Positions 1 to 64,000 of a stretch of 64,000 nt of DNA are shown piece after piece (the stretch's first letter is position 1; the number at the start of each line of letters is the position of its first letter). Below the pieces are notes generated by a model. It was given only the letters and a program-made list of their open reading frames with translations. It was not told where the DNA came from and ran no database searches. The position numbers and the translations under genes are program-made. The DNA is from an uncultured Nitrospira sp. (GTDB taxonomy: Bacteria > Nitrospirota > Nitrospiria > Nitrospirales > Nitrospiraceae), in NCBI GenBank assembly GCA_902500775.1, contig CABVRZ010000015.1, forward strand, positions 1 to 64,000, read 5' to 3'.

Positions 1-436
1 GCACGAGTGTCGCGCCATCTTCTCCAAGAAACTTCTCCGTGCGAGTTTGAGCCTTACGCCACGATGGACCGATTTGATTCAGCAGGTTGCGACCTTGGAC
101 TGTAATCTGTACGGGTAGGCCTCGGCCGTCTTCACCATCGGCCATCTCTTTGATCCATCCATTGGTCAACATGATCTTCAGATTCCGGGTCAGTGTGGAT
201 GGATCGAGGTGCAGCATCTTCCCAATCTCTATACGTCGAATGGGGCCGGCCTTTGTCACAAGAACCAGAAGACTCAGCTGGCTTGCCTTGAGGCCAAAGT
301 GGCGAAGTTCAGCATCGTAAATACTCGTGAGCACACGATTGAGTTTACGCACACGCACCAGCAGGCACTCACACGCGATCTGATCAATAGTACAGCTGCC
401 TGAATTCACTCGTTTATTTGTTTTCGTTGTCGTCAT
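1..436 (-). CDS. MarR-family transcriptional regulator, 3' end cut by window edge
   Basis: The minus-strand frame opens with ATG at 436 and stays open to base 1, so about 145 residues are visible and the C-terminus is missing. The protein has the winged-helix layout of MarR regulators: an N-terminal dimerisation helix, then the recognition region around DPSTLTRNLK (residues 78-87), then the wing containing ADGEDGRGLPVQ. Such proteins normally act as dimeric repressors sensing small aromatic or oxidative signals; the ligand cannot be told. A perfect 12-bp palindrome lies just upstream of the start, which suggests autoregulation. The archease gene lies upstream in the same direction. Confidence 0.82.
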   Translation of the reverse strand, partial: MTTTKTNKRVNSGSCTIDQIACECLLVRVRKLNRVLTSIYDAELRHFGLKASQLSLLVLVTKAGPIRRIEIGKMLHLDPSTLTRNLKIMLTNGWIKEMADGEDGRGLPVQITVQGRNLLNQIGPSWRKAQTRTEKFLGEDGATLV

Positions 437-445
437 GACACATTA

Positions 446-457
446 TTGCATATGCAA
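446..457. promoter_or_regulatory. Palindromic operator candidate for the MarR-type regulator
   Basis: TTGCATATGCAA is a perfect 12-bp palindrome 10 bp upstream of the MarR start codon at 436. MarR-family dimers commonly bind short palindromes with TTG...CAA ends overlapping their own promoters, so this is the likely autoregulatory operator. Binding is inferred. Confidence 0.5.
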
Positions 458-529
458 ATACATGAAGTCGAGCGTCTTTCAGGCAAGTCCTGAAGGACCT
501 TCTACAAAAAGTTTGATCGAGCGGCCTCC

Positions 530-967
530 CTATACATCCAAGACCACCCTGACTGTCCATCGCCCTTCATGCTGTTGAAGGCGATAGAGATGTTTCGTGA
601 CTCCCTTCACATCCGCTCTCAATGTCTGAGCTGAGCCATTGACCGGCTCTCCGTACAGTGCACCCGTTAGTTTCCAGCAGCGCTGGTCCTGGCGAGTCAG
701 TATGAGTTCTGACCGACTGAATACGACCCCGGCTGCATCCTTCCAGTACACAAGATCTGAGAGCCAGTCGAACAACAGTTCAGCCGGATCCTCATCGGTT
801 CGCTCAATCACGTGCCGCCAGGTGTCCCCTACGGTCATAGGATCAGCTAAGACGTCAATAACCGCACAGGTCGCTCCTTGGAAAAGTTCCTGGAGCGAAC
901 CACCGCGGGCATCGAACGCCAGATCAGCCGTCGCGATGTCGTCCAGAAAGTGAAATTCGTAAGACAT
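530..967 (-). CDS. Archease-family protein
   Basis: This 145-residue protein has the archease pattern: FHFLDDIATADLAFDARG near the N-terminus (the family has an H/D-T-A-D-type metal-binding segment), then a helix containing ELFQGATCAVIDVL, and the typical C-terminal strand ending VRVVLDV. Archease activates the RNA ligase RtcB by promoting its guanylylation with metal-bound GTP; no rtcB is visible here. The length matches the family (about 140). It sits 70 bp downstream of the M24 peptidase gene on the same strand and may be co-transcribed with it. The usual His of the metal site seems replaced by Asp (DDIATAD), so activity is not certain. Confidence 0.75.
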   Translation of the reverse strand: MSYEFHFLDDIATADLAFDARGGSLQELFQGATCAVIDVLADPMTVGDTWRHVIERTDEDPAELLFDWLSDLVYWKDAAGVVFSRSELILTRQDQRCWKLTGALYGEPVNGSAQTLRADVKGVTKHLYRLQQHEGRWTVRVVLDV

Positions 968-1037
968 CAGCAGATAGAAGAAGAGCGCTCACCAGACGGG
1001 AATGCGCGAAGATCAAGAATGTGGTCGGAACTGCTCT

Positions 1038-2186
1038 CTAGCCGAGCTCGAATACCTTGGGGAAATTCGTCAGATTGCGGCAGCCGTCTTTCGTCACAAG
1101 CACCATGTCTTCAATTCGCACGGCTCCTAACCCTGGGTAATAGAGCCCTGGTTCGACCGTGACCACATGACCTTCTTGAAGCAGCGAGCCGGTTCGACTG
1201 ATTCGAGGGGCTTCATGAATATCCAGTCCTACACCATGCCCTGTCCCGTGAAAATATCCCTGCATGCGTCCGTTTACCAAGCCTGTCTTATAGCCGGCCT
1301 TCTCGAACCTTGTACAGATCCCCTGATGGATCTTCATCCCGTCAGCACCATCCTTGATTTTTGCGATGGCCTCTTCCTGTGCATCTTTCACAATACTATA
1401 CAGCCGCTTGAGCTCAGGGCGCGCTGTTCCCCGTATGACCGTGCGCGACATGTCGGCAAAATAGCGACTCGTGGCAGAGCGAGGAAACACATCGAAGATA
1501 ATGCTGCGATGAGCGGGCAACGGTCCGCTCCCTTCATTGTGGGGATCACAGGCCTGTTCACCTCCTGCCACGATCGTATGCTGGGCGATACAATCTTGTT
1601 CCATGAGCTTCACGTTGATGAACTTTTTGATCCGCTCGGAGGTCATCGGAAGACCGTCCAGCCACAACTGTTCTGCCTTAATCTCAGTCCGACGTAACAT
1701 CGCATGGGCAGCGGCGACAGCTTCCTCCGTTGCCCGTTGCGCCGATTCGATATGGCGAACCTCTTCCGGCGTCTTCACCACCCGCTGCTCATAAAACGGA
1801 TCCGCCTTCGGTTTAAGGCTATAGCCCCGCTCCTGCAATCGCGCGGCATGGATGACCGGGAAATTCGCTGGAACCGACAGGCGTCGGATCTTCGCCTCTT
1901 TCAACACCACATGGACGATATCGACGGCGGTCGGAGATTTGATGCCCTGCTTCTTGGCCTTCTGTTCGACCTCAGAGTACGACAACACTCGATCCACCGA
2001 GGCTTCAGACCTGGCACGATCCATCTCCAGATCGCTCATCACCATCATCCGTTCCCCTTTGATTTCAAGATAAATGAAAGGGTCTGGAGCCATGAATCGC
2101 GTGGCATGGTACAAATTCGAGTCCAGTTCACTGGCGGCAATGAACAGAATGGCGACTTCTGGCTGGGAGATCGTCTGACGTTTCAT
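1038..2186 (-). CDS. M24-family metallopeptidase (Xaa-Pro aminopeptidase type)
   Basis: The protein is 382 residues long. It has an N-terminal creatinase-like domain (residues 1-140) and a pita-bread metallopeptidase domain (from about 145). Visible active-site segments are IIFDVFPRS, the His-containing FHGTGHGVGLDIHEAPRIS, EPGLYYPGLGAVRIEDMVLV and a Glu near the end, which together supply the two-metal ligands (Asp, Asp, His, Glu, Glu). In the first ligand segment the order is IFDVFPR rather than the usual DxGAxxxGYxSD, with the second Asp in FADMSRT. The family removes N-terminal residues preceding proline or cleaves X-Pro dipeptides in the cytoplasm. No signal peptide is seen. Confidence 0.85.
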   Translation of the reverse strand: MKRQTISQPEVAILFIAASELDSNLYHATRFMAPDPFIYLEIKGERMMVMSDLEMDRARSEASVDRVLSYSEVEQKAKKQGIKSPTAVDIVHVVLKEAKIRRLSVPANFPVIHAARLQERGYSLKPKADPFYEQRVVKTPEEVRHIESAQRATEEAVAAAHAMLRRTEIKAEQLWLDGLPMTSERIKKFINVKLMEQDCIAQHTIVAGGEQACDPHNEGSGPLPAHRSIIFDVFPRSATSRYFADMSRTVIRGTARPELKRLYSIVKDAQEEAIAKIKDGADGMKIHQGICTRFEKAGYKTGLVNGRMQGYFHGTGHGVGLDIHEAPRISRTGSLLQEGHVVTVEPGLYYPGLGAVRIEDMVLVTKDGCRNLTNFPKVFELG

Positions 2187-2361
2187 GAATGAGGAGCGAT
2201 CGAATCGACTGGATCCCGCCGGGGTCCGGCAGGTTATGAAATCCTAACAAGCACAGCGTTGGAAGATTTTTTTCAACATTCGGTCAGAGTATGATCTGGA
2301 GCGATGCTAACACGCGGAACAGAGTCGGTCAAGAAAGAGCATCGCCGCGAGCAGCCTGCAG

Positions 2362-5300
2362 TCAAGGCACCGCAGGAGCTGGCGATGGCGTCAGATCTTT
2401 GGGCCGCACGCCGGATTCTTCATCCGGTGTCACGAGATCCATCGGAAGCGTCAAGGTATTCGTGAGCATATCGACCGCCAGCTGTGCCAATCCGGTGAGG
2501 CCAGAGGCGAACGACTTCACCGGCAGGTACGTCACCTCCGGATCTTCTATCCCTCCCTTCACCGTAAACATGGCCGTCGCTAATCCTTTCCGATCTCCGG
2601 CGATGATTCGTCCGAAAAGTGGAAGCGCCTTAAGAAATTGAGAATAGGACCCGAACGGACTCACCGCCACCGCAAGATCCAGTTGGTCCGTGGGCAGATC
2701 ATAATTCCCTGCCGCGGTGATCTTGAGGATTGGACTGTCGATAATCAAATTTTCTGTCTGAAACATGCCGTTTTGGATGGCGACGGTTGAAGAAATTCTG
2801 TTGTATGGCAACCCCTCTTTTTCTAACTCAACCTTCCCTTGTAAAACAGCGGGAAGATTCAGCAGACTGATGATCTTCCAGATCGCGCGTTCGTTCGATT
2901 TCAGGATTCTCCCGTTTGCCAACAACACATCGACCTTGCCATTTAATGAGGGGTAGACCCCATGGGGATTTCGTCCATGGCCACGAATGACTCCACTGAT
3001 CCGAAGCTCTCCAGATACCCCGTGCACTTGTGCTTGTGTCAGCCTCAGAACATCATCGAATTCTACACCTGTAGCCCGAAATGACAGATCCAGTTCCGCC
3101 GGCGCGTGCGGTGGAAGTTGCACGACCAGCCGCCCCGCCACGTGGCCATGGATGGATTCCCCGGACAGGCGATCCACATCAAGCACTCCATCCTGAATCA
3201 TGATTCGCGCAGACAGCGCGGAGAATTTCAGGTGTCGATAATGTCCACGTGCGACTGCCGCGGTCATGGTTACCTGACTGGTCGCCGCCAGTGTCTCTAG
3301 AAACTCTCGGACGGGTGAGCGCTCACCCTTTGGGATCAGCAAACTCAAGTCAAGCTGATTCGACTCAATCTTCCCACTGATCATTGGCTTTGCCGGCCAA
3401 TTTCGAACCGTGGCTTCTATGGCAACATCGCTACTCTGAACATTGAACGACAATCGCTTGAGCTCAACCTCGTTGCGGAGAAATCTGATGCGGGCATAGA
3501 GATCCTGAATAGGCCCATCAATTCCCTTCGCCTGCAACACTCCGTTCGTCAGCCCCATCCATCCGGTTAGGCGCCATGCGCGCCAATCCGGTTCTCGACT
3601 TTTGATATCCAGTGAGAGCTCGAAGTCCCCTCCTTCAAGTCCGCTTGTGGAGATCCATCGAGGAAGACTCGTGACCGGAACAACCCCAGTTGCAACTGCC
3701 ATATCAACTAGGAAGCCGTTCCCAAACTGCAGCGTGCCCTTGGCCGGAATGATCAAGGATGGCAGGACCAGCACGACTCGATCCAGCTTGACGCTGGCAG
3801 TCTGGGGCAGCACCCCATCAAACTCGACCGTCGCACGAGCCCCGATTGGCTTATTGATCACCCCCAGTACAACTTTCGCCTCATCCAATACAATGGATCC
3901 TCGGATATGAGGTCTCGCCGTCATGCCCGAGAGCGTCGCCGTCGAGACCAGAGTCCCCTCCAGTACTTCCCGATCCGTTGCCGGTAGTCGGAAGAGTCGT
4001 GCCAACTGAGTAGCATCCCCACGCGTACGAATAGACACATCTTGGAACTGACTACTTGATCCTCCAGTAACGGTCCCTTGAACCTGGACTGCCATCCCGC
4101 CAAAGTTCCCGGTCACCTGATCCAATTGTGTCGCCCCATCCGCCAATACAAACCGTCCTTGCACCCCCGTCATCCGCTCCGGCAATGCGGGATGACTGAG
4201 GCTGATCTGGCGAGCAGTGATCTCCCCACCGGCAAAGGTAATCCCGCCGGGTTGATTCAACGGGCCGACAAGGCGAAAGGTCGTGACCGCTGTTCCTTCT
4301 GCATCTCGAACCGCAGCGAACACCTGTGCAATTCGCTCTATTTTCACCGTCCTCGAGAGAAACTCCATCAATGCTGGGGCCCCCATTTCACCCGTCATCT
4401 CCAGTTCCAACCACGGACCTGTATCAAGAAAGGACACCTCTGCTTTCCCATCGGTCAGTGGCATCGTTCCATAGTTCCCCGTAATCTTGGAGATACGCAC
4501 CCGCCCCGTTTCAACCACAATCACCGCCGCCAAGTCTTTTGCCGCGACATGATCACGACCGACGAGCGCATGACCGTCTTGTACATGGAATTCCCCCGTT
4601 GCCGACAACTGAGGACCGGTCGTGGTCGAACCAGTCAGTGTAGCTTTCACAGCCTGCACCTTGCCATTGATCTGGCGCTCCGCCAACAGAGCCGGTAACT
4701 GTGGATGGATCCACTCAGGGGAAATGGTTTTCAGCAGTTGCGGTAGCGCAACAAGAGAACTAGTGAATGTCACCGAGAAAGTGGGCTGGGGGGTCAAGAC
4801 ACCGGCAAGGCTCGCATTGCCTGTCAGGGTGATCTCGTTCAGATGGGCACTCATATCGGACAACACCATGTCATACCCAGCCACACCCGGCATGACACGC
4901 ACGGCACTCCGGAGATTCAACGCGCCTTGGAGATGATTGGAAACCGGCCTCGGACCAAGAAAATCGGCCGCGTCGCGCATCTTGATATCAACCGCATCGA
5001 CATGCCCGTCGAACTGGAACCCAGAAACCGGTTCCCCCATCTCGTCACCCGACAAGGCCATTGGCTGTTCCGCCTGCTTGATCCCTCCATCCAAGGAAAC
5101 TTTCGAGACTCCGTGCGCCCCCTGATGAGACATCGCCACATGCACATCGGCAAGCCCCTGCTCCGGTCGAACGGTGAGCTCAAACTCAACATGTTCCAGC
5201 GTGATGGACCGAACGCCGTCCGGTCTGGCCGCGTCCATCACCGTGATCGTTCCATTGACTAACTTTGCTTGTCTGACCATGAAGGTTCGGGCCATCAGCT

Positions 5301-5721
5301 CCATCGTATCTTGATCGGTCTCCGCTTGCCCGTTGACTCCATCCAGGACGTTCCACCGACCGCGTTCGTTCCGCCGAAGCGTCAGCGTGGGCTCCTCGAT
5401 CAAAAGTCGCTTTCCGACAATTTGTTTTTTCAGGAGTGGGAGGAGCCGAAGGACGAGGTCCACTCGCTTCGCCGTGAGCACCACTTGCGCCGACTGCGGG
5501 TCATGGATCACGACCTCAGAAAGTTCCACACGAATGCGCGGAAACACAACAAACTTGACCCGATGGACAGCGATTTTTCGACCAAGACTCTGCTCCAATT
5601 GCTCTAGGACAAAGTCCTTGAGATAGTCTTGACCGGTCAGCTCCCTCGAAAACGCGAGCAAGGCTCCGGCGAGAATGACGAGAACGAGTATGCTCAGCAA
5701 GGCAAGCCGAAAACGGGACAC
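2362..5721 (-). CDS. Large AsmA-family envelope protein
   Basis: The 1119-residue product starts at GTG 5721, preceded by a G-rich ribosome-binding stretch. An N-terminal transmembrane helix (residues 6-24, LALLSILVLVILAGALLAF) is followed by the AsmA N-terminal signature QLEQSLGRKIAVHRVKF. A very long repetitive beta-rich region comes next, and then the AsmA C-terminal region around FQTENLIIDSPILKITAAGNYDL. AsmA/YhdP/TamB-like proteins form periplasm-spanning grooves that carry phospholipids to the outer membrane, and this size fits that bridge-like class. It is monocistronic between the M24 peptidase gene and the divergent pgm gene. A Pro-rich C-terminal tail ends the protein. Confidence 0.8.
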   Translation of the reverse strand: MSRFRLALLSILVLVILAGALLAFSRELTGQDYLKDFVLEQLEQSLGRKIAVHRVKFVVFPRIRVELSEVVIHDPQSAQVVLTAKRVDLVLRLLPLLKKQIVGKRLLIEEPTLTLRRNERGRWNVLDGVNGQAETDQDTMELMARTFMVRQAKLVNGTITVMDAARPDGVRSITLEHVEFELTVRPEQGLADVHVAMSHQGAHGVSKVSLDGGIKQAEQPMALSGDEMGEPVSGFQFDGHVDAVDIKMRDAADFLGPRPVSNHLQGALNLRSAVRVMPGVAGYDMVLSDMSAHLNEITLTGNASLAGVLTPQPTFSVTFTSSLVALPQLLKTISPEWIHPQLPALLAERQINGKVQAVKATLTGSTTTGPQLSATGEFHVQDGHALVGRDHVAAKDLAAVIVVETGRVRISKITGNYGTMPLTDGKAEVSFLDTGPWLELEMTGEMGAPALMEFLSRTVKIERIAQVFAAVRDAEGTAVTTFRLVGPLNQPGGITFAGGEITARQISLSHPALPERMTGVQGRFVLADGATQLDQVTGNFGGMAVQVQGTVTGGSSSQFQDVSIRTRGDATQLARLFRLPATDREVLEGTLVSTATLSGMTARPHIRGSIVLDEAKVVLGVINKPIGARATVEFDGVLPQTASVKLDRVVLVLPSLIIPAKGTLQFGNGFLVDMAVATGVVPVTSLPRWISTSGLEGGDFELSLDIKSREPDWRAWRLTGWMGLTNGVLQAKGIDGPIQDLYARIRFLRNEVELKRLSFNVQSSDVAIEATVRNWPAKPMISGKIESNQLDLSLLIPKGERSPVREFLETLAATSQVTMTAAVARGHYRHLKFSALSARIMIQDGVLDVDRLSGESIHGHVAGRLVVQLPPHAPAELDLSFRATGVEFDDVLRLTQAQVHGVSGELRISGVIRGHGRNPHGVYPSLNGKVDVLLANGRILKSNERAIWKIISLLNLPAVLQGKVELEKEGLPYNRISSTVAIQNGMFQTENLIIDSPILKITAAGNYDLPTDQLDLAVAVSPFGSYSQFLKALPLFGRIIAGDRKGLATAMFTVKGGIEDPEVTYLPVKSFASGLTGLAQLAVDMLTNTLTLPMDLVTPDEESGVRPKDLTPSPAPAVP

Positions 5722-5962
5722 ACCACCCCCTTAATAGATGCCAGACAGGGTTTCGTCGGCATCTTACCGAATCACTTAGATGAAATCCATCAACTCGACA
5801 TTTCACAAAGTGATGTCACATCGAGACGCACACAGTGAGATGACTTCTTCCACACTTCAGCCATCCCACCTCCATGACACACAGAACCCGACATCTATAC
5901 GATGGCGACCGTGCCCGACACGTAAGGTTCTCGCCCCTCCGGCCTTCATGAAATCTTAAGTA

Positions 5963-5991
5963 TTGACAGCCAACCAGCATTGAACTACATC
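5963..5991 (+). promoter_or_regulatory. Possible sigma-70 promoter of pgm
   Basis: A consensus -35 box TTGACA (5963-5968) is followed after 17 bp by a weak -10 box TACATC (5986-5991). Transcription would start within a few bases of the pgm ATG at 5999, so the message would be nearly leaderless. No Shine-Dalgarno sequence is visible there, which agrees with this. Confidence 0.35.
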
Positions 5992-5998
5992 TCTATCC

Positions 5999-7645
5999 AT
6001 GCCCGTTCATCCCTTCGCTGGCCAACCGGCACCGCCCTCAACCCTTGTGGAAGTCGATAAGCTCCTCGCGGCGTACTGGGCTGAGCAACCCGATCCCTCT
6101 ATCCGCGAGCAGCGCGTGTCATTCGGCACGTCAGGGCATCGAGGCTCGTCTTTCAAACGAAGCTTTAATGAACATCATATCGTGGCGATCGTTCAGGCGG
6201 TGTGTGAATATCGCGCCAGTCAGCGCACGACTGGGCCTCTCTATTTGGGCAAGGACACGCATGCTCTCTCTGATCCAGCCTTCGTCACTGCCCTTGAAGT
6301 CCTCGCTGCCAATGGCGTGAACACCATGATCGATGCCAATGGCGGATACACCCCAACTCCGGTGATCTCTCATGCCATCTTGACCTATAACCGACGACGA
6401 ACCTCGAATCTGGCCGATGGGATTGTGATTACCCCTTCACACAATCCTCCAGACGACGGGGGGATCAAGTACAACCCTCCGAACGGCGGCCCAGCCGATA
6501 CACAGGTCACTAAATGGATCGAAGACAGGGCCAATACCCTTTTGACGAACAAATTACACGGATGTAACCGACGTCCGATCGAACAGGCGCAACAGGCCGC
6601 GACTACTCACCGGCACGATTACATCCAGGCCTATGTCCGTGACCTGAGAAACATCGTCGATATGAAACTCATCAAAGCCACCGGACTCAAGCTGGGGATC
6701 GACCCGCTCGGTGGATCCGGCGTGGCATACTGGCAACCGATCATTGAGCAGTACGGACTCAATCTTGAGATTGTGAACCCAACAGTCGATCCCACCTTTC
6801 GGTTCATGCCCTTGGATTGGGACGGCAAGATCCGCATGGACTGTTCCTCCCCCTATGCGATGGCCAATCTCATCGCCTTACGGGATCGCTTCGACGTCGC
6901 ATTCGGAAATGATGCGGATAACGACCGGCACGGCATCGTCACCCGGTCAGGGTTGATGAACCCCAACCACTACCTTGCCGTCTCGATTGCCTACCTGTTT
7001 GCGAGTCGCTCCAAATGGAGACCAGATGCTGAGATCGGCAAGACCTTGGTGAGCAGCAGTCTCATCGACCGTGTCGCCGCCAAACTGAAACAGAAGCTGA
7101 TTGAAGTCCCTGTGGGCTTCAAGTGGTTTGTCCCAGGTCTCCTCAATGGATCGCTGGGGTTTGGTGGAGAAGAAAGTGCCGGCGCATCATTCCTTCGCCA
7201 CGATGGGAAAGTCTGGTCCACAGATAAAGACGGCATCATTATGGATCTCTTGGCAGCCGAAATGACGGCCAAGACCGGTCTCAACCCATCCCAGCTGTAC
7301 CAAGCCCTGACGAAAGAACTGGGCGAGCCGGTCTATGAACGGATTGATGCCCCGGCCACGCCCGAACAAAAAACGATTCTGTCCAAACTTTCACCCGATC
7401 AAGTCAAGGCGACCGAGCTCGCAGGTGACAACATCACAGCGATGCTCACCAAGGCTCCAGGTAATGGCGCACCCATCGGTGGCTTGAAGGTGGTGACCGA
7501 GCATGGGTGGTTTGCCGCCAGACCGTCCGGGACCGAAGATGTGTATAAACTCTACGCCGAGAGCTTCAAAGGGAAAGAGCATCTCAAGCGCATTCAGGAA
7601 GAGGCTCAGGAGCTGATCACTAAGGCATTGGCCTCACCGACGTGA
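5999..7645 (+). CDS. pgm: Phosphoglucomutase (alpha-D-glucose phosphate-specific)
   Basis: The 548-residue length is that of bacterial Pgm. Family motifs appear in order: [11 protein letters not shown] near residue 45, the phosphoserine loop [11 protein letters not shown] (around 145), the metal loop [11 protein letters not shown] (around 305), the sugar-binding [11 protein letters not shown] (around 390) and the phosphate-binding [16 protein letters not shown] at the end. It interconverts glucose-1-phosphate and glucose-6-phosphate in the cytoplasm, linking glycogen and cell-wall sugar synthesis with glycolysis. A methyltransferase gene follows after 13 bp and may be co-transcribed. The reading is confident. 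Confidence 0.95.
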
Positions 7646-7658
7646 TACTTACCTCATT

Positions 7659-8516
7659 ATGACCCAGCACCATCCACGCTGGGCTCTCCCAAAGCACGAC
7701 TATTGGTCGACGCCGTTTGCCGAATCGTTGTTGCAACACCTGGATCTTTGCCCTGGGCTACGCATGCTCGATATCGCGTGCGGTCACGGCATTCCGGCTT
7801 TCTATCTCGCCGAGCAAATCGGTCCAGCCGGAGCGGTGCTGGCCATCGATATCAGCGCCGGTCAGGTCGCTCGCGCGAGGGCGATTCAAGGCTCGCAACT
7901 CCCATGGCTCCGGTGCGAATGCATGGACATGCGGGATCTGCCTCACGATCTCCCGATGTTCGATCGCATCACGGGAAACCTTTCTGTGATGTTCTTTCGA
8001 CCTCATCGATTTCAAGTCGTTCAAGGCCTGGTGAAACATCTTGCACCGGGAGGCCAGCTGGTACTCACCTTTCCATCGTTTGGAACATTTGACTCACTGT
8101 GGAAGCGGGTGGATTGGATGATGATCCAGCAGGAACTGATTAATGAACGAGAGCGATTCCAAGCCTATTTGAACGAGCGACCGTCGGCCAACGAAGCACG
8201 GGAATGGCTTGAACGACTCGATCTGGAACGGATGGAGGTATCTGAGTATCCGTTAGAAGTCACAACTGGTCCGGGCAGGGAATTTCTCCACCATCCCCTC
8301 CTCCGCGGCGGCTTTCTCGACGATGTGTACGAATGTTTTGAGGATCAGAATCTGGCTGAAGAGTTTATGACGGCGATATCGGAAGACATACAACACTTCA
8401 CACCGCTGATCGCACAACGTTGTGTGCTCACAGGGTGGAAGCGGAATCCTAGCAGTCTGCTACAAAACCCTTCGTTCATCCTTCGAGAGCCTCAGGACGA
8501 ACGGGGCAGCCATTGA
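7659..8516 (+). CDS. Class I SAM-dependent methyltransferase with a REP-encoded tail
   Basis: The N-terminal Rossmann domain has motif I LDIACGHGIPAFYLAEQIG (about residues 38-56), then LAIDIS (motif II) and MDMRDLPHDLPMFDRI (motif III/IV), so S-adenosylmethionine binding is well supported. The substrate is unknown. The last residues (after roughly GWKRNP, residue 266) are encoded by the repeat element at 8449-8587. The terminal peptide SFILREPQDERG is the characteristic translation of a REP unit, so the native C-terminus was probably different. The gene lies 13 bp behind pgm. Confidence 0.85.
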   Translation: MTQHHPRWALPKHDYWSTPFAESLLQHLDLCPGLRMLDIACGHGIPAFYLAEQIGPAGAVLAIDISAGQVARARAIQGSQLPWLRCECMDMRDLPHDLPMFDRITGNLSVMFFRPHRFQVVQGLVKHLAPGGQLVLTFPSFGTFDSLWKRVDWMMIQQELINERERFQAYLNERPSANEAREWLERLDLERMEVSEYPLEVTTGPGREFLHHPLLRGGFLDDVYECFEDQNLAEEFMTAISEDIQHFTPLIAQRCVLTGWKRNPSSLLQNPSFILREPQDERGSH

Positions 8517-8587
8517 AACTATTGAGATGTTCCGTTCGTGCTGAGCTTGTCGAAGCACATATATTGAGTTTTTCAGCAGACTGCTAG
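8449..8587. repeat. BIME-like composite of two inverted REP units with outer inverted repeats
   Basis: Two related REP units face each other. The first (8478-8504) read on the minus strand begins CCGTTCGTCCTGAGGCT; the second (8532-8558) read on the plus strand begins CCGTTCGTGCTGAGCTT. Both continue with TCGAAG. They are enclosed by a perfect 13-bp inverted repeat, CTAGCAGTCTGCT (8449-8461) and AGCAGACTGCTAG (8575-8587). The left half is translated as the methyltransferase tail. REP units are moved or maintained by REP-associated tyrosine transposases, and a dead copy of one lies at 23113-23548. Confidence 0.75.
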
Positions 8588-8626
8588 TGCTAATTGCGAG
8601 GGCTGTTCCCAGTCAATGCCTTGAAG

Positions 8627-10921
8627 TTATGAAAGGTTGGTATGGCCATGCATCCGACTGTAGACGTCCCAGTCGAACTGTTTCGGCACGATTGCATGGA
8701 GGGGAATCGGACCGATTGCTCCACGTTCTCGATAGGCCAAGAGGCATCCGACAATATCTTCGGGCGATTCCATCAGCCGATGCACCACTTCATAAGCAAG
8801 ATGCTGGGCAATCGCCTTGTCCTCCGGTATCGACCGAGCTCCACGAAGCGTATGACCGAGGATGGTCGCTTTGGTGGCGAGCGTAAGCGGATAGTGGCCG
8901 TGGCGTGATTGCCGTTCCGGCCACCGGGCAATGACTCCTGCAATATAGTCGACGAGACCATGGATGCCGCCATCCTGGTGATGGCGATGGGGTGTGCGTT
9001 CGGCAACCACGAACAGATGGCTTTTGTTCGGCACACCCAACGTCCGCTTGAGCGTGCCGAGGATTACCTCGTCGATGTAGGCATCCGGATCGGGATGTTC
9101 GTTGACCAACAATCCCTCGGCTCTGGCTTGGTACGCGCAGGCCAGGGCAAGATGGCCTGACCCGGCACCCATGACCTCCACGAAGAACACGTTTCCCATC
9201 GCGGAGCTGGTTGCTTTGAGGGATTCGATAGACTGATCCGCGAGCGCCACCGCGGATTGAAATCCGAGAGAGATCGTTCCTTCAATATTGTTATCGATAC
9301 TGCCGGGAATGCCGACCACCTGAGCGCCGAATCCCTCATAAATTGCCCGAGCGCCTCGCATGCTGCCGTCCCCGCCGAGCACCACTAACGCGCCGTCACG
9401 GAGATAGGGGGCCAGGTGACGCATCGCCACGTGCAGCACGGCCTCCTGTTTGAATTCTTCAAAGCGGCTGCTGCCGATGGGACTGCTTGGCTGACTGCCC
9501 ATACCGCGAGTATGTTCGTCGGTCACTCGTTCGATCCAGTTGTTGGCTAATCCCAGATAGCCGTGTCGAACGAAATAGACCTCCAATCCCAAGCGTTCGC
9601 CGGTCACATGCAATTCCTTGAGAGCGGCACCTGCCCCGGCGAAATCGCCTCCGGACACGAGGACCACGATGCGCTTGAGGGCTCGGGGCTTGAGCGTCAC
9701 ACGATCTTTTCTCGCGCGCTCCACTGCGACCCAGGCGTTGCGCACGACCCGTTCACGCTCGGACAAGCCGACCGCTGTTGAATAGCCGGACAAGCGGCCT
9801 TGTTCGAGCGTAAGCAGCACGACGTTGTCTTGACTCTCCTTATAGTCGCTGAACTCGCCAAACGCCTCATGGAACGGTCGTGGGTCCAAATAGATCATCA
9901 ATGCCCGCAATGTGGAACTGTGGGTATACAGGCAGGCCACTTTGCCCTTTTGCGCAGTGCCTAATCTGTGCAGGCCGTCGATCACGTCGACGTAGAGATC
10001 GAAGAATGAATTGCCGTCTGGATATGAATAGAGTGGATCTTTCATCAGCCGTTTGGCCATCGAGGTCTCCACGCCGAACGCCCGCGCGGCTTCTTCGACC
10101 TCGAGCGATTTCTCTAACCCTGTAACCCAACCGAAATCCGACGATTCGAGAGCCGACTCGACAATCGGTTCGGATGCGGGGGCCCCCTGTAGCAGCGCTG
10201 AGGACACCCGTTCGTAGAGTTCCCTGGTGTTTGGACTGCGGCTGATGTAATGGAGAAACGTTCGCGAATCGAGGTAGTTTTCGAGGTGCAGAAAATCGAG
10301 CTGCTGCCCCACAACACCCACCATGCGGGCAAGCGCTGAGCCTACGGCATCGGCTCTGGCCATGCCTCGTTCAGGATCCAATAGATTCGGCAAGCGGCAT
10401 CCGACACGATAGATCTTGCTGTCGACCTGTGACACCCCGTGACGCATCGTGAAGAACAGCGTTCGGTCGGCAAGATCACGAGGCAACAACCAAAACCGGT
10501 CATCACCCAGTTCCAGAACAATACGGCCTTCTGCCAGCGTGGGCGTGAGCTGCGCGCGAGGCACGATGGCGACCGGACGCTGATAGGTCGGTTTTGAGGC
10601 TGACCCGATTACTGTCCTGAGCAGCGGCTGCAGCGAGCCTTCGCTCAGAAGCCGGTTCCAGGCCGCGAAGAATATCAGGTGATCATCGTTGAGGTCTTTG
10701 CGTGCCGCACGATAGGCCTCAGCGGTTGCAAAGCCGGACTTGGCACGCTCGACAAACGAGCGGAGTTGCTCCATTTTGGCTTGGACAAGATCAGCCTCGT
10801 GGCCGGATGCCTCTCTCGGCGAGGCTTGGACGAGTCCTCGCTCCGACGCTCGTCGAGCAAGGGCACGACCATACGCAAGGAGTCCTTCTACTGTAACGAA
10901 ATCCAGGGGGTGACTCATCAT
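8627..10921 (-). CDS. Histidine phosphatase / 6-phosphofructokinase fusion protein
   Basis: The N-terminal half looks like a histidine-phosphatase (phosphoglycerate-mutase) domain: RHG in FFTMRHGVSQ, and the second catalytic His in CLYTHSSTLRALM. The C-terminal half is a PfkA-type phosphofructokinase: IVVLVSGGDFAGAG, VVLGGDGSMRGA, GIPGSIDNNIEGT, EVMGAGSGHLAL and ILGHTLRGA. The Gly in GGDGS points to ATP rather than pyrophosphate. Two usual residues differ: TIDND reads SIDNN and MGR reads MGA. A kinase and a phosphatase on one chain recall eukaryotic PFK-2/FBPase-2, but that kinase has an unrelated fold. I chose ATG 10921 (MMSHPL...); an in-frame TTG at 10966 is the alternative, and neither has a strong ribosome-binding site. 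Confidence 0.8.
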   Translation of the reverse strand: MMSHPLDFVTVEGLLAYGRALARRASERGLVQASPREASGHEADLVQAKMEQLRSFVERAKSGFATAEAYRAARKDLNDDHLIFFAAWNRLLSEGSLQPLLRTVIGSASKPTYQRPVAIVPRAQLTPTLAEGRIVLELGDDRFWLLPRDLADRTLFFTMRHGVSQVDSKIYRVGCRLPNLLDPERGMARADAVGSALARMVGVVGQQLDFLHLENYLDSRTFLHYISRSPNTRELYERVSSALLQGAPASEPIVESALESSDFGWVTGLEKSLEVEEAARAFGVETSMAKRLMKDPLYSYPDGNSFFDLYVDVIDGLHRLGTAQKGKVACLYTHSSTLRALMIYLDPRPFHEAFGEFSDYKESQDNVVLLTLEQGRLSGYSTAVGLSERERVVRNAWVAVERARKDRVTLKPRALKRIVVLVSGGDFAGAGAALKELHVTGERLGLEVYFVRHGYLGLANNWIERVTDEHTRGMGSQPSSPIGSSRFEEFKQEAVLHVAMRHLAPYLRDGALVVLGGDGSMRGARAIYEGFGAQVVGIPGSIDNNIEGTISLGFQSAVALADQSIESLKATSSAMGNVFFVEVMGAGSGHLALACAYQARAEGLLVNEHPDPDAYIDEVILGTLKRTLGVPNKSHLFVVAERTPHRHHQDGGIHGLVDYIAGVIARWPERQSRHGHYPLTLATKATILGHTLRGARSIPEDKAIAQHLAYEVVHRLMESPEDIVGCLLAYRERGAIGPIPLHAIVPKQFDWDVYSRMHGHTNLS

Positions 10922-11263
10922 AAGCGTCAATAACGCACTATTCCAACAAACGGTATTCTTGGACAAAGATTAGCGAAGAAGGGACTCCACATGGTTGATT
11001 TGGCATTACGATTGTCCGCGCGATTTGATCAATCCTAAACCGATGCACAGACCGTAGCAAGTTCTCTCAGCTCAGGTCCCGATTCTGTCATCGGTTCCTC
11101 GCTCATTTATTTTCGCCGTCGCCTAGCCGAGACCGTGATACAGGAAACCGCTGGATCTGAGGTTGACTCGAAAAGATGAAGCGATTACGTTAGCGCAATG
11201 TTGTCGAGTATCACGTGGTAGAAACATTGAGTTCATTCCGATGGATCTAGGAGCGACATCCAT
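10922..11263. other. Intergenic region between the PFK fusion and glutamine synthetase genes
   Basis: This divergent spacer holds no convincing gene. It should contain the promoters of both neighbours. The only sigma-54-like string, TGGCATTACGATTGT (11001-11015), lacks the invariant GC of the -12 box and is not accepted. No PII/NtrC-type palindrome was recognised. Confidence 0.5.
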
Positions 11264-12703
11264 ATGAATACCGCCGTACTTCGAGACTTTCTTGAGATCC
11301 CGTACGACAAGTTGGAGCAGATGAACCTCTCGTACAAAGAGGAACGCCTCAGTCGGACCTCGGTGGATCAGATCAAGGAGCGTCGGCGTGCGTACCTCTC
11401 CGATGAAAAGCGCATCAAGGCCGTCACTGTCTGTTTCACGGACCTGGAAGGCCGCCTCCACATGTTGGACTATGATAAAAAGTTCCTACTCGAACACGAC
11501 GATAACCTCACGTTCGATGGCAGTTCGATCCGGGGGTTTTCGCAGCAAGCCGAATCCGACCTACGTCTCGCAATTGACTGGACCGCGTTCTACATGGTGC
11601 CGGCCGATATCTTTGGCCCTGGCAAAGTCGTGGTCTTCGGCGACGTACTCGAACGGGGCGGTCATCCATACAGAGCCGACATGCGCCTCATGCTTAAACA
11701 ATGGTGCGAGCAGGCCTACAAGAAAGACGACACGGTCTTCCATGTGGCAACAGAAATTGAAGGCTTTCTCTTCAAGGGAAAGGATGCCGAACGGCGCTAC
11801 ATCGAGTCCGGCAAGTTCGAGTTTGTCTCGACCGGCGGGTATTACCATTCGCTGCCGGGTGATGCTCTCCGAGCTTTTATCGATCGCGCGGCCGAAGCGC
11901 AGCGTGCGATGGGGTTTCAGAACGAGAAGGATCACCCGGAAGTCGCGCCATCTCAATTTGAGATGAACTTTTCGTACTCCGATGCGCTCGCCGCCGCAGA
12001 TCAGGTACAGCTCTACAAACTCTTGTCCAGACAGGTCGCCGCGCAAGCCGACCTCACAGCGAGCTTTCTGCCGAAACCGGTCACCGGCGTCAACGGCAGC
12101 GGCATGCATACGAATCTTAGTATCGCTCGCGCCGGCAAAAATCTGTTTCATGATCCTAAAGGCCAAGACGGGCTCTCACAGGTCGGATGGGACATCATCG
12201 ACCGCATTTTGACGTCTGCGAATGACATCGCGCTGGTCCTCAACCCCAGCGTGAACGCGTATCGTCGACTCGACCCCCACTATGAAGCCCCAAATCAGAT
12301 TATGGCGTCCGCCATCAACCGAGGCGCCATGGTCCGGATTCCTCTCGGCAATGAGCGGTCCGCGCGTGTTGAGGTCCGGTCAGTCGCCCCGGACGTGAAT
12401 CCCTATATGGTCTTTTACACCCTCCTTCGAACCGGTCTTGATGGCCCCACATCACAGGATCGTCAACAGACTGCACGCAGCAACACCCGTGTGTTACCAG
12501 GCACCATTATCGATGCGATTCAGCTGTTTCAATCGAGCACATTGACGTCGATGCTGTTTGGTGAGGACGTTCGCAACAAGTTTGCCGATCTGAAGCAGAT
12601 GGCAGCGGACCGTTGCCCGAAGCAGCTCGGCACCTTGATCAAACCCGCAGAGGTTCAATTCCACCACGAGGTCACCAACCAGTGGTTATGGTCAATGTTC
12701 TGA
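11264..12703 (+). CDS. glnA: Glutamine synthetase family protein
   Basis: The 479-residue protein carries the glutamine synthetase motifs in order: FDGSSIRGF (about 86), the Glu-containing ATEIEGFLFKG, APSQFEMNFS, the ATP-site VNGSGMHTNLS, NPSVNAYRRLDP and the ammonium/phosphate Arg segment SARVEVRSVAPDVNPY. It would form glutamine from glutamate, ammonia and ATP in the cytoplasm. The N-terminus (residues 1-40, YDKLEQMNLSYKEERLSR) is longer and unlike that of E. coli GlnA. I see no clear adenylylation-site tyrosine loop. A role as main GS is likely, but a GS-like amide or polyamine ligase is not excluded. Confidence 0.85.
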   Translation: MNTAVLRDFLEIPYDKLEQMNLSYKEERLSRTSVDQIKERRRAYLSDEKRIKAVTVCFTDLEGRLHMLDYDKKFLLEHDDNLTFDGSSIRGFSQQAESDLRLAIDWTAFYMVPADIFGPGKVVVFGDVLERGGHPYRADMRLMLKQWCEQAYKKDDTVFHVATEIEGFLFKGKDAERRYIESGKFEFVSTGGYYHSLPGDALRAFIDRAAEAQRAMGFQNEKDHPEVAPSQFEMNFSYSDALAAADQVQLYKLLSRQVAAQADLTASFLPKPVTGVNGSGMHTNLSIARAGKNLFHDPKGQDGLSQVGWDIIDRILTSANDIALVLNPSVNAYRRLDPHYEAPNQIMASAINRGAMVRIPLGNERSARVEVRSVAPDVNPYMVFYTLLRTGLDGPTSQDRQQTARSNTRVLPGTIIDAIQLFQSSTLTSMLFGEDVRNKFADLKQMAADRCPKQLGTLIKPAEVQFHHEVTNQWLWSMF

Positions 12704-12856
12704 TAAGGCCGACAACGAAATTACAGCTCAGGACCGTTCGCGATTAATTGTGAGAAACCAGCTGTTCGACATGATGCGAACTTCGAACCAGCAGGCCTTG
12801 ATTCAACATGGGAGGCACCACGTCCTGGCCTGACTATTGAGTGACGAAACGATGCG

Positions 12857-13222
12857 CTATGCAGCTCGGTGGGTTTTTGGTCCTGGCTCTAAGGAAATCT
12901 CCAGCCAGCCGCCACAGGCACGGACAATCTTTGGTAGCGTGCGGAACTCATAGCGATCGTCTCCCGAATTTTCGTAGCGGCTGATGGCCGATGCTGAACT
13001 GCCCGTATGTTTCGCCACGTGCGCTTGGGTCAATCCTGTCTCCAGGCGCAACCGAGCACGCTGCTCGCCGATGGCCAGCTTTTGCAGCTCTTCTTCAAAT
13101 CCTTTGCGGAACTTTGAACTCGCTAGCTTCCTATCCACCCAGCCTTTGTCCATCCCCACAGCTTTGGCCTTCAGCGCGAACTCCTCCCTCAAAGTCGTTT
13201 TTATATGCTTCAGCTCGATCAA
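12857..13222 (-). CDS. XRE-family antitoxin-like regulator (HigA type)
   Basis: The 121-residue protein has a helix-turn-helix of the Cro/XRE type in its C-terminal half: RLRLETGLTQAHVAKHTGSSASAISRYE (about residues 57-84), followed by a short strand WLEISLEP. HigA-type antitoxins bind a RelE/HigB toxin and repress their own operon. Upstream, overlapping its first codons in another frame, only the C-terminal end of such a toxin can be read (13190-13274), so this looks like an orphaned antitoxin. The true start may be the internal MDKGW at residue 24, because the preceding residues are out-of-frame translation of toxin DNA. Confidence 0.7.
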   Translation of the reverse strand: MIELKHIKTTLREEFALKAKAVGMDKGWVDRKLASSKFRKGFEEELQKLAIGEQRARLRLETGLTQAHVAKHTGSSASAISRYENSGDDRYEFRTLPKIVRACGGWLEISLEPGPKTHRAA

Positions 13223-13274
13223 TTTCTCGTTTGGGTGTTTTGTCGCCGGCTTTCCTGAATTCGTGCGTCACCAT
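13190..13274 (-). pseudogene. C-terminal remnant of a RelE/HigB-type toxin gene
   Basis: The frame reads MVTHEFRKAGDKTPKREIDR then AEAYKNDF. This is the C-terminal signature of phage-derived HigB/Gp49-like toxins, which is [VI]THGFxKKxxKTPxxEIxxA. Upstream of the Met the frame gives non-homologous sequence, and the N-terminal two thirds of the toxin are absent. The remnant abuts the intact antitoxin at 12857-13222. Confidence 0.55.
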
Positions 13275-13401
13275 CAGCCGACGACTCACGAAAAAAGTCA
13301 GTAGCATAGACACTACGAGCCAAACAAGCGAAAGAGTCGGTGCGGAGGTGCAACAACGGAGGCGGGAATGTTTCCCAGGCCAGATGAATGCTCGGCTACA
13401 A

Positions 13402-14316
13402 CTATGCGCCATCTATCTGCTGCTCCGCATGATAGGAGCTACGGACCAACGGGCCTGATTCGACATGGGCGAAGCCCATCGCAAGGCCCTCCTCTTCGAG
13501 TAACGCAAATTCGGAAGGATCGTAGAACTTTTCCACAGGCAGATGGTCCCTGGTCGGTTGGAGATACTGACCAATCGTAATGATATTGCAATCGACGGTT
13601 CGAAGATCTCGCATTACTTCACGTGCTTCATCAAGCGTCTCTCCCATTCCCAGGATCAATCCAGACTTCGTCTTCATCCCATGCTGTTTGGCCTTGGCCA
13701 GTAAGTCAATCGACCGCTGATATTTCCCCTGTGGTCGGATTGACGGGAACAGCCTCCTCACGGTTTCAATGTTGTGATTCAGGATCTCCGGTTTCTCCTC
13801 ACAGACCACGGCAAGTGCCTCTTCATCGCCCTCAAAATCCGGGATCAATACTTCGATCGTACAAGTGGGATTCAGCCGTCTCGTCAGTCGAATCGTCTCG
13901 GCAAAGATTGAGGCCCCGCCATCATCCAGTTCGTCACGATTGACCGAGGTGATGACAACATGACGCAGGTCGAGTGCTTTGACCGCTTCGGCAACCCGAC
14001 TCGGCTCATCTTGATCGACCGAATGCGGCCTGCCAGTCTCAACAGAGCAGTAGTGACAGCGCCTGGTGCAAGTATCGCCGAGAATGAGGAACGTGGCCGT
14101 ACGGGCATTCCAACATTCCCATCGGTTCGGACAGCGAGCCTCTTCGCAGATCGTGTGGAGCCCGAGTCGCTCCATAGTCTGTTTTATCTCGAGATAATCC
14201 GGCCCAGTCTTGGCCCGAACCTTAAACCAGGCAGGGAGACGAGGTCTGTCACCAGCTGATGACTGATAACTGACAGTTAAAGAGACCCGGAGCTGGTCAA
14301 GTGGAACAAAGCTCAT
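13402..14316 (-). CDS. lipA: Lipoyl synthase
   Basis: The protein is a 304-residue radical-SAM enzyme. It shows the auxiliary-cluster motif CEEARCPNRWEC and the radical-SAM motif CTRRCHYC, then VVITSVNRDELDDGGA and the typical ILGMGETLDEA near residue 225. LipA inserts two sulfurs into protein-bound octanoyl groups to make the lipoyl cofactor of 2-oxoacid dehydrogenases and the glycine cleavage system. It is the last gene of a five-gene operon beginning with mrp, and its ATG overlaps the stop of the preceding orphan gene by 4 bp (ATGA). The presence of Fe-S carrier genes upstream fits its demand for two 4Fe-4S clusters. Confidence 0.95.
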   Translation of the reverse strand: MSFVPLDQLRVSLTVSYQSSAGDRPRLPAWFKVRAKTGPDYLEIKQTMERLGLHTICEEARCPNRWECWNARTATFLILGDTCTRRCHYCSVETGRPHSVDQDEPSRVAEAVKALDLRHVVITSVNRDELDDGGASIFAETIRLTRRLNPTCTIEVLIPDFEGDEEALAVVCEEKPEILNHNIETVRRLFPSIRPQGKYQRSIDLLAKAKQHGMKTKSGLILGMGETLDEAREVMRDLRTVDCNIITIGQYLQPTRDHLPVEKFYDPSEFALLEEEGLAMGFAHVESGPLVRSSYHAEQQIDGA

Positions 14317-14687
14317 CGCTCGTTACCCATTGAGAGCAGGTGGTCTAACCACTTTTTGATTCGAGCAAAGAACCCGGACTGTTCCGGCTCAGCCTGCGGC
14401 GGATCGGGATATTCCACCCAGAGTTCTTGAGAGCCCAGGTACACCCCATGGCGAAAACTCAGTTGGGTTTTGAGCTGTCTATAGCCTTGGGCATGTAGGG
14501 TCTGGATCAACAGGGTCAGCGCTTCATCTTGCGTAGGCTGAGCATCAGTCATCATGCGGACAGCTTCATACCGTAAGATGGCTCGGTAACCATCTCCTTC
14601 CCCTTGAAACTCAACCGGCCGGCTAAATCCCCGTTCCCGGTTATCCAGTCCAGCGAGTTGATGTTTGTCAAATCCAGCCTGCCCCAT
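14313..14687 (-). CDS. Conserved-looking orphan in the mrp-lipA operon
   Basis: I do not recognise this 124-residue protein. It is soluble, with no signal peptide or Cys cluster. A central beta-rich part (YRAILRYEAVRMM, TQLSFRHGVYLGSQELWVEY) is followed by a Pro-rich stretch and an amphipathic C-terminal helix GFFARIKKWLDHLL. It is translationally coupled to lipA (4-bp overlap) and lies 3 bp behind the preceding gene, so a role near lipoate or Fe-S assembly is possible but unproven. Confidence 0.7.
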   Translation of the reverse strand: MGQAGFDKHQLAGLDNRERGFSRPVEFQGEGDGYRAILRYEAVRMMTDAQPTQDEALTLLIQTLHAQGYRQLKTQLSFRHGVYLGSQELWVEYPDPPQAEPEQSGFFARIKKWLDHLLSMGNER

Positions 14688-14690
14688 GGC

Positions 14691-15056
14691 TCATGCTAAA
14701 GCTCGGTAGACAGCCACCAGATCACTGAGTGCAATGGTCTTGCTCTTGAGGACGGTTCGTTCGGCCCGAATGGCCTCAAGAGTCTTGGGATCGGCCACAC
14801 CGAGTTTCAAACACGACGCGCCTAAATGCAAGATTCGGTCACACTCCTCGGCGAGGTTCCGCTTCACGACCGGATTGACCGACAGGATCTCCATGAGCTG
14901 TCGGCGTGTGGTATCGAGATGAGCTTGGAGTTCTGAATCGGGATAGCTTTTCCGAGCCGCTTCATCAAAGCAGCGATCGAGATACTGAGCCAGAAACACA
15001 TAGAGACGAACGAGTCCCGCTGCAATATCAGTTTGATCGTTGGCCGAGACAGCCAT
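14691..15056 (-). CDS. Small helical orphan protein in the mrp-lipA operon
   Basis: The 121-residue protein is predicted all-helical: a long helix LVRLYVFLAQYLDRCFDEAARK, a middle segment RRQLMEILSVNPVVKRNLAEECDRIL, and a C-terminal helix. The family is not recognised. It has three Cys residues (CFDEA, ECDRI, SCLKLG) but no spaced cluster motif. It lies between the Rieske protein gene (48 bp upstream) and the second orphan (3 bp downstream) and belongs to the same operon. Confidence 0.7.
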   Translation of the reverse strand: MAVSANDQTDIAAGLVRLYVFLAQYLDRCFDEAARKSYPDSELQAHLDTTRRQLMEILSVNPVVKRNLAEECDRILHLGASCLKLGVADPKTLEAIRAERTVLKSKTIALSDLVAVYRALA

Positions 15057-15104
15057 AGGTGACTCCTTTCCTCGGGCTAGTAAGAAAATCCTGCGAACAA
15101 CGCG

Positions 15105-15416
15105 TCAGGGTTCAAGTAACACCGTCACATCATTTCCTTCGACCTTGACCTGATAGGCTTCCACTTTGGCGGATGGATTGTTCATACAGGCACCGGATGT
15201 CACATCAAATCGCCAACCGTGCCAGGGACAGGTGACGACGGTGCCTTCCAACTCCCCTTCTCCCAAGGGGCCTTCTCGATGGCAACAGGTATTATTGATC
15301 GCGTGAATCGCCCCATCTACATTAAAGACGGCCAGTGTCTTCCCATTGGCTTCGGCCACAATGCCATGCCCTGGCTTGATATCTGCCAGTGCCGCCACCC
15401 GTACAAACTCAGCCAT
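15105..15416 (-). CDS. Rieske-type 2Fe-2S ferredoxin
   Basis: The 103-residue, soluble, stand-alone Rieske protein has both ligand boxes: C-x-H at residues 44-46 (NTCCHREGPLG) and C-x2-H at 63-66 (TCPWHGWRF). Family members of this size (NirD or biphenyl-dioxygenase ferredoxin type) shuttle single electrons in the cytoplasm. The partner is not identifiable, but its place between mrp and lipA suggests a role linked with Fe-S or radical-SAM enzymes. The gene follows mrp by 24 bp. Confidence 0.9.
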   Translation of the reverse strand: MAEFVRVAALADIKPGHGIVAEANGKTLAVFNVDGAIHAINNTCCHREGPLGEGELEGTVVTCPWHGWRFDVTSGACMNNPSAKVEAYQVKVEGNDVTVLLEP

Positions 15417-15440
15417 GTCGTTCCCTCCCGCCTCTGCCAG

Positions 15441-16316
15441 TCAATTCGTGCTAAATGGTTGCTTGATCTTCTTCAGCAGACTATCGATCGAGGAGCCGCC
15501 TTTTTGCGCAGCGCCTAACTCGTCCATAATCTTCTTGGCAATGTCTCGAAACGCCGCCGCTTGAGGAGAGGCCGGATTGGCGACAACGATCGGATGACCG
15601 GTATCTCCACCGTCCCGAATAGCCGGATCGATCGGAATCCGTCCGAGGAATGGGACACTCACTTTGGCCGCCGCTCGCTCGCCGCCTCCGTGCGAAAAAA
15701 TCTCCGTCGGTTCGCCGCAATGCCCACACACAAAGTAACTCATGTTTTCGATGATACCCAAGAGCGGGACATTCACCTTCTGAAACATCGCCATGCCCTT
15801 ACGAACATCGTAGAGTGCCACCTCTTGAGGCGTGGTCACCGTAACGGCACCGGCCAACGGCACCATCTGTGACAACGAGAGCTGCACATCACCGGTCCCT
15901 GGTGGGAGATCGATCAGCAAATAATCCAGCTCCCCCCAGAGCACATCACGGAAGAACGCCTGCAAGTACTGGTGGACCATCGGACCACGCCACACCAACG
16001 GCGCTTCTTCCGGTACGAGAAACGCCATGGAGATGAGCTTCACGCCATGATTTTCCACCGGAACAATTTTTCCGTCTTTCTGCTCAGGACCGGTCGTACT
16101 TCCCATCATCATGGGAATATTGGGACCATAGAGATCGGCGTCCAAGAGGCCCACCTTTGCGCCGGCAAGCGCCAAGGCACAGGCTAGATTTACCGCCACT
16201 GTGGATTTTCCCACCCCGCCCTTGCCGCTGCTGATCGCAACGACATGCCGAACACCAGGGATCAAATTATCCTTTTCCTGAGGCTGTTGTGCCCCAGATG
16301 GTTGTCCATCAGCCAT
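15441..16316 (-). CDS. mrp: Mrp/ApbC (NBP35-type) Fe-S cluster carrier ATPase
   Basis: The 291-residue P-loop protein has a deviant Walker A, SSGKGGVGKSTVAVNLA (about residues 29-45), Walker B LLIDLPPGTGDVQL, and the C-terminal C-x2-C pair in SYFVCGHCGEP that binds a bridging cluster between subunits. Mrp proteins transfer 4Fe-4S clusters to apo-enzymes. The DUF59 domain found in some family members is absent, which is common. It is the first gene of the operon mrp-Rieske-orphan-orphan-lipA. Confidence 0.93.
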   Translation of the reverse strand: MADGQPSGAQQPQEKDNLIPGVRHVVAISSGKGGVGKSTVAVNLACALALAGAKVGLLDADLYGPNIPMMMGSTTGPEQKDGKIVPVENHGVKLISMAFLVPEEAPLVWRGPMVHQYLQAFFRDVLWGELDYLLIDLPPGTGDVQLSLSQMVPLAGAVTVTTPQEVALYDVRKGMAMFQKVNVPLLGIIENMSYFVCGHCGEPTEIFSHGGGERAAAKVSVPFLGRIPIDPAIRDGGDTGHPIVVANPASPQAAAFRDIAKKIMDELGAAQKGGSSIDSLLKKIKQPFSTN

Positions 16317-16481
16317 AGTGTTTCTCCCCTTTTATTGTGCTCGACCGGCATCGCATGAAGACGACACGATCGAGTCGTTCGGATGACCGATGCTTATAAT
16401 CATAGCGATGCCATACGTGAAATGATATGGGTCAGTCGGGCTATCAGGTACGTGCCGACCGGGGAAGTCCTGTTCGGTGGC

Positions 16482-17345
16482 TCAAAACACAGTGGAGTCA
16501 ACGCGGCGCAGATTGCTGGCCAAACCGGCTAAGGATAACGCGTAAATGATCCACTTGGAGGGATCAAAGTTGTACCACTGCGAGCCGTTGCGGTAATCGC
16601 GAGCGTAGGTATGGTGGTAATTGTGATAGCCCTCGCCGAAGCTGATGAAGGAGATGAGCCAGCTATCGCGGCTGCTGTCCTGCGTGCCGTGGGGTTGCCT
16701 GCCGACCATATGACAGAGGGAGTTGATGGTGAAGGTCGAGTTGAGTACCATAAACATACGGAGTAGACCGCCCGTCAGAAGGCCACTGACGCCGCCAATA
16801 AGGGTGCCGTACCACCAGAGACCCACGCAAAACGGAAAGACAAGTCCGGAGGCAACGATCAGCCAGTAGTAACGATGTTGCCAGAGAATCACCGGATCGC
16901 GGCGGAGTCGGATTTCATATTTACCGACGCGGTGCGGCGTCTCATAGAAGAGCCATCCGCAATGGCTGTGCCAAAATCCTCTGGTGGCATTGTAAGGATC
17001 TTCATCCGTATCCGTGCGGGCGTGATGGCGGATATGGTCCGCGCCCCAGACCAGCGCCGAGTTTTGTAAGGCCCATCCCCCGGCGATCAATGCCAAACTT
17101 TTCACCCAGTCGGGGCAATCGAAACTTTGATGGGCGACCAACCGATGATAGCCGACCGTGATCCCCATCCCCGTCACGATGTACATGACAAAGAAGTGGA
17201 TCCAGTCAAATAGGGTATAGCCGATATAGTATCCAAAGAGGGGAATACCGACGAGCGTGACCGCGGCAACGACACAGAAGAGGAGACAGGTACCAAAGGA
17301 AAATCCTGTTCTCAGCGGCTGAGCGATCCGTTCCGTCTTGACCAT
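16482..17345 (-). CDS. Membrane fatty-acid desaturase (acyl-CoA delta-9 type)
   Basis: Three histidine boxes of the di-iron membrane desaturases are present: HRLVAH, HIRHH and HNYHH, between hydrophobic segments (CLLFCVVAAVTLVGIPLFG and others). The enzyme introduces a double bond into saturated acyl chains at the inner membrane and needs an electron donor, for which the nearby Rieske ferredoxin would be one candidate. I chose ATG 17345 (MVKTERIAQ) because AGAGG lies 5 bp upstream; a longer reading from 17438 gives a poor N-terminus. The gene is divergent from putA. Confidence 0.9.
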   Translation of the reverse strand: MVKTERIAQPLRTGFSFGTCLLFCVVAAVTLVGIPLFGYYIGYTLFDWIHFFVMYIVTGMGITVGYHRLVAHQSFDCPDWVKSLALIAGGWALQNSALVWGADHIRHHARTDTDEDPYNATRGFWHSHCGWLFYETPHRVGKYEIRLRRDPVILWQHRYYWLIVASGLVFPFCVGLWWYGTLIGGVSGLLTGGLLRMFMVLNSTFTINSLCHMVGRQPHGTQDSSRDSWLISFISFGEGYHNYHHTYARDYRNGSQWYNFDPSKWIIYALSLAGLASNLRRVDSTVF

Positions 17346-17537
17346 GTGTCCTCTGGCTGATAACCCCAGTGAGGTCCACCATGGCAAACCGGCTCCGGTG
17401 AACATGTTGCGGGCTCTGCACTCTAGCGAAACCGGCACGCATTTTCAACCGGTATCCGTCCGGTTGGACGATCGGCTGGCGGATGAGCCGGGCGACTGTG
17501 GTTGGGGGTATACTGGTCATGGAGGCCAGAACGACCC

Positions 17538-20486
17538 ATGACGACGAAACCGTCCGTACTCGAACCAGCAGTGCTGCGAATCGGACAGCATCTGGCCCAG
17601 TTGTCGGCCGGTCGTACCCCGACCGTGTTCGATAGCCGCTGGTGGTCACAAAGCGTGATCAACTTGGCGATGAAAGATCCTGCATTCAAAGTTCAGCTGT
17701 TCCGGTTCATCGATGTACTCCCGGCCGTTGCCTCAGATCAGGCCGTCGTGCGGCTGGCGGAAGAATACTTTGGAGCGCTCCATGGTCAGGTATTCGGACT
17801 GCAATGGGGGCTCAAGGCATTGGCGGCGACCAAGGTCGGGGCCGCCATCACGGGAAAATCCATCCGCCATCAGATCGAACAGATGGCGAGAACCTTCATC
17901 ACTGGCGGGTCAATAGAAGAAGCCCTCCCCGTCCTGGTCAACTTATGGAAAGATGGCCGGGCTTGGTCGGTGGATTTGCTCGGCGAGGCCACGATCAGTG
18001 ATGCAGAGGCTAACCGGTATCGTGACCGGTGCCTTGAGGCGTTGACACAGCTTGGCCGAACCGTTGGCACCTGGCCATCCTCGTCAATGTTGGAGCGGGA
18101 CCATCTCGGCTCCTTGCCACGGGCGCAACTCTCACTCAAAATTTCCGCATTGACCCCACGGTTGGATGCCATCGATCCGGTCGGCACCTATCGGTCTGTC
18201 GCGGCCAGGCTACACCCGATCGTGGAACATGCGGCAGCACTCGGATGCGGGTTGATCTTCGATATGGAACAGGCAGAGACGAAAACCTTGCTACTCGATA
18301 TGTTCCGGAACCTCTTCGACGAACCTGCGTTTCGGACATTTCCCCACGCCGGCGTGGCACTGCAGGCCTATCATCGAGAAACCGACCAGGACATTCGATC
18401 CCTCATCGCCTGGACAGAACGACGCAATTGTCCGATCACCATTCGATTGGTGAAGGGGGCCTATTGGGATTCGGACACCGTACGCTATCGCCAGGCTGGG
18501 TGGCCAGTCCCGCTGTTCGAGCACAAGGCAGAGACCGATGCGCACTATGAGGCGCTCGTCCCCTTGCTCCTGGATCACTGTGAAGTCATCCGTCCGGCGT
18601 TCGGCACGCACAATCTGCGAACGTTAGCCGTGATCGAAGCGGCATTGGACGCACTCCAGTGCGAGCCAGAGACCGTCGAGTATCAGATGATTCATGGAAT
18701 GGCCGAACCGTTTCAGCATGCCATGGTGACGCACGGTCGACGAGTGCGACTCTATACACCGGTCGGTCGGCTGTTGCCGGGGATGGCCTATTTGGTCCGG
18801 CGCCTGTTGGAAAATACGTCGAACGAGTCTTTTCTACGGAAAGAGTATGTGGAGTCACAGTCGTTGGCGACCCTGCTCGCTCCGCCGGCTGTCTCCGCCT
18901 CCACATTGTCGCCCTCCGAGCAGCACGATTCGTTTCTCAATGAGCCACACAGCGACTTTTCTCGTCAGGAATGCCGCACGGCAATGCAGACCGCGCTTGA
19001 TCAGGTGCGAACCGGGCAGGGGCGGACCCGGCCTCAAACTGTTCGGTGGAAGCGATTGACCGGTTCCGTGATGACGTCGCGCAACCCAGCGCGGCCCGAC
19101 GAAGTGGTGGCCACAGTTCATGCCGCGTCACCGGCCGATGTCGCGGCCGCGGTCGACTCGGCAGTGGCCGCGGGAATGGTGTGGGGACGACAGCCCGCAG
19201 CGGAGCGGATAGCCGTGGTGCAACGAGCAGCTGCGTTGATGCGCCAGCGGCGATATGAACTGGCCGCCTGGGAAATCGTCGAAGTCGGAAAGCCCTGGCG
19301 AGAAGCCGACGCCGACGTGGCCGAGGCCATCGACTTCTTGGAGTTCTACGCTCAGCACATGACGCGTCTCAGTGAACCGCTGCGACTCGGACAGTATCCA
19401 GGAGAATTGAATCAGCGATGGTATCGTCCACGCGGAGTCACCGCAGCGATCGCCCCCTGGAATTTTCCCCTCGCCATTCCAGCAGGTATGGTGAGTGCGG
19501 CCCTGGTGACCGGCAACACCGTGCTGTTCAAACCCTCCGAGCGTGCATCCTCGTTAGGAGCCCTGTTGACAGATCTGTTTCATGAAGCCGGTGTACCAGC
19601 CAATGTATTGCAGTGCCTTCCAGGCGGTCCTGAGATCGGACGGGCATTGTCTGAACGGCCGGAGATCACCACGATTGCCTTCACTGGGTCGAAGGATGTG
19701 GGCCTGGAATTATGGGCCGGCGCGGCAACGATCCAGCCGGGGCAGCAGTTGATCAAACGGGTGATCGCGGAGATGGGGGGCAAGAATGCCGTCATCATCG
19801 ACGACACGGCCGATCTCGACGAAGCCATTGCCGGCGTCGTCACATCGTTTACGGGCTACGCGGGTCAGAAGTGTTCCGCCTGTTCACGCGCCATCGTACT
19901 GGACAGCATCTACGACCAGTTCCTTGCGCGACTGCGTGATGCCGTGATGAGTCTCACGCTGGGTGACCCGTGCGATCCCGGCACGCAAGTCGGTCCTGTC
20001 ATCGACGAACGAGCAAAGCACCGTATCGAGGAATATATCGCGCTGGGGACAGCAACACATCGGGTGGTAGTTCGCCGACCTACGGAGGGACCGGGGTTTT
20101 TCGTGGGCCCGACCGTGTTCGCCGACGTTGGACCGGACGATCGGTTGGCGCAGGAAGAAATCTTTGGTCCGGTGTTGGTGATTATGAAGGCAACGACAAT
20201 GGCAGAGGCGCTTGAGATGGCCAATGCAACACGATATGCCCTGACCGGCGGAATTTACTCACGCAGCCCAGTCAACCTCGCCCTCGCCCGTGAGCAGTTC
20301 GATGTGGGGAACCTCTATGTGAATCGCCCTCTCACCGGAGCACTGGTCTCTCGACAGCCCTTCGGGGGACACCGCCTTTCAGGGGTAGGAGCGAAGGCCG
20401 GTGGAGACGATTACCTGACCCAATTCATGATCACCCGCATCACGAGTGAGAATACCCTCCGCCGGGGATTCGAATCGACTCAGTGA
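17538..20486 (+). CDS. putA: Bifunctional proline dehydrogenase / glutamate-semialdehyde dehydrogenase
   Basis: The protein has about 982 residues. The N-terminal half is a proline dehydrogenase barrel (LVKGAYWDSDTVRYRQAGW, YQMIHGMAEP, RLYTPVGRLLPGMAYLVRRLLENTSNESFLRK). The C-terminal half is an aldehyde dehydrogenase with AIAPWNFPLAIPAGM, IAFTGSKDVG, the Glu in EMGGKNAVIIDD and the catalytic Cys in GYAGQKCSACSRAIV. It oxidises proline to glutamate and passes electrons to the quinone pool. The short form lacks the DNA-binding N-terminus of E. coli PutA. The start ATG 17538 has GGAGG 12 bp upstream. Confidence 0.95.
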   Translation: MTTKPSVLEPAVLRIGQHLAQLSAGRTPTVFDSRWWSQSVINLAMKDPAFKVQLFRFIDVLPAVASDQAVVRLAEEYFGALHGQVFGLQWGLKALAATKVGAAITGKSIRHQIEQMARTFITGGSIEEALPVLVNLWKDGRAWSVDLLGEATISDAEANRYRDRCLEALTQLGRTVGTWPSSSMLERDHLGSLPRAQLSLKISALTPRLDAIDPVGTYRSVAARLHPIVEHAAALGCGLIFDMEQAETKTLLLDMFRNLFDEPAFRTFPHAGVALQAYHRETDQDIRSLIAWTERRNCPITIRLVKGAYWDSDTVRYRQAGWPVPLFEHKAETDAHYEALVPLLLDHCEVIRPAFGTHNLRTLAVIEAALDALQCEPETVEYQMIHGMAEPFQHAMVTHGRRVRLYTPVGRLLPGMAYLVRRLLENTSNESFLRKEYVESQSLATLLAPPAVSASTLSPSEQHDSFLNEPHSDFSRQECRTAMQTALDQVRTGQGRTRPQTVRWKRLTGSVMTSRNPARPDEVVATVHAASPADVAAAVDSAVAAGMVWGRQPAAERIAVVQRAAALMRQRRYELAAWEIVEVGKPWREADADVAEAIDFLEFYAQHMTRLSEPLRLGQYPGELNQRWYRPRGVTAAIAPWNFPLAIPAGMVSAALVTGNTVLFKPSERASSLGALLTDLFHEAGVPANVLQCLPGGPEIGRALSERPEITTIAFTGSKDVGLELWAGAATIQPGQQLIKRVIAEMGGKNAVIIDDTADLDEAIAGVVTSFTGYAGQKCSACSRAIVLDSIYDQFLARLRDAVMSLTLGDPCDPGTQVGPVIDERAKHRIEEYIALGTATHRVVVRRPTEGPGFFVGPTVFADVGPDDRLAQEEIFGPVLVIMKATTMAEALEMANATRYALTGGIYSRSPVNLALAREQFDVGNLYVNRPLTGALVSRQPFGGHRLSGVGAKAGGDDYLTQFMITRITSENTLRRGFESTQ

Positions 20487-21253
20487 GCCTTAGCAGATTT
20501 GATATCGTATTCCTCGAGTTCTTCCGTGATCTCCGTGACCACGCCGCGATCTTCCTTCACAGCGGACAATTCCTGACGCTCAGCATATTTCACAAGACCA
20601 ACTCCTTTGGCAAACCACGCCGTCATGACATCGATGCCTGAGACGGTGTGTGTACTGCCTGACAGGTGAATATGCATGTTCATACGCGCCTCGACTTTAA
20701 CCGCATCCTGAAACGTTCCGCCCGACACCGTGATAGTTTCCCGACCGATCACCTTGCTCCACCCTTGCGTATCTACCGTTTCGTCCGTTCCGTCACGATC
20801 TATGTCACTCCCAAAATCGAGCCCCGTTCGATCGAACTGTTGGAACGACGACGGCACTTTGAGGGGAAACCTGAAAATCTGATAGGGAGTAATCTGTTTC
20901 TCCAGCGGCGTGCCTGGCTCAGATCCGTAATAGACAATCCCGACCACATCCCGCCGATAGAAACTATCCGAGGCTCCATGATTGCCTGGGTTCGTATCAT
21001 GAAAGACCGTCACTGCCACCCCATTGATAGTCTTGGATCCCGAGACTGTGGACACATTCTCAAAAAACTTCCGTTCAATCGTTTGAAGTGGTCCCTCGTT
21101 GATCTGGCCACGATAGGTCCACCGACTGCCGACCGTATCAGGGAAATACTCCTCGGACTTCGAAATGGTGACCGGCTCTTCTGCTCCACACACCCCAGAC
21201 CAAGCCGCTAGACCCAACAGCACACAAGCCCCCACTCTCAATACTGATCGCAT
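20480..21253 (-). CDS. Secreted protein of unknown function
   Basis: The signal peptide MRSVLRVGACVLLGLAAWS with a cleavage site near CGAEE is clear. The mature part begins EYFPDTVGSRWTYRG, a beta-rich motif seen in many exported proteins of unknown role (the phrase is DxxGxxWxY). The rest has a Asp-rich turn DFGSDIDRDGTDET that could bind calcium. Start 21253 has GGAG 5 bp upstream; ATG 21276 is also possible. Its 3' end overlaps putA by 7 bp, convergently. Confidence 0.65.
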   Translation of the reverse strand: MRSVLRVGACVLLGLAAWSGVCGAEEPVTISKSEEYFPDTVGSRWTYRGQINEGPLQTIERKFFENVSTVSGSKTINGVAVTVFHDTNPGNHGASDSFYRRDVVGIVYYGSEPGTPLEKQITPYQIFRFPLKVPSSFQQFDRTGLDFGSDIDRDGTDETVDTQGWSKVIGRETITVSGGTFQDAVKVEARMNMHIHLSGSTHTVSGIDVMTAWFAKGVGLVKYAERQELSAVKEDRGVVTEITEELEEYDIKSAKAH

Positions 21254-21570
21254 AACCACTCCAGGTTTCACCACCATTCCTTCCTCAATAGACAGCGTGT
21301 GACGGTACCACAGGAATCCTGAAAGCAGCAAGTAACCAAACTAACACCAGATCGCTTTCCAATTCGTGCTTATACTGGCCTTCGGCTCCCTCAATTCTGT
21401 ATACGTCGCCCAAGACCAGCTGCACTAATCACTCCTACCTCAGGAGGTATCAGATATGCTTCCCAGGAAAGGCATAAAGAATGGGATCACACGTAAATCG
21501 TTTTCATCAAAATATTGGCAATAGTATCCGACCCCTTTAATAGATGTAGGGCTTCGACCACCAGATGAAA

Positions 21571-21882
21571 GATGGTCGCGATTCGGCGGAACAGATCGAC
21601 TCCGGCCCATGTGAGAGCCAGAATCTCCCCCATCCGCATCTCGGTATTGAAAACGAAGAGAATCACATCCCGTAGTTACGGGCTTACAACCTGAAGAAGC
21701 CGCTGTTCTTCCCCTGCGGTCAACCAGCGGTTCCGCGCATTGTTCTCTCGCTCCATAGATACCCGGCACACGAGATTATCGGTGCACCATTCCCATTCTT
21801 GACGAGTCAGGTTAAATGCCTTCTTCAAGGTTGGAAGTTCTTGGTTGATCGTGCCTGGCCTAGTATGTGGGCATGAGAACAT
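21571..21882 (-). pseudogene. Tyrosine recombinase (integrase) fragment with nonsense mutation
   Basis: The frame reads TINQELPTLKKAFNLTRQEW and VCRVSMERENNARNRWLTAG, typical of the core region of phage or island integrases. A TAA at 21676-21678 interrupts it. The same frame then resumes with LRDVILFVFNTEMRMGEILA and LTWAGVDLFRR, which includes the first catalytic Arg (MRMGE). The stop replaces the Trp usually found before LRE. Both the N-terminal domain and the C-terminal catalytic half (HxxR, Tyr) are missing, so this is a dead remnant. Confidence 0.75.
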
Positions 21883-21930
21883 GGGAACATGTATTGCTCA
21901 TTCAGCATCGTTCACCACAAGGAGGATCTC

Positions 21931-22401
21931 ATGCTCACATCACCTACACGAGCTCTGGTACTGTGCTGCTTGTTCCTTACTGCCACATTGCTGGCTGTTC
22001 CATTAGATGGCGACCAAGCACGAGCTGCGGATGGCCAAGAGAAGGTCAAGGTTCTCTACCACGTCGATGGAAAAGATCCAGACGTGGCAAAATATGCGCT
22101 TGCACTCATCAACAAACATATCGATGCGGAAGGAGGGCCAGATAAGATCGACATCGAGCTCGTCGTGCATGGACCGGCGCTGGAATTATTCGAAAAGGAC
22201 AAAATGGACCCTGAGATGACGAAACGATTCGATCAAATCATGGAGAAGGGAGTGAAAGCCGAGATGTGCCAAGTCTCGATGAAGGCGTTCGGCAAGACAA
22301 TTGAGAATCTGGCAAAAGGGTTTGTCGCCACGCTGCATCCAGTGGCCGTGAAGCGTATCGCCGATCTGCAGAAGGAAGGCTATCTCTATATCAAGCCGTA
22401 A
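21931..22401 (+). CDS. Exported DsrE-family protein
   Basis: ATG 21931 is preceded by a strong AAGGAGG. The product (156 residues) has a signal peptide (ALVLCCLFLTATLLAVPLDG) and a DsrE/DsrF-like alpha/beta domain: KVKVLYHVDGKDPDVAKYAL, IDIELVVHGPALELF and MCQVSMKAFGKT, with a single Cys at the position equivalent to the reactive Cys region. DsrE-like proteins take part in sulfur transfer, but exported versions are of unknown role. The gene is followed after 13 bp by a TlpA-like thioredoxin gene and then by a ccdA remnant, indicating a former periplasmic thiol-redox operon. Confidence 0.8.
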   Translation: MLTSPTRALVLCCLFLTATLLAVPLDGDQARAADGQEKVKVLYHVDGKDPDVAKYALALINKHIDAEGGPDKIDIELVVHGPALELFEKDKMDPEMTKRFDQIMEKGVKAEMCQVSMKAFGKTIENLAKGFVATLHPVAVKRIADLQKEGYLYIKP

Positions 22402-22414
22402 TCGGAGGTCGGTT

Positions 22415-22915
22415 ATGCGTGGGATCGTTGCAACCCTACTCGGGTGCGTCATCATATCTTTCACCCCCTCGGCCCTGCCGGCAACGCCGGCAATCTCAAC
22501 AGCGCCGGCGTTCGAAGTGGTCACTTTCACAGGCGAGTCATACAGTACTGAATCGCTGAAAGGTCGACCAGCCTTGCTTGTGTTCTGGGCTCCCTGGTGC
22601 AAGGTCTGTCAACGAGACTTACCGCTCCTTGGAGCGTTCTATCAGCGTGAAAGGCCGGGGCAACTTCATGTGATCTCGATCGGATTCGCCGACACCCGCA
22701 CAAACATCGCACAGTTTATCAAGGAACGGCCTGGGACGTTTGTTTTTCCCAGCGCCTATGACGAAGATCGTTGGGTCGCTCAGACATTCAAGATCAACGC
22801 GACCCCGACATACGTCTTGTTGGATGCACAGGGGAATATCCTGCTGGTCCATCGTGGAGGTGGCCTGCTTGAGAACGTTCAGTTCCGCGAATTTCTGTCC
22901 ACGTTGAAAGAATGA
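22415..22915 (+). CDS. Exported TlpA/ResA-like thioredoxin
   Basis: The 166-residue protein has a signal peptide (residues 1-24) and a thioredoxin fold with the redox motif WCKVC (Cys62, Cys65) in LLVFWAPWCKVCQRDLPLL, a cis-Pro in INATPTYVLLD and a C-terminal strand. TlpA/ResA-like proteins reduce disulfides in the periplasm, often for cytochrome c assembly. It has its own CGGAGG ribosome-binding site. The CcdA-type reductant donor that should follow is only a fragment (22993-23055), so electrons must come from elsewhere. Confidence 0.87.
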   Translation: MRGIVATLLGCVIISFTPSALPATPAISTAPAFEVVTFTGESYSTESLKGRPALLVFWAPWCKVCQRDLPLLGAFYQRERPGQLHVISIGFADTRTNIAQFIKERPGTFVFPSAYDEDRWVAQTFKINATPTYVLLDAQGNILLVHRGGGLLENVQFREFLSTLKE

Positions 22916-22923
22916 CAACTCCA

Positions 22924-22955
22924 CGGGGGAGAGAGCACTGCTCTTCCCCCTTTTG
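22924..22955 (+). terminator. Rho-independent terminator after the TlpA-like gene
   Basis: GGGGGAGAGAGC pairs with GCTCTTCCCCC around a short loop and is followed by TTTTGTT, 9 bp after the stop codon at 22915. It also separates the gene from the ccdA remnant. Confidence 0.7.
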
Positions 22956-22992
22956 TTGAGATGATAATGCTGGATTCTCTTTCGCCAATTTC

Positions 22993-23055
22993 TCTCATGG
23001 CTGTTTTCTTGCCGGATTGCTCTCCTTCGTCTCACCGTGCGTGTTACCGCTCGTG
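22993..23055 (+). pseudogene. Fragment of a CcdA-type thiol-disulfide transporter gene
   Basis: One frame reads FLAGLLSFVSPCVLPLV, the highly conserved first transmembrane segment of CcdA (with the first catalytic Cys in SPC). The frame has no good start codon upstream, and similarity stops after LPLV, where sequence of unrelated origin begins. Its position behind the TlpA-like gene is typical for a ccdA gene, so this is a truncated one. Confidence 0.6.
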
Positions 23056-23112
23056 TTCATAACCTTCAGGACTTCGGCCAGTTTCACCGGCCGAATACAT
23101 ACCGATTATCAG

Positions 23113-23548
23113 TCAGAATTTGGGGTCAGATCTTGTGTCCTCCTCACGCTCCCGTGCACTCACAATGCGACTGATCGTCGAGTAGTGCACGTTCACCGCT
23201 TGGCCGATGTCTGATAGGCTATAGCCATGCTCCCCGTGCGCCCGGCGAATGACTGTGTTGCGCCGGGCCCAGTCGGTTCGAGCCCGAGGGCCAAACAGTT
23301 GCCGCAAGGTCGGCCGATCTGCAAACCGCTACTGGCGAGGAATTTCCTTTAGGGGACGCTTCTCCCGGAGCCCCGACCTCAGACGTTCAACAAAACGTTC
23401 GCCCGCCCAGCACCACCTGTCCCCGGACCTGATCCCACGGCGACACCTGGCCAATCCCCTCAGCGACAAAGGCCCGATACTTCCGCTGCGCCGCCACGCG
23501 CTGGCGATCAAACTGTGAGAGCACCCAGTCGTTCGACCCACTCGAACC
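23113..23548 (-). pseudogene. REP-associated tyrosine transposase (RayT) remnant
   Basis: Only the C-terminal half can be read, in two frames: DWVLSQFDRQRVAAQRKYRA and GQVSPWDQVRGQVVLGG, then after a frameshift ERFVERLRSGLREKRPLKEI, then a stop, then LRQLFGPRARTD and the end domain YSLSDIGQAVNVHYSTISRI. These are features of the Y1-type transposases that act on REP elements. The N-terminal half with the catalytic HUH and Tyr motifs is absent. Confidence 0.7.
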
Positions 23549-23557
23549 AGAAGTCCT

Positions 23558-24414
23558 TCATGGTGTTGTATTAGAGCTGGCCTTATGAGTATCAAAGAGA
23601 AACAGGACCAACGTAGCTGCGCAGCCGACGGCGAGACGGGCATGGTGTGTAGACAGCCCCTCAAACTCTCCATGCTTCCCGTGTCCTGTGCCGTACAGGC
23701 CTCGAAGTTCGGCAAGGTCGTTGCCAATAGTACCGAGACTTCGCAGCAGACGCTTCAGCACGTCCGCTCCGCGTGTGGATTCATGGACACCTTCTGAAAC
23801 AAGTTTCAATTCTCGAAGGTGCTCTTCGTCAGCGTGGGAATGTCCGGTGTGCCGGAAACGTACTTCCCACGTTCAGCGAGAATCGTCTTGCAACAGGTCT
23901 CAATCAGTTCCTTTGCGCTTCCCATCGCCAAGGCTGGGTCCGAGTCAATGGACCCTTCAATCCGGCGGATCTGTTCAGTAAGATACTTGGCGTCGAAGCG
24001 GGCGGTTGTTTTCTTGAGGTGGCTTAGATCGACCGTTCCCGCCGTCAGGCGAGAGGCAATGGTTTTGCAATCTCTACTCAATGTCGCCCTAGCGTCGTCA
24101 CTGATGGCGTCGTAAGGGTGAGGGTTGTCTTCGACATGCTTTACAAGCGCCTCTATGGTTGTCCCGACAAGATGATCCGATTCGAGTTTCCAAAACTGCC
24201 GAAGTTTCTTCGCGTTGGATGATCCGGTTCCAGTGTATTAATCGCCATGGATGTCTACGGCGAGGTCAGCAAAGAAGGCCTCAAAGGTTGCGTCATTGAA
24301 GGTGGAAACGCAGCCGGTACGCATGCATAGAAGTCTTTCGAGCTTTTGTCGTTCAATGCCGTTTAACGAACTCCTGCGCGATCTGTGGTCTGCTACCAGT
24401 TTAATTGACACCAT
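23558..24414 (-). pseudogene. Abortive-infection family protein, broken by a stop and a frameshift
   Basis: Starting from ATG 24414 the frame runs through RQKLERLLCMRTGCVSTFND and ATFEAFFADLAVDIHGD, meets a TAA near 24239, and continues in the same frame with YTGTGSSNAKKLRQFWKLES and the Abi C-terminal signature SIDSDPALAMGSAKELIETC. After TKSTFE near 23808 the frame shifts and continues as GVHESTRGADVLKRLLRSLG and GLYGTGHGKHGE to a stop at 23558. The total of about 285 codons matches abortive-infection C-terminal-domain proteins. Two lesions make it non-functional unless there are sequencing errors. Confidence 0.65.
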
Positions 24415-24417
24415 TTG

Positions 24418-24532
24418 AACAGGTCGGTGAGCTTCTTCACGCGATCCATCCCATCGTACTCGACCAGCGTGTAATGCCCAAGCGGATCCGTAATCTGCGT
24501 GAGGCAGCCCCGCACGTCATTCCAATAGGATG
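24418..24532 (-). pseudogene. RHS/YD-repeat gene fragment
   Basis: A short frame reads YWNDVRGCLTQITDPLGHYT and LVEYDGMDRVKKLTD. The pattern TDPLGH-(x)n-YDGMxRV is that of one RHS/YD repeat, the shell of polymorphic toxins. Nothing else of such a gene is present; it ends at the Abi remnant's start. Confidence 0.55.
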
Positions 24533-24660
24533 ACATACCGACACGACAGCACTACACACACGCTTGAAGATATTGCAACGCTGGGTCAGCTTGACCAATA
24601 CCGCATCAGACTTTTTCCTCCGCTTGCCTTCGCACAGCGCTCCTCGCATAATTCGTATCC

Positions 24661-25398
24661 ATGCAGCCCCCGATTGGACCAAGACCAGCCGTGCTGATCA
24701 CCGGAGCCTCCGGTGGCATCGGTCGTGCGATTAGCTTGGCCTTTGGAGCGATTGGTTGGTATGTGGGCGTCCACTATGCTCAGAACGAATCGGCAGCGAA
24801 GGCGACGTTAGAACAAGTGGTCAGCGCTGGGGGAGTCGGCGAGATATACCAGGCCGATATTCGAGACGCGTCATCGGTTCAGCGTATGATCGACAGATTT
24901 TCCAGCCAGGTGCCGGGCCCCATGGCCTTGATCTGCAACGCGGGAATCGGGCAACGTCATTTGCTCGTGCGCCATTCAGAAGATCTCTGGGCTGACGTCG
25001 TAGCAACAAATTTGACCGGCACCTTTCATTGTCTCCGTGCCATGGCTCCTCCCATGCTTGCTCGTGGTGGCGGCGCTATGATTGTGATTGGTTCCCACAC
25101 AGGATTCCATGGAGCCACCGGCCAGAGTGCCTATGCCACATCAAAGGCCGGACTCATCGGGCTGATGAAGACTGCGGCGCTTGAATGGGGACCACAGAAT
25201 ATCCGAGTGAATCTCTTGCTACCTGGATGGCAGAAAACCGACTTAACCGAGGGCATCTTTCCGGAAGGAAGCGGATGGCCAGACCACGCCCTGCGGCGAT
25301 CTCCATCTATCGACGAAGTGGCGGGGACTATTGTCCGATTGGCTCAGCTTAAAGACATATCCGGGCAGGTGTGGAATTGCGACAGCCGACATCTGTAA
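24661..25398 (+). CDS. Short-chain dehydrogenase/reductase (FabG-like)
   Basis: The 245-residue Rossmann protein has the cofactor motif TGASGGIG (residues 14-21), NAGIG (around 91) and the catalytic YATSKAG with the preceding Ser in GSHTGFHG (around 140). This is the 3-oxoacyl-ACP reductase type of classical SDR. The next gene 150 bp downstream is bioD, so a part in biotin-precursor (pimeloyl-ACP) fatty-acid chemistry is possible. No ribosome-binding site is evident at ATG 24661. Confidence 0.87.
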   Translation: MQPPIGPRPAVLITGASGGIGRAISLAFGAIGWYVGVHYAQNESAAKATLEQVVSAGGVGEIYQADIRDASSVQRMIDRFSSQVPGPMALICNAGIGQRHLLVRHSEDLWADVVATNLTGTFHCLRAMAPPMLARGGGAMIVIGSHTGFHGATGQSAYATSKAGLIGLMKTAALEWGPQNIRVNLLLPGWQKTDLTEGIFPEGSGWPDHALRRSPSIDEVAGTIVRLAQLKDISGQVWNCDSRHL

Positions 25399-25419
25399 CG
25401 TGAAGCATATCTCGTGAAG

Positions 25420-25526
25420 CGTCGTTCGTTTCGCCGATCGTGCGTTCAAAGTTTCAAGTTATGCAGAAACATGGAACATTACACCTGAAACTGTTGGCCA
25501 ATACGCTTCACACTTCACGAACGACG
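25420..25526. repeat. Intergenic element bounded by a 10-bp inverted repeat
   Basis: CGTCGTTCGT (25420-25429) recurs inverted as ACGAACGACG (25517-25526), each embedded in CGTGAAG/CTTCAC-rich sequence. It fills most of the gap between the SDR gene and bioD and resembles a dispersed intergenic repeat, but only one copy is in this window. Confidence 0.4.
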
Positions 25527-25540
25527 AGCACCAAATATAG

Positions 25541-26890
<1,350 letters not shown>

Positions 26891-26891
<1 letters not shown>

Positions 26892-27457
26892 TACCGTTTG
26901 GCCTGTTCCAGCGCCTTTTGTTTCACGATCCGAAAATGTGTTTCCAGTTCCTGCCGCATAATGATCACAATAATTCGATCCGGCACGAAGGTGTGAGGCT
27001 CAACGACCAGCTCAAAATCGGCCTGCGTCTGATTCCCCTCTCCAGCCCCCTGTAGTTTCCACACTCGGTGATACTGTTTGAAGTCTCCTCCCTTGAGATC
27101 AGTCACGAGCCCGCCATTCGGTAAAGTCCTCGATTCAGTCACGAGCCGACGTTCGCCAGGCATCAAAGAATGTTCAATGCGCAGATCAACTGTGGCCACC
27201 CCCTCTTGTATGATCAACTCCGCCACGTGCATCTGCACTTCAAACAAGTCTGGCCAATGCTGGTAATCGGTCAACAGAGACTGGACAACTGATGGCCTCG
27301 CAGGGAACTGGACCTGCGCCGTCGCGCGAATTCCACCACCCGACAATGCTGTCACCTCTAAACGATCCGCCTCGGCGCCCCCTATACCTGGCACCCCTAC
27401 TACAGCGAGAAGCAGGAGAACCAACTGTGCGGCTGCTTGTCTACCCGACAATGGCAT
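26891..27457 (-). CDS. Exported SRPBCC (START-like) domain protein
   Basis: After a hydrophobic N-terminal segment (AAAQLVLLLLAVVGVPGIGG, a signal peptide) the protein has a START/polyketide-cyclase-like fold: FPARPSVVQSLLTDYQHWPD, the typical beginning where the family has a Val-W-x-x-L-x-D-Y-x-x-W-P pattern. It ends in a long helix DRIIVIIMRQELETHFRIVK. Such domains bind hydrophobic ligands; function is unknown. I chose ATG 27457, which overlaps the upstream DGQHR gene by 17 bp, so the two genes and thiE form one operon. Confidence 0.7.
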
Positions 27458-28553
27458 CCAGCAGCCGCTGATGAATCTTCCGGACACGTTCAAGTTGGCC
27501 TTTGGCTGGGAACCGTTCGTAAAAACCGTCGGCGCGGAAATCCTTTGTGAGCGTGGCCCAAGGCTTCACCAGTTCAGCAAACGGTTGGTGTGAGCGTTCA
27601 TCCTCCCAGGCACTGATGAGTTTACGATCCACCACCAGATCGTCCAGCACCCGAATCAAGGCCTTGAGCGTGACATCGCGCGTGAACATGTAGCGCTCGT
27701 TCTGCCCCCAGACCTCTCCCATCACGTCCTTGACGCCTTTGAGATAGTCCCGCACCAATGCATAACAGCGCTCGGCTTTCATGTCCAAATGCGACTCGAT
27801 CCATCGCTTATGCGCCGTCACCACTTTAAGCAGCTCGTTGAATACCTCGGACTGCAAAATCCATTTTTCCTGCTTGCTCCGTCCTCCAAGCCGGTTGATC
27901 TTGTATTGCAGCGGCGAATCGGACTCGCTGTAGAGCAGATTGGCCACTTTGGCGGCGAACTTCTTTTCAGGGCTCTCCCACGACACCTTCTCATAGAGAT
28001 CAACCAAATGGGACCGGTTGATGCGTGTGTGTGTTGAGTTGATGATGACGAACATCTCCGTTGCAAAGTCAGCACTCCGGCCGTCAAACAGAAGACAGGG
28101 CACTTCCACCTGCGCACTTTGATCCGGGTGTTTCTGCTGGAAAAAATGGAGCCCGGCGAGGCGATGCTGCCCATCGATGACCAGATATTTCCCCTTTGGC
28201 TCACTCAAATGGCCGACCGACTCCGACCCTTCGACTTTTTGAAAGCGAAGCGTTTCATCGGTAAAGAGCAACACCGTGCCGGGAATCATCGGTTGCGCGA
28301 CGACGGTTTCATAGAAATTGACGATCTGTTTAATCTTCTGCCGATTGAGGACTCGCTGAAAGCCTTTCTCGCTCCGTTCAATTCCCGCGATGAACTGCGC
28401 CACGTCATCATGTTCGGACAGTTTCGACTGTGCGATTTCTTCCCCCTCAAAGTAGTAGCGGCTCGTAAACCGAACCTTTTCGAGAAGATCACTGGCTTTG
28501 TAGGCAATAAAGTAAAACGTCCCCTCTTTTTGAGTAATCCTCGTCGCAAGCAT
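27441..28553 (-). CDS. DGQHR-domain (DndB-like) protein
   Basis: The 370-residue protein contains the name-giving motif in KYLVIDGQHRLAGLHFF (about residue 135), followed by EMFVIINSTHTRINRSHLVDL. DGQHR proteins include DndB, the regulator of DNA phosphorothioation, and stand-alone relatives in defence islands. No dndCDE or dpt genes are in the window, so its partner is unknown. ATG 28553 has GGAGG 4 bp upstream, which decides the start. It heads a minus-strand operon with the SRPBCC protein and thiE, an odd combination. Confidence 0.8.
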   Translation of the reverse strand: MLATRITQKEGTFYFIAYKASDLLEKVRFTSRYYFEGEEIAQSKLSEHDDVAQFIAGIERSEKGFQRVLNRQKIKQIVNFYETVVAQPMIPGTVLLFTDETLRFQKVEGSESVGHLSEPKGKYLVIDGQHRLAGLHFFQQKHPDQSAQVEVPCLLFDGRSADFATEMFVIINSTHTRINRSHLVDLYEKVSWESPEKKFAAKVANLLYSESDSPLQYKINRLGGRSKQEKWILQSEVFNELLKVVTAHKRWIESHLDMKAERCYALVRDYLKGVKDVMGEVWGQNERYMFTRDVTLKALIRVLDDLVVDRKLISAWEDERSHQPFAELVKPWATLTKDFRADGFYERFPAKGQLERVRKIHQRLLDAIVG

Positions 28554-28648
28554 CGTGCCTCCATTGGTCAGAATAGAAGCGTACGAAACGATTCTACGCG
28601 GCCCTCGCCATGGCCGCAAGACAACGGACTGTGCTAGCATCGGCAACC

Positions 28649-29023
28649 ATGAGATCCAGACAGGGCACATTCCTGTTGTATTCTGTGTTTCTGCTGATGT
28701 TGCTGGCCTATTCTCCTAACGGTCATGCGCAAGAGGTGGAGGACAGCAGAGCGACGACAGAGCTCTCGTGCAGCTTTGCCATGGAACAGGGAGAGACGGG
28801 AAGCCCTTGCCTAGTCCCCTTTCCGCAGGGCTGTGTAGTCGCGTCGATCCCAGGGACCAAACAACCATGGACCACGGTCTCAAAAGGCGGACGGGTACAA
28901 TGCCGGTTTGATGAGAAAGAGACTGACTGGAAGACCAAAATTACCGGCGCCTGCGGTCGATGCCAATCGATCCGTTGTTCAGCGCACTTCAGTGTCCGGT
29001 TCGATTGTTCAGCCCAACAGTAA
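28649..29023 (+). CDS. Small exported cysteine-containing protein
   Basis: ATG 28649 begins a 124-residue protein with a signal peptide (GTFLLYSVFLLMLLAYSPNGHA). The mature part has eight Cys (for example LSCSFAME, SPCLVPFPQGC, RVQCRF, GACGRCQSIRCS, RFDC), which suggests disulfide bonding in the periplasm. I do not recognise the family. It is divergent from the DGQHR gene and 14 bp ahead of queG. Confidence 0.6.
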   Translation: MRSRQGTFLLYSVFLLMLLAYSPNGHAQEVEDSRATTELSCSFAMEQGETGSPCLVPFPQGCVVASIPGTKQPWTTVSKGGRVQCRFDEKETDWKTKITGACGRCQSIRCSAHFSVRFDCSAQQ

Positions 29024-29037
29024 GCTCACCGGAATTC

Positions 29038-30051
29038 ATGTCCCTCACAGCGGCAATCAAACAACAGGCTCGCATATTAGGGTTTGATGCCATCGGAATC
29101 GTGCGACTTGCGAACAATGATGCACCGTCAACGCTCACTCCTCAGCCCCACGAACCCTGCCCGGAAAACGCCACCAAGATCGTGCCGCAGCTCTACCACC
29201 GTTTGACTGAATGGCTCCGCCTCGGCTACCACGGCACGATGACCTGGATGGAACGGGCTCCGAACAAACGGGCTGATCCTCGTGTGGTCCTGCCTGGATG
29301 TCAGTCGATCATTTCAGTGGGGATCAACTATCTGACCGATCATCGTGCAAATGAGCAGCCAGGTCATGGTCGCATCGCGCGGTACGCGTGGGGAAAGGAT
29401 TATCACAAAGTCTTCGAGACGAGACTGAAACAGTTGGAAAAATTCATCAAGGGACTCGTCCCTGCCACACACACTCGTTCGTATTCCGATACCGGGCCTC
29501 TCATGGAAAAAGCTTGGGCAGAGCAAGCTGGCTTAGGCTGGATCGGCAAACATTCTAACCTGGTATCAGCAGACCACGGTTCATGGCTCTTGCTAGGAGA
29601 AATCCTCACGACTGTGGAACTCGAACCCGACACCCCCGGGACCGACCTCTGCGGCAGCTGCACTCTCTGTATCCAAGCCTGTCCGACTGATGCCATCACT
29701 GAACCCTACGTGGTTGATGCCACCCGCTGCATTTCCTATCTCACCATCGAGCTGCGCGGGGATCAGGATAGGATTTCCCCAGATCTACAGCAGGGCATGG
29801 GAAACAAGATTTTTGGGTGTGATGATTGCCTTGATGTGTGCCCGTTCAATTTGCGCGCCGAGCCGACCCACGAGAGCGCCTTCCAACCTTCTGCAGTCAC
29901 CCTCGCACCGAGTTTGGATGAACTTTCCCGGCTCGATGAACAGACCTTTATCAGCTTGTTTCAGCAGAGTCCGATTCGACGGGCCAAGATCCATGGATTT
30001 CAACGAAATATCGCCATCGCACAGCACAATGCAACTCCTTCGTCAGCTTAG
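29038..30051 (+). CDS. queG: Epoxyqueuosine reductase
   Basis: The protein has 337 residues from ATG 29038. An N-terminal cobalamin-binding region (YHGTMTWMERAPNKRADPR, SYSDTGPLMEKAWAEQAGLGWIGKH) is followed by two 4Fe-4S cluster boxes, CGSCTLCIQACPTDA and FGCDDCLDVCPFN. QueG performs the last step of queuosine synthesis in tRNA, reducing epoxyqueuosine. Earlier in-frame starts (28960) would overlap the upstream gene and are not preferred. Confidence 0.93.
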   Translation: MSLTAAIKQQARILGFDAIGIVRLANNDAPSTLTPQPHEPCPENATKIVPQLYHRLTEWLRLGYHGTMTWMERAPNKRADPRVVLPGCQSIISVGINYLTDHRANEQPGHGRIARYAWGKDYHKVFETRLKQLEKFIKGLVPATHTRSYSDTGPLMEKAWAEQAGLGWIGKHSNLVSADHGSWLLLGEILTTVELEPDTPGTDLCGSCTLCIQACPTDAITEPYVVDATRCISYLTIELRGDQDRISPDLQQGMGNKIFGCDDCLDVCPFNLRAEPTHESAFQPSAVTLAPSLDELSRLDEQTFISLFQQSPIRRAKIHGFQRNIAIAQHNATPSSA

Positions 30052-30137
30052 CGTAGATTGCGACAGACAGATTCAGCGGCATTCACACTTTCATCACGTC
30101 TCATCCCAAACAGACACTTCAGAAACCGCTTGTGCCT

Positions 30138-30174
30138 GAATCGAATTAGATACAGGGTGTATCTATTTCGATTC
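30138..30174. promoter_or_regulatory. Tandem activator-site pair upstream of nirK (locus A)
   Basis: GAATCGAATTAGATACA (30138-30154) and its inverted copy (30158-30174, reading GAATCGAAATAGATACA on the minus strand) are separated by GGG, giving a 37-bp near-perfect palindrome. Each unit fits GAATC-N6-GATAC. The same unit occurs in pairs at 34506-34544, 54589-54629 and, less perfectly, 43617-43654. A sigma-54-like promoter lies 143 bp downstream, the usual distance for an enhancer. The rest of 30052-30571 holds no gene. Confidence 0.65.
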
Positions 30175-30316
30175 CCCTCGGCTCCTCTTCCACTTCCTAC
30201 TCTCGACCATCGAAATCCGAACTTCCAAACAGCTCCCTCTTCACAATGATCTCAAAGACCACTGATTTTTTGAGCAATGACTAAAACTAACTCTACAGTT
30301 CATCATGTCAGAACTA

Positions 30317-30332
30317 TGGTACGCATTCTGCA
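30317..30332 (+). promoter_or_regulatory. Sigma-54-type promoter of nirK
   Basis: TGGTACGCATTCTGCA matches the -24/-12 consensus TGGCACG-N4-TTGCW with correct spacing between the invariant GG and GC; two positions differ (C to T, T to C). Transcription would start near 30344, giving a leader of about 228 nt before the nirK ATG. An activator gene for sigma-54 lies 2.7 kb downstream. Confidence 0.6.
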
Positions 30333-30571
30333 TTGTGTACTTGAAGCCCTACGGCCATTCATGTGTGGAGCATGAGAATTCAGATGCATCGGCAAGAAGA
30401 GCACTCGTGAAGAATCCAAATACAGCTGATTGTGTTGTACTTTTCCGTCTGAATTTGATAGATAGTTGACCCGGCGACTGCTCGACGAGTGAGCGGGAGG
30501 GTGTGTGATGTGCCATGCTCATTCGCTGCGGCGCCACCTGTGCCATAAAACCAAACTCAAGGGAGGCTACT

Positions 30572-31525
30572 ATGCAGAGGTTTCGTTTGCTTGCATCCAC
30601 CCTAGGACTTGCTGTCCTTCTGGGAGGCAGCGGATGTATCACTATGCCTGCGTCCGCAGGGGCAAAGGTTCATGAAGTCACCTTCACCGCGATGGAAACA
30701 GAAATCGTCGTCGACGGAAACGGGACAAAATACAAGGCCTGGACCTTCAACGGCCAGATGCCCGGCCCGGTTGTGCGGGTCACCGAAGGCGACACGGTTA
30801 ACTTCACCCTGATCGGCGACAAGAACAACTCCTTCCCGCATTCGATGGACTTTCATGCGGCGGAGCTCGACTTCTTGAAGAACTACCACAAGACCGTTTC
30901 AGCGGGCGAAACACACAAGTTCTCCTTCGTGGCGAAGAAGCCTGGTGTGTTTTTCTATCACTGCGGCGCCAGCCCCATGATCCAGCACGTGGCCCGCGGT
31001 ATGTTCGGTGCCATCATTGTGGATCCGAAGGATGCCAGTGCGTGGCCAAAGGCCGATCGTGAATTCGTCCTGGTCCAGTCCGAGTTCTGGAAGAACCCAG
31101 ACAACGTGCAGGCGATGTTTGATCGGAAGTGGGACAATACGATTTTCAACGGCGGGATCTTCAAGTATCACCCATTCTTCCCAGGTGGAGAGCCGTTGGA
31201 AGTCAAGGTCGGTGAACGGGTACGCATCTACTTCGTGAATGCCGGTCCGAACGAGTTCTCAGCGCTCCATCCGATCGCAGAAATCTGGGACAATGTCTAT
31301 GAGAGCGGCAACCCAGCCAACAACTTCAAAGGGGTCCAGACCTATGTGGTCGGTCCAGGCAGCGCTGCCACCTTTGACATGATCGCCGATAACCCCGGAG
31401 CCTATCCGGTGGTGACCCACTCCTTAACGGGTGCGCTGCGAGGTGCGATTGCAGTAGTGATCGCCAACCAGAATCCCAAGGACTATAAGGGTCAGTTGAT
31501 GCCCAACACCCCCTGGAACCCGTAA
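30572..31525 (+). CDS. nirK: Copper-containing nitrite reductase
   Basis: ATG 30572 has GGGAGG 5 bp upstream; the 317-residue product has a signal peptide (LLASTLGLAVLLGGSGC). Two cupredoxin domains follow. Copper ligands are visible in HSMDFHAAELDF (type 1 His and type 2 His), FFYHCGASPMIQHVARGMFG (type 2 His, type 1 Cys, His and Met) and FSALHPIAEIWD (type 2 His). The spacing of seven residues between the Cys and His is that of class II NirK. It reduces nitrite to nitric oxide in the periplasm. Nitrite oxidisers of the genus Nitrospira commonly carry such a gene. It leads the series nirK, truncated haemoglobin, cytochrome c. Confidence 0.93.
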   Translation: MQRFRLLASTLGLAVLLGGSGCITMPASAGAKVHEVTFTAMETEIVVDGNGTKYKAWTFNGQMPGPVVRVTEGDTVNFTLIGDKNNSFPHSMDFHAAELDFLKNYHKTVSAGETHKFSFVAKKPGVFFYHCGASPMIQHVARGMFGAIIVDPKDASAWPKADREFVLVQSEFWKNPDNVQAMFDRKWDNTIFNGGIFKYHPFFPGGEPLEVKVGERVRIYFVNAGPNEFSALHPIAEIWDNVYESGNPANNFKGVQTYVVGPGSAATFDMIADNPGAYPVVTHSLTGALRGAIAVVIANQNPKDYKGQLMPNTPWNP

Positions 31526-31586
31526 GGAATGAGCGGGGGACTGAGGTTGTACAGTCAATTCATTCTCATAACAAAGGAGTAGAGAT

Positions 31587-32030
31587 ATGTCGTTTAGCAA
31601 GAAGATTATGAGCATGGTCGTCGCCGCAGTCGCTGCTTGGACGCTGAGCAGCGCAACGTCCTTTGCCGCAGATGCGTCGCTCTATGAGCGGCTCGGCGGC
31701 CAGGGTGCGATTCAAGCCGTGGTCACCAAGTTCATCGGCAACGTGGGCGGCGACAAGCGGATCAATGGCTATTTTGCCACTGCCGACCTCAAGAAGCTCA
31801 ACAAGCTCTTGGTTGAACAGGTCTGCATGGCAACCGGTGGGCCCTGCAGCTATTCTGGTCGTGACATGAAGACCACACACAAAGGCATGAAGGTCACCGA
31901 CGCTGCCTTTGGCGCGCTCGTAGAAGACTTGGTCAGCGCTTTGGATACCTTCAACGTTCCGGCAAAGGAAAAGGGCGAGCTTCTAGCCATCCTTGGACCG
32001 ATGAAGAGCGACATCGTCGAAGCCAAGTAA
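31587..32030 (+). CDS. Exported group 1 truncated haemoglobin
   Basis: The 147-residue protein has a signal peptide (residues 1-28, ending SFAADA) and a truncated globin fold: SLYERLGGQGAIQAVVTKFI, INGYFATADLKKLNKLLVEQ and the proximal His in MKTTHKGMKVTDAAFGALVE. The export signal is unusual because most truncated globins are cytoplasmic. It would meet NO in the periplasm beside NirK, so NO binding or detoxification is a reasonable inference. AAAGGAG lies 10 bp before the ATG. The gene is 61 bp behind nirK and probably co-transcribed. Confidence 0.9.
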   Translation: MSFSKKIMSMVVAAVAAWTLSSATSFAADASLYERLGGQGAIQAVVTKFIGNVGGDKRINGYFATADLKKLNKLLVEQVCMATGGPCSYSGRDMKTTHKGMKVTDAAFGALVEDLVSALDTFNVPAKEKGELLAILGPMKSDIVEAK

Positions 32031-32076
32031 CGACTGACAGTGCTCAGCACTGCACTGGTCGTACGGTAGTGTTTCC

Positions 32077-32108
32077 CGTCAGCCAGGACCTTCTGGTCCT
32101 GGCTGACG
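32077..32108. terminator. Perfect 14-bp hairpin after the haemoglobin gene
   Basis: CGTCAGCCAGGACC (32077-32090), loop TTCT, then GGTCCTGGCTGACG (32095-32108). There is no T-tract, so it may act as an RNA 3'-end stabiliser or attenuator rather than a classical terminator. Confidence 0.5.
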
Positions 32109-32289
32109 CGGTCCTTAAGCTGGTAGACCCGCATCTTTCCACTCTCCATTCGGCTGATTTCACCGAGCATAGGGGCACTGCCACTAAGGACATCGTCGTG
32201 TTATGATGGACTAATTTCGTGCGCCATTAGCCACACGGCGCAAGCCAGCATGTTGCTGTAACATCCAGTGGTATCACCAAGGAGGAACC

Positions 32290-32748
32290 ATGAGAGGGAA
32301 GCGTGTGATTGTGACGTTGTGTAGTTTCGTTGCCATTGCCATGTGGAGTACGGCGAGTTGGTCCGGCCCCGAGTCCGACCCTCTGAAGCCTCGTGTTCCA
32401 GACGCTGAGCGTGGGGATGCACGAAAGTTGAAGAGCCCGCTCACCGTGACGCCTGACGTCATCGCGAAGGGCAAGGAGCTCTATGAAGGCAAAGGCACCT
32501 GCGCCAATTGTCACGGTCAGACTGGCGAGGGTGATGGTGCGGGAGGAATGCTGCTCACACCAGGTCCACGAAACCTTACGAATTGCAAATTTCACAAAAA
32601 ACGGAACGACGGGGAACTGTTCTGGGTCATAAAGAACGGAAGCCCTGGTACAGGCATGCCAGCCCTGCTCAAGGGTAACATCATCACCGAGGAAGAAGCC
32701 TGGACGATCATCGCCTACGAGCGAAGTTTCTGTAAAGACAACGAATAA
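32290..32748 (+). CDS. Exported monohaem cytochrome c
   Basis: The 152-residue product has a signal peptide (residues 1-22), one haem-binding CANCH in GKGTCANCHGQTGEGDGAGG and an axial Met candidate in GSPGTGMPALL. This is a class I cytochrome c that should move electrons in the periplasm. Standing behind nirK and the haemoglobin gene, it is a candidate electron donor for NirK. It has its own strong CAAGGAGG. A perfect hairpin follows the stop codon. Confidence 0.92.
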   Translation: MRGKRVIVTLCSFVAIAMWSTASWSGPESDPLKPRVPDAERGDARKLKSPLTVTPDVIAKGKELYEGKGTCANCHGQTGEGDGAGGMLLTPGPRNLTNCKFHKKRNDGELFWVIKNGSPGTGMPALLKGNIITEEEAWTIIAYERSFCKDNE

Positions 32749-32763
32749 CAGCTAACAAGTATG

Positions 32764-32796
32764 GAGCTGCAGGTCGACCTGTTCGACCTGCAGCTC
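32764..32796 (+). terminator. Perfect 14-bp hairpin after the cytochrome c gene
   Basis: GAGCTGCAGGTCGA, loop CCTGT, then TCGACCTGCAGCTC, followed by TTACTGTTT. The stem is perfect and begins 15 bp after the stop codon, so it is a probable terminator of the nirK-haemoglobin-cytochrome series. Confidence 0.65.
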
Positions 32797-32999
32797 TTAC
32801 TGTTTCCTGGCCTCAATGACCCCCTGAACCCCTCCATTCCCTCTTGAAACTGTCCCCAACCACCACCCATTCTCCTTTATAACAGGCTCTCTGTATCGAT
32901 ACCCCCACTCGCTTTGCCCTTTTCTTCTTCCTAGGAAGAGGTGTACCCTGTCCATAGGTTTTGAGGGTTCCAGAGGAGGCGAGGCCAGGGAGTACTCCG

Positions 33000-34337
33000 A
33001 TGAACACTCGGATAGTTCTTCTCATCTCGAAAGATTCCAAGCTCAAACAGCTTGTAGAAGCTGCCACACCCCAGGTCAGCGTTCAATCAGCACCCACTGT
33101 TGTGGAGGGGCTTGCACGCTGGGCTAACAGCTCTCCCCTGCTAGTGGTCAGCGAAGGGACTTCCGCTACTCTCGCGCCGCTCTTCGAATATGCCAGGCAA
33201 CTACCTTGTACTCCACCCCTGCTGGTTATCGGAGACCGTCATTCCGTTAAAGACGCCGTCGACATCATGCAAGCTGGTGCAGCGGATTACCTGACAAAGC
33301 CAGTTTTTCCAGCTGACCTACAAGCTGCGATCAGTCATATCCTCAAACAGTCTCCTCCCATGACGGCCACTGCACCACGGGATCCCTTTGCCTCCATTAT
33401 CAGCATCTCGCCTCAAATGAACTTGATGAAGCACCTCGCCAAAGAAGTGGCCATGACCGATGCGACCGTCCTCATCACGGGAGAAAGTGGAACTGGGAAG
33501 GAATTATTTGCGGAGGCCATCCACCACTCCAGCCTCAGGGCCCATGGCCCGCTGGTCGCCCTGAATTGCGCTGGGATTCCTGAACATCTTTTGGAAGCGG
33601 AGCTGTTTGGCTATGAGCCGGGCGCGTTTACCGACGCCAAACGAGCTAAGCCCGGCCGATTCCAAATGGCAGAGGGTGGCACACTGTTTCTCGACGAGAT
33701 CGGAGAGATGAGCCCAATCGCTCAGGCTAAGCTGCTCCGTGTCTTAGAGAACCGCACCGTTGATCCTCTCGGTGATACCCAGAGCCACAAAGTCGATATC
33801 CGAATCCTCGCCGCAACCAACGAAGATCTGCTCGCCCATATCAAAGCAGGCCGTTTCCGCCTTGACCTGTACTATCGATTGAACGTGTATCAACTCCGCA
33901 TCGCACCGCTCCGAGAACGGCCTGAAGATATTGAGCCGATTCTTCTGATCTTCTTAGAACGAGCCAGAAAGGAACGTGGTTCCCGCGTAAAGGCCATTGC
34001 TCCATCCGCACTCTCGGTCCTCAGAAGCCACACGTGGCCCGGCAATGTCCGAGAACTGCACAATGTGGTCGAATGGCTCACGATCACCTGTAAAGAAGAC
34101 GTGATTCAACCACATCATCTCCCAGCCTCTGTGACCGCCCATCCAATCGCAAATGACCAAAGTCCTGCCCCCGAGCCTTCGCTGTTGGCCTTCGGCCTGT
34201 CATTTCAGGAACTGGAAAAGAAGTTGCTCGAAGAAGCGCTCCAAAAGGCATCGGGCAATGTCTCAGAAGCCAGCCGCCTTCTGAAAATGACCCGCAATAC
34301 CTTGCGCTACCGCATGGCCAAACATCACTTGTCGTAG
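33000..34337 (+). CDS. Sigma-54-dependent activator with degenerate receiver domain
   Basis: The 445-residue protein from ATG 33000 (GGGAG upstream) has three parts. Residues 1-117 have a receiver fold, but the phosphoacceptor Asp region reads LLVVSEGTSAT, with no Asp; the later Lys (YLTKPV) is kept. Residues 137-360 are an AAA+ domain with Walker A GESGTGKELF, a GAFTDA version of the sigma-54-contact GAFTGA loop, Walker B LFLDEIGEMS and Arg fingers. The end is a Fis-type HTH (GNVSEASRLLKMTRNTLRYR). No histidine kinase is adjacent, so control is probably not by phosphorylation. Nearby sigma-54-like promoters make its targets guessable. Confidence 0.92.
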   Translation: MNTRIVLLISKDSKLKQLVEAATPQVSVQSAPTVVEGLARWANSSPLLVVSEGTSATLAPLFEYARQLPCTPPLLVIGDRHSVKDAVDIMQAGAADYLTKPVFPADLQAAISHILKQSPPMTATAPRDPFASIISISPQMNLMKHLAKEVAMTDATVLITGESGTGKELFAEAIHHSSLRAHGPLVALNCAGIPEHLLEAELFGYEPGAFTDAKRAKPGRFQMAEGGTLFLDEIGEMSPIAQAKLLRVLENRTVDPLGDTQSHKVDIRILAATNEDLLAHIKAGRFRLDLYYRLNVYQLRIAPLRERPEDIEPILLIFLERARKERGSRVKAIAPSALSVLRSHTWPGNVRELHNVVEWLTITCKEDVIQPHHLPASVTAHPIANDQSPAPEPSLLAFGLSFQELEKKLLEEALQKASGNVSEASRLLKMTRNTLRYRMAKHHLS

Positions 34338-34505
34338 TTGCTCATCCTCCGTTACTTTCCAACGAGACCTGTCACAGATTCCCCTCCTTCACATGAAGCC
34401 GTCAGAACTCCTCGTTCGCCTGATTGGCGAAGCATACTGAAATCTGCCCTTACCCCTTTCTCATTGAGAAACCGTATTCGCACTAAAGATAACCAGATTG
34501 CAATT

Positions 34506-34544
34506 GAATCTTTTTCGATTCACCAGAGAATCTATTTCGATACA
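34506..34544. promoter_or_regulatory. Tandem activator-site pair upstream of the M48 lipoprotein gene (locus B)
   Basis: GAATCTTTTTCGATTC (34506-34521) and GAATCTATTTCGATACA (34528-34544) both fit GAATC-N6-GATWC, with starts 22 bp apart. A sigma-54-like promoter follows about 100 bp downstream. Elsewhere in the gap 34338-34753 I see AT-rich sequence but no gene. Confidence 0.6.
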
Positions 34545-34640
34545 TCCCCACCTGTCCCATTCCTGAGACAACACAACAACCAATCAGCATAAGTCATTAG
34601 GATTTAAGAGATGACTCTCCTTAGTAAACCTCGCGCTAGA

Positions 34641-34656
34641 CGGTATGCGTATTGCT
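34641..34656 (+). promoter_or_regulatory. Sigma-54-type promoter of the M48 lipoprotein gene
   Basis: CGGTATGCGTATTGCT keeps the invariant GG and GC at correct spacing and shares GGTAY with the elements upstream of nirK and of the multicopper oxidase. A start near 34668 would leave a leader of about 86 nt. Confidence 0.5.
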
Positions 34657-34753
34657 TACTATGTGTATTGATACTAATAAGGCAACATCTTATATCGTAT
34701 GATTTACGTGTTCTAAGTTGAGTAATGTACATGCTCTTCTCTGGAGGTGACCA

Positions 34754-35728
34754 ATGAGGATTCAATCTATCCTAGGGATCTCTAAGACAACGATTGCGAC
34801 TGGTTTCTTGTTACTGTCGCTAGCAGCCTGTGACACCATGAATATTCCAGCAGGCGGAGCGGCTGACTTGCTCAAAAAGGTTACGCCAGTAGCTGACGAA
34901 AAGCCCCCTGTTGATTCTCCAGAAACATTCGCGAAATTAGTGAATTGGGGAAACGATCAGTACAACACAGTAATCGAACAACGAAAACAAAAGAATGAAA
35001 TAGAAACAAGTACGAAAGTAACTGATCAAATGGATGGAATCTTTATACGGCTGAAGTCAGCGGCGTTATCCGACCAGGAGTACGGCGCGGTCGCGAAGGA
35101 TATGGATTGGAGACTCAACACGATACGAGACAAAGAAATTGTCATGGTAAGGGCGTATCCTGGCGGTGGAGTTGCGATCTATGATGGACTATTCCCGGTT
35201 GCGGAAACTGAAGGAGCATTAGCTGCCATATTGGGGCATGAGATGGCCCATGTACTGGCCCGACATGAACTCAAACGCATAGCGGGTCACACAGCTGTGG
35301 CAGGAGCAGCCGTGGGATCTGGAGTTGCATTAGCCATGGAACCGGACAAACTGGATCGACAAGTCATGGCTGGAGTAACTGGTGCGGTGGGACTCGCCGA
35401 TCTAGCTGTAGGGAACAGGCTATGGACACAATCTCAGGAACTAGATGCAGACTGTCTCGGCCTAAAGTTGGCAGCCAAGGCCGGATACGATCCAGAAAAA
35501 ATCCAAAGGTTTTGGGAAAACATGAAAACAAGAACAGACAAAAACCCAAACAACCTGCCTGATTTCCTGAAGGACCACCCTATCAACGATAAGCGTCTTA
35601 ATCATATCAAGTCAGACAAATGCCTAGGGCCCGCATCGAGAATATACAGTGCTCAGATTGAACAGTTACGGGCGAGGAACGAGACGCCACCGGATTCTAC
35701 AAAACCGCTACCAGGCGTCGCGGGATGA
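34754..35728 (+). CDS. M48-family metalloprotease lipoprotein
   Basis: The 324-residue product has a lipoprotein signal ending in the lipobox LAAC (Cys26). The zinc-protease motif HEMAHVLARHE is near residue 164, with the third ligand Glu in SQELDADCLGLKLA. This is the LoiP/BepA-like periplasmic type of M48 that clears misfolded outer-membrane proteins. TGGAGGTGA precedes the ATG. A second lipoprotein gene follows after 37 bp and is probably in the same transcript. A sigma-54-like promoter with paired activator sites lies upstream. Confidence 0.9.
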   Translation: MRIQSILGISKTTIATGFLLLSLAACDTMNIPAGGAADLLKKVTPVADEKPPVDSPETFAKLVNWGNDQYNTVIEQRKQKNEIETSTKVTDQMDGIFIRLKSAALSDQEYGAVAKDMDWRLNTIRDKEIVMVRAYPGGGVAIYDGLFPVAETEGALAAILGHEMAHVLARHELKRIAGHTAVAGAAVGSGVALAMEPDKLDRQVMAGVTGAVGLADLAVGNRLWTQSQELDADCLGLKLAAKAGYDPEKIQRFWENMKTRTDKNPNNLPDFLKDHPINDKRLNHIKSDKCLGPASRIYSAQIEQLRARNETPPDSTKPLPGVAG

Positions 35729-35765
35729 GGGCGACAATATAGACAGAATATAGACAGGACAAAAA

Positions 35766-36755
35766 ATGAGACCCAGAAAGAGTCTATCCCCAACCACGGG
35801 CAAAGCCGATAGGTGGGGTTTAAGCCTCCACTACTCACGCTTGGTTAGCGCCTTTGTGCTTCTTATGATAACTAGTGCGCTGGTCGCCTGTGGAATGGGG
35901 ATCGCCGAACACACCGTGATGAGGAACGACCAAAATCAAAGTAAAATAACGGGAAAAACGCTCTTGATTGGCGACAAACCCGAAACACCTAACTATGGGC
36001 TTTATAGCTATGTGCTGTTCGAGTCTCCCCCAACTGCCGCGACCAAGCCCATCTACCTTGCGATCATTTCAGCTTGCCTGAAAGAAGTTCCGGATCTCGA
36101 CAAATTAGAACAGACCTATCCTGATAGGAAGATGCTCAATGCGATGTTCATTCCGGTCAAGGTGTTTCCGTTTGAGCAAACTGAACACAACTCAGTCACC
36201 GGTGACAGCACAAATTCTCAGGTGCCACAGCCTGAACACGTACAGTTGAGGGCAAGAGCGGAACAGATTCTTGAGCAATACAACTACGATCGGGCCCGAG
36301 AGATTCTCCGAAAGCTTTCCAATGTCCAGAAAAATGGTGGGCCTTATCTCGCCTCCAGTCTTGTGCCAGTTTCAAGTGGAAACGGGACAAGTTCCTTCTT
36401 GTTTCAAGATTTGTCGGTGATTCGCTCAGTGTCCAGCCAAGACGAGCAGACTGAAATGGCCTTTCAGTGGGTGCTCGACTTCGTCAATCGAATCAGCAAC
36501 CCACGATCCATTGCCTGGGGCCGTCCCCTACTGGATCAATTCCTCAACAAGACACTGGATTCAATGCAAGTCGCATTAACTCACCGTGGAGTGCCAGTCA
36601 CCCAGCCACAACTCAAGGAGTATGTCAGCCTTAGCGATATAGTCTTCCAACCTGAAGATAACTCGTCGAAACGAACATTTCTTTTCCCCCAGGGAAACCT
36701 AGCGGGTAATGGTACTCTTGCCTTTGGGATCGATCGTTTTTCGTACCGAGACTAG
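35766..36755 (+). CDS. Lipoprotein of unknown function
   Basis: The 329-residue protein has a hydrophobic stretch FVLLMITSALVAC ending in a lipobox-like LVAC at about residue 42, preceded by an unusually long basic N-terminus. The mature part shows no recognised domain; a helical segment RARAEQILEQYNYDRAREIL resembles one TPR-like hairpin. It follows the M48 lipoprotein gene and is probably co-expressed. Its last 57 bp overlap the 3' end of the TIR-STAND gene on the opposite strand. The spacer before it contains a direct repeat of AATATAGACAG. Confidence 0.65.
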   Translation: MRPRKSLSPTTGKADRWGLSLHYSRLVSAFVLLMITSALVACGMGIAEHTVMRNDQNQSKITGKTLLIGDKPETPNYGLYSYVLFESPPTAATKPIYLAIISACLKEVPDLDKLEQTYPDRKMLNAMFIPVKVFPFEQTEHNSVTGDSTNSQVPQPEHVQLRARAEQILEQYNYDRAREILRKLSNVQKNGGPYLASSLVPVSSGNGTSSFLFQDLSVIRSVSSQDEQTEMAFQWVLDFVNRISNPRSIAWGRPLLDQFLNKTLDSMQVALTHRGVPVTQPQLKEYVSLSDIVFQPEDNSSKRTFLFPQGNLAGNGTLAFGIDRFSYRD

Positions 36756-39572
36756 CTTCTTCTCAGAATCAGTCTTCGCCAAGGCGTCAAAAAGAAGGAG
36801 TCTGCGCCGGACAATGCCCGGCTCGTGAGTAAGGCTATGGGCGGCCCCGTAGGCAATGATGGCTTCATCGAGGTAGGGTTCGTTCAATGAAAGCGTCAGG
36901 CCACAATAGCTCAATCCCATTGTATCAAGCGCTCGGTAGTACGCGGACGTTTGATTGAACACCAGTTCAGCTTGATTACGTGCTTTAAGAAAAGCTTTGG
37001 CTGCCTCAGAATTTTTTTCCAACCGATACAGTATAATACCTCGAAGAGAGTGAGCTTCTGGGCTAAAAAGTGGTGTATTGAATTGCACTGCCTCGTTAAC
37101 AATCTTTTCTCCATCTTCAAGCTTAGCGGTCAGGAGATAGGCCGTAGCCAATTCAATCCTGGTAGTTTGCTGCAGTTGCCTATTCTGAGTGGCATCAGCC
37201 AGTTCTATTGCCTTGGTGAGGTGCTCAACAGCGAATATGTATTTTTCTCCATTTAGATTGAGAATTCCCAGGTTTCTCCTCGCAGCAGACTCCCCAAGTT
37301 GGAATCCGATATCTTTGGCTATCTCGCAAGCCTGCTTGCACTTACCCTCTGCCTTGTGGTCATAACCCTGTGCCTCAAGCTGTTGTCCAAGATTGACGAG
37401 CGCAACCACTTCACTCTCCCGCTGATCATTCTCACGTGCGAGTGTCAGCGCTTGTTCACTCGCTCTCATTGCATCGGAAATCTTCCCTAGACCGGCCCAC
37501 GAATCACTGAGGATGTTCCAGATATGAGCCTCCCAGGCCTCGTCTTTCGTCTGTCGAGCCAACTCTAGAGCGGCCATGCAGTAGAGCGCGCTTCCCACAA
37601 GATCGCCAGATTCTTGCATGCAAAGGGCGAGATTCCCGAGGTAGCGCCTCTCCCTTCTCCGATCGGACACATTTAGAGCACACTCCAACCCCTTTTCATA
37701 ATAATCTGCTGCATCATCGAGTCTTCCGAGCCGATGATAAATCCCGGCGAATCGATCAAGATGGCGGCATACAAGGTCACTGTTTTCCGGCTTGCGAGCC
37801 AGTTCTTCAAAATATCCATCTAACTTCTTGTAACATTCTGTTAGCTCCTGGTAACGCCCCAGCTGATTTAGATGAGGTTCAAGTTGTGTCAATACGTTGA
37901 CCGCATCTGGGTAGTTCTTCTGTTTGTGAAGATGGTTAAAGAGCAGAATGAGCGAAGCAGCCTCAGTTGTCGGATCGCCCGCTAAAACATCCTGTTGATT
38001 GCAGTCGCTGACTTGAGAAGCCACATACCGCCGGTCAGTTTCTTGAAGGAGGTACCCTTCATTTGTTTTTTCGACCAGCTGCATTACCGTCAACTGGTCC
38101 AGAACCTGCCGAGCATCGATGTCCGGATAGTCGTACCGGAACGTCTTAACCACAACTTCTGCTCTAACAGGAGTGTCGGATGACGACAACACTCGCATCA
38201 TGGCCTTAGAATCCTCATCAAGACAAGCGTAGCTTTCCCCGATGAGGGCGTTAAAGACATCATCTAGATAGGGCAGGTTTTCATCCCTCAGAATATCTCG
38301 TGGTGAAATTAAAGGATTTGTTTTTAGCACAGCGTGTATAGTCTCGATCGCGCGGGGATTGCATTGCGTGAACCGGCACAGTTCGTTCAAGAGTTTGTCA
38401 TCGCCTTGAAGTCCTAGACTGCTATCCTGAGCCAATCTCTCGAGTAGCTGGATAGCTTCCGATCGTGGGAGTCCACCACCTAAGTTTCGGCTATCCCACC
38501 GGCCAAGTAGATCCGTAGGCAAATCATCTGGAACAATCTGAGAGGTCCCAATCACTTTTAACTTATGATTGGTGAGGGTAAGAACGGTCTGTAGGGCATC
38601 ACGAAGATTCGGATCAGTCAGTTTTCTAGTCTTGAGATCAATCAATTCGTCAAGGTGATCGACTAGGAGTACCACGCGGTGATCTGATAGGCCTGAAAGT
38701 AGATGTGCGATCGTTGAGGCAAGAGATTTCTCTCGTGGGGTCAGGCCTGGTACAGGAGGTATTGACTTGCGGATCTTATCCAGCAGATTAAGCCAATCCG
38801 GCAGGGAATGGTGATTCTGATTAAGATAGGAAACGGCGTGGATGGGAACCATGCGCCCTGAATCAGTCCACTTTCCACGTTGGATTTCGTCAAGCACATG
38901 ACAGGTTAGCGCCGTCTTCCCAGATCCTGATCTCCCCCAAATCCAAAGTACTGAGCTAGCGTCATCGGACAGGAAACCTTCAATGAGCCGACACTGTTCA
39001 GTACGTCCGACGAAATGGACCGATCCTCGAGTCGTAGGTTTATTGATCACGATCGGCTGAATCTCGCCAGGGGAAGTGGCTGTGGGCACTACAGGCTCGG
39101 TCGTGACGGGAGGCAGCTGACTTTCTTCCTGATCTTGCACCAGAAAGTCATGGAGTTCATTGAGGCCATCTTCAAAACTTGATGAGAAATCAATAAATTT
39201 TCGGATACTTAGTCGTAGGGGGAGATCTATATTGGAATCAATGCACAGCGAGACAATCGTCTTATTTTTTCTAAAACCTCGATCCAACTCAGCCTGACAG
39301 TACTCACTTTTAACGCTGTTGGTGGTTGCAACAAAAAGTATAGTGCTACAGATGTCGATTGCTTGTTGAATGGTGGGGTCAATTAGGGATCCCGCTCGCA
39401 GGTCACGCCGATCGAACCAAACTGCAAACCTCTGAGGGCCTCTCTGAATTCCCCTTCTAATTTTTTCCACATTTGCATGATCGGCATGGTCATAACTAAT
39501 AAAATATCGGGGAGTCCCGATATCATGGACTAGTGGATTGGGGACATGGCTGTTTGAAAGATTAGTAGACAT
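36699..39572 (-). CDS. TIR-STAND ATPase-TPR protein (bacterial NLR-like)
   Basis: The 957-residue protein has three regions. Residues 20-145 form a TIR domain: RYFISYDHAD, FDRRDLRAGSLI and SVKSEYCQAELDRGF, with a Glu at 95 where NAD-cleaving TIR domains have their catalytic Glu. Residues 185-520 form a STAND-type ATPase with Walker A GRSGSGKTAL (213-220) and Walker B VVLLVDHLDEL (300-310). From about 570 to 920 there are many TPR repeats (for example LGRLDDAADYYEKGLECALN). Proteins of this layout act as sensors in antiviral and signalling systems. It is last in an operon behind the GTPase gene (24 bp gap). The trigger is unknown. Confidence 0.88.
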   Translation of the reverse strand: MSTNLSNSHVPNPLVHDIGTPRYFISYDHADHANVEKIRRGIQRGPQRFAVWFDRRDLRAGSLIDPTIQQAIDICSTILFVATTNSVKSEYCQAELDRGFRKNKTIVSLCIDSNIDLPLRLSIRKFIDFSSSFEDGLNELHDFLVQDQEESQLPPVTTEPVVPTATSPGEIQPIVINKPTTRGSVHFVGRTEQCRLIEGFLSDDASSVLWIWGRSGSGKTALTCHVLDEIQRGKWTDSGRMVPIHAVSYLNQNHHSLPDWLNLLDKIRKSIPPVPGLTPREKSLASTIAHLLSGLSDHRVVLLVDHLDELIDLKTRKLTDPNLRDALQTVLTLTNHKLKVIGTSQIVPDDLPTDLLGRWDSRNLGGGLPRSEAIQLLERLAQDSSLGLQGDDKLLNELCRFTQCNPRAIETIHAVLKTNPLISPRDILRDENLPYLDDVFNALIGESYACLDEDSKAMMRVLSSSDTPVRAEVVVKTFRYDYPDIDARQVLDQLTVMQLVEKTNEGYLLQETDRRYVASQVSDCNQQDVLAGDPTTEAASLILLFNHLHKQKNYPDAVNVLTQLEPHLNQLGRYQELTECYKKLDGYFEELARKPENSDLVCRHLDRFAGIYHRLGRLDDAADYYEKGLECALNVSDRRRERRYLGNLALCMQESGDLVGSALYCMAALELARQTKDEAWEAHIWNILSDSWAGLGKISDAMRASEQALTLARENDQRESEVVALVNLGQQLEAQGYDHKAEGKCKQACEIAKDIGFQLGESAARRNLGILNLNGEKYIFAVEHLTKAIELADATQNRQLQQTTRIELATAYLLTAKLEDGEKIVNEAVQFNTPLFSPEAHSLRGIILYRLEKNSEAAKAFLKARNQAELVFNQTSAYYRALDTMGLSYCGLTLSLNEPYLDEAIIAYGAAHSLTHEPGIVRRRLLLFDALAKTDSEKKLVSVRKTIDPKGKSTITR

Positions 39573-39596
39573 CTGGTAATAGGCCTGGATGGCTGT

Positions 39597-40694
39597 TCAG
39601 GATTCTGACGGTTGTCGATGGAGGTCAACCTTCTGATCTTGTATATGTTGGAGATAGGCCCTAAGGTTAGGGGCAAGTCTCTTAATCACCAGCCATTTCC
39701 GATAGCCGATCGCGGTCGCTGTGAATTCGAGATCAAGGGTTTCGTGACCTTCCCACTTTTCAGCCTTCCAACCTGAACAAAGTTTGCCTGTCCTGTGCTC
39801 ATTCCACCAATTCTTGGCCTTAGGCATGAACTGCTTCAAAGAAACAGCAATTTCAGTCCAGAGCTCCTGGTGGGGCTGGTTGGAAAACCTCTCGATTAGA
39901 CATAGAGCCCAATCGGGCACATCATCCCGCATCGACCGAAACGCATGGCCATCTGTGCATCGCTCAAGTACCAGGCTATCCAGTGCTTCAAACAGATTAT
40001 TGAACAGGGCTCGTTCTTCCTTTTCTGCAGGAAAAATTGAAGAACTGTTATATTCAAGGTCCCTCTCAAGGATTGGCACTTCATAACTTTTTGGATCGGC
40101 CAAATCCATAGGCGTATCCCGGTCATCACCCGTGAGTTGCTCAGTTTGACTCTCACACCGCCTATCGATCTCGAGCATCTGCTTTGCTAGGTACTCGAAC
40201 GCCGCATTCACCCTCTCGCCAGTTTTGGCACTGGTCTCAAAAACCTTCGTGCCATCTCCAAAGAGTTCAAGGGCACGTTTAGTTACTGCGGAAGATTGAA
40301 GGATGTCCTGCTTATTCACTAGAAGCACAAATGGAGGATCGTCTGTATCGGAGCGGATACTTTGCTCCTTTGCAGCCGAGATGAGGCCGTTCGCTACATC
40401 AAGCGTGTCGGGACGAGTGACGTCCGCAACCAGGATATAACCCTCGGCGTTTTCTAGGGAGTCATCGTGGTGTGCCTGCCGTGGATCGTCTGTTCCGGCT
40501 AGATCATAAATATTCAACTTGACTAGTTCTTCATCGCATATAACAGACGTGTCATACAGTTGAGTACCAATCGTGGTCCTATAGTTTTCATCGAAAACTT
40601 TCTCTACAAATTGTTTGACGAGCGAAGTCTTTCCTACGCCACTCGCACCCAGCAAGCAAATCGTTTTGCTTTTGCTGCTGAGCGACCGTGTCAT
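39597..40694 (-). CDS. Rab/Ras-like small GTPase with a novel C-terminal extension
   Basis: Residues 10-172 form a Ras-superfamily G domain: G1 GASGVGKTS (16-24), switch I TTIGT, G3 DLAGTDD (64-70), G4 NKQD (127-130) and G5 TSAK (154-157). The Gln that normally follows DxAG is Thr, so intrinsic hydrolysis may be altered. Residues 190-365 have no recognised fold; they are Trp-rich (DWALCLIERF, KNWWNEHRTG, KAEKWEGHET). There is no C-terminal Cys for lipidation. Its ATG overlaps the stop of the OmpA-type gene (4 bp), so the two are translationally coupled. Confidence 0.88.
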   Translation of the reverse strand: MTRSLSSKSKTICLLGASGVGKTSLVKQFVEKVFDENYRTTIGTQLYDTSVICDEELVKLNIYDLAGTDDPRQAHHDDSLENAEGYILVADVTRPDTLDVANGLISAAKEQSIRSDTDDPPFVLLVNKQDILQSSAVTKRALELFGDGTKVFETSAKTGERVNAAFEYLAKQMLEIDRRCESQTEQLTGDDRDTPMDLADPKSYEVPILERDLEYNSSSIFPAEKEERALFNNLFEALDSLVLERCTDGHAFRSMRDDVPDWALCLIERFSNQPHQELWTEIAVSLKQFMPKAKNWWNEHRTGKLCSGWKAEKWEGHETLDLEFTATAIGYRKWLVIKRLAPNLRAYLQHIQDQKVDLHRQPSES

Positions 40695-42538
40695 AGCCTG
40701 GGCCCCGCCGATGCAGAATCGTTGACTGTGACATGAAACGATACTTGTCGTGTCCGTAGAGATTTGGTTCCCCGTGCTCCAGTCGTTGCCGAAGGGTCGA
40801 CTGGAGCAGCAACCGCCCTGAAATTGATGGTCGTGAGCTGTTCGACATTAAGAATGGACATGATCCCTCGTGCACGTGCAAGCGCTAGGCGACGATTCAG
40901 CTCGGCAGAACCCTCATCGCTGGTATTGCCATGAATCTCCACCTGTATTCGATTACCAAGTTGCTGGGCCAGCTCATCGCATTTATGAAGCGTCTGGAGC
41001 AATACCTGTAGTACCGCCCCAGGTTCTGCCGTAAGCGACGCACTACCTACCTCGAAGTCCAGATAGGACGCTTCAATTTCTTGAACGAGTTCAGCAAGGC
41101 GCAGCCGATCTTCGTCTTGAAGTCCAGCATCTTGTATCGATGTAACACCCGGAATCGTCGGACTGGCCCTCCGAAACTGTGCAATCCAGGCATATGGTGC
41201 AGTACCGGTTATGTTCAATACCGTCGTACCATTTTGGACTGAGAGGCGGACCGATTCTGGCGCATGTAAGATGTCCTTGGCCCTTCGCGCCACCAGTTCG
41301 GGCTGCAGCGATAGGTAAGGTTCAAGTTGAAAGTCAATCGCGTCGGTTGATAGCCCCACCTCCTGAGCGATTTTCTGCGGATCATCAGAGAGCGGATCAC
41401 GCAAGCCGTACACAATGGTCTTGCCGTCCTTTCCATAAGTAGCGTCAATGGATGTGATGTGGATACCATGCTTCTCCCTGGCCTCATCCTGAAATTCTGC
41501 CCATCGCTGTTTTTCATCAACCTCTCGCCGCCATTCGAGGTAAGTAGTAATGCCCCACCAAGCAAGCGCTCCCACTAGGAGTGCCAGCAAAGCAACCTGC
41601 GCAGGCGACACGCCGCCATTGGCCGAGCCTTGCTTGTTTGAGGAATCACTTTCCTCGTGGAGGAGACATGTCTCTAGATGCGGTCTTGCAGCCTCGAACG
41701 GCTTCTTGTCGCCTCGGAAATTCTGAAGGGCCTCGTTCAACTCCAAGTGGATAGTGTCGAGTGCATCCTGAAGTGCGGTGCGGAGTGACGGCAATGGCAA
41801 ACCAAGAACAACAGCGGCCAAGACGGCTTTAGAGCCTTGCTCGATCAATACCATCTTGCCATCGTCCATTTTGAATTCATTCATGGACGCATGTTGGGCG
41901 GCCTGAAACTCATCTTGGGCAAACTTTTGTACCGCCGTCTTGATCCTGGAAAACATGCCCGTAACCAGATCCTCATGGCCCGGATCAAAAGGTTGTATGC
42001 CGGGACCATCGACATTACAAAGTTGTGTGCCATTCTCCCTATAAAAAAGAAATACCCGTTCCACGCGGTATTTCATAGTGTGAGACAAGACGATTTCTCC
42101 GAATGGTCTGCCAGTTTTCCACGCCTCCCAGCGCCACGTCATCCCTCGCCAAGACAAACCGCTGTGGTCCAATGTTCGATTCACCGACTGCGCCATGCCT
42201 TGCACAGCAGTCTCAATGGCCTTCCGAATAGCTGGCATCATCACAGGGGAAATTGCATCGGCAATGAGTTTTGGCGAGCCTTTGATACCACGGACGAAGA
42301 CCTTCCCGATGAGAGGTGCCAGAGATTTTTCGAGTTGCTGGTCCTGCTTGGCGCGTTGACAGATAGCATTCGGCAAGACATTGGCGACGGCGGGCGAATC
42401 AATCACCGAATCCCTGAGGCGTTTTTCGAGTCGGTCGAGTCGGTCTCGCTCCGCCCGAAGCAGCACTTTTTGGATTTCTTCGAGGCCGTCGCTTGTCGGG
42501 TGAGCTGTCAAGGTGCTGGGTTCTTGAGAGTCGGACAT
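40691..42538 (-). CDS. Single-pass membrane protein with C-terminal OmpA domain
   Basis: The product has 615 residues from ATG 42538 (GGAG 7 bp upstream). An N-terminal soluble region (1-310) contains IRKAIETAVQGMAQSVNRTL and LSWRGMTWRWEAWKTGRPF, a pattern I associate with OmpA-domain proteins of cyanobacteria and proteobacteria. One transmembrane helix follows (about 312-334, VALLALLVGALAWWGITTYL), then a BON-like stretch (RLSVQNGTTVLNITG) and an OmpA/MotB peptidoglycan-binding domain (480-600, with IQVEIHGNTSDEGSAELNRR). The C-terminus should be periplasmic and the N-terminus cytoplasmic, where the GTPase encoded next could bind. It has no cleavable signal peptide. Confidence 0.83.
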   Translation of the reverse strand: MSDSQEPSTLTAHPTSDGLEEIQKVLLRAERDRLDRLEKRLRDSVIDSPAVANVLPNAICQRAKQDQQLEKSLAPLIGKVFVRGIKGSPKLIADAISPVMMPAIRKAIETAVQGMAQSVNRTLDHSGLSWRGMTWRWEAWKTGRPFGEIVLSHTMKYRVERVFLFYRENGTQLCNVDGPGIQPFDPGHEDLVTGMFSRIKTAVQKFAQDEFQAAQHASMNEFKMDDGKMVLIEQGSKAVLAAVVLGLPLPSLRTALQDALDTIHLELNEALQNFRGDKKPFEAARPHLETCLLHEESDSSNKQGSANGGVSPAQVALLALLVGALAWWGITTYLEWRREVDEKQRWAEFQDEAREKHGIHITSIDATYGKDGKTIVYGLRDPLSDDPQKIAQEVGLSTDAIDFQLEPYLSLQPELVARRAKDILHAPESVRLSVQNGTTVLNITGTAPYAWIAQFRRASPTIPGVTSIQDAGLQDEDRLRLAELVQEIEASYLDFEVGSASLTAEPGAVLQVLLQTLHKCDELAQQLGNRIQVEIHGNTSDEGSAELNRRLALARARGIMSILNVEQLTTINFRAVAAPVDPSATTGARGTKSLRTRQVSFHVTVNDSASAGPRL

Positions 42539-42669
42539 GGCCTTGCTCCGGTGGTCAAGCAGATCCCAGGTGCAATAGATCACCTGGGGCTTCAAAATGA
42601 GGATTCTGTGCGATCACAGGCACACTGCTTTTGTTCCCCTCCTACCTCTGTATAGAGACTATGGATCTA

Positions 42670-43296
42670 TCACTTCCCACGAGTGGGGGCGAGGTCTCCA
42701 CTTAACGACTGCGCAGATTTTTCGAACAATTCTGCGAGTACGGCACGCGTGACTTTTTCCCGACGCAATTCAGCTAGGGCTGCTTCCATGGCATTCGAGA
42801 GTTCTTCGTTTTTCTTTTGCATCTCCGTCGACAGAGTCTGCTGTTGATCAGCAATACGCTGGTGCAATTCTCGGCTTTTCGTCGAGGCTTGCTGGTCCAG
42901 TTGCGCGGTGCTGGTGGCAACCGTCTTCCCCAATTCCTTCAGGTCGTGCATAAGGCTGGCAGTCGCCTGCGCCCGGCCTTCGTGCTCGTTCTTGATCTGA
43001 CCCGTCAGCGCTTCGACTTGTTGTTTGACGAACGATTCAAGCGAATCGAATCGACTATCCAATTTCTGTGTCAATTCGTTGGCTACGCGAGTGAGCGATT
43101 CTTCAAGCTGCGTGATGCGCTGTGCATGTTCCCGGAATTGCACGCCAAAGAGCAGTTCCTGGACCCTCGCCAGACCATCGGGAGTATTGCTGTTCACCTC
43201 CAGCGATTGGCTACGGCCCTCATCATCGGACCCGGTTCCTTTGTTGGTGTGCAAGGAGGACTTCGGTGACTCTCTCTCAGTAGTGGGGGATTTCAT
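42670..43296 (-). CDS. Soluble coiled-coil protein, first gene of the GTPase/TIR operon
   Basis: The 208-residue protein is mostly coiled coil from residue 45 to 195 (FREHAQRITQLEESLTRVAN, LDSRFDSLESFVKQQVEALT). The N-terminus is Ser/Thr-rich and charged. Residues 39-50 (DGLARVQELLFG) resemble residues 17-28 of the OmpA-type protein encoded next (DGLEEIQKVLLR), suggesting a shared docking or oligomerisation motif. A ribosome-binding GGAGG lies just upstream of ATG 43296. It begins the operon whose other members are the OmpA-type protein, GTPase and TIR-STAND protein. Confidence 0.75.
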   Translation of the reverse strand: MKSPTTERESPKSSLHTNKGTGSDDEGRSQSLEVNSNTPDGLARVQELLFGVQFREHAQRITQLEESLTRVANELTQKLDSRFDSLESFVKQQVEALTGQIKNEHEGRAQATASLMHDLKELGKTVATSTAQLDQQASTKSRELHQRIADQQQTLSTEMQKKNEELSNAMEAALAELRREKVTRAVLAELFEKSAQSLSGDLAPTRGK

Positions 43297-43711
43297 GGTT
43301 GTCCTCCTTCACATCGCGCCAAAGTGTTGTTCTGTCATGACCCTAAAATGACTCTGACCGTCTTGCGTAGAACTCCTCTCAGTGGCAAATACTAGCACTC
43401 TGCAACGGAACAGACAACGGGGTCTCACCTAAGCAGTAGGATTGGTGTCCCTCATCAGGCCAGTACCTGTTGAATGGGCTCAAGAAGTACGTAATCTTGA
43501 TATCACGCATGCCTACGTAAACAACCATTAGCCAATTTCATTCTAATATCATAGGGATATAGCATTGCCCGGAGTCTGTGGGTGTATGAAACGGATGGCA
43601 GACCTAGGTAGCTGGAGTATCTCCTTAGATGCGGAGGTGAATCAGAAAGGATACAATCCCACGTACGGCAACCCGCCTATAGGGACAGCTCTGGCACAGA
43701 ACAACTAGCTG
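43297..43711. other. Upstream region of the GTPase/TIR operon
   Basis: No gene is supported here. The stretch is AT-richer than its surroundings and contains the paired activator-like sites at 43617-43654. I searched the minus strand between these and the start codon at 43296 for a sigma-54 -24/-12 element and found none, so the promoter type is open. Confidence 0.4.
43617..43654. promoter_or_regulatory. Tandem activator-like sites upstream of the GTPase/TIR operon (locus D)
   Basis: GTATCTCCTTAGATGC (43617-43632) and GAATCAGAAAGGATAC (43639-43654) lie with starts 22 bp apart. The second fits GAATC-N6-GATAC exactly and the first is a weaker version. The spacing equals that at the other three loci. 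They are about 320 bp upstream of the operon start at 43296. Confidence 0.45.
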
Positions 43712-43966
43712 TTAGAAAAGATCCCCCGGTATGATCCACTCTGTAATCGGCATGAATTGCTGAAATTCAGGCTTCACACCAAAAATGCGGACCCGATAGC
43801 TCCCAATTCGCCTCTGCGATCCGTATGTGAGCGAAAACCCTGCTCCAGTCTCTTGTTCACGGCACCGCTCAAGCCTTTCAATGAGAACACTCCTCGTCAC
43901 ATGCCGACCGATCTGCATGAGTGTCTCGCGCAATATAGAAGCCGACCTTTTGAGCCATCCGAGCAA
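43712..43966 (-). CDS. Possible small hypothetical protein or gene remnant
   Basis: The 84-residue frame starts at TTG 43966 with no ribosome-binding site. The part RSVLIERLERCREQETGAGF and IGSYRVRIFGVKPEFQQFMP has protein-like composition, but I recognise no family. It could be the tail of a decayed gene. It lies between the multicopper-oxidase operon and the paired sites at 43617-43654. Confidence 0.25.
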   Translation of the reverse strand: MLGWLKRSASILRETLMQIGRHVTRSVLIERLERCREQETGAGFSLTYGSQRRIGSYRVRIFGVKPEFQQFMPITEWIIPGDLF

Positions 43967-44032
43967 CTCCCAAATAAGTTAGCGGACGTGCACAAACAGT
44001 CCAAAAACTTACCAGGGATTCTTGCTTGTACG

Positions 44033-45986
44033 TTAACGCTGTACAGTTACGGTCGTTGCCGACCTAGCATCAAATGACACACGCATCGAAGAGATTTGGA
44101 CCGTCACTCGATACTGACCTGGGTGAGGAAAGACAGGCGTGATCTCATAGACCCCATTCCCGAGGCCGCGGGCCCCAACACGCTGCTGCCATGTACCCGG
44201 AGGCTCAAAGAGCAACACCTGCACATCCGTCAGCTCGTTCATAGGTTGATTTGCCTGTGCATCCAGGATCTTAAATCGCAACGATACTGGTGTTCCCGTG
44301 GGAAAGGGTTTGTTATCGAATAGCCGTTGAATGCGTACTCTTTCTTTAACCGTTTCGGCAACGTCGCCAGGATGAGACGACGCCTTGACCTGCAATGGCA
44401 TACACACGACCGTAGGTGGATTCTCTGTAAGGAGATGCAGGTCGTATGTCCCCGCGCTTGGAAACGTGACCACAGCTTCATACCGGCCCGTGTCGGCCTG
44501 AACAAGGCTTCGGTTGAGTACCAGAACAGCGTGTGGACGGCGTTGATAGGTCTGTAGCGTACCCATGGGCACCATCATTCCTTCCATATAGTAGTACAGT
44601 GCCCGTTCCGGAGCATGAGCGATCCACGCGCCGTGTCCATCGGGAGTAGGGACAATCATGTCGGCAACGTTTAGGTCAGATGGAGTCGACTGAGGAAAGG
44701 TATGGCCAGCGGGAATGTCGGTGACGGCTAAGCTCCCTTTTTTAAGCAGACTGAGATCAATGAGGGAGAACTTATCGGACCCAATGCCGCGGACATAGGC
44801 AAAATGCTGGGTAACGGTGACTTGGTCAGGCTCTTTCACGACTGCAGCAGTGGCTATAATCTGCCCCTTGAAGGCGTCCAGCGCAGAAACGGTCCCCTCA
44901 ATTTGATTAATGGCCAACCCTATGTTCCCTTCAGGCTCAAATCGTAGCGCGACCACACCTGCTTTTATCGGAATGGTAGCTACGACTTGTCTCGCTTGCG
45001 GATCAATGACCGTGACGGTATCTCCATTCAAGCCCACCGCATAAAAAAATCCACTAGCGCGACTATACGCCAACGCAACCGGCGTACGACTGGTGGGTAC
45101 TGTCGCGGCGACCGTGAGGTCATCAAGGCCGATCAGGGTCACAGTGTCATCGGCTGTGTTCGTCACGGCGATGTAGCGATGATCGCTGCTGAAGGCGAGG
45201 GTGTGCAGGCCCTTTCCAATATCAATCGATTTTATAATGTGATGGGTTTGGGTATCCACCGCAACTAACGTGGAAGAGTAATCAAGGCCAACCCACAAGC
45301 GGCGATCATCCGGCTCCAATGCTAGGCGTGAAGGGGTAGTCTTATCACCGGTGGAGATGACCTGAGCGACCTCTCCTGTATCTGTTTTGATCACTGCCAC
45401 AGCCGACTTGTCAGGAATCGTGACATACAACCATTGCTGGCTTTGCGATAACGCCCAGTCTCTTCCTTGCCCTGGCAGGGTGATCAGTCGCTCCAGCTTG
45501 GAGGTATTCAGGCCAACCTGCGGATTAATGTAGGAAATGCTATTGTCATGGTTCAGAACAAGAAGCGAATACGCATTCAAATCAACGTCGGCTCTTCCGC
45601 TCAATGTCCCTTTCAGAAACCCCTTGATCTTGTCACGACAGGAAATCTCCTCGGCAACTTGGTCGGAGCGCCGTAGGTTCAGCCATGCTTTCGGACGCAC
45701 ATCACCCCGCGGACGGCCACTCACAGGGTCTTTAAATACCACACGCACATAAAGGGGCTCCTGTGCTTGAAGCTCGTGCTGAGCGGCTGAACCTGGCTTG
45801 ACCGCCGGCGAAAGAGAGAAATCGATCGCTAGATTTAATTCGTTGAGTGCACGGTGAAAGACCGCTGCGTAGGGCGTAGAAGACATACTGCGCTGAGCCG
45901 TTGGATGATCGTGCGCGTAAGACACACCGGCCAGCGCAGCAGTCACACAGAAAAAGCCAACCACTCGCGCTTGGTTACCGACCATT
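44033..45986 (-). CDS. Exported YVTN beta-propeller protein with C-terminal Ig-like domain
   Basis: The product has 650 residues from ATG 45986. A signal peptide (GFFCVTAALAGVSYAHD) is followed by an N-terminal beta domain. A seven-bladed YncE/YVTN-type propeller occupies about residues 150-450 (SAVAVIKTDTGEVAQVISTG, NTADDTVTLIGLDDLTVAAT, NGDTVTVIDPQARQVVATIP). A C-terminal beta-sandwich follows (VSLRFKILDAQANQPMNELT, GVYEITPVFPHPGQYRVTVQ), resembling FixH or copper-associated domains. There is no CxxCH haem motif. It is the last gene of the multicopper-oxidase operon and overlaps the preceding gene by 12 bp. Confidence 0.8.
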
Positions 45987-46613
45987 TTTTCTGATCTTCC
46001 GAGTCGCACGAGCTCTGGAGTGTTGAGCCGTCGGAGTCGTCAAGAGACGCAGCGAATCGATAATGAATCCAAAATCGCAATCCTGTGCCGTATCAAACTC
46101 GGCACACACGATATTGGCCTGGTCGCTGATCGCTCCCAAAAATGGGGCAGTCTCTGTTGACGTAAAACCACCGGTTCCACTGACAGTATATTCGGCCACA
46201 GGCACTGCATCCCGTTTGGTCGATTCATACACACGCAAAATACCTGTAAATCTTTGCGTTGGGCTCACCGAAATCCGAGCCCCCACACCTGCCACCGGAG
46301 TATCAAACGTCAGAGTCAGGGGGCCATCGTCCCTGCCCTCAACGGTGGAGACCAACTTTTCGTTAGGAGCGAAGCTGCCGCGAAAATTCGTACTGCCACC
46401 ATCAGAGGTCTGGTCCAGTCGACGAATTTTTTCAATGAGCCCCCCCTCGCCATCATCGACAGTATGAGAAACGTCAATTCGGTTATTAGCAGTAGAAAAA
46501 AATGGATTCGTCCACAATGGATCAACGTCGCCCTGTGGTAATGATCCCCCTTCGGACCAATCAATCACATCATCGAAATCACGATGATTCGATGTCTGAG
46601 TGTAGTTGGCCAT
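45975..46613 (-). CDS. Unknown beta-rich protein of the multicopper-oxidase operon
   Basis: The 212-residue protein starts at ATG 46613 behind GAGGAGG. It lacks a classical signal peptide yet looks extracellular, with many Ser/Thr/Gly and beta strands (LTLTFDTPVAGVGARISVSP, VPVAEYTVSGTGGFTSTETA). The pattern TFDTPVxGVGARI resembles domains found near PEP-CTERM-type exported proteins. A basic tail (RARATRKIRKNGR) ends it. It overlaps the propeller gene by 12 bp. No function can be assigned. Confidence 0.65.
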   Translation of the reverse strand: MANYTQTSNHRDFDDVIDWSEGGSLPQGDVDPLWTNPFFSTANNRIDVSHTVDDGEGGLIEKIRRLDQTSDGGSTNFRGSFAPNEKLVSTVEGRDDGPLTLTFDTPVAGVGARISVSPTQRFTGILRVYESTKRDAVPVAEYTVSGTGGFTSTETAPFLGAISDQANIVCAEFDTAQDCDFGFIIDSLRLLTTPTAQHSRARATRKIRKNGR

Positions 46614-46664
46614 AGCTCCTCCTCTCTTAAGCTTTCCCTGAAAGATGAAAGATTCTACCTTGTG

Positions 46665-48206
46665 CTACTGCCTACATGAGCTGGAAGCAGGCGGCACGGT
46701 AGGTGATGGTGCCGGGTTGCCTGGCCAAGGATTCAGCTGCCCGACGATAGGCGTGCCGGCAACTCCAGCATGGTCAAGGGTAGAAAGCGGTCCAGAACCT
46801 TGCGTCAAAAATGGCAAACAATGAAAATTGAAGGGAACAAGATCATCTCCCCAGCGCGTATTTTCCGGGAAAATGATTTCCTGGATCGGTGCCGTGTACC
46901 GTCCGGGGCCAGGACCGGGGTCAGGTCCGGCGTTAAGATCTCCGACGTGACGAATCCGAACCAAGAGCTCTCGCGGTGGTGGTAAAAATCGCGGATCTTT
47001 GTCGAGAACTTGCCGAAAACGCCCGAATGGGACCGCCTGTGGTGTGATGGTCGTTAGGCGTCGCAGCGTTCTATTTCCGCTCGTTGGATGCACGTCCACG
47101 GCATAGACATCAACGACGCGGGAAGGATCCGTGGTGAATCCTTCTACCTTCAGTCGATTTTGCACTTCTGTATCAATCTGATCAACTCGTGGTCCAGCCG
47201 CCCCCATGATGGAAACATCCTGATTGACGTAGGCCGGATCAGTCCCTGGTGCTGTAAAAATACCAAGCCAAGCCGTCAACTTGTAGGCTGAAATAAACGT
47301 TTGGTTCGTAGTATCCCTGGCCAAGATCCCTGCATACATCACAAAGTCGCCAGCTTCAAAGGCAGCCATTTTTGTGGGATCGCATACTGCAGTGGGACAA
47401 TTTAGGATTGGAGCATTGCCGGGAATCGGAGGTGCTAATGGGTTTTGGCCTATCACAAACTCCGTGCGCGGCTTTCCGCCCATCTTTGGCCGGTTCTGAC
47501 TAGGCGCGCAGAATGAGACACCACTGCTCGGCACACACATAGGATATCCTGTTTGTGCGCTGATGGCCGGATTGTCTGGATCAGTCGCAAATCGCCGATC
47601 GGCCGAGACCGGACGGCCATATTTCCCATCCGGATCGTTAAGCACTAGACGAACATCTCCCGGTTGCCTAGTTGTCGCTAAGGGACTGGCCCCTATGAAA
47701 AGTTCTCCAGTTCCACTGACGATTTCGTGTATGTATCCTCCTGCATTGTTAAGAGAATTTTGTGAAATGCTGACAAGCCCAGCGATGTAGCGGCATCCTA
47801 CGACCGGCACACAGACAATATTGCCCTGGATAGAAGCCTCATAGGGGGCGATGGGAGCCGGACTCGTGTCAGTAACAGCAAGGCCAGATTGTGGGAGTGG
47901 TGAAGGGTCAGCCTGAGGACCACGAAAAATATCATGAGGCGTCAGATAGCTGCCGGGCATCGTGATGATGGAGTTACAAGGGACAATGATATCAAGTCCG
48001 TTGACCTTCATTCGTGCTCCAACCAGCAATGAACTGCTCGATGGACCGGGGCACACGGATTTTGCCCCATCGAGCAATTCAAACTCTTGAATAATTCCAA
48101 AGATATCAAACTGAGTCCCTTCATTGAACACCGCCAGGGCATGCCCCTGGATTCCAACCGACGTTACCGTCAGCCATATCCAAAAGAATATTTGTGACCG
48201 TTTCAT
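46665..48206 (-). CDS. Exported unknown protein encoded next to the multicopper oxidase
   Basis: The 513-residue protein has a signal peptide (IFFWIWLTVTSVGIQGHALA). The mature part is beta-rich with eight or more Cys in pairs (NIVCVPVVGCRY, CPTAVCDPTK, MCVPSSGVSFCAP), suggesting disulfides, and a Pro-rich C-terminus (GNPAPSPTVPPASSSC). It contains DLNAGPDPGPGPGRYTAP near residue 430. No known domain is recognised. It lies 53 bp downstream of the multicopper-oxidase gene, and such partners probably act with the oxidase outside the cell membrane. Confidence 0.7.
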   Translation of the reverse strand: MKRSQIFFWIWLTVTSVGIQGHALAVFNEGTQFDIFGIIQEFELLDGAKSVCPGPSSSSLLVGARMKVNGLDIIVPCNSIITMPGSYLTPHDIFRGPQADPSPLPQSGLAVTDTSPAPIAPYEASIQGNIVCVPVVGCRYIAGLVSISQNSLNNAGGYIHEIVSGTGELFIGASPLATTRQPGDVRLVLNDPDGKYGRPVSADRRFATDPDNPAISAQTGYPMCVPSSGVSFCAPSQNRPKMGGKPRTEFVIGQNPLAPPIPGNAPILNCPTAVCDPTKMAAFEAGDFVMYAGILARDTTNQTFISAYKLTAWLGIFTAPGTDPAYVNQDVSIMGAAGPRVDQIDTEVQNRLKVEGFTTDPSRVVDVYAVDVHPTSGNRTLRRLTTITPQAVPFGRFRQVLDKDPRFLPPPRELLVRIRHVGDLNAGPDPGPGPGRYTAPIQEIIFPENTRWGDDLVPFNFHCLPFLTQGSGPLSTLDHAGVAGTPIVGQLNPWPGNPAPSPTVPPASSSCRQ

Positions 48207-48258
48207 GTTAGCAATCTCCTCGTACTAATCGTTCATCACTCAGATAGAAATCGGTAGG

Positions 48259-51200
48259 TCATTTGTTATGCGCTGTTGAACGCGTTCGACAGCGCTGTGT
48301 GTCAGTTTCATCATAGACGCAGAGAATGCCCCACAGCCCGCTATCGAACTGGAAGGACTCTTGCGTTCGATATAAATAGTCACCAGGAACTTTACCTGGC
48401 CCCCCGGCAGTGGTCAGCACATTGACATGGCGCGTTGGGCCTAGTCCTCCAGCTGAACCGATTCGATTGGTTGTGCGCACCGGCTCTCCTTGAACCGACG
48501 AATCGCATGAAGAAGTCGTGTTCTTACTGCATTCCCAGGGCGACATGACCCAATCATGCCCGTGGAGCGTGAACCCATGTTGCCGAGAATGACCGGCGGG
48601 ATTCACGATCCGGAACCGAACAGGATCACCGGCCTTGGCGATAAAGAACGGAGTGACTGGGTCACAGGGCACTCCTGAGCAACCCGGATGTACAACTTTT
48701 GAGCTCAACACATCTTTATGGTCAACTTGGTTCAATGTTTCGAGATCAACTCCTGGGCTGAGTCCGAGTCTTGCCCAAAGCGGCTCTGTCCGATAGTTGA
48801 AGGCTTTCTGTCCCAAGTCGTAGACATCGTCGACGCCCTCCCGATTCACGATCGGATCGCCGTTCATGCGTAGGCTGACATCATCTTGATACAAGAGCAC
48901 GAACTCGCGGAAGATTTCTTCTACGCCGGATGCATTGGTATATCGCACAGTAGCCGATGCCTCGGTGCTCGGATCTGATGTCCACACCGCCCCCTTGGGC
49001 TCAATGATCAGCGCACCGATGGCGCCATGGGAACTGTGTTTAATAACATCGCCCATATCTCGAAGCGGAATGGCCCCAAACTCGATCGCAACAGCCTCCG
49101 TTTCTCCTTGGGCGGTTTTCTTGAATTCACCGGCAAACCATTCGTACGTTTTGGCCTTGCCTGGTGCGACCGTACTATCGAGGTTCAAACCGACTGCCGC
49201 CCCATCCTGTGCCCTAGTATTCATCTCCACCAGTGCGGCGTGCAGACTGACTCGATTGGACATTTTAATCTGATTAAAATTGAATCCCTGGACGATCCCC
49301 GGCATCTCATTGGCCGACCAGCTGTCTCGAACGTCAGGACCATCTTTTAGCTCGTACGGGAGGTGATTCTCGAGAGTAACTCTCAGGCAGTCCCCGGCCG
49401 CTGCTCGTAAAATAAGCGGTTCAGGGATACGGTCACCTGCCTCATAAGACTTCCTCAGCATAAGTTGGAGAGGCCACCCCTTATGATTGAAATTAATGTG
49501 TGTCAGTGTTTCTTTACGAAGTGCTTGATCGTTTTGCGAAGGAGTTCCGAGTTCATCGAGTAAAAGCTCCAGCAGTTTTTCATGGTCATCCTTTTGGTTT
49601 TTCTCATCCGACTGGTTTTTCAACTCGTTAAGAACTTTCTGATACGCACTGACTTCCGTCGCCATGTCCACAAATATGATCGCGTTCGGATCCACGAGTC
49701 CAAATAAATGGTTATACGTGAGTGTGCGTTTCGGAAGAATATCCTTTGCAAGCCACGCCCCAACAGTAACCGTGCGGTAAGCCTCTTTGGTGAGATTCGT
49801 AGGGCAGACATCCTGACTATCGGCTGAGGGGTGACTCGTTGAGGAGTCGTGAAGGCGAGGCAATCCATCCCACTCCAACTTTGTTTCATTCGTCCCGATT
49901 TTGGCGCCGCGTTTATATCCACGCATGATCCCCCAGGCACCGTGCCAGAGATTACCTACCTCGGGGGAAGCATACAAATAATCGCTGGTCTCCCCCTCGT
50001 CCAAATGCATATCGAACTCAAAATGTTCAGAAATGCCGAGCTGCTGCGCATTGGTCCAACCTGATCTCACTGAATCGGGCTGAGTCGGCCATTTCACTCC
50101 GTGCATGTTGAAGACGTGTTGGGATTCCTGCGCTCCCTGAATCAGTCGAATATTGACTCGCTCGCCTTGATAGGCGAATAGTAATGGCGTAGCTGGGTCA
50201 CCAGGAACTCGAAGCGGAGGCTGTTTGATATTCGCACTAGAATCCGTATAACCGTTCATGAGCGTTGCATTGAGTTGTGAGCTTCCAAGACTGGGACTAT
50301 TCTCAAGAAAGAGAAATTCTTTATCGGCCTGTTGATCGCCATGCACAACGGAGTTAAATGCGTAAGCTACATCTCCATCGCAGTACTCTTGGGCTTGTTT
50401 TATTTTCTCGAATGCTTCCAAAGTGAGCGGATTGGGGTACCGATTTCTCGCGTTGGAAAATTCGACCCGCGCAGCCTCAACGGTAGTTGATCGACATTTT
50501 GACCGCTTGTCCTTCTCCTCACGATCTTTTTTTTGTTCATACTTGGAATCAAAGATGCCAGTTCTCTCCTTCTTGGCAATGCGCAAGGGAATGGGTTCAT
50601 TGCGATAGTTGAACAGGGCCGTGCCTGGGTCAGAAGGCGAGATGCCCTGTGGGTTTGGTTTCATCTGACGAACTCGAGGGGACGGAATGTTGACTTCTTC
50701 ATGACGATGGTCTGGGTTCACCGGCCAGTTGTCTTCGTTGTACACAATCGCGAAATCGGCCACGGCAAGATTGTATTCACGAACCCCTTGTTTCGGATCA
50801 GTGGACGGACCAATCAGCGCTGCATAGGATGTTGGTCCCCCATCATGACGGCGATCGATCGCCTTGAGTGGCGCACCATCCTGAGCACTGCCGCCCATGG
50901 GGCTCCCATCAAGTTTCCGCCAAGCCGACCCCTTTGGCTCCACCACCAAGGCGGCGTAGAGCCCATGCTGCTGGTGCGAGCTCGGCCCAAAGTGATCATG
51001 CGTAAATACCGTCCTGAGGGTCCGGTCATCTCCTTGATTATTCAGCAGGGGATCGACCCACCAACGTTGCACCGTGGTTTGCGCGCCACACCAGGGATGC
51101 TGATCCCAATCCTTCTTGTCCATCGAGGGCGGACAGATCCCGCGGGCATCGCCCCTGCCGTCGTGGAACATAGCGCCACCCGCTGCAAACATCGGATGGG

Positions 51201-54159
51201 TCTTGGGCAACATAGGAGTTCCCCCATGAGTCTTGACGTACTCATTGTGGGCATGCAGACGCTCGCGGACCTCATCAGGTGAAAAGGTGCCATCCTCATA
51301 ATTCCATCCGTTACCCGACCCATCCGAAGATGTGACGTCGAACTTCACCAGGTGGATGTGCTGGCCGATGGTGTCAGTCGGGGTAAAGACCTGGAAGTCG
51401 TCCAGATTAAGAACGGACGGCACCAAATTGGTGGATTTAAACACCACACAATCCCCGGAATTGGCGCGGAAGAAGAGCGGCTCCGCAGGGCGCTTTCTGG
51501 TCAGGGTCGGATGAATATCTTCTTCCAAGACCGCAATCCGAGCTTGCGGATCGTGCCACCCCTGCTTGTTGACCGTCATATCCAATTGGACATAGGCACC
51601 TCGGTAAACGCGTGACCGAGCATCATCGTCAAATTCCTGTTTCGGACAGGGATTTCCAAATGGCGCTCCTGGTCGATCTCCCTGCCCATTCACAGATAGC
51701 AGCACTCGGTCTTGCACCATCGGATCAATGGCACGGTCACATTTCCCTGATGCATCACAGGTCGGGTATCCTTTCGTCTCCCAACCGAATGGTGTCGACG
51801 TAAGCTCGGCAGAATGACCATGAATTGTGAGGTGACCCGCATGAAAATCGCGAGCCGCTCCTTCCTGCGGAGTAAAGCTCTCGAGGGTCTCAACCTTAGC
51901 GGCGACAAGTTCTCTTGCGAGACTCGTCAGTAACGGATCGCTGTTCAAACGATGCGTTCGCTTGGCAATGCAATGAGATTGCTTCGCACTCTGTACGGCA
52001 AGATCGGATTCGTGTGTGCGTCGGCACTCGGGAACACCGGTACCTGGATCTGAATCGACAAACTGCTTAGCCGCTTCAAACTCGTCTTTTGTCGTAGCCT
52101 CAGAAATGATGTGCCGAGGCAGCCCACCGTCAATTGAGCTCTTCCCCTGCATAGAATCAAAATCATTCGGTGGCTGAGGCGGGCGATGCCCTGCTTTCCC
52201 CGCAATGTAAAATGGATAGCCGCGGAATGTCGCCGTAGGCATGGGCGGCAAGGCGTGATGCGGCAACGGGACCAGAGCCGGGGTTGGCGTTCCTTCGGCA
52301 ATTTCAGCATCCGGCAGGTTGCGCATCCGTGGATTATTCGTGTCACTGATAGGCTGCGAGGTATCGAACAACCCTGGCGTCCCGTCTTCAAACACATCGT
52401 GTGCTCGCCACAGTTCCCACATGCCCTGTGCAAAATGAGGATAGAGATGGCAGTGGAAAATAGAATCCCCAGGTCCGAGGTTTCGGTTTCCAGACCCGCC
52501 ATAATGCACTTCGTAGTTAAAAGCAGTTCCCGGTGAGATGGTTTGCGAATCGAGATACACCGCGTTTGGATCATGCTTGTCCTGCACCCATTGATGGGCA
52601 TGCAGGTGGAAGACGTGCGTCTCCTTCGGCCCGGCATGGATGTTCCGAAACCGAACCGGATCGCCTACGTACGAATGGTGAACATTCGATGGATCATCGG
52701 GATAGAGCGCTCGCTTACGATACTGCTTATTACCATCGATATCCGTAACGACATGACCGTTCTCCATCAATTCGATAGGGTTGTCCTGTGTATCCTTTAT
52801 AGGAGCGAGCACTAAGGCCGGGTCTCCATTCACCCAGGAGCTTAGGAAAAATTCTTCCAGCTTACATTCCTTGCACTTTCGTGAAGGGCCGATACCTTTT
52901 CGATTCGCGAGAACCACGGAGCCAACACCGGCAGCCCCGTAATTGATGGCCATATTGTCCTTTAGCACTTCCAAGGGAGAGCCCTCTACGGTCAACTCCT
53001 GAAATGCTTGGTCAGCCGTAATTTCATCGTGAAAAATGACCGTGAACTCCCGAAATGGTTTCCCGCAACTCGATCCAGCCCCCAGCTTTTTTCCGTCAGG
53101 CCCGCAATCTTCGCCTCGCACGCCAAGTTTTGGACGGCCGTTCTCGTAGACAAGCGGAGCGTTGTCGATCACGGCATTGAGGTCAGAGTGCAAGATTTCA
53201 TTTGACGCGCTCAACATTCGGAGAGATTCATAGTCGAAAATCGGCGTGCCGATCTGGCTGGAACGGCCACTCGATGCATGCTGCATATCTTGTGAGGTGA
53301 CCTGAGAGCGATACCATACTGCGCCCGGCGGTTCGACATTCACGGCCCCAAACAGGCCCATACCGAGTTGTCCCCCGTCCCCCTCGCCCCCTCCGATCGT
53401 TCCCATGGAATACATGAAATAGGTCCCCTCAGCCTTCGCATACCAGGTGTAAATCTTCGTTTCTCCGGGAGCCGCAAGGGAGGACGCATTCATTCCGACG
53501 TTGGCACCATCCGACCCAATGTTTCCAGCATAATACAAGCCATTCACGTGCATGGAGGCATGGCGCGTAAACGGGAGTTCCGGAGAAATCGGGCCAACAT
53601 CGTGACCGGCGGCAGTCTTGAAAGACCCGCCCGTGGCAGGATTCTTCATGATGTGCGGATATGTCGGAGCCGTCCGAGAAAGCAGGTTTGTAAACGTCAC
53701 CTGGAGACAATCTCCTTCGTTGACTCTAAGCACGAGCGGTCGAGGCCGTTTGTCGCTCCGAAGGCGTACTTGTCCGGCGGCTGGATCATCACCCGAAACT
53801 CGAACCATGGACAACGGAAGGCCGGTCACCGAATCCACTACATCTCGACGCAGGGCAAACAACATCCCGGCTGGGTTATAGGCATCGAAGCGGTTGTACG
53901 TGTACGCCTGTTCCAAGGCAACAATATCAGCCGTCACCACACGGCTACATTTCGGATCGGCAACCGATTGTGAGCCAGGCAACTTATATCCAACACAGCT
54001 AGCTCCGATGACAATAAAGAGAATGAGTGGTATCAGCGCGGATAGAGACCTCGCTCGGAACGGTCGTTGAATATCACCAACCTCAAGCTTGCCAGGCATG
54101 GTGAGAGGGTAAAAGAGGGTACTGCGTTCAATTGGTCTACGTCGCATTTGCATGATCAT
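48259..54159 (-). CDS. Giant six-cupredoxin multicopper oxidase (MofA/OmpB-like), lipoprotein
   Basis: The 1966-residue product starts at ATG 54159, with GGAG 4 bp upstream. A hydrophobic segment with a lipobox-like IGASC follows, so it is probably lipid-anchored. Three tandem two-domain units can be seen, each first domain ending in a repeated phrase: EPPGAVW (about 278), EPKGSAW (1076), EPKGAVW (1720). Complete copper sites occur only in the middle: HLHAHQW (520), HCHLYPHFAQGMW (568, HCHx3Hx4M), HIHLVKF (932) and THDHFGPSSHQQHG (1052). The other domains have lost the ligands. Size and phrases recall Leptothrix MofA and Geobacter OmpB, linked with Mn(II) or Fe oxidation; the substrate here is unproven. 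Confidence 0.85.
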   Translation of the reverse strand: MIMQMRRRPIERSTLFYPLTMPGKLEVGDIQRPFRARSLSALIPLILFIVIGASCVGYKLPGSQSVADPKCSRVVTADIVALEQAYTYNRFDAYNPAGMLFALRRDVVDSVTGLPLSMVRVSGDDPAAGQVRLRSDKRPRPLVLRVNEGDCLQVTFTNLLSRTAPTYPHIMKNPATGGSFKTAAGHDVGPISPELPFTRHASMHVNGLYYAGNIGSDGANVGMNASSLAAPGETKIYTWYAKAEGTYFMYSMGTIGGGEGDGGQLGMGLFGAVNVEPPGAVWYRSQVTSQDMQHASSGRSSQIGTPIFDYESLRMLSASNEILHSDLNAVIDNAPLVYENGRPKLGVRGEDCGPDGKKLGAGSSCGKPFREFTVIFHDEITADQAFQELTVEGSPLEVLKDNMAINYGAAGVGSVVLANRKGIGPSRKCKECKLEEFFLSSWVNGDPALVLAPIKDTQDNPIELMENGHVVTDIDGNKQYRKRALYPDDPSNVHHSYVGDPVRFRNIHAGPKETHVFHLHAHQWVQDKHDPNAVYLDSQTISPGTAFNYEVHYGGSGNRNLGPGDSIFHCHLYPHFAQGMWELWRAHDVFEDGTPGLFDTSQPISDTNNPRMRNLPDAEIAEGTPTPALVPLPHHALPPMPTATFRGYPFYIAGKAGHRPPQPPNDFDSMQGKSSIDGGLPRHIISEATTKDEFEAAKQFVDSDPGTGVPECRRTHESDLAVQSAKQSHCIAKRTHRLNSDPLLTSLARELVAAKVETLESFTPQEGAARDFHAGHLTIHGHSAELTSTPFGWETKGYPTCDASGKCDRAIDPMVQDRVLLSVNGQGDRPGAPFGNPCPKQEFDDDARSRVYRGAYVQLDMTVNKQGWHDPQARIAVLEEDIHPTLTRKRPAEPLFFRANSGDCVVFKSTNLVPSVLNLDDFQVFTPTDTIGQHIHLVKFDVTSSDGSGNGWNYEDGTFSPDEVRERLHAHNEYVKTHGGTPMLPKTHPMFAAGGAMFHDGRGDARGICPPSMDKKDWDQHPWCGAQTTVQRWWVDPLLNNQGDDRTLRTVFTHDHFGPSSHQQHGLYAALVVEPKGSAWRKLDGSPMGGSAQDGAPLKAIDRRHDGGPTSYAALIGPSTDPKQGVREYNLAVADFAIVYNEDNWPVNPDHRHEEVNIPSPRVRQMKPNPQGISPSDPGTALFNYRNEPIPLRIAKKERTGIFDSKYEQKKDREEKDKRSKCRSTTVEAARVEFSNARNRYPNPLTLEAFEKIKQAQEYCDGDVAYAFNSVVHGDQQADKEFLFLENSPSLGSSQLNATLMNGYTDSSANIKQPPLRVPGDPATPLLFAYQGERVNIRLIQGAQESQHVFNMHGVKWPTQPDSVRSGWTNAQQLGISEHFEFDMHLDEGETSDYLYASPEVGNLWHGAWGIMRGYKRGAKIGTNETKLEWDGLPRLHDSSTSHPSADSQDVCPTNLTKEAYRTVTVGAWLAKDILPKRTLTYNHLFGLVDPNAIIFVDMATEVSAYQKVLNELKNQSDEKNQKDDHEKLLELLLDELGTPSQNDQALRKETLTHINFNHKGWPLQLMLRKSYEAGDRIPEPLILRAAAGDCLRVTLENHLPYELKDGPDVRDSWSANEMPGIVQGFNFNQIKMSNRVSLHAALVEMNTRAQDGAAVGLNLDSTVAPGKAKTYEWFAGEFKKTAQGETEAVAIEFGAIPLRDMGDVIKHSSHGAIGALIIEPKGAVWTSDPSTEASATVRYTNASGVEEIFREFVLLYQDDVSLRMNGDPIVNREGVDDVYDLGQKAFNYRTEPLWARLGLSPGVDLETLNQVDHKDVLSSKVVHPGCSGVPCDPVTPFFIAKAGDPVRFRIVNPAGHSRQHGFTLHGHDWVMSPWECSKNTTSSCDSSVQGEPVRTTNRIGSAGGLGPTRHVNVLTTAGGPGKVPGDYLYRTQESFQFDSGLWGILCVYDETDTQRCRTRSTAHNK

Positions 54160-54456
54160 CGGTCTCCAATATGTCATCACAATTTGCAGCAGTCATTCCC
54201 CTAGCAGATATCCGTCCTGATATCTGCCTTTTCTAAGACATCGAAGTCGTAATGGTGGGAAACGCCGTGCCTATCGGTGCCAAGACATGCTGTCGATTCA
54301 TGGCCCCTCCTCGCATCAAGTCGTCGCTAAGAATGTCAGTCGTTTTTCGTTACTCGTTGATTTCCAAGATCAGACATCTCAGCCTCAAGTGAGTTCGCCC
54401 TTGTATACCTCCAGTAGATGTCTGGCAAGTGTTCTTACGTGTATGGCGTGAAACAC

Positions 54457-54472
54457 TGCAAGCTTAGTACCG
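54457..54472 (-). promoter_or_regulatory. Sigma-54-type promoter of the multicopper-oxidase operon
   Basis: On the minus strand the element reads CGGTACTAAGCTTGCA, with invariant GG and GC correctly spaced, a perfect -12 TTGCA, and the GGTAY core shared with the elements at 30317 and 34641. The leader to ATG 54159 would be about 285 nt. Confidence 0.5.
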
Positions 54473-54588
54473 TACAGGCTACCGGTACGGGAAGAGTCAT
54501 GTATGGGCGTTCTCGCGTTCAGAGGAGACCTGACGAGAGAGGAGACCTGAAAGAAAAGCGAACCCCGGTGCTGTGTGAACTCCATGGT

Positions 54589-54629
54589 GAATCGAAAAAG
54601 ATACAGGAAGGTGAATCTAAATAGATACG
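54589..54629. promoter_or_regulatory. Tandem activator-site pair upstream of the multicopper oxidase (locus C)
   Basis: GAATCGAAAAAGATACA (54589-54605) and GAATCTAAATAGATACG (54613-54629) both fit GAATC-N6-GATAC, with starts 24 bp apart. They lie about 116 bp upstream of the sigma-54-like element at 54457-54472 and 42 bp from the IS30 end. The remaining parts of 54160-54670 hold no gene. Confidence 0.62.
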
Positions 54630-54670
54630 CATGAAGTCTCAGTACTTATCCTGTGAAATACCCTCGGTGG

Positions 54671-55734
54671 ATTCAAGGTCCAAGTGCAACGGGTGTATGA
54701 GGGCGCAGGTGAGCATAGACTGCCAGGGGCGTCGCAACGGTGAGACATTTTCTGGGGCGCGTATTCAGCCGAGGCGCAATGGCAGTCAGCTCACGCTGCG
54801 TATAGCTGGATAGGTCGGTGCCCTTCGGTAAGTACTGGCGTAGCAGGCCATTGGTATTCTCGTTGGTCCCGCGTTGCCAAGGGCTGTGCGGGTCGGCAAA
54901 GAAGACCTGGATCGCCAGCCGGTTCGCCAACCGCTCATGCTCGGCCATCTCTTTCCCGCGATCATAGGTCAGTGTTTTCCGCAGCGGGGCGGGGACAGGC
55001 TGGAGCTGCTTGGTGAAGCCTCGGTATGCACTGGCGGCATCCGTGCCGTCCATTTTGGCCACCAGCACCAAGCGCGTCGTCCGTTCCACCAAGGTGCCAA
55101 TGGCCGAGCCATTGCGGGCGCCCTTCAGCAAGTCGCCTTCCCAGTGACCGGAAACCGTGCGGCTGGTTCCCTCGACAGCGCGTTCGGCGAGCGGGGGCAT
55201 ATTGGGAATCTGGCCCCGGCGGTCTCGGCCTCGCGCCCGTGGGCGACGGGTCTTGCGAGCCTGCCGCAGCGCAGCCAGCAATTCCGTCCGCAAGGCTCCA
55301 TGCGGCAGCACATCCAGCGCGGCATAGAGGGGTTCCGTCGAGAGGTGTTTCCCCATGTCGTCCGGATACGCGCGTTGGAGACGTCCGGCAATCTGCTCCA
55401 GCGAGGAGCCCTCCCGGAGCGCGCGTTGGATGTACGACCACAGCCAGGGATCACGGAGTTTCCGGAAGCGCCGCGGCTGCTGAGCTCGCGTCGATGCCAG
55501 CGTGTGTGCCGTGCAGGCGCGATACTGTTTCCCCCCGGCATTACGGGCGATCTCGCGGCTGATGGTGCTGGGGGCTCGTCCCAATACCATCGCCATCTGC
55601 CGCAACGAGTGGCCGGCAGCAAGGCCCAGACTCACGGTTTCAGGTTCTTCGGCACTCAGGTGGCAGTAGGGTCTTGTTCGCATGGCAACACCGTAGCCCA
55701 TTGGGGCGTGAAGTGTTGCACTTGGAGTTGGAAC
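54671..55734. mobile_element. IS30-family insertion sequence
   Basis: The transposase gene is enclosed by imperfect terminal inverted repeats sharing TCCAAGTGCAAC (54679-54690) and, inverted, GTTGCACTTGGA (55715-55726). Outer bases are less well matched, so the exact ends are uncertain by a few bases. It sits between mutS2 and the control region of the multicopper-oxidase operon. Confidence 0.75.
54673..55683 (-). CDS. IS30-family transposase
   Basis: The protein has 336 residues from ATG 55683. An N-terminal HTH region (SLRQMAMVLGRAPSTISREI) is followed by GSSLEQIAGRLQ and a DDE integrase core: GHWEGDLLKG (first Asp), TYDRGKEMAEH (second Asp) and FADPHSPWQRGTNENTNGLL (Glu). The IS30-typical phrase LSSYTQRELTAIAPRLNTRP follows. 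The frame is intact, so the element may be active. It ends inside the left terminal repeat. Confidence 0.93.
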   Translation of the reverse strand: MRTRPYCHLSAEEPETVSLGLAAGHSLRQMAMVLGRAPSTISREIARNAGGKQYRACTAHTLASTRAQQPRRFRKLRDPWLWSYIQRALREGSSLEQIAGRLQRAYPDDMGKHLSTEPLYAALDVLPHGALRTELLAALRQARKTRRPRARGRDRRGQIPNMPPLAERAVEGTSRTVSGHWEGDLLKGARNGSAIGTLVERTTRLVLVAKMDGTDAASAYRGFTKQLQPVPAPLRKTLTYDRGKEMAEHERLANRLAIQVFFADPHSPWQRGTNENTNGLLRQYLPKGTDLSSYTQRELTAIAPRLNTRPRKCLTVATPLAVYAHLRPHTPVALGP

Positions 55735-55780
55735 TCAAGCCCGGATAAACAGCACCCTAACAATTCTGCAGAGGCATCGC

Positions 55781-58198
55781 CTATCGCAGCTTTGCCACCG
55801 TCACCCCATCGCCGCCTTCGGCTCGATCGCCCGGACGGAACTCTGCAACATAGGGTGATGATTTTAAATATTCGCGCAAGGCGGATTTCAGTCGGCCGGT
55901 ACCGTGCCCGTGGATGATCCGGAGATACGGCGCGCCGTCGAGCGCGGCCCGATCGAGCGCCGCCACCACCTGGTCCAGTGCTTCATCTGCCGCCTGACCT
56001 CGTACATCTACGACCGTCTGTTCATCCAACCCTAATCCGTTACTCATTGAGACTCTCCGAACAGGTGCCGCAACTGATGCGGGCACAGCCGCAGTACCGC
56101 CTACCTCACGTGCGAGGCCAACCAGATTCGAGACCGTGGCCAGGATTTCGCCCTCTCCGACCTTGACCCGAACTCGTTTCTTTCCTTGTGGTATTTCCAT
56201 GAGCACCCCGGTCATACCCAACCCCGTAATCTCCACCGTATCGCCAATCCCGAGCTGCTCCAGTGGGATTGGCGTACTGACTGGCATCAGCTCCTGCCGC
56301 GCTTTTGTTTCTAACTCATGCAGCCGTTGCTTCGTCTCTTTGACTTTGATGAGTTTTTGCTCACGCTTCAGCGAATCAACTGTGGCTTGCACCTCGGCTC
56401 GAGCTCGTTGAAACTGCTCGCCGATCTTCTTCTTGAGCCCTCGCTTGGCCTCCTGTTCGGCCTGTTCAAGTTGCAGACGAAGCGCTTCAGCTTCGCGAGC
56501 GGCTTGCTCGGCATCCTGCCTGGCCCGCCGCGTTTTCTCCGCATCATCCGCCAATTGGCGTTGTGTACGCTGCAGATCGGCCATCATCTGATCAAGCCGT
56601 TGGTCGGTGCGATGCAGTCGCCTTCGCGCGTCGTTCACCAGACGCTCGTCCATACCAAGTCGACGGGCAATCTCCAAGGCGGACGAGCCACCAGGCATCC
56701 CCATGAAGACGCGATAGGTCGGCGCCAGACGCTCCACATCAAATTCCACGCTGGCATTGGCAAAGCCGGGAGTGGTCTGTGCTAATTCTTTGAGCCCCCC
56801 GTAATGCGTCGTCGCCACGACTTTCATATTCAGTTCAGCCAACCGGCAGAGCAACGCCTCCGCCAACGCCGCTCCCTCAGCCGGATCGGTGGAGGTCACC
56901 GGCTCATCCAGAAGCACCAGCGATCGTGGTGTGAACGATTCGCGGAATGATTGTTGGCCCGTGCTCTCGGACAGGAGTCGGATCATATGCGTCATATGCG
57001 CGGAAAAGCTGGAGAGATCACGGCTCAAGTCCTGTGCATCGCCGATATCAGCGTAGAGTTCGGTAAATAACGCCATCTCGGACTCCGGTGCACAGGGCAG
57101 ATGCAGACCGGCTCGCACCATGAGGGCGAACAACCCCACAATCTTGAGGGTGACGGTCTTACCTCCGGTATTGGGCCCGGAGATCACGAGGACACGGATC
57201 GTCTCGTCCAGGAGAATATCGTTCGCCACAACCTGCTCTTTCGTAAGGAGCAGCAGCGGATGACGCGCCTGTTTCAGCAAGACACGGCCCATATCATTCA
57301 GCGTGATCGGATTACATTTCAGCCGGCGGCTCATCTCAGCCCTGGCCCTGATAACGTCACAGTTCGCCAAGACCTCGATCCCCTGGAGCATCGCTTCCGC
57401 TTGGGCCGCCACGAACGCCGTGAGCTCTCGTAAAATCCGACGTACCTCCCGCTCAATCTCTAAATCAGCCACCTTGATGGAATTGTTCAGCTCAACTAAA
57501 TCGCGCGGCTCCAGAAAGACGGTCGCACCACTGGCCGAGACATCATGGACGATCCCAGGAATCCGCCCCCGCATATCCACCTTCACCGGCACGACATAGC
57601 GCCCCTCGCGCTGGGCGAAATATGATTCCTGCAGGACGTCCTCATACCGCCGCGAATGGAGAATCTGCTCCAGTTGTTCCCGCATCTCCTGCTTCAAGCC
57701 CTGCGCCTGGTGTGTGAGACGCCGTAGCTCAGGCGAAGCCGTGTCCTTCATGGCCCCATCCGGCTGGATGGCATCCTCAATGGCCTGTTGAAGGCTCCGT
57801 AGTCCTTTGGTCAGGTGCAATGGCTCAAAGACCTGCGCCAGGGCTTGGATCTCCTCTTGGTGCATCTGTGCGTAGCGTTCCAGCTCAACCATCAAGGCCA
57901 GGGTGATCGCGCAGTCCCGCAACTCGCTGACGTCGAGCACACCTCCCTTTTCTGCTCGGATCAGCTGTTCCCGGATATCGGGAAAGACCAAGCCCGGCGG
58001 TGGATCACTCCCCTCCACCAGCCGCACCATTTCGGTCGTCTCCTGCTGACGGCGACGTGCCACATCAAGTTCATTCGACAAAACCAGCACCCGACATCGG
58101 GCACTACCGAGCACGGACTGGGCCTGCTGCGCCAGATAATCCAGAACACGTGGCCATTCCAACGCTTGGGTTGCTTGTTCCGATAGAGTCTGCTCCAT
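55781..58198 (-). CDS. mutS2: MutS2-family endonuclease / ribosome-rescue ATPase
   Basis: The 805-residue protein has the MutS2 order: an N-terminal clamp/core region, the ABC ATPase with Walker A SGPNTGGKTVTLK and signature region STFSAHMTH-like SSFSAHMTHMIRLL, and Walker B SLVLLDEPVTSTDPAEGAAL. A long charged coiled coil follows (LDQMMADLQRTQRQLADDAE), then a KOW-like part, and a C-terminal Smr domain (VDVRGQAADEALDQV, IIHGHGTGRLKSALREYL). MutS2 resolves branched DNA or splits collided ribosomes. ATG 58198 is the start. Confidence 0.93.
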   Translation of the reverse strand: MEQTLSEQATQALEWPRVLDYLAQQAQSVLGSARCRVLVLSNELDVARRRQQETTEMVRLVEGSDPPPGLVFPDIREQLIRAEKGGVLDVSELRDCAITLALMVELERYAQMHQEEIQALAQVFEPLHLTKGLRSLQQAIEDAIQPDGAMKDTASPELRRLTHQAQGLKQEMREQLEQILHSRRYEDVLQESYFAQREGRYVVPVKVDMRGRIPGIVHDVSASGATVFLEPRDLVELNNSIKVADLEIEREVRRILRELTAFVAAQAEAMLQGIEVLANCDVIRARAEMSRRLKCNPITLNDMGRVLLKQARHPLLLLTKEQVVANDILLDETIRVLVISGPNTGGKTVTLKIVGLFALMVRAGLHLPCAPESEMALFTELYADIGDAQDLSRDLSSFSAHMTHMIRLLSESTGQQSFRESFTPRSLVLLDEPVTSTDPAEGAALAEALLCRLAELNMKVVATTHYGGLKELAQTTPGFANASVEFDVERLAPTYRVFMGMPGGSSALEIARRLGMDERLVNDARRRLHRTDQRLDQMMADLQRTQRQLADDAEKTRRARQDAEQAAREAEALRLQLEQAEQEAKRGLKKKIGEQFQRARAEVQATVDSLKREQKLIKVKETKQRLHELETKARQELMPVSTPIPLEQLGIGDTVEITGLGMTGVLMEIPQGKKRVRVKVGEGEILATVSNLVGLAREVGGTAAVPASVAAPVRRVSMSNGLGLDEQTVVDVRGQAADEALDQVVAALDRAALDGAPYLRIIHGHGTGRLKSALREYLKSSPYVAEFRPGDRAEGGDGVTVAKLR

Positions 58199-58334
58199 TG
58201 GTAATTCCTTTGGTACTGAGCACGTACTGAACTTTAACGAACTGCCGAAAAGGGACGCAAGGGATTCACTCGTTCAGACAGTCAGCTGTCGGCGATGTCG
58301 ACATTTTTCTGACGTATCACCTGTTTGTTGTATC

Positions 58335-58364
58335 TTGACAAGAAGGAAAGCGCATCGATAGTAT
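58335..58364 (+). promoter_or_regulatory. Sigma-70-type promoter of the gap operon
   Basis: TTGACA (58335-58340) is followed after 18 bp by TAGTAT (58359-58364), giving a leader of about 60 nt before ATG 58430. Confidence 0.45.
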
Positions 58365-58408
58365 CGAGACTCGGATCATACTGTCTGGTCCCACGGGTTA
58401 TCATATAA

Positions 58409-59443
<1,035 letters not shown>

Positions 59444-59535
59444 CTGGCTGCACCGGGAATGGTCGAGCCGGCTCCATCGCTCATCATCATCCCCAAATTA
59501 TGACTGCTGATTGAACCTACACCAAGGAGCTTTCC

Positions 59536-60735
59536 GTGAACTTGCACAAAAAGACGATCGATGATGTGCAACTTCGTGGTAAACGGGTCATTATTCGGGC
59601 GGATTTCAACGTCCCCCTCGATGAGTCGTTGCAGATTACCGACGACACCCGCATTCGTTCGACGTTGCCCACAATCAATCGCGTCGTGGACGAGGGCGCC
59701 AAGGTCATTCTCTGTTCACACCTCGGCAGACCGAAGGGAATGTTCGAACCAAAATACAGCCTCGCCCCTGTCGCCAAACGTTTAGGGCGACTGCTCGGGA
59801 AAGAAGTCCTCTTCGCTCCGGATTGCATGGGACCGGCTGTCGAGAAACTGGTCGCCAAGATGAAAGACGGGGATGTGCTCTTACTCGAAAACCTCCGCTT
59901 TCATACCGGCGAAGAGAAAAACGACGACGGCTTCGCGAAAGCCCTGGCCTCGCTGGGAGACGTGTTCATCAACGACGCCTTTGGAGCTGCGCACCGTGCC
60001 CACGCCTCGACGGTCGGTATTACGAAATACATTAAGGATGCTGCAGCAGGAGCACTGCTCAAGAAGGAGATCGAGTATCTCGAGGGAGCCGTCGCCAATC
60101 CCGTACGACCATTTGCCGCCATTCTTGGTGGAGCCAAAGTGTCCGGGAAAATCGGAGTCATTGAAAATCTCGGCAAGAAAGTCGACAAGGTCATTATCGG
60201 TGGCGGCATGGCGTTTACCTTCCTGAAAGCAAAGGGCATGGAGATCGGCAACTCGCTCTGCGAAATGGACATGCTGGATTTTGCCCGAGGCATCGAGGAC
60301 CATGCTCTCTCACGAGGGGTCAAGTTTTATCTCCCCGTCGACTGTGTCGTCGCTGCCAGTCGAGAAGTCGGAGCAGAAACCAAGATTGTTCCCGTCCAGG
60401 AGATTCCTAAAGGGTGGTACGCCCTCGATATTGGCCCGGCCTCAGTCAAACTCTTCAATGAAGCGGTCCAAAACGCCAAGACCATCCTATGGAACGGACC
60501 GATGGGTGTCTTTGAAATCGATGCCTACGCACGGGGGACCTTGGCCATGGCCCATGCTATCGCCGATGCATATGCTCTCACGATCGTCGGTGGCGGTGAA
60601 ACAGCCCTCGCCGTTCATCGAGCCGGTGTATCAGAGAATATGTCATTCATCTCGACCGGTGGCGGCGCAGCGCTAGAATTGCTTGAAGGCAAAACGTTAC
60701 CCGGCCTCGCGGCATTGCCTGATCGCCAGGACTGA
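59536..60735 (+). CDS. pgk: Phosphoglycerate kinase
   Basis: The 399-residue enzyme starts at GTG 59536 with AAGGAG upstream. It has VIIRADFNVPLDE, LCSHLGRPKG, LLENLRFHTGEEKNDD, the hinge ILGGAKVSGKIGVIENL and the nucleotide loop WNGPMGVFEIDAYARGT, ending FISTGGGAALELLEGKTLPG. It transfers phosphate between 1,3-bisphosphoglycerate and ADP. It is the second gene of the gap-pgk-tpiA-secG operon, 92 bp behind gap. Confidence 0.97.
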   Translation: MNLHKKTIDDVQLRGKRVIIRADFNVPLDESLQITDDTRIRSTLPTINRVVDEGAKVILCSHLGRPKGMFEPKYSLAPVAKRLGRLLGKEVLFAPDCMGPAVEKLVAKMKDGDVLLLENLRFHTGEEKNDDGFAKALASLGDVFINDAFGAAHRAHASTVGITKYIKDAAAGALLKKEIEYLEGAVANPVRPFAAILGGAKVSGKIGVIENLGKKVDKVIIGGGMAFTFLKAKGMEIGNSLCEMDMLDFARGIEDHALSRGVKFYLPVDCVVAASREVGAETKIVPVQEIPKGWYALDIGPASVKLFNEAVQNAKTILWNGPMGVFEIDAYARGTLAMAHAIADAYALTIVGGGETALAVHRAGVSENMSFISTGGGAALELLEGKTLPGLAALPDRQD

Positions 60736-60774
60736 CGACGGTTTCTCAGTACAATCTCAATACCAGGGAATTCT

Positions 60775-61557
60775 GTGCGTACGCTGCTCATTATTGGCAA
60801 TTGGAAGATGAACAAGACTGCGTCTGAAGCGGCCACGTTTGTCGGCGAACTGAGCCAGCACCTTTCGAAGGCTCCCACAGGCGTGGAACTGGTTGTTGCG
60901 CCCCCATTTACGGCATTGGAATCGGTCGGCAGGGTCCTGGGCTCAGGATCTCCGATCCAGCTCGGAGCGCAAAATCTGTTTTGGGAAACGCAGGGAGCGT
61001 ACACCGGAGAGATCTCTGCACCCATGTTGAAGGATCTCGGTTGCCGCTATGTGATTCTCGGCCATTCCGAGCGGCGAACGCTCTTTGGTGAACGGAGCGA
61101 GGGGATTCGCAAGAAACTTCAGGCGACCTTTGCACATGGGCTCCGCCCGATCCTCTGTATCGGTGAGTCACTCGCGCAACGAGAAGCCGGCTCAACCGAC
61201 GACGTGCTCGCTCAACAGATCCGCGAGAGCTTGGCCGGCTTCGCTGCCGAGACCCTGGAAAACCTCACCGTCGCCTATGAGCCGATCTGGGCAATCGGGA
61301 CCGGCAGATCGGCTACTACTGAGCAAGCCGTTGCCGCCCATCAGACGATTCGGGCTGTTCTTTCTGCCACCGCCTCTCCCGTCATTGCCGAACGGATGAG
61401 GATTTTGTATGGAGGGAGCGTGACGACGCAGAATATCGCCTCTCTCTTGTCGTCAGACCAGGTGGACGGTGCACTTATCGGAGGCGCTTGTCTAGAGGTG
61501 AACTCCTTTGCTACAATCGCCCAGATTGCTTCTACTACTCGATCAATCGGAGTTTGA
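60775..61557 (+). CDS. tpiA: Triosephosphate isomerase
   Basis: The 260-residue enzyme starts at GTG 60775. It has IGNWKMNKTASEA with the catalytic Lys, the His in ILGHSERRTLFGE, the Glu in AYEPIWAIGTGRSAT and the phosphate loop ILYGGSVTTQNIASLL. It interconverts dihydroxyacetone phosphate and glyceraldehyde-3-phosphate. The spacing to pgk is 39 bp and to secG 6 bp, so all are in one operon. Confidence 0.97.
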   Translation: MRTLLIIGNWKMNKTASEAATFVGELSQHLSKAPTGVELVVAPPFTALESVGRVLGSGSPIQLGAQNLFWETQGAYTGEISAPMLKDLGCRYVILGHSERRTLFGERSEGIRKKLQATFAHGLRPILCIGESLAQREAGSTDDVLAQQIRESLAGFAAETLENLTVAYEPIWAIGTGRSATTEQAVAAHQTIRAVLSATASPVIAERMRILYGGSVTTQNIASLLSSDQVDGALIGGACLEVNSFATIAQIASTTRSIGV

Positions 61558-61563
61558 ACGTTC

Positions 61564-61923
61564 ATGCTATATACGCTAATCGTGGTCGTCCACGTATTCA
61601 TCTGTTTTCTGATGATTGGAGCGATTCTCCTCCAGTCGGGGAAAGGGGCGGAAATCGGAGCTGCCTTTGGTGGGTCCAGTCAAACGGTGTTCGGGAGCCG
61701 TGGTCCGGCGAACTTTCTCAGTAAGTTGACGGTGTTCGTGGCTGCCATCTTTATGGTGACGTCATTCAGCCTGGCCATCTTGGCCAAACAGCGAAATGTC
61801 TCCTCGACGGTCATCGACCTCGAGCACAAGAGCGAACCGGCAACTGCTCCGGCGGCACCGCCTGCTCAACCGTCTGGAGAGTCTCACTCCTCCTCAGGGG
61901 AATCTCCCTCAACTGGTCACTAA
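61564..61923 (+). CDS. secG: Preprotein translocase subunit SecG
   Basis: The 119-residue protein has two membrane helices (LIVVVHVFICFLMIGAILLQ and LTVFVAAIFMVTSFSLAIL), joined by the SecG-typical loop SGKGAEIGAAFGGSSQTVFG. The C-terminal tail is Ala/Pro/Ser-rich (ATAPAAPPAQPSGES). SecG supports the SecYE channel. It is last in the gap-pgk-tpiA-secG operon, a frequent gene order in bacteria. Confidence 0.93.
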   Translation: MLYTLIVVVHVFICFLMIGAILLQSGKGAEIGAAFGGSSQTVFGSRGPANFLSKLTVFVAAIFMVTSFSLAILAKQRNVSSTVIDLEHKSEPATAPAAPPAQPSGESHSSSGESPSTGH

Positions 61924-61963
61924 TCAATCTCGGAAACGAACTGAGTCATCCACGAACGGATAA

Positions 61964-61998
61964 CTGCCGGCTAGGAGCTTGCTTGCTCCTCCCGGCAG
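61964..61998. terminator. Stem-loop after secG
   Basis: CTGCCGGCTAGGAGC pairs with GCTCCTCCCGGCAG around TTGCTT, with one bulge. It lies between the convergent secG and ilvE genes. No T-tract is seen on either side, so termination is only probable. Confidence 0.45.
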
Positions 61999-62023
61999 CA
62001 TAGATACGCTCTACCTTGATGAA

Positions 62024-62938
62024 TTAGACCCTGGTTAACCAGGATTGGTGTGCGGAGTCCTCGCCGCGTACGATCGAGAAGAAGGTGTCTTGAAGGGAAC
62101 GGGTAATCGGCCCTGGCGTTCCGGTGCCGATACGGCGATTGTCAATCTCTCTGACCGGAGTCAGTTCAGCCGCCGTCCCAGTCACAAATACTTCATCGGC
62201 AATGTACATTTCGTCACGTGTGAACCGTTCTTCGACGACCGTGACATTTCGCTCTCGCGCCAATTGAATGACGGAGTTTCTGGTAATCCCTTCCAGCACC
62301 GAGGTCAACGGCGTGGTCTTGAGCACGCCCCGGCGGACAATGAACACATTCTCCCCTGTTCCCTCGGCGACATAGCCCTCCGGATCCAGAAGAATCGCCT
62401 CGTCATACCCATCCGTCTTCGCTTGTCGTTTCGCCAGAATAGAGTTCACATAGTACCCGGAAATCTTCCCTCGAGTCATGGATACATTCACATGATGGCG
62501 TGTAAATGAAGACACACAGGCACGCATCCCGTTGGCAAGCGCCTCATCGCCTAAATAGGCCCCCCACTTCCACGCCGCAATGGCCACCCGAATCGGGTTA
62601 TCCCCCGGATGGACCCCCATCGCACCATACCCGATAAAAACCAACGGGCGGATGTAACAGGCATCCAGTCGATTGACACGGACGGTTTCGACGATGGCCT
62701 CCGTCATCTGTTTCTTATCGTACGGCATGACCATCATGCTGATGTGTGCTGAATCAAACAATCGATCGACATGCTCATGGAGCCGAAAGATAGCGGATCC
62801 TGATTTGCCTTTGTAACAACGTATTCCTTCGAAAGCTGCCAGACCGTAGTGAAGTGAATGGGTGAGGATATGAACATTCGCCTCCCCCCAAGCCACGAGC
62901 TTCCCGTCCATCCAGATCTTCTCGACCGGCTCCAACAT
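62024..62938 (-). CDS. ilvE: Branched-chain amino acid aminotransferase
   Basis: The 304-residue fold-type IV PLP enzyme has VEKIWMDGKLVAWGEANVHI, HSLHYGLAAFEGIRCY, YIRPLVFIGYGAMG, the Lys in RGKISGYYVNSILAKRQA and AEGTGENVFIVRRG, with EVFVTGTAAELTPVREID near the end. It forms leucine, isoleucine and valine from their keto acids. It reads on the minus strand 190 bp downstream of the PilZ gene. Confidence 0.95.
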   Translation of the reverse strand: MLEPVEKIWMDGKLVAWGEANVHILTHSLHYGLAAFEGIRCYKGKSGSAIFRLHEHVDRLFDSAHISMMVMPYDKKQMTEAIVETVRVNRLDACYIRPLVFIGYGAMGVHPGDNPIRVAIAAWKWGAYLGDEALANGMRACVSSFTRHHVNVSMTRGKISGYYVNSILAKRQAKTDGYDEAILLDPEGYVAEGTGENVFIVRRGVLKTTPLTSVLEGITRNSVIQLARERNVTVVEERFTRDEMYIADEVFVTGTAAELTPVREIDNRRIGTGTPGPITRSLQDTFFSIVRGEDSAHQSWLTRV

Positions 62939-63127
62939 AGAACTGCACGCTCCAACAAAGGATAAAGGATAACGGAGATACGACCGTCGTCAGCGTGACG
63001 GACTATAGCGTGCAGCTGGCCTCGGGTCAAGCAAACGGGCCCTCAGTCGTTCAAGATCAACATGACCGAAACGATCAAGTGGAGCTACGAAGAGGCAGTC
63101 CGCCACCGCATGAGCACTGTGGGCTAT

Positions 63128-63472
63128 TTAGGAAGAGGCGCAATAGGCACGAAGGCGAGCACTCAAGAATGTACCCACTCGATCTTCTCCGTCCGGGCTC
63201 ATCGTCACAATTTTGACCCCAAAAAGCAGCCCGCGGACCCACCGAACAACCACTCGTTGGATTTCCACTGGCACATCCTGGGCTGGAAGAGAAAGACGCA
63301 CAACGAGTTGCATTCCTGGTACGACCTGATGATCGCCCAATACGCGAAACCCGTTTCGGCAGAGGTTCATGACGGTACCTTTTCCGAGAAAGTCACCACC
63401 CATATAAAACGCTTCACAACGAACGGGAATCCGGTGATAGGTACGAATCACAAACTTGCCGGTAGGAGCCAT
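63128..63472 (-). CDS. PilZ-domain protein
   Basis: The 114-residue single-domain protein starts YHRIPVRCEAFYMG and has a NLCRNGFRVL segment. These correspond to the PilZ c-di-GMP-binding RxxxR and D/NxSxxG motifs, here RIPVR and NLCRNG, so the Ser is replaced by Cys or shifted and binding is not assured. A Val/Arg-rich beta core follows. Such proteins translate c-di-GMP levels into motility or matrix changes. AGGATGATGAACGT precedes the start. Confidence 0.7.
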   Translation of the reverse strand: MAPTGKFVIRTYHRIPVRCEAFYMGGDFLGKGTVMNLCRNGFRVLGDHQVVPGMQLVVRLSLPAQDVPVEIQRVVVRWVRGLLFGVKIVTMSPDGEDRVGTFLSARLRAYCASS

Positions 63473-63606
63473 ACGTTCATCATCCTATCGTCGTGGAATT
63501 CTCACATCTGGTGACCGTTTAGGTGGCGCAAGAATACGTGGTACCTCGAACATGATCCTAGCCCTCAAAAGGAGGGGGACATGAATGGTCACTATTCGTC
63601 ACTATT

Positions 63607-63658
63607 CATGGAGATACCATCTCCATGGCTTGACACTTCTCGCACTCACATGTTAAAT
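63607..63658 (+). promoter_or_regulatory. rplU promoter with an upstream hairpin
   Basis: TTGACA (63630-63635) and TTAAAT (63653-63658) are separated by 17 bp and lie 30 bp before the rplU ATG. A perfect hairpin CATGGAGAT-ACC-ATCTCCATG (63607-63627) ends 2 bp before the -35 box. It may be an operator or the end of an upstream transcript. Confidence 0.5.
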
Positions 63659-63687
63659 GAACCGTTCCTCAAGACTGGAGAAGTGAT

Positions 63688-64000
63688 ATGTACGCGATTA
63701 TTGAGACAGGTGGTAAGCAGTATCGGGTAGAAGCAGGGGCGACCATTCAGGTTGAAAGCTTGCCTGGCGATGTCGGCTCACAAGTGCAACTTGAACAGGT
63801 TTGTCTCGTGCATGGTGAATCGGGATTCATCGTCGGACAACCACTCGTCGCTGGCGCCAAGGTCACCGCTGAAATTGTGCGGCAGGGACGGACTCGTTCG
63901 ATTACCGTCTTCAAGAAAAAACGCCGCAAAAATTACCGGCGTACTCGTGGACATCGACAAGGATTCACCAAGCTCTTGATTACCAATATTGCAACGGCAT
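63688..64000 (+). CDS. rplU: Ribosomal protein L21, right end cut by window edge
   Basis: The frame starts MYAIIETGGKQYRVEAGATI and continues with VCLVHGESGFIVGQPLVAGA and the basic FKKKRRKNYRRTRGHRQGF, the L21 signature, to the window end after 104 codons; L21 is usually 101-110 residues, so almost all is present. It binds 23S rRNA in the 50S subunit. rpmA (L27) is expected next. Confidence 0.96.
   Translation, partial: MYAIIETGGKQYRVEAGATIQVESLPGDVGSQVQLEQVCLVHGESGFIVGQPLVAGAKVTAEIVRQGRTRSITVFKKKRRKNYRRTRGHRQGFTKLLITNIATA

Follow-up and report, generated by a model that had tools for sequence, protein, structure and literature searches.

A variant Group 1 Rup GTPase module in Nitrospira whose output gene encodes a TIR-STAND-TPR protein

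Introduction

Group 1 Rup GTPases are encoded alongside a coiled-coil protein, a protein combining a conserved domain, a transmembrane (TM) segment and an OmpA domain, and a fourth gene that specifies the output (Wuichet & Søgaard-Andersen 2014, PMC4316618). The output is typically a c-di-GMP enzyme (DGC/PDE) or a histidine kinase, with an N-terminal region that carries an invariant glutamine; the GTPase lacks a catalytic glutamine of its own, for which supply in trans has been proposed, and the module was experimentally uncharacterised at the time of the 2014 survey (PMC4316618). Longin and roadblock proteins regulate small GTPases, chiefly by serving as exchange factors (PMC10933270), and in the DO-GTPase/GAP1 conflict systems a GTPase serves as a threshold switch with variable effectors, TIR domains included, often near the membrane (PMC7159879).

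Here we analyze a locus from an uncultured Nitrospira species, contained in a 64,000-nucleotide stretch of DNA (the window). A first-pass annotation could not put a name to its four-gene set; the arrangement is that of Group 1 Rup (PMC4316618) and thus already known, and what is new is a variant with a TIR-STAND-TPR protein as the Group 1 Rup output.

Results and discussion

Gene layout and Group 1 Rup assignment

An ORF check bore out the four co-oriented minus-strand genes proposed in the first-pass annotation. The module opens with the coiled-coil gene (42670–43296), followed by genes for a longin-TM-OmpA protein (40691–42595), a GTPase comprising a fusion of Ras-like and adaptor domains (39597–40694), and the TIR-STAND-TPR protein (36699–39572). 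The predicted 4-bp overlap was found between the OmpA and GTPase genes, and a 24-bp gap separates the GTPase and TIR genes. Within the OmpA gene the ATG at 42538 (residue 20) is conserved across homologs, and the gene probably starts there rather than at the TTG at 42595. Convergent with these genes, on the plus strand, lie a lipoprotein gene (35766–36755, with an LVAC lipobox) and a gene for an M48 metallopeptidase lipoprotein (34754–35728, with a HEMAH motif); both accompany the module in 4/4 species, and the pair (34754–36755) is part of the same conserved unit as the four minus-strand genes. A Pfam scan returned Ras at 8e-28 and TIR_2 at 8.5e-18, with AAA_16, NACHT and TPR also exceeding the cut-off. 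On its other side, the module adjoins genes at 44033–54180 for a beta-propeller/YtkA protein and a 1973-aa multicopper-oxidase-like protein; one related genome, G149, has a similar large oxidase there.

The locus contains Ras-like G1–G5 motifs, a coiled-coil partner homologous to the canonical Rup coiled coil (E in the 1e-30 range) and the conserved domain-TM-OmpA protein. It shares with Group 1 Rup systems these two partners, a GTPase lacking the G3 glutamine, an adaptor with the invariant glutamine, and a fourth gene that is the output. It differs in that the expected kinase, DGC or PDE with an N-terminal adaptor is replaced by a TIR-STAND-TPR protein without one, the adaptor being instead fused to the GTPase or free; in the addition of the lipoprotein and M48 genes; and in the high divergence of the locus. 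Because the defining paper describes its outputs as "typically" of those classes, we treat the difference in output as marking a variant rather than as grounds for exclusion from Group 1 Rup.

A Zorya-like system was also considered. Zorya (ZorAB) likewise places a coiled coil and an OmpA-type envelope protein ahead of an effector in the cytoplasm, but it has no GTPase, and the locus has no motor protein. This candidate was rejected: the matches to the PADLOC models are weak, with the coiled-coil protein reaching only ZorA tails and the OmpA protein matching ZorB at E 0.0095, and the MotA-like motor of ZorA is absent.

Distribution of the module and of its TIR variant

Relatives of the OmpA protein occur in 24 of 59 near relatives and in 44 of 296 genomes of the phylum, and a scan of 84,980 species genomes yielded 427 confirmed loci with the core module. 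The best 80 of these 427 were mapped along with two rhizobial plasmids, and the groups named in their record titles include Nitrospirota, Acidobacteriota, sulphate-reducing and other former Deltaproteobacteria, Cyanobacteria, Latescibacterota and Verrucomicrobiota. In a survey that covered the best 80 of the 427 loci and domain-scanned part of their outputs, the outputs identified were sigma-54 activators in Nitrospirota, histidine kinases in cyanobacteria, hybrid kinases that include receivers and Hpt domains, an HD-domain protein, and an adenylate/guanylate cyclase on a Mesorhizobium plasmid. Among the best 80 of the 427, the only TIR output was that of G302, a relative from the same genus. 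In the open-access literature searched, no paper described a Rup system with a TIR output or a longin domain. The first-pass annotation had suggested checking whether the four-gene set recurs in other phyla: at least six phyla have the core three, with other outputs, and the TIR version was seen in this genus only.

Several loci showed features of their own. In one from Blastocatellia (L137, 10789–11921), two Rup GTPase genes stand in tandem. In nine cyanobacterial loci (L132, 14327–17446, and eight more), the Rup module is followed, after one to several kb, by a gene for a conserved protein of about 1040 aa, found in Nostocales; the protein's sole match is a weak one to a DNA-binding protein.

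Within the genus, exactly four of 79 genomes encode an ortholog of the TIR-STAND protein: that of the window (G000), G094, G302 and G149. In all four the gene order is coiled coil, OmpA, GTPase, adaptor and TIR-STAND-TPR, followed by the convergent lipoprotein and the M48 peptidase. Rather than being adjacent in one genome only, the genes therefore occur as a set in four species, in keeping with the earlier proposal that they form a unit. Recurrence in three further species, and of the core module in hundreds of loci, places the arrangement beyond chance.

Each of the four carriers also has a canonical sigma-54 Rup operon elsewhere, on another contig in the window's genome. In a quick tree of OmpA proteins, the TIR-type sequences formed one clade (support 100) on a long stem (0.82), joined to other Nitrospirales (99). 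Origin by duplication of the resident canonical operon was rejected, since the TIR-type clade lies apart from the canonical copies of the same genomes. Carriage of the TIR type by phage or plasmid was likewise rejected: there was no phage match, and the plasmid matches were three rhizobial Rup modules, the single annotated one of which encodes a cyclase as its output.

The GTPase and its displaced adaptor

The Ras-like domain of the Group 1 Rup GTPase (residues 1–178; 40161–40694, minus strand) was assigned by Pfam and by its G motifs GASGVGKTS, DLAGTD, NKQD and SAK, with the G3 motif DLAGTD lacking the catalytic glutamine. Assignment to the DO-GTPase/GAP1 systems (PMC7159879) was rejected, as the GTPase belongs to a different family and no GAP1 was seen.

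Residues 215–365 (39600–40052, minus strand) form a second domain. The first-pass annotation had credited the GTPase with an extra domain of its own; the domain exists, but BLAST, HMM and hhalign comparisons identify it as a displaced Rup output adaptor. By BLAST it matches the adaptor found at the N-terminus of canonical outputs (E 3e-14 to the L016 locus), and a profile of the four TIR-type adaptors retrieved outputs of the sigma-54, cyanobacterial kinase, hybrid kinase and HD classes with E values between 1e-20 and 1e-11. The hhalign probabilities were 99.5% against sigma-54 outputs and 97.8% against cyanobacterial kinases. A near-invariant glutamine (Gln349) is present in 114 of 115 adaptors and an invariant tryptophan (Trp262) in 115 of 115; in a second adaptor set both residues are invariant, with the glutamine in 56 of 56 rows. 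We infer that Gln349 is the published invariant glutamine of Rup outputs. Folded alone, the adaptor gave a predicted model with a pLDDT of 85, whose top structural rows were all PAS or LOV domains at a moderate Z of only 7–8; the fold may be PAS-like. In G000 and G094 adaptor and GTPase form a single fused protein, and in G302 and G149 the adaptor has a gene of its own; the natural fusion is direct evidence that GTPase and adaptor work together.

A second type of Rup adaptor, of about 120–130 aa and either free or output-fused, lies between GTPase and output in other loci (L016, 3470–3832; L119, 11223–11624). By hhalign no homology between it and the window's adaptor was detected (probability 0.1%).

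A predicted longin domain in the OmpA protein

The OmpA protein consists of cytoplasmic helices and a predicted longin domain, one TM segment at about residues 331–354, and a periplasmic OmpA-like end. The single-pass topology and OmpA-like end described in the first-pass annotation were found, with two reservations: the Pfam match scores 21.5 bits, under the 27.2 cut-off, and the aspartate of the usual peptidoglycan-binding motif GHTD is replaced (GNTSDEG). We regard the match as real but count its score against the functional interpretation preferred below.

For the cytoplasmic part, a search of PDB sequences with the family profile gave nothing convincing, and fold comparison alone was informative. 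An AF2 model of residues 1–340 is good at about residues 175–311 (pLDDT mostly 85–98, weaker in loops) and has longin topology, beta-beta-alpha-beta-beta-beta-alpha-alpha. Foldseek and VIA comparisons of the predicted domain (residues 175–316; 41648–42073, minus strand) placed it close to the longin domain of Sec22b (VIA Z 13.2, rmsd 2.8, 124 residues), with further matches to CPLANE Fuzzy (13), TRAPP and Mon1-Ccz1 (10.5–12.6), AP sigma subunits and an Asgard roadblock-longin protein. The conserved cytoplasmic domain is thus predicted to adopt a longin fold, and because the model was built from 53 family members, the prediction applies to Rup1 systems generally; it concerns fold, not function.

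The locus would then share with the eukaryotic longin Rab regulators (Mon1-Ccz1, TRAPP, CPLANE Fuzzy) a longin fold beside a Rab-like GTPase, although here the domain is bacterial and sits on a TM-OmpA protein, and the likeness is one of predicted fold only, at 5–15% identity. Similarly, MglA/MglB and the actinobacterial conservons (CvnA-D) couple a Ras-like GTPase under a roadblock/longin-superfamily protein to bacterial signaling; they differ in GTPase family, whereas the present locus places its longin-like domain in an envelope-spanning protein and has a TIR effector.

The TIR-STAND-TPR protein

On the minus strand, the output gene encodes a TIR domain (residues 16–150; 39123–39527), a STAND NTPase domain with the Walker A motif GRSGSGKT (residues 187–520; 38013–39014) and TPR repeats (residues 546–957; 36702–37937), all assigned by Pfam. 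As in the bacterial and plant TIR-STAND (TIR-NLR) proteins, a TIR effector, a STAND switch and a repeat sensor share one chain; the window protein differs in being the output of a GTPase module, with activation probably occurring via the GTPase.

The glutamate used for NAD cleavage was correctly recognized in the first-pass annotation as retained, at Glu95, in a WCxxEL-type position and in 4/4 orthologs, but it is not diagnostic. The closest solved TIR structures are those of TLR2 and MyD88, with the NADases SPARTA, Cat1 and SARM1 ranking lower. TLR2 is a scaffold and has the same glutamate, so Glu95 does not separate an enzyme from a scaffold. This resemblance is what one would expect if the locus performed ordinary Rup signaling, with the TIR acting as a non-enzymatic assembly domain and a STAND-TPR regulator replacing the sigma-54 activator, with no role in killing or defense; every other Rup1 output identified is also conventional signaling. 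Against this explanation, which we judge unlikely, the protein has no DNA-binding or kinase domain by Pfam, and two further points emerge from the companion genes and from the divergence of the locus.

Lipoprotein and M48 companions

Strong relatives of the lipoprotein are confined to the four genomes that carry the cassette. Weaker relatives were found in five other Nitrospira species, at seven loci, each directly 3' of a TIR-TM gene, the junctions being mostly 4-bp overlaps and in two cases short gaps. This recurrence directly downstream of a TIR gene makes the lipoprotein family a recurring TIR companion, which counts against ordinary signaling. The seven loci themselves (L199–L205; for example L203, 6699–8452) are two-gene operons of a TIR-TM-TM protein and a lipoprotein-like protein with a YGLYSY domain; several adjoin CHAT-TPR proteins, and they look like a separate TIR system.

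That lipoprotein relatives pair with TIR genes elsewhere without a Rup module could also mean that the locus comprises two neighbors rather than one system, a TIR-STAND-lipoprotein-M48 unit having inserted downstream of a Rup operon that lost its output. We find this improbable. The whole unit is kept in 4/4 species with GTPase and adaptor intact, even though no kinase or activator is there for the adaptor to serve, and the 24-bp spacing of the GTPase and TIR genes also speaks against it.

In G149, a remnant of the TIR-STAND C-terminus is followed by a second lipoprotein/M48 pair (L198, 4578–6869), so that the remnant lies between two pairs. The M48 protein of the second pair is 64% identical to that of the window and closer to the window allele than is its counterpart in the neighboring pair.

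A sharply diverged block

All four loci adjoin the same MutS2-side genes, 79–99% identical; the other flank is common to the window and G149 and is not shared by G302 and G094 beyond about 250 bp. The divergence comparison covers four genomes, a small sample, among which G302 and G094 are sisters. Their DNA is 92–97% identical over the coiled-coil gene and the greater part of MutS2, with 88% where the aligned stretch ends, and their canonical Rup proteins are 93–98% identical. From the start of the OmpA gene to the start of the M48 gene, DNA identity is 44–83%. At the protein level, the coiled coil is 98% identical and the remaining proteins far less so: OmpA 68%, GTPase 57%, TIR 34%, lipoprotein 46% and M48 46%.

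In quartet tests, MutS2, the canonical OmpA and the coiled coil support ((G000,G149),(G302,G094)). TIR, TPR, lipoprotein and M48 reject this species tree in favor of (G302,G149) (AU p ≤ 7e-4), while OmpA, GTPase and adaptor favor no tree and STAND shows a non-significant preference for the species tree. The fused or split state of the adaptor tracks the (G302,G149) grouping, not the species tree. The block arose either by allele exchange or from tandem copies or paralogs with differential loss, the latter counting against our preferred interpretation; either one implies several divergent copies at one site.

These data bear on each explanation. A locus so mosaic and so highly diverged, unlike the canonical Rup copies of the same genomes, counts against ordinary signaling. 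The species-tree signal of the coiled coil, set against that of TIR, TPR, lipoprotein and M48, accords with two separate neighbors, but the divergence of the TIR gene is shared by OmpA and GTPase. A further possibility is a locus for self/non-self recognition or interbacterial antagonism, at which lipoprotein, M48 and OmpA alleles recognize kin or attackers and a mismatch triggers the TIR, as with fungal incompatibility NLRs. Highly diverged alleles with a sharp edge, copies exchanged or differentially lost at a fixed site, secreted lipoproteins among the co-diverging genes and the remnant of a second copy in G149 would all be expected of it. We nevertheless consider it rather unlikely: phage defense fits the same pattern, and neither a secretion system nor a toxin/immunity pair was identified beside the locus.

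Proposed function

The interpretation we prefer, and to which we give roughly even chances, is that of a diversifying conflict locus at which an envelope-sensing GTPase switch gates a TIR effector, a Group 1 Rup module having been rewired to an immune-type effector. The order suggested in the first-pass annotation, from envelope through GTPase switch to TIR effector, appears the likely one. The OmpA end and the lipoprotein/M48 pair would report envelope disturbance, for example phage contact; the longin domain may act on the GTPase as longin and roadblock proteins act on Rab and MglA, by exchange or activation; the GTPase and adaptor, with Gln349 possibly completing the active site, would license STAND oligomerization; and the clustered TIR domains would then probably consume NAD or produce an NAD-derived signal, leading to cell arrest or death. 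The sequence diversity at the locus would reflect an arms race.

As read from the sequences, the Rup precedent for gene set and glutamine, the breadth of the core module, the TIR variant in four species that each keep a canonical copy, the adaptor homology, the predicted longin fold, the divergence block, the rejection of the species tree by four of the gene trees, the G149 remnant and the link between lipoprotein and TIR suggest this interpretation. Counting against it are the TLR2-like TIR, the restriction to four carrier species and the PADLOC results, which gave no full-length match for the module proteins (only partial TIR, TPR or coiled-coil matches) and none for ten other window proteins scanned. 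More tentatively, and with appreciable doubt, the locus may be a bacterial immune pathway in which a Rab-like GTPase, switched by a longin envelope receptor, licenses a TIR-NLR effector, with alleles exchanged between species under conflict.

The locus thus draws attention to a TIR-NLR output under a Rab-like GTPase, a predicted longin domain in a widespread module, and a sharply diverged block. Apart from the TIR question, assigning a predicted longin fold to the conserved "unknown" domain of Rup systems and locating the output adaptor with its glutamine give this widespread module testable roles. If the proposal is true, a small GTPase of the Rab/Ras type would control an NLR-like TIR effector in bacteria, joining themes of eukaryotic trafficking and innate immunity.
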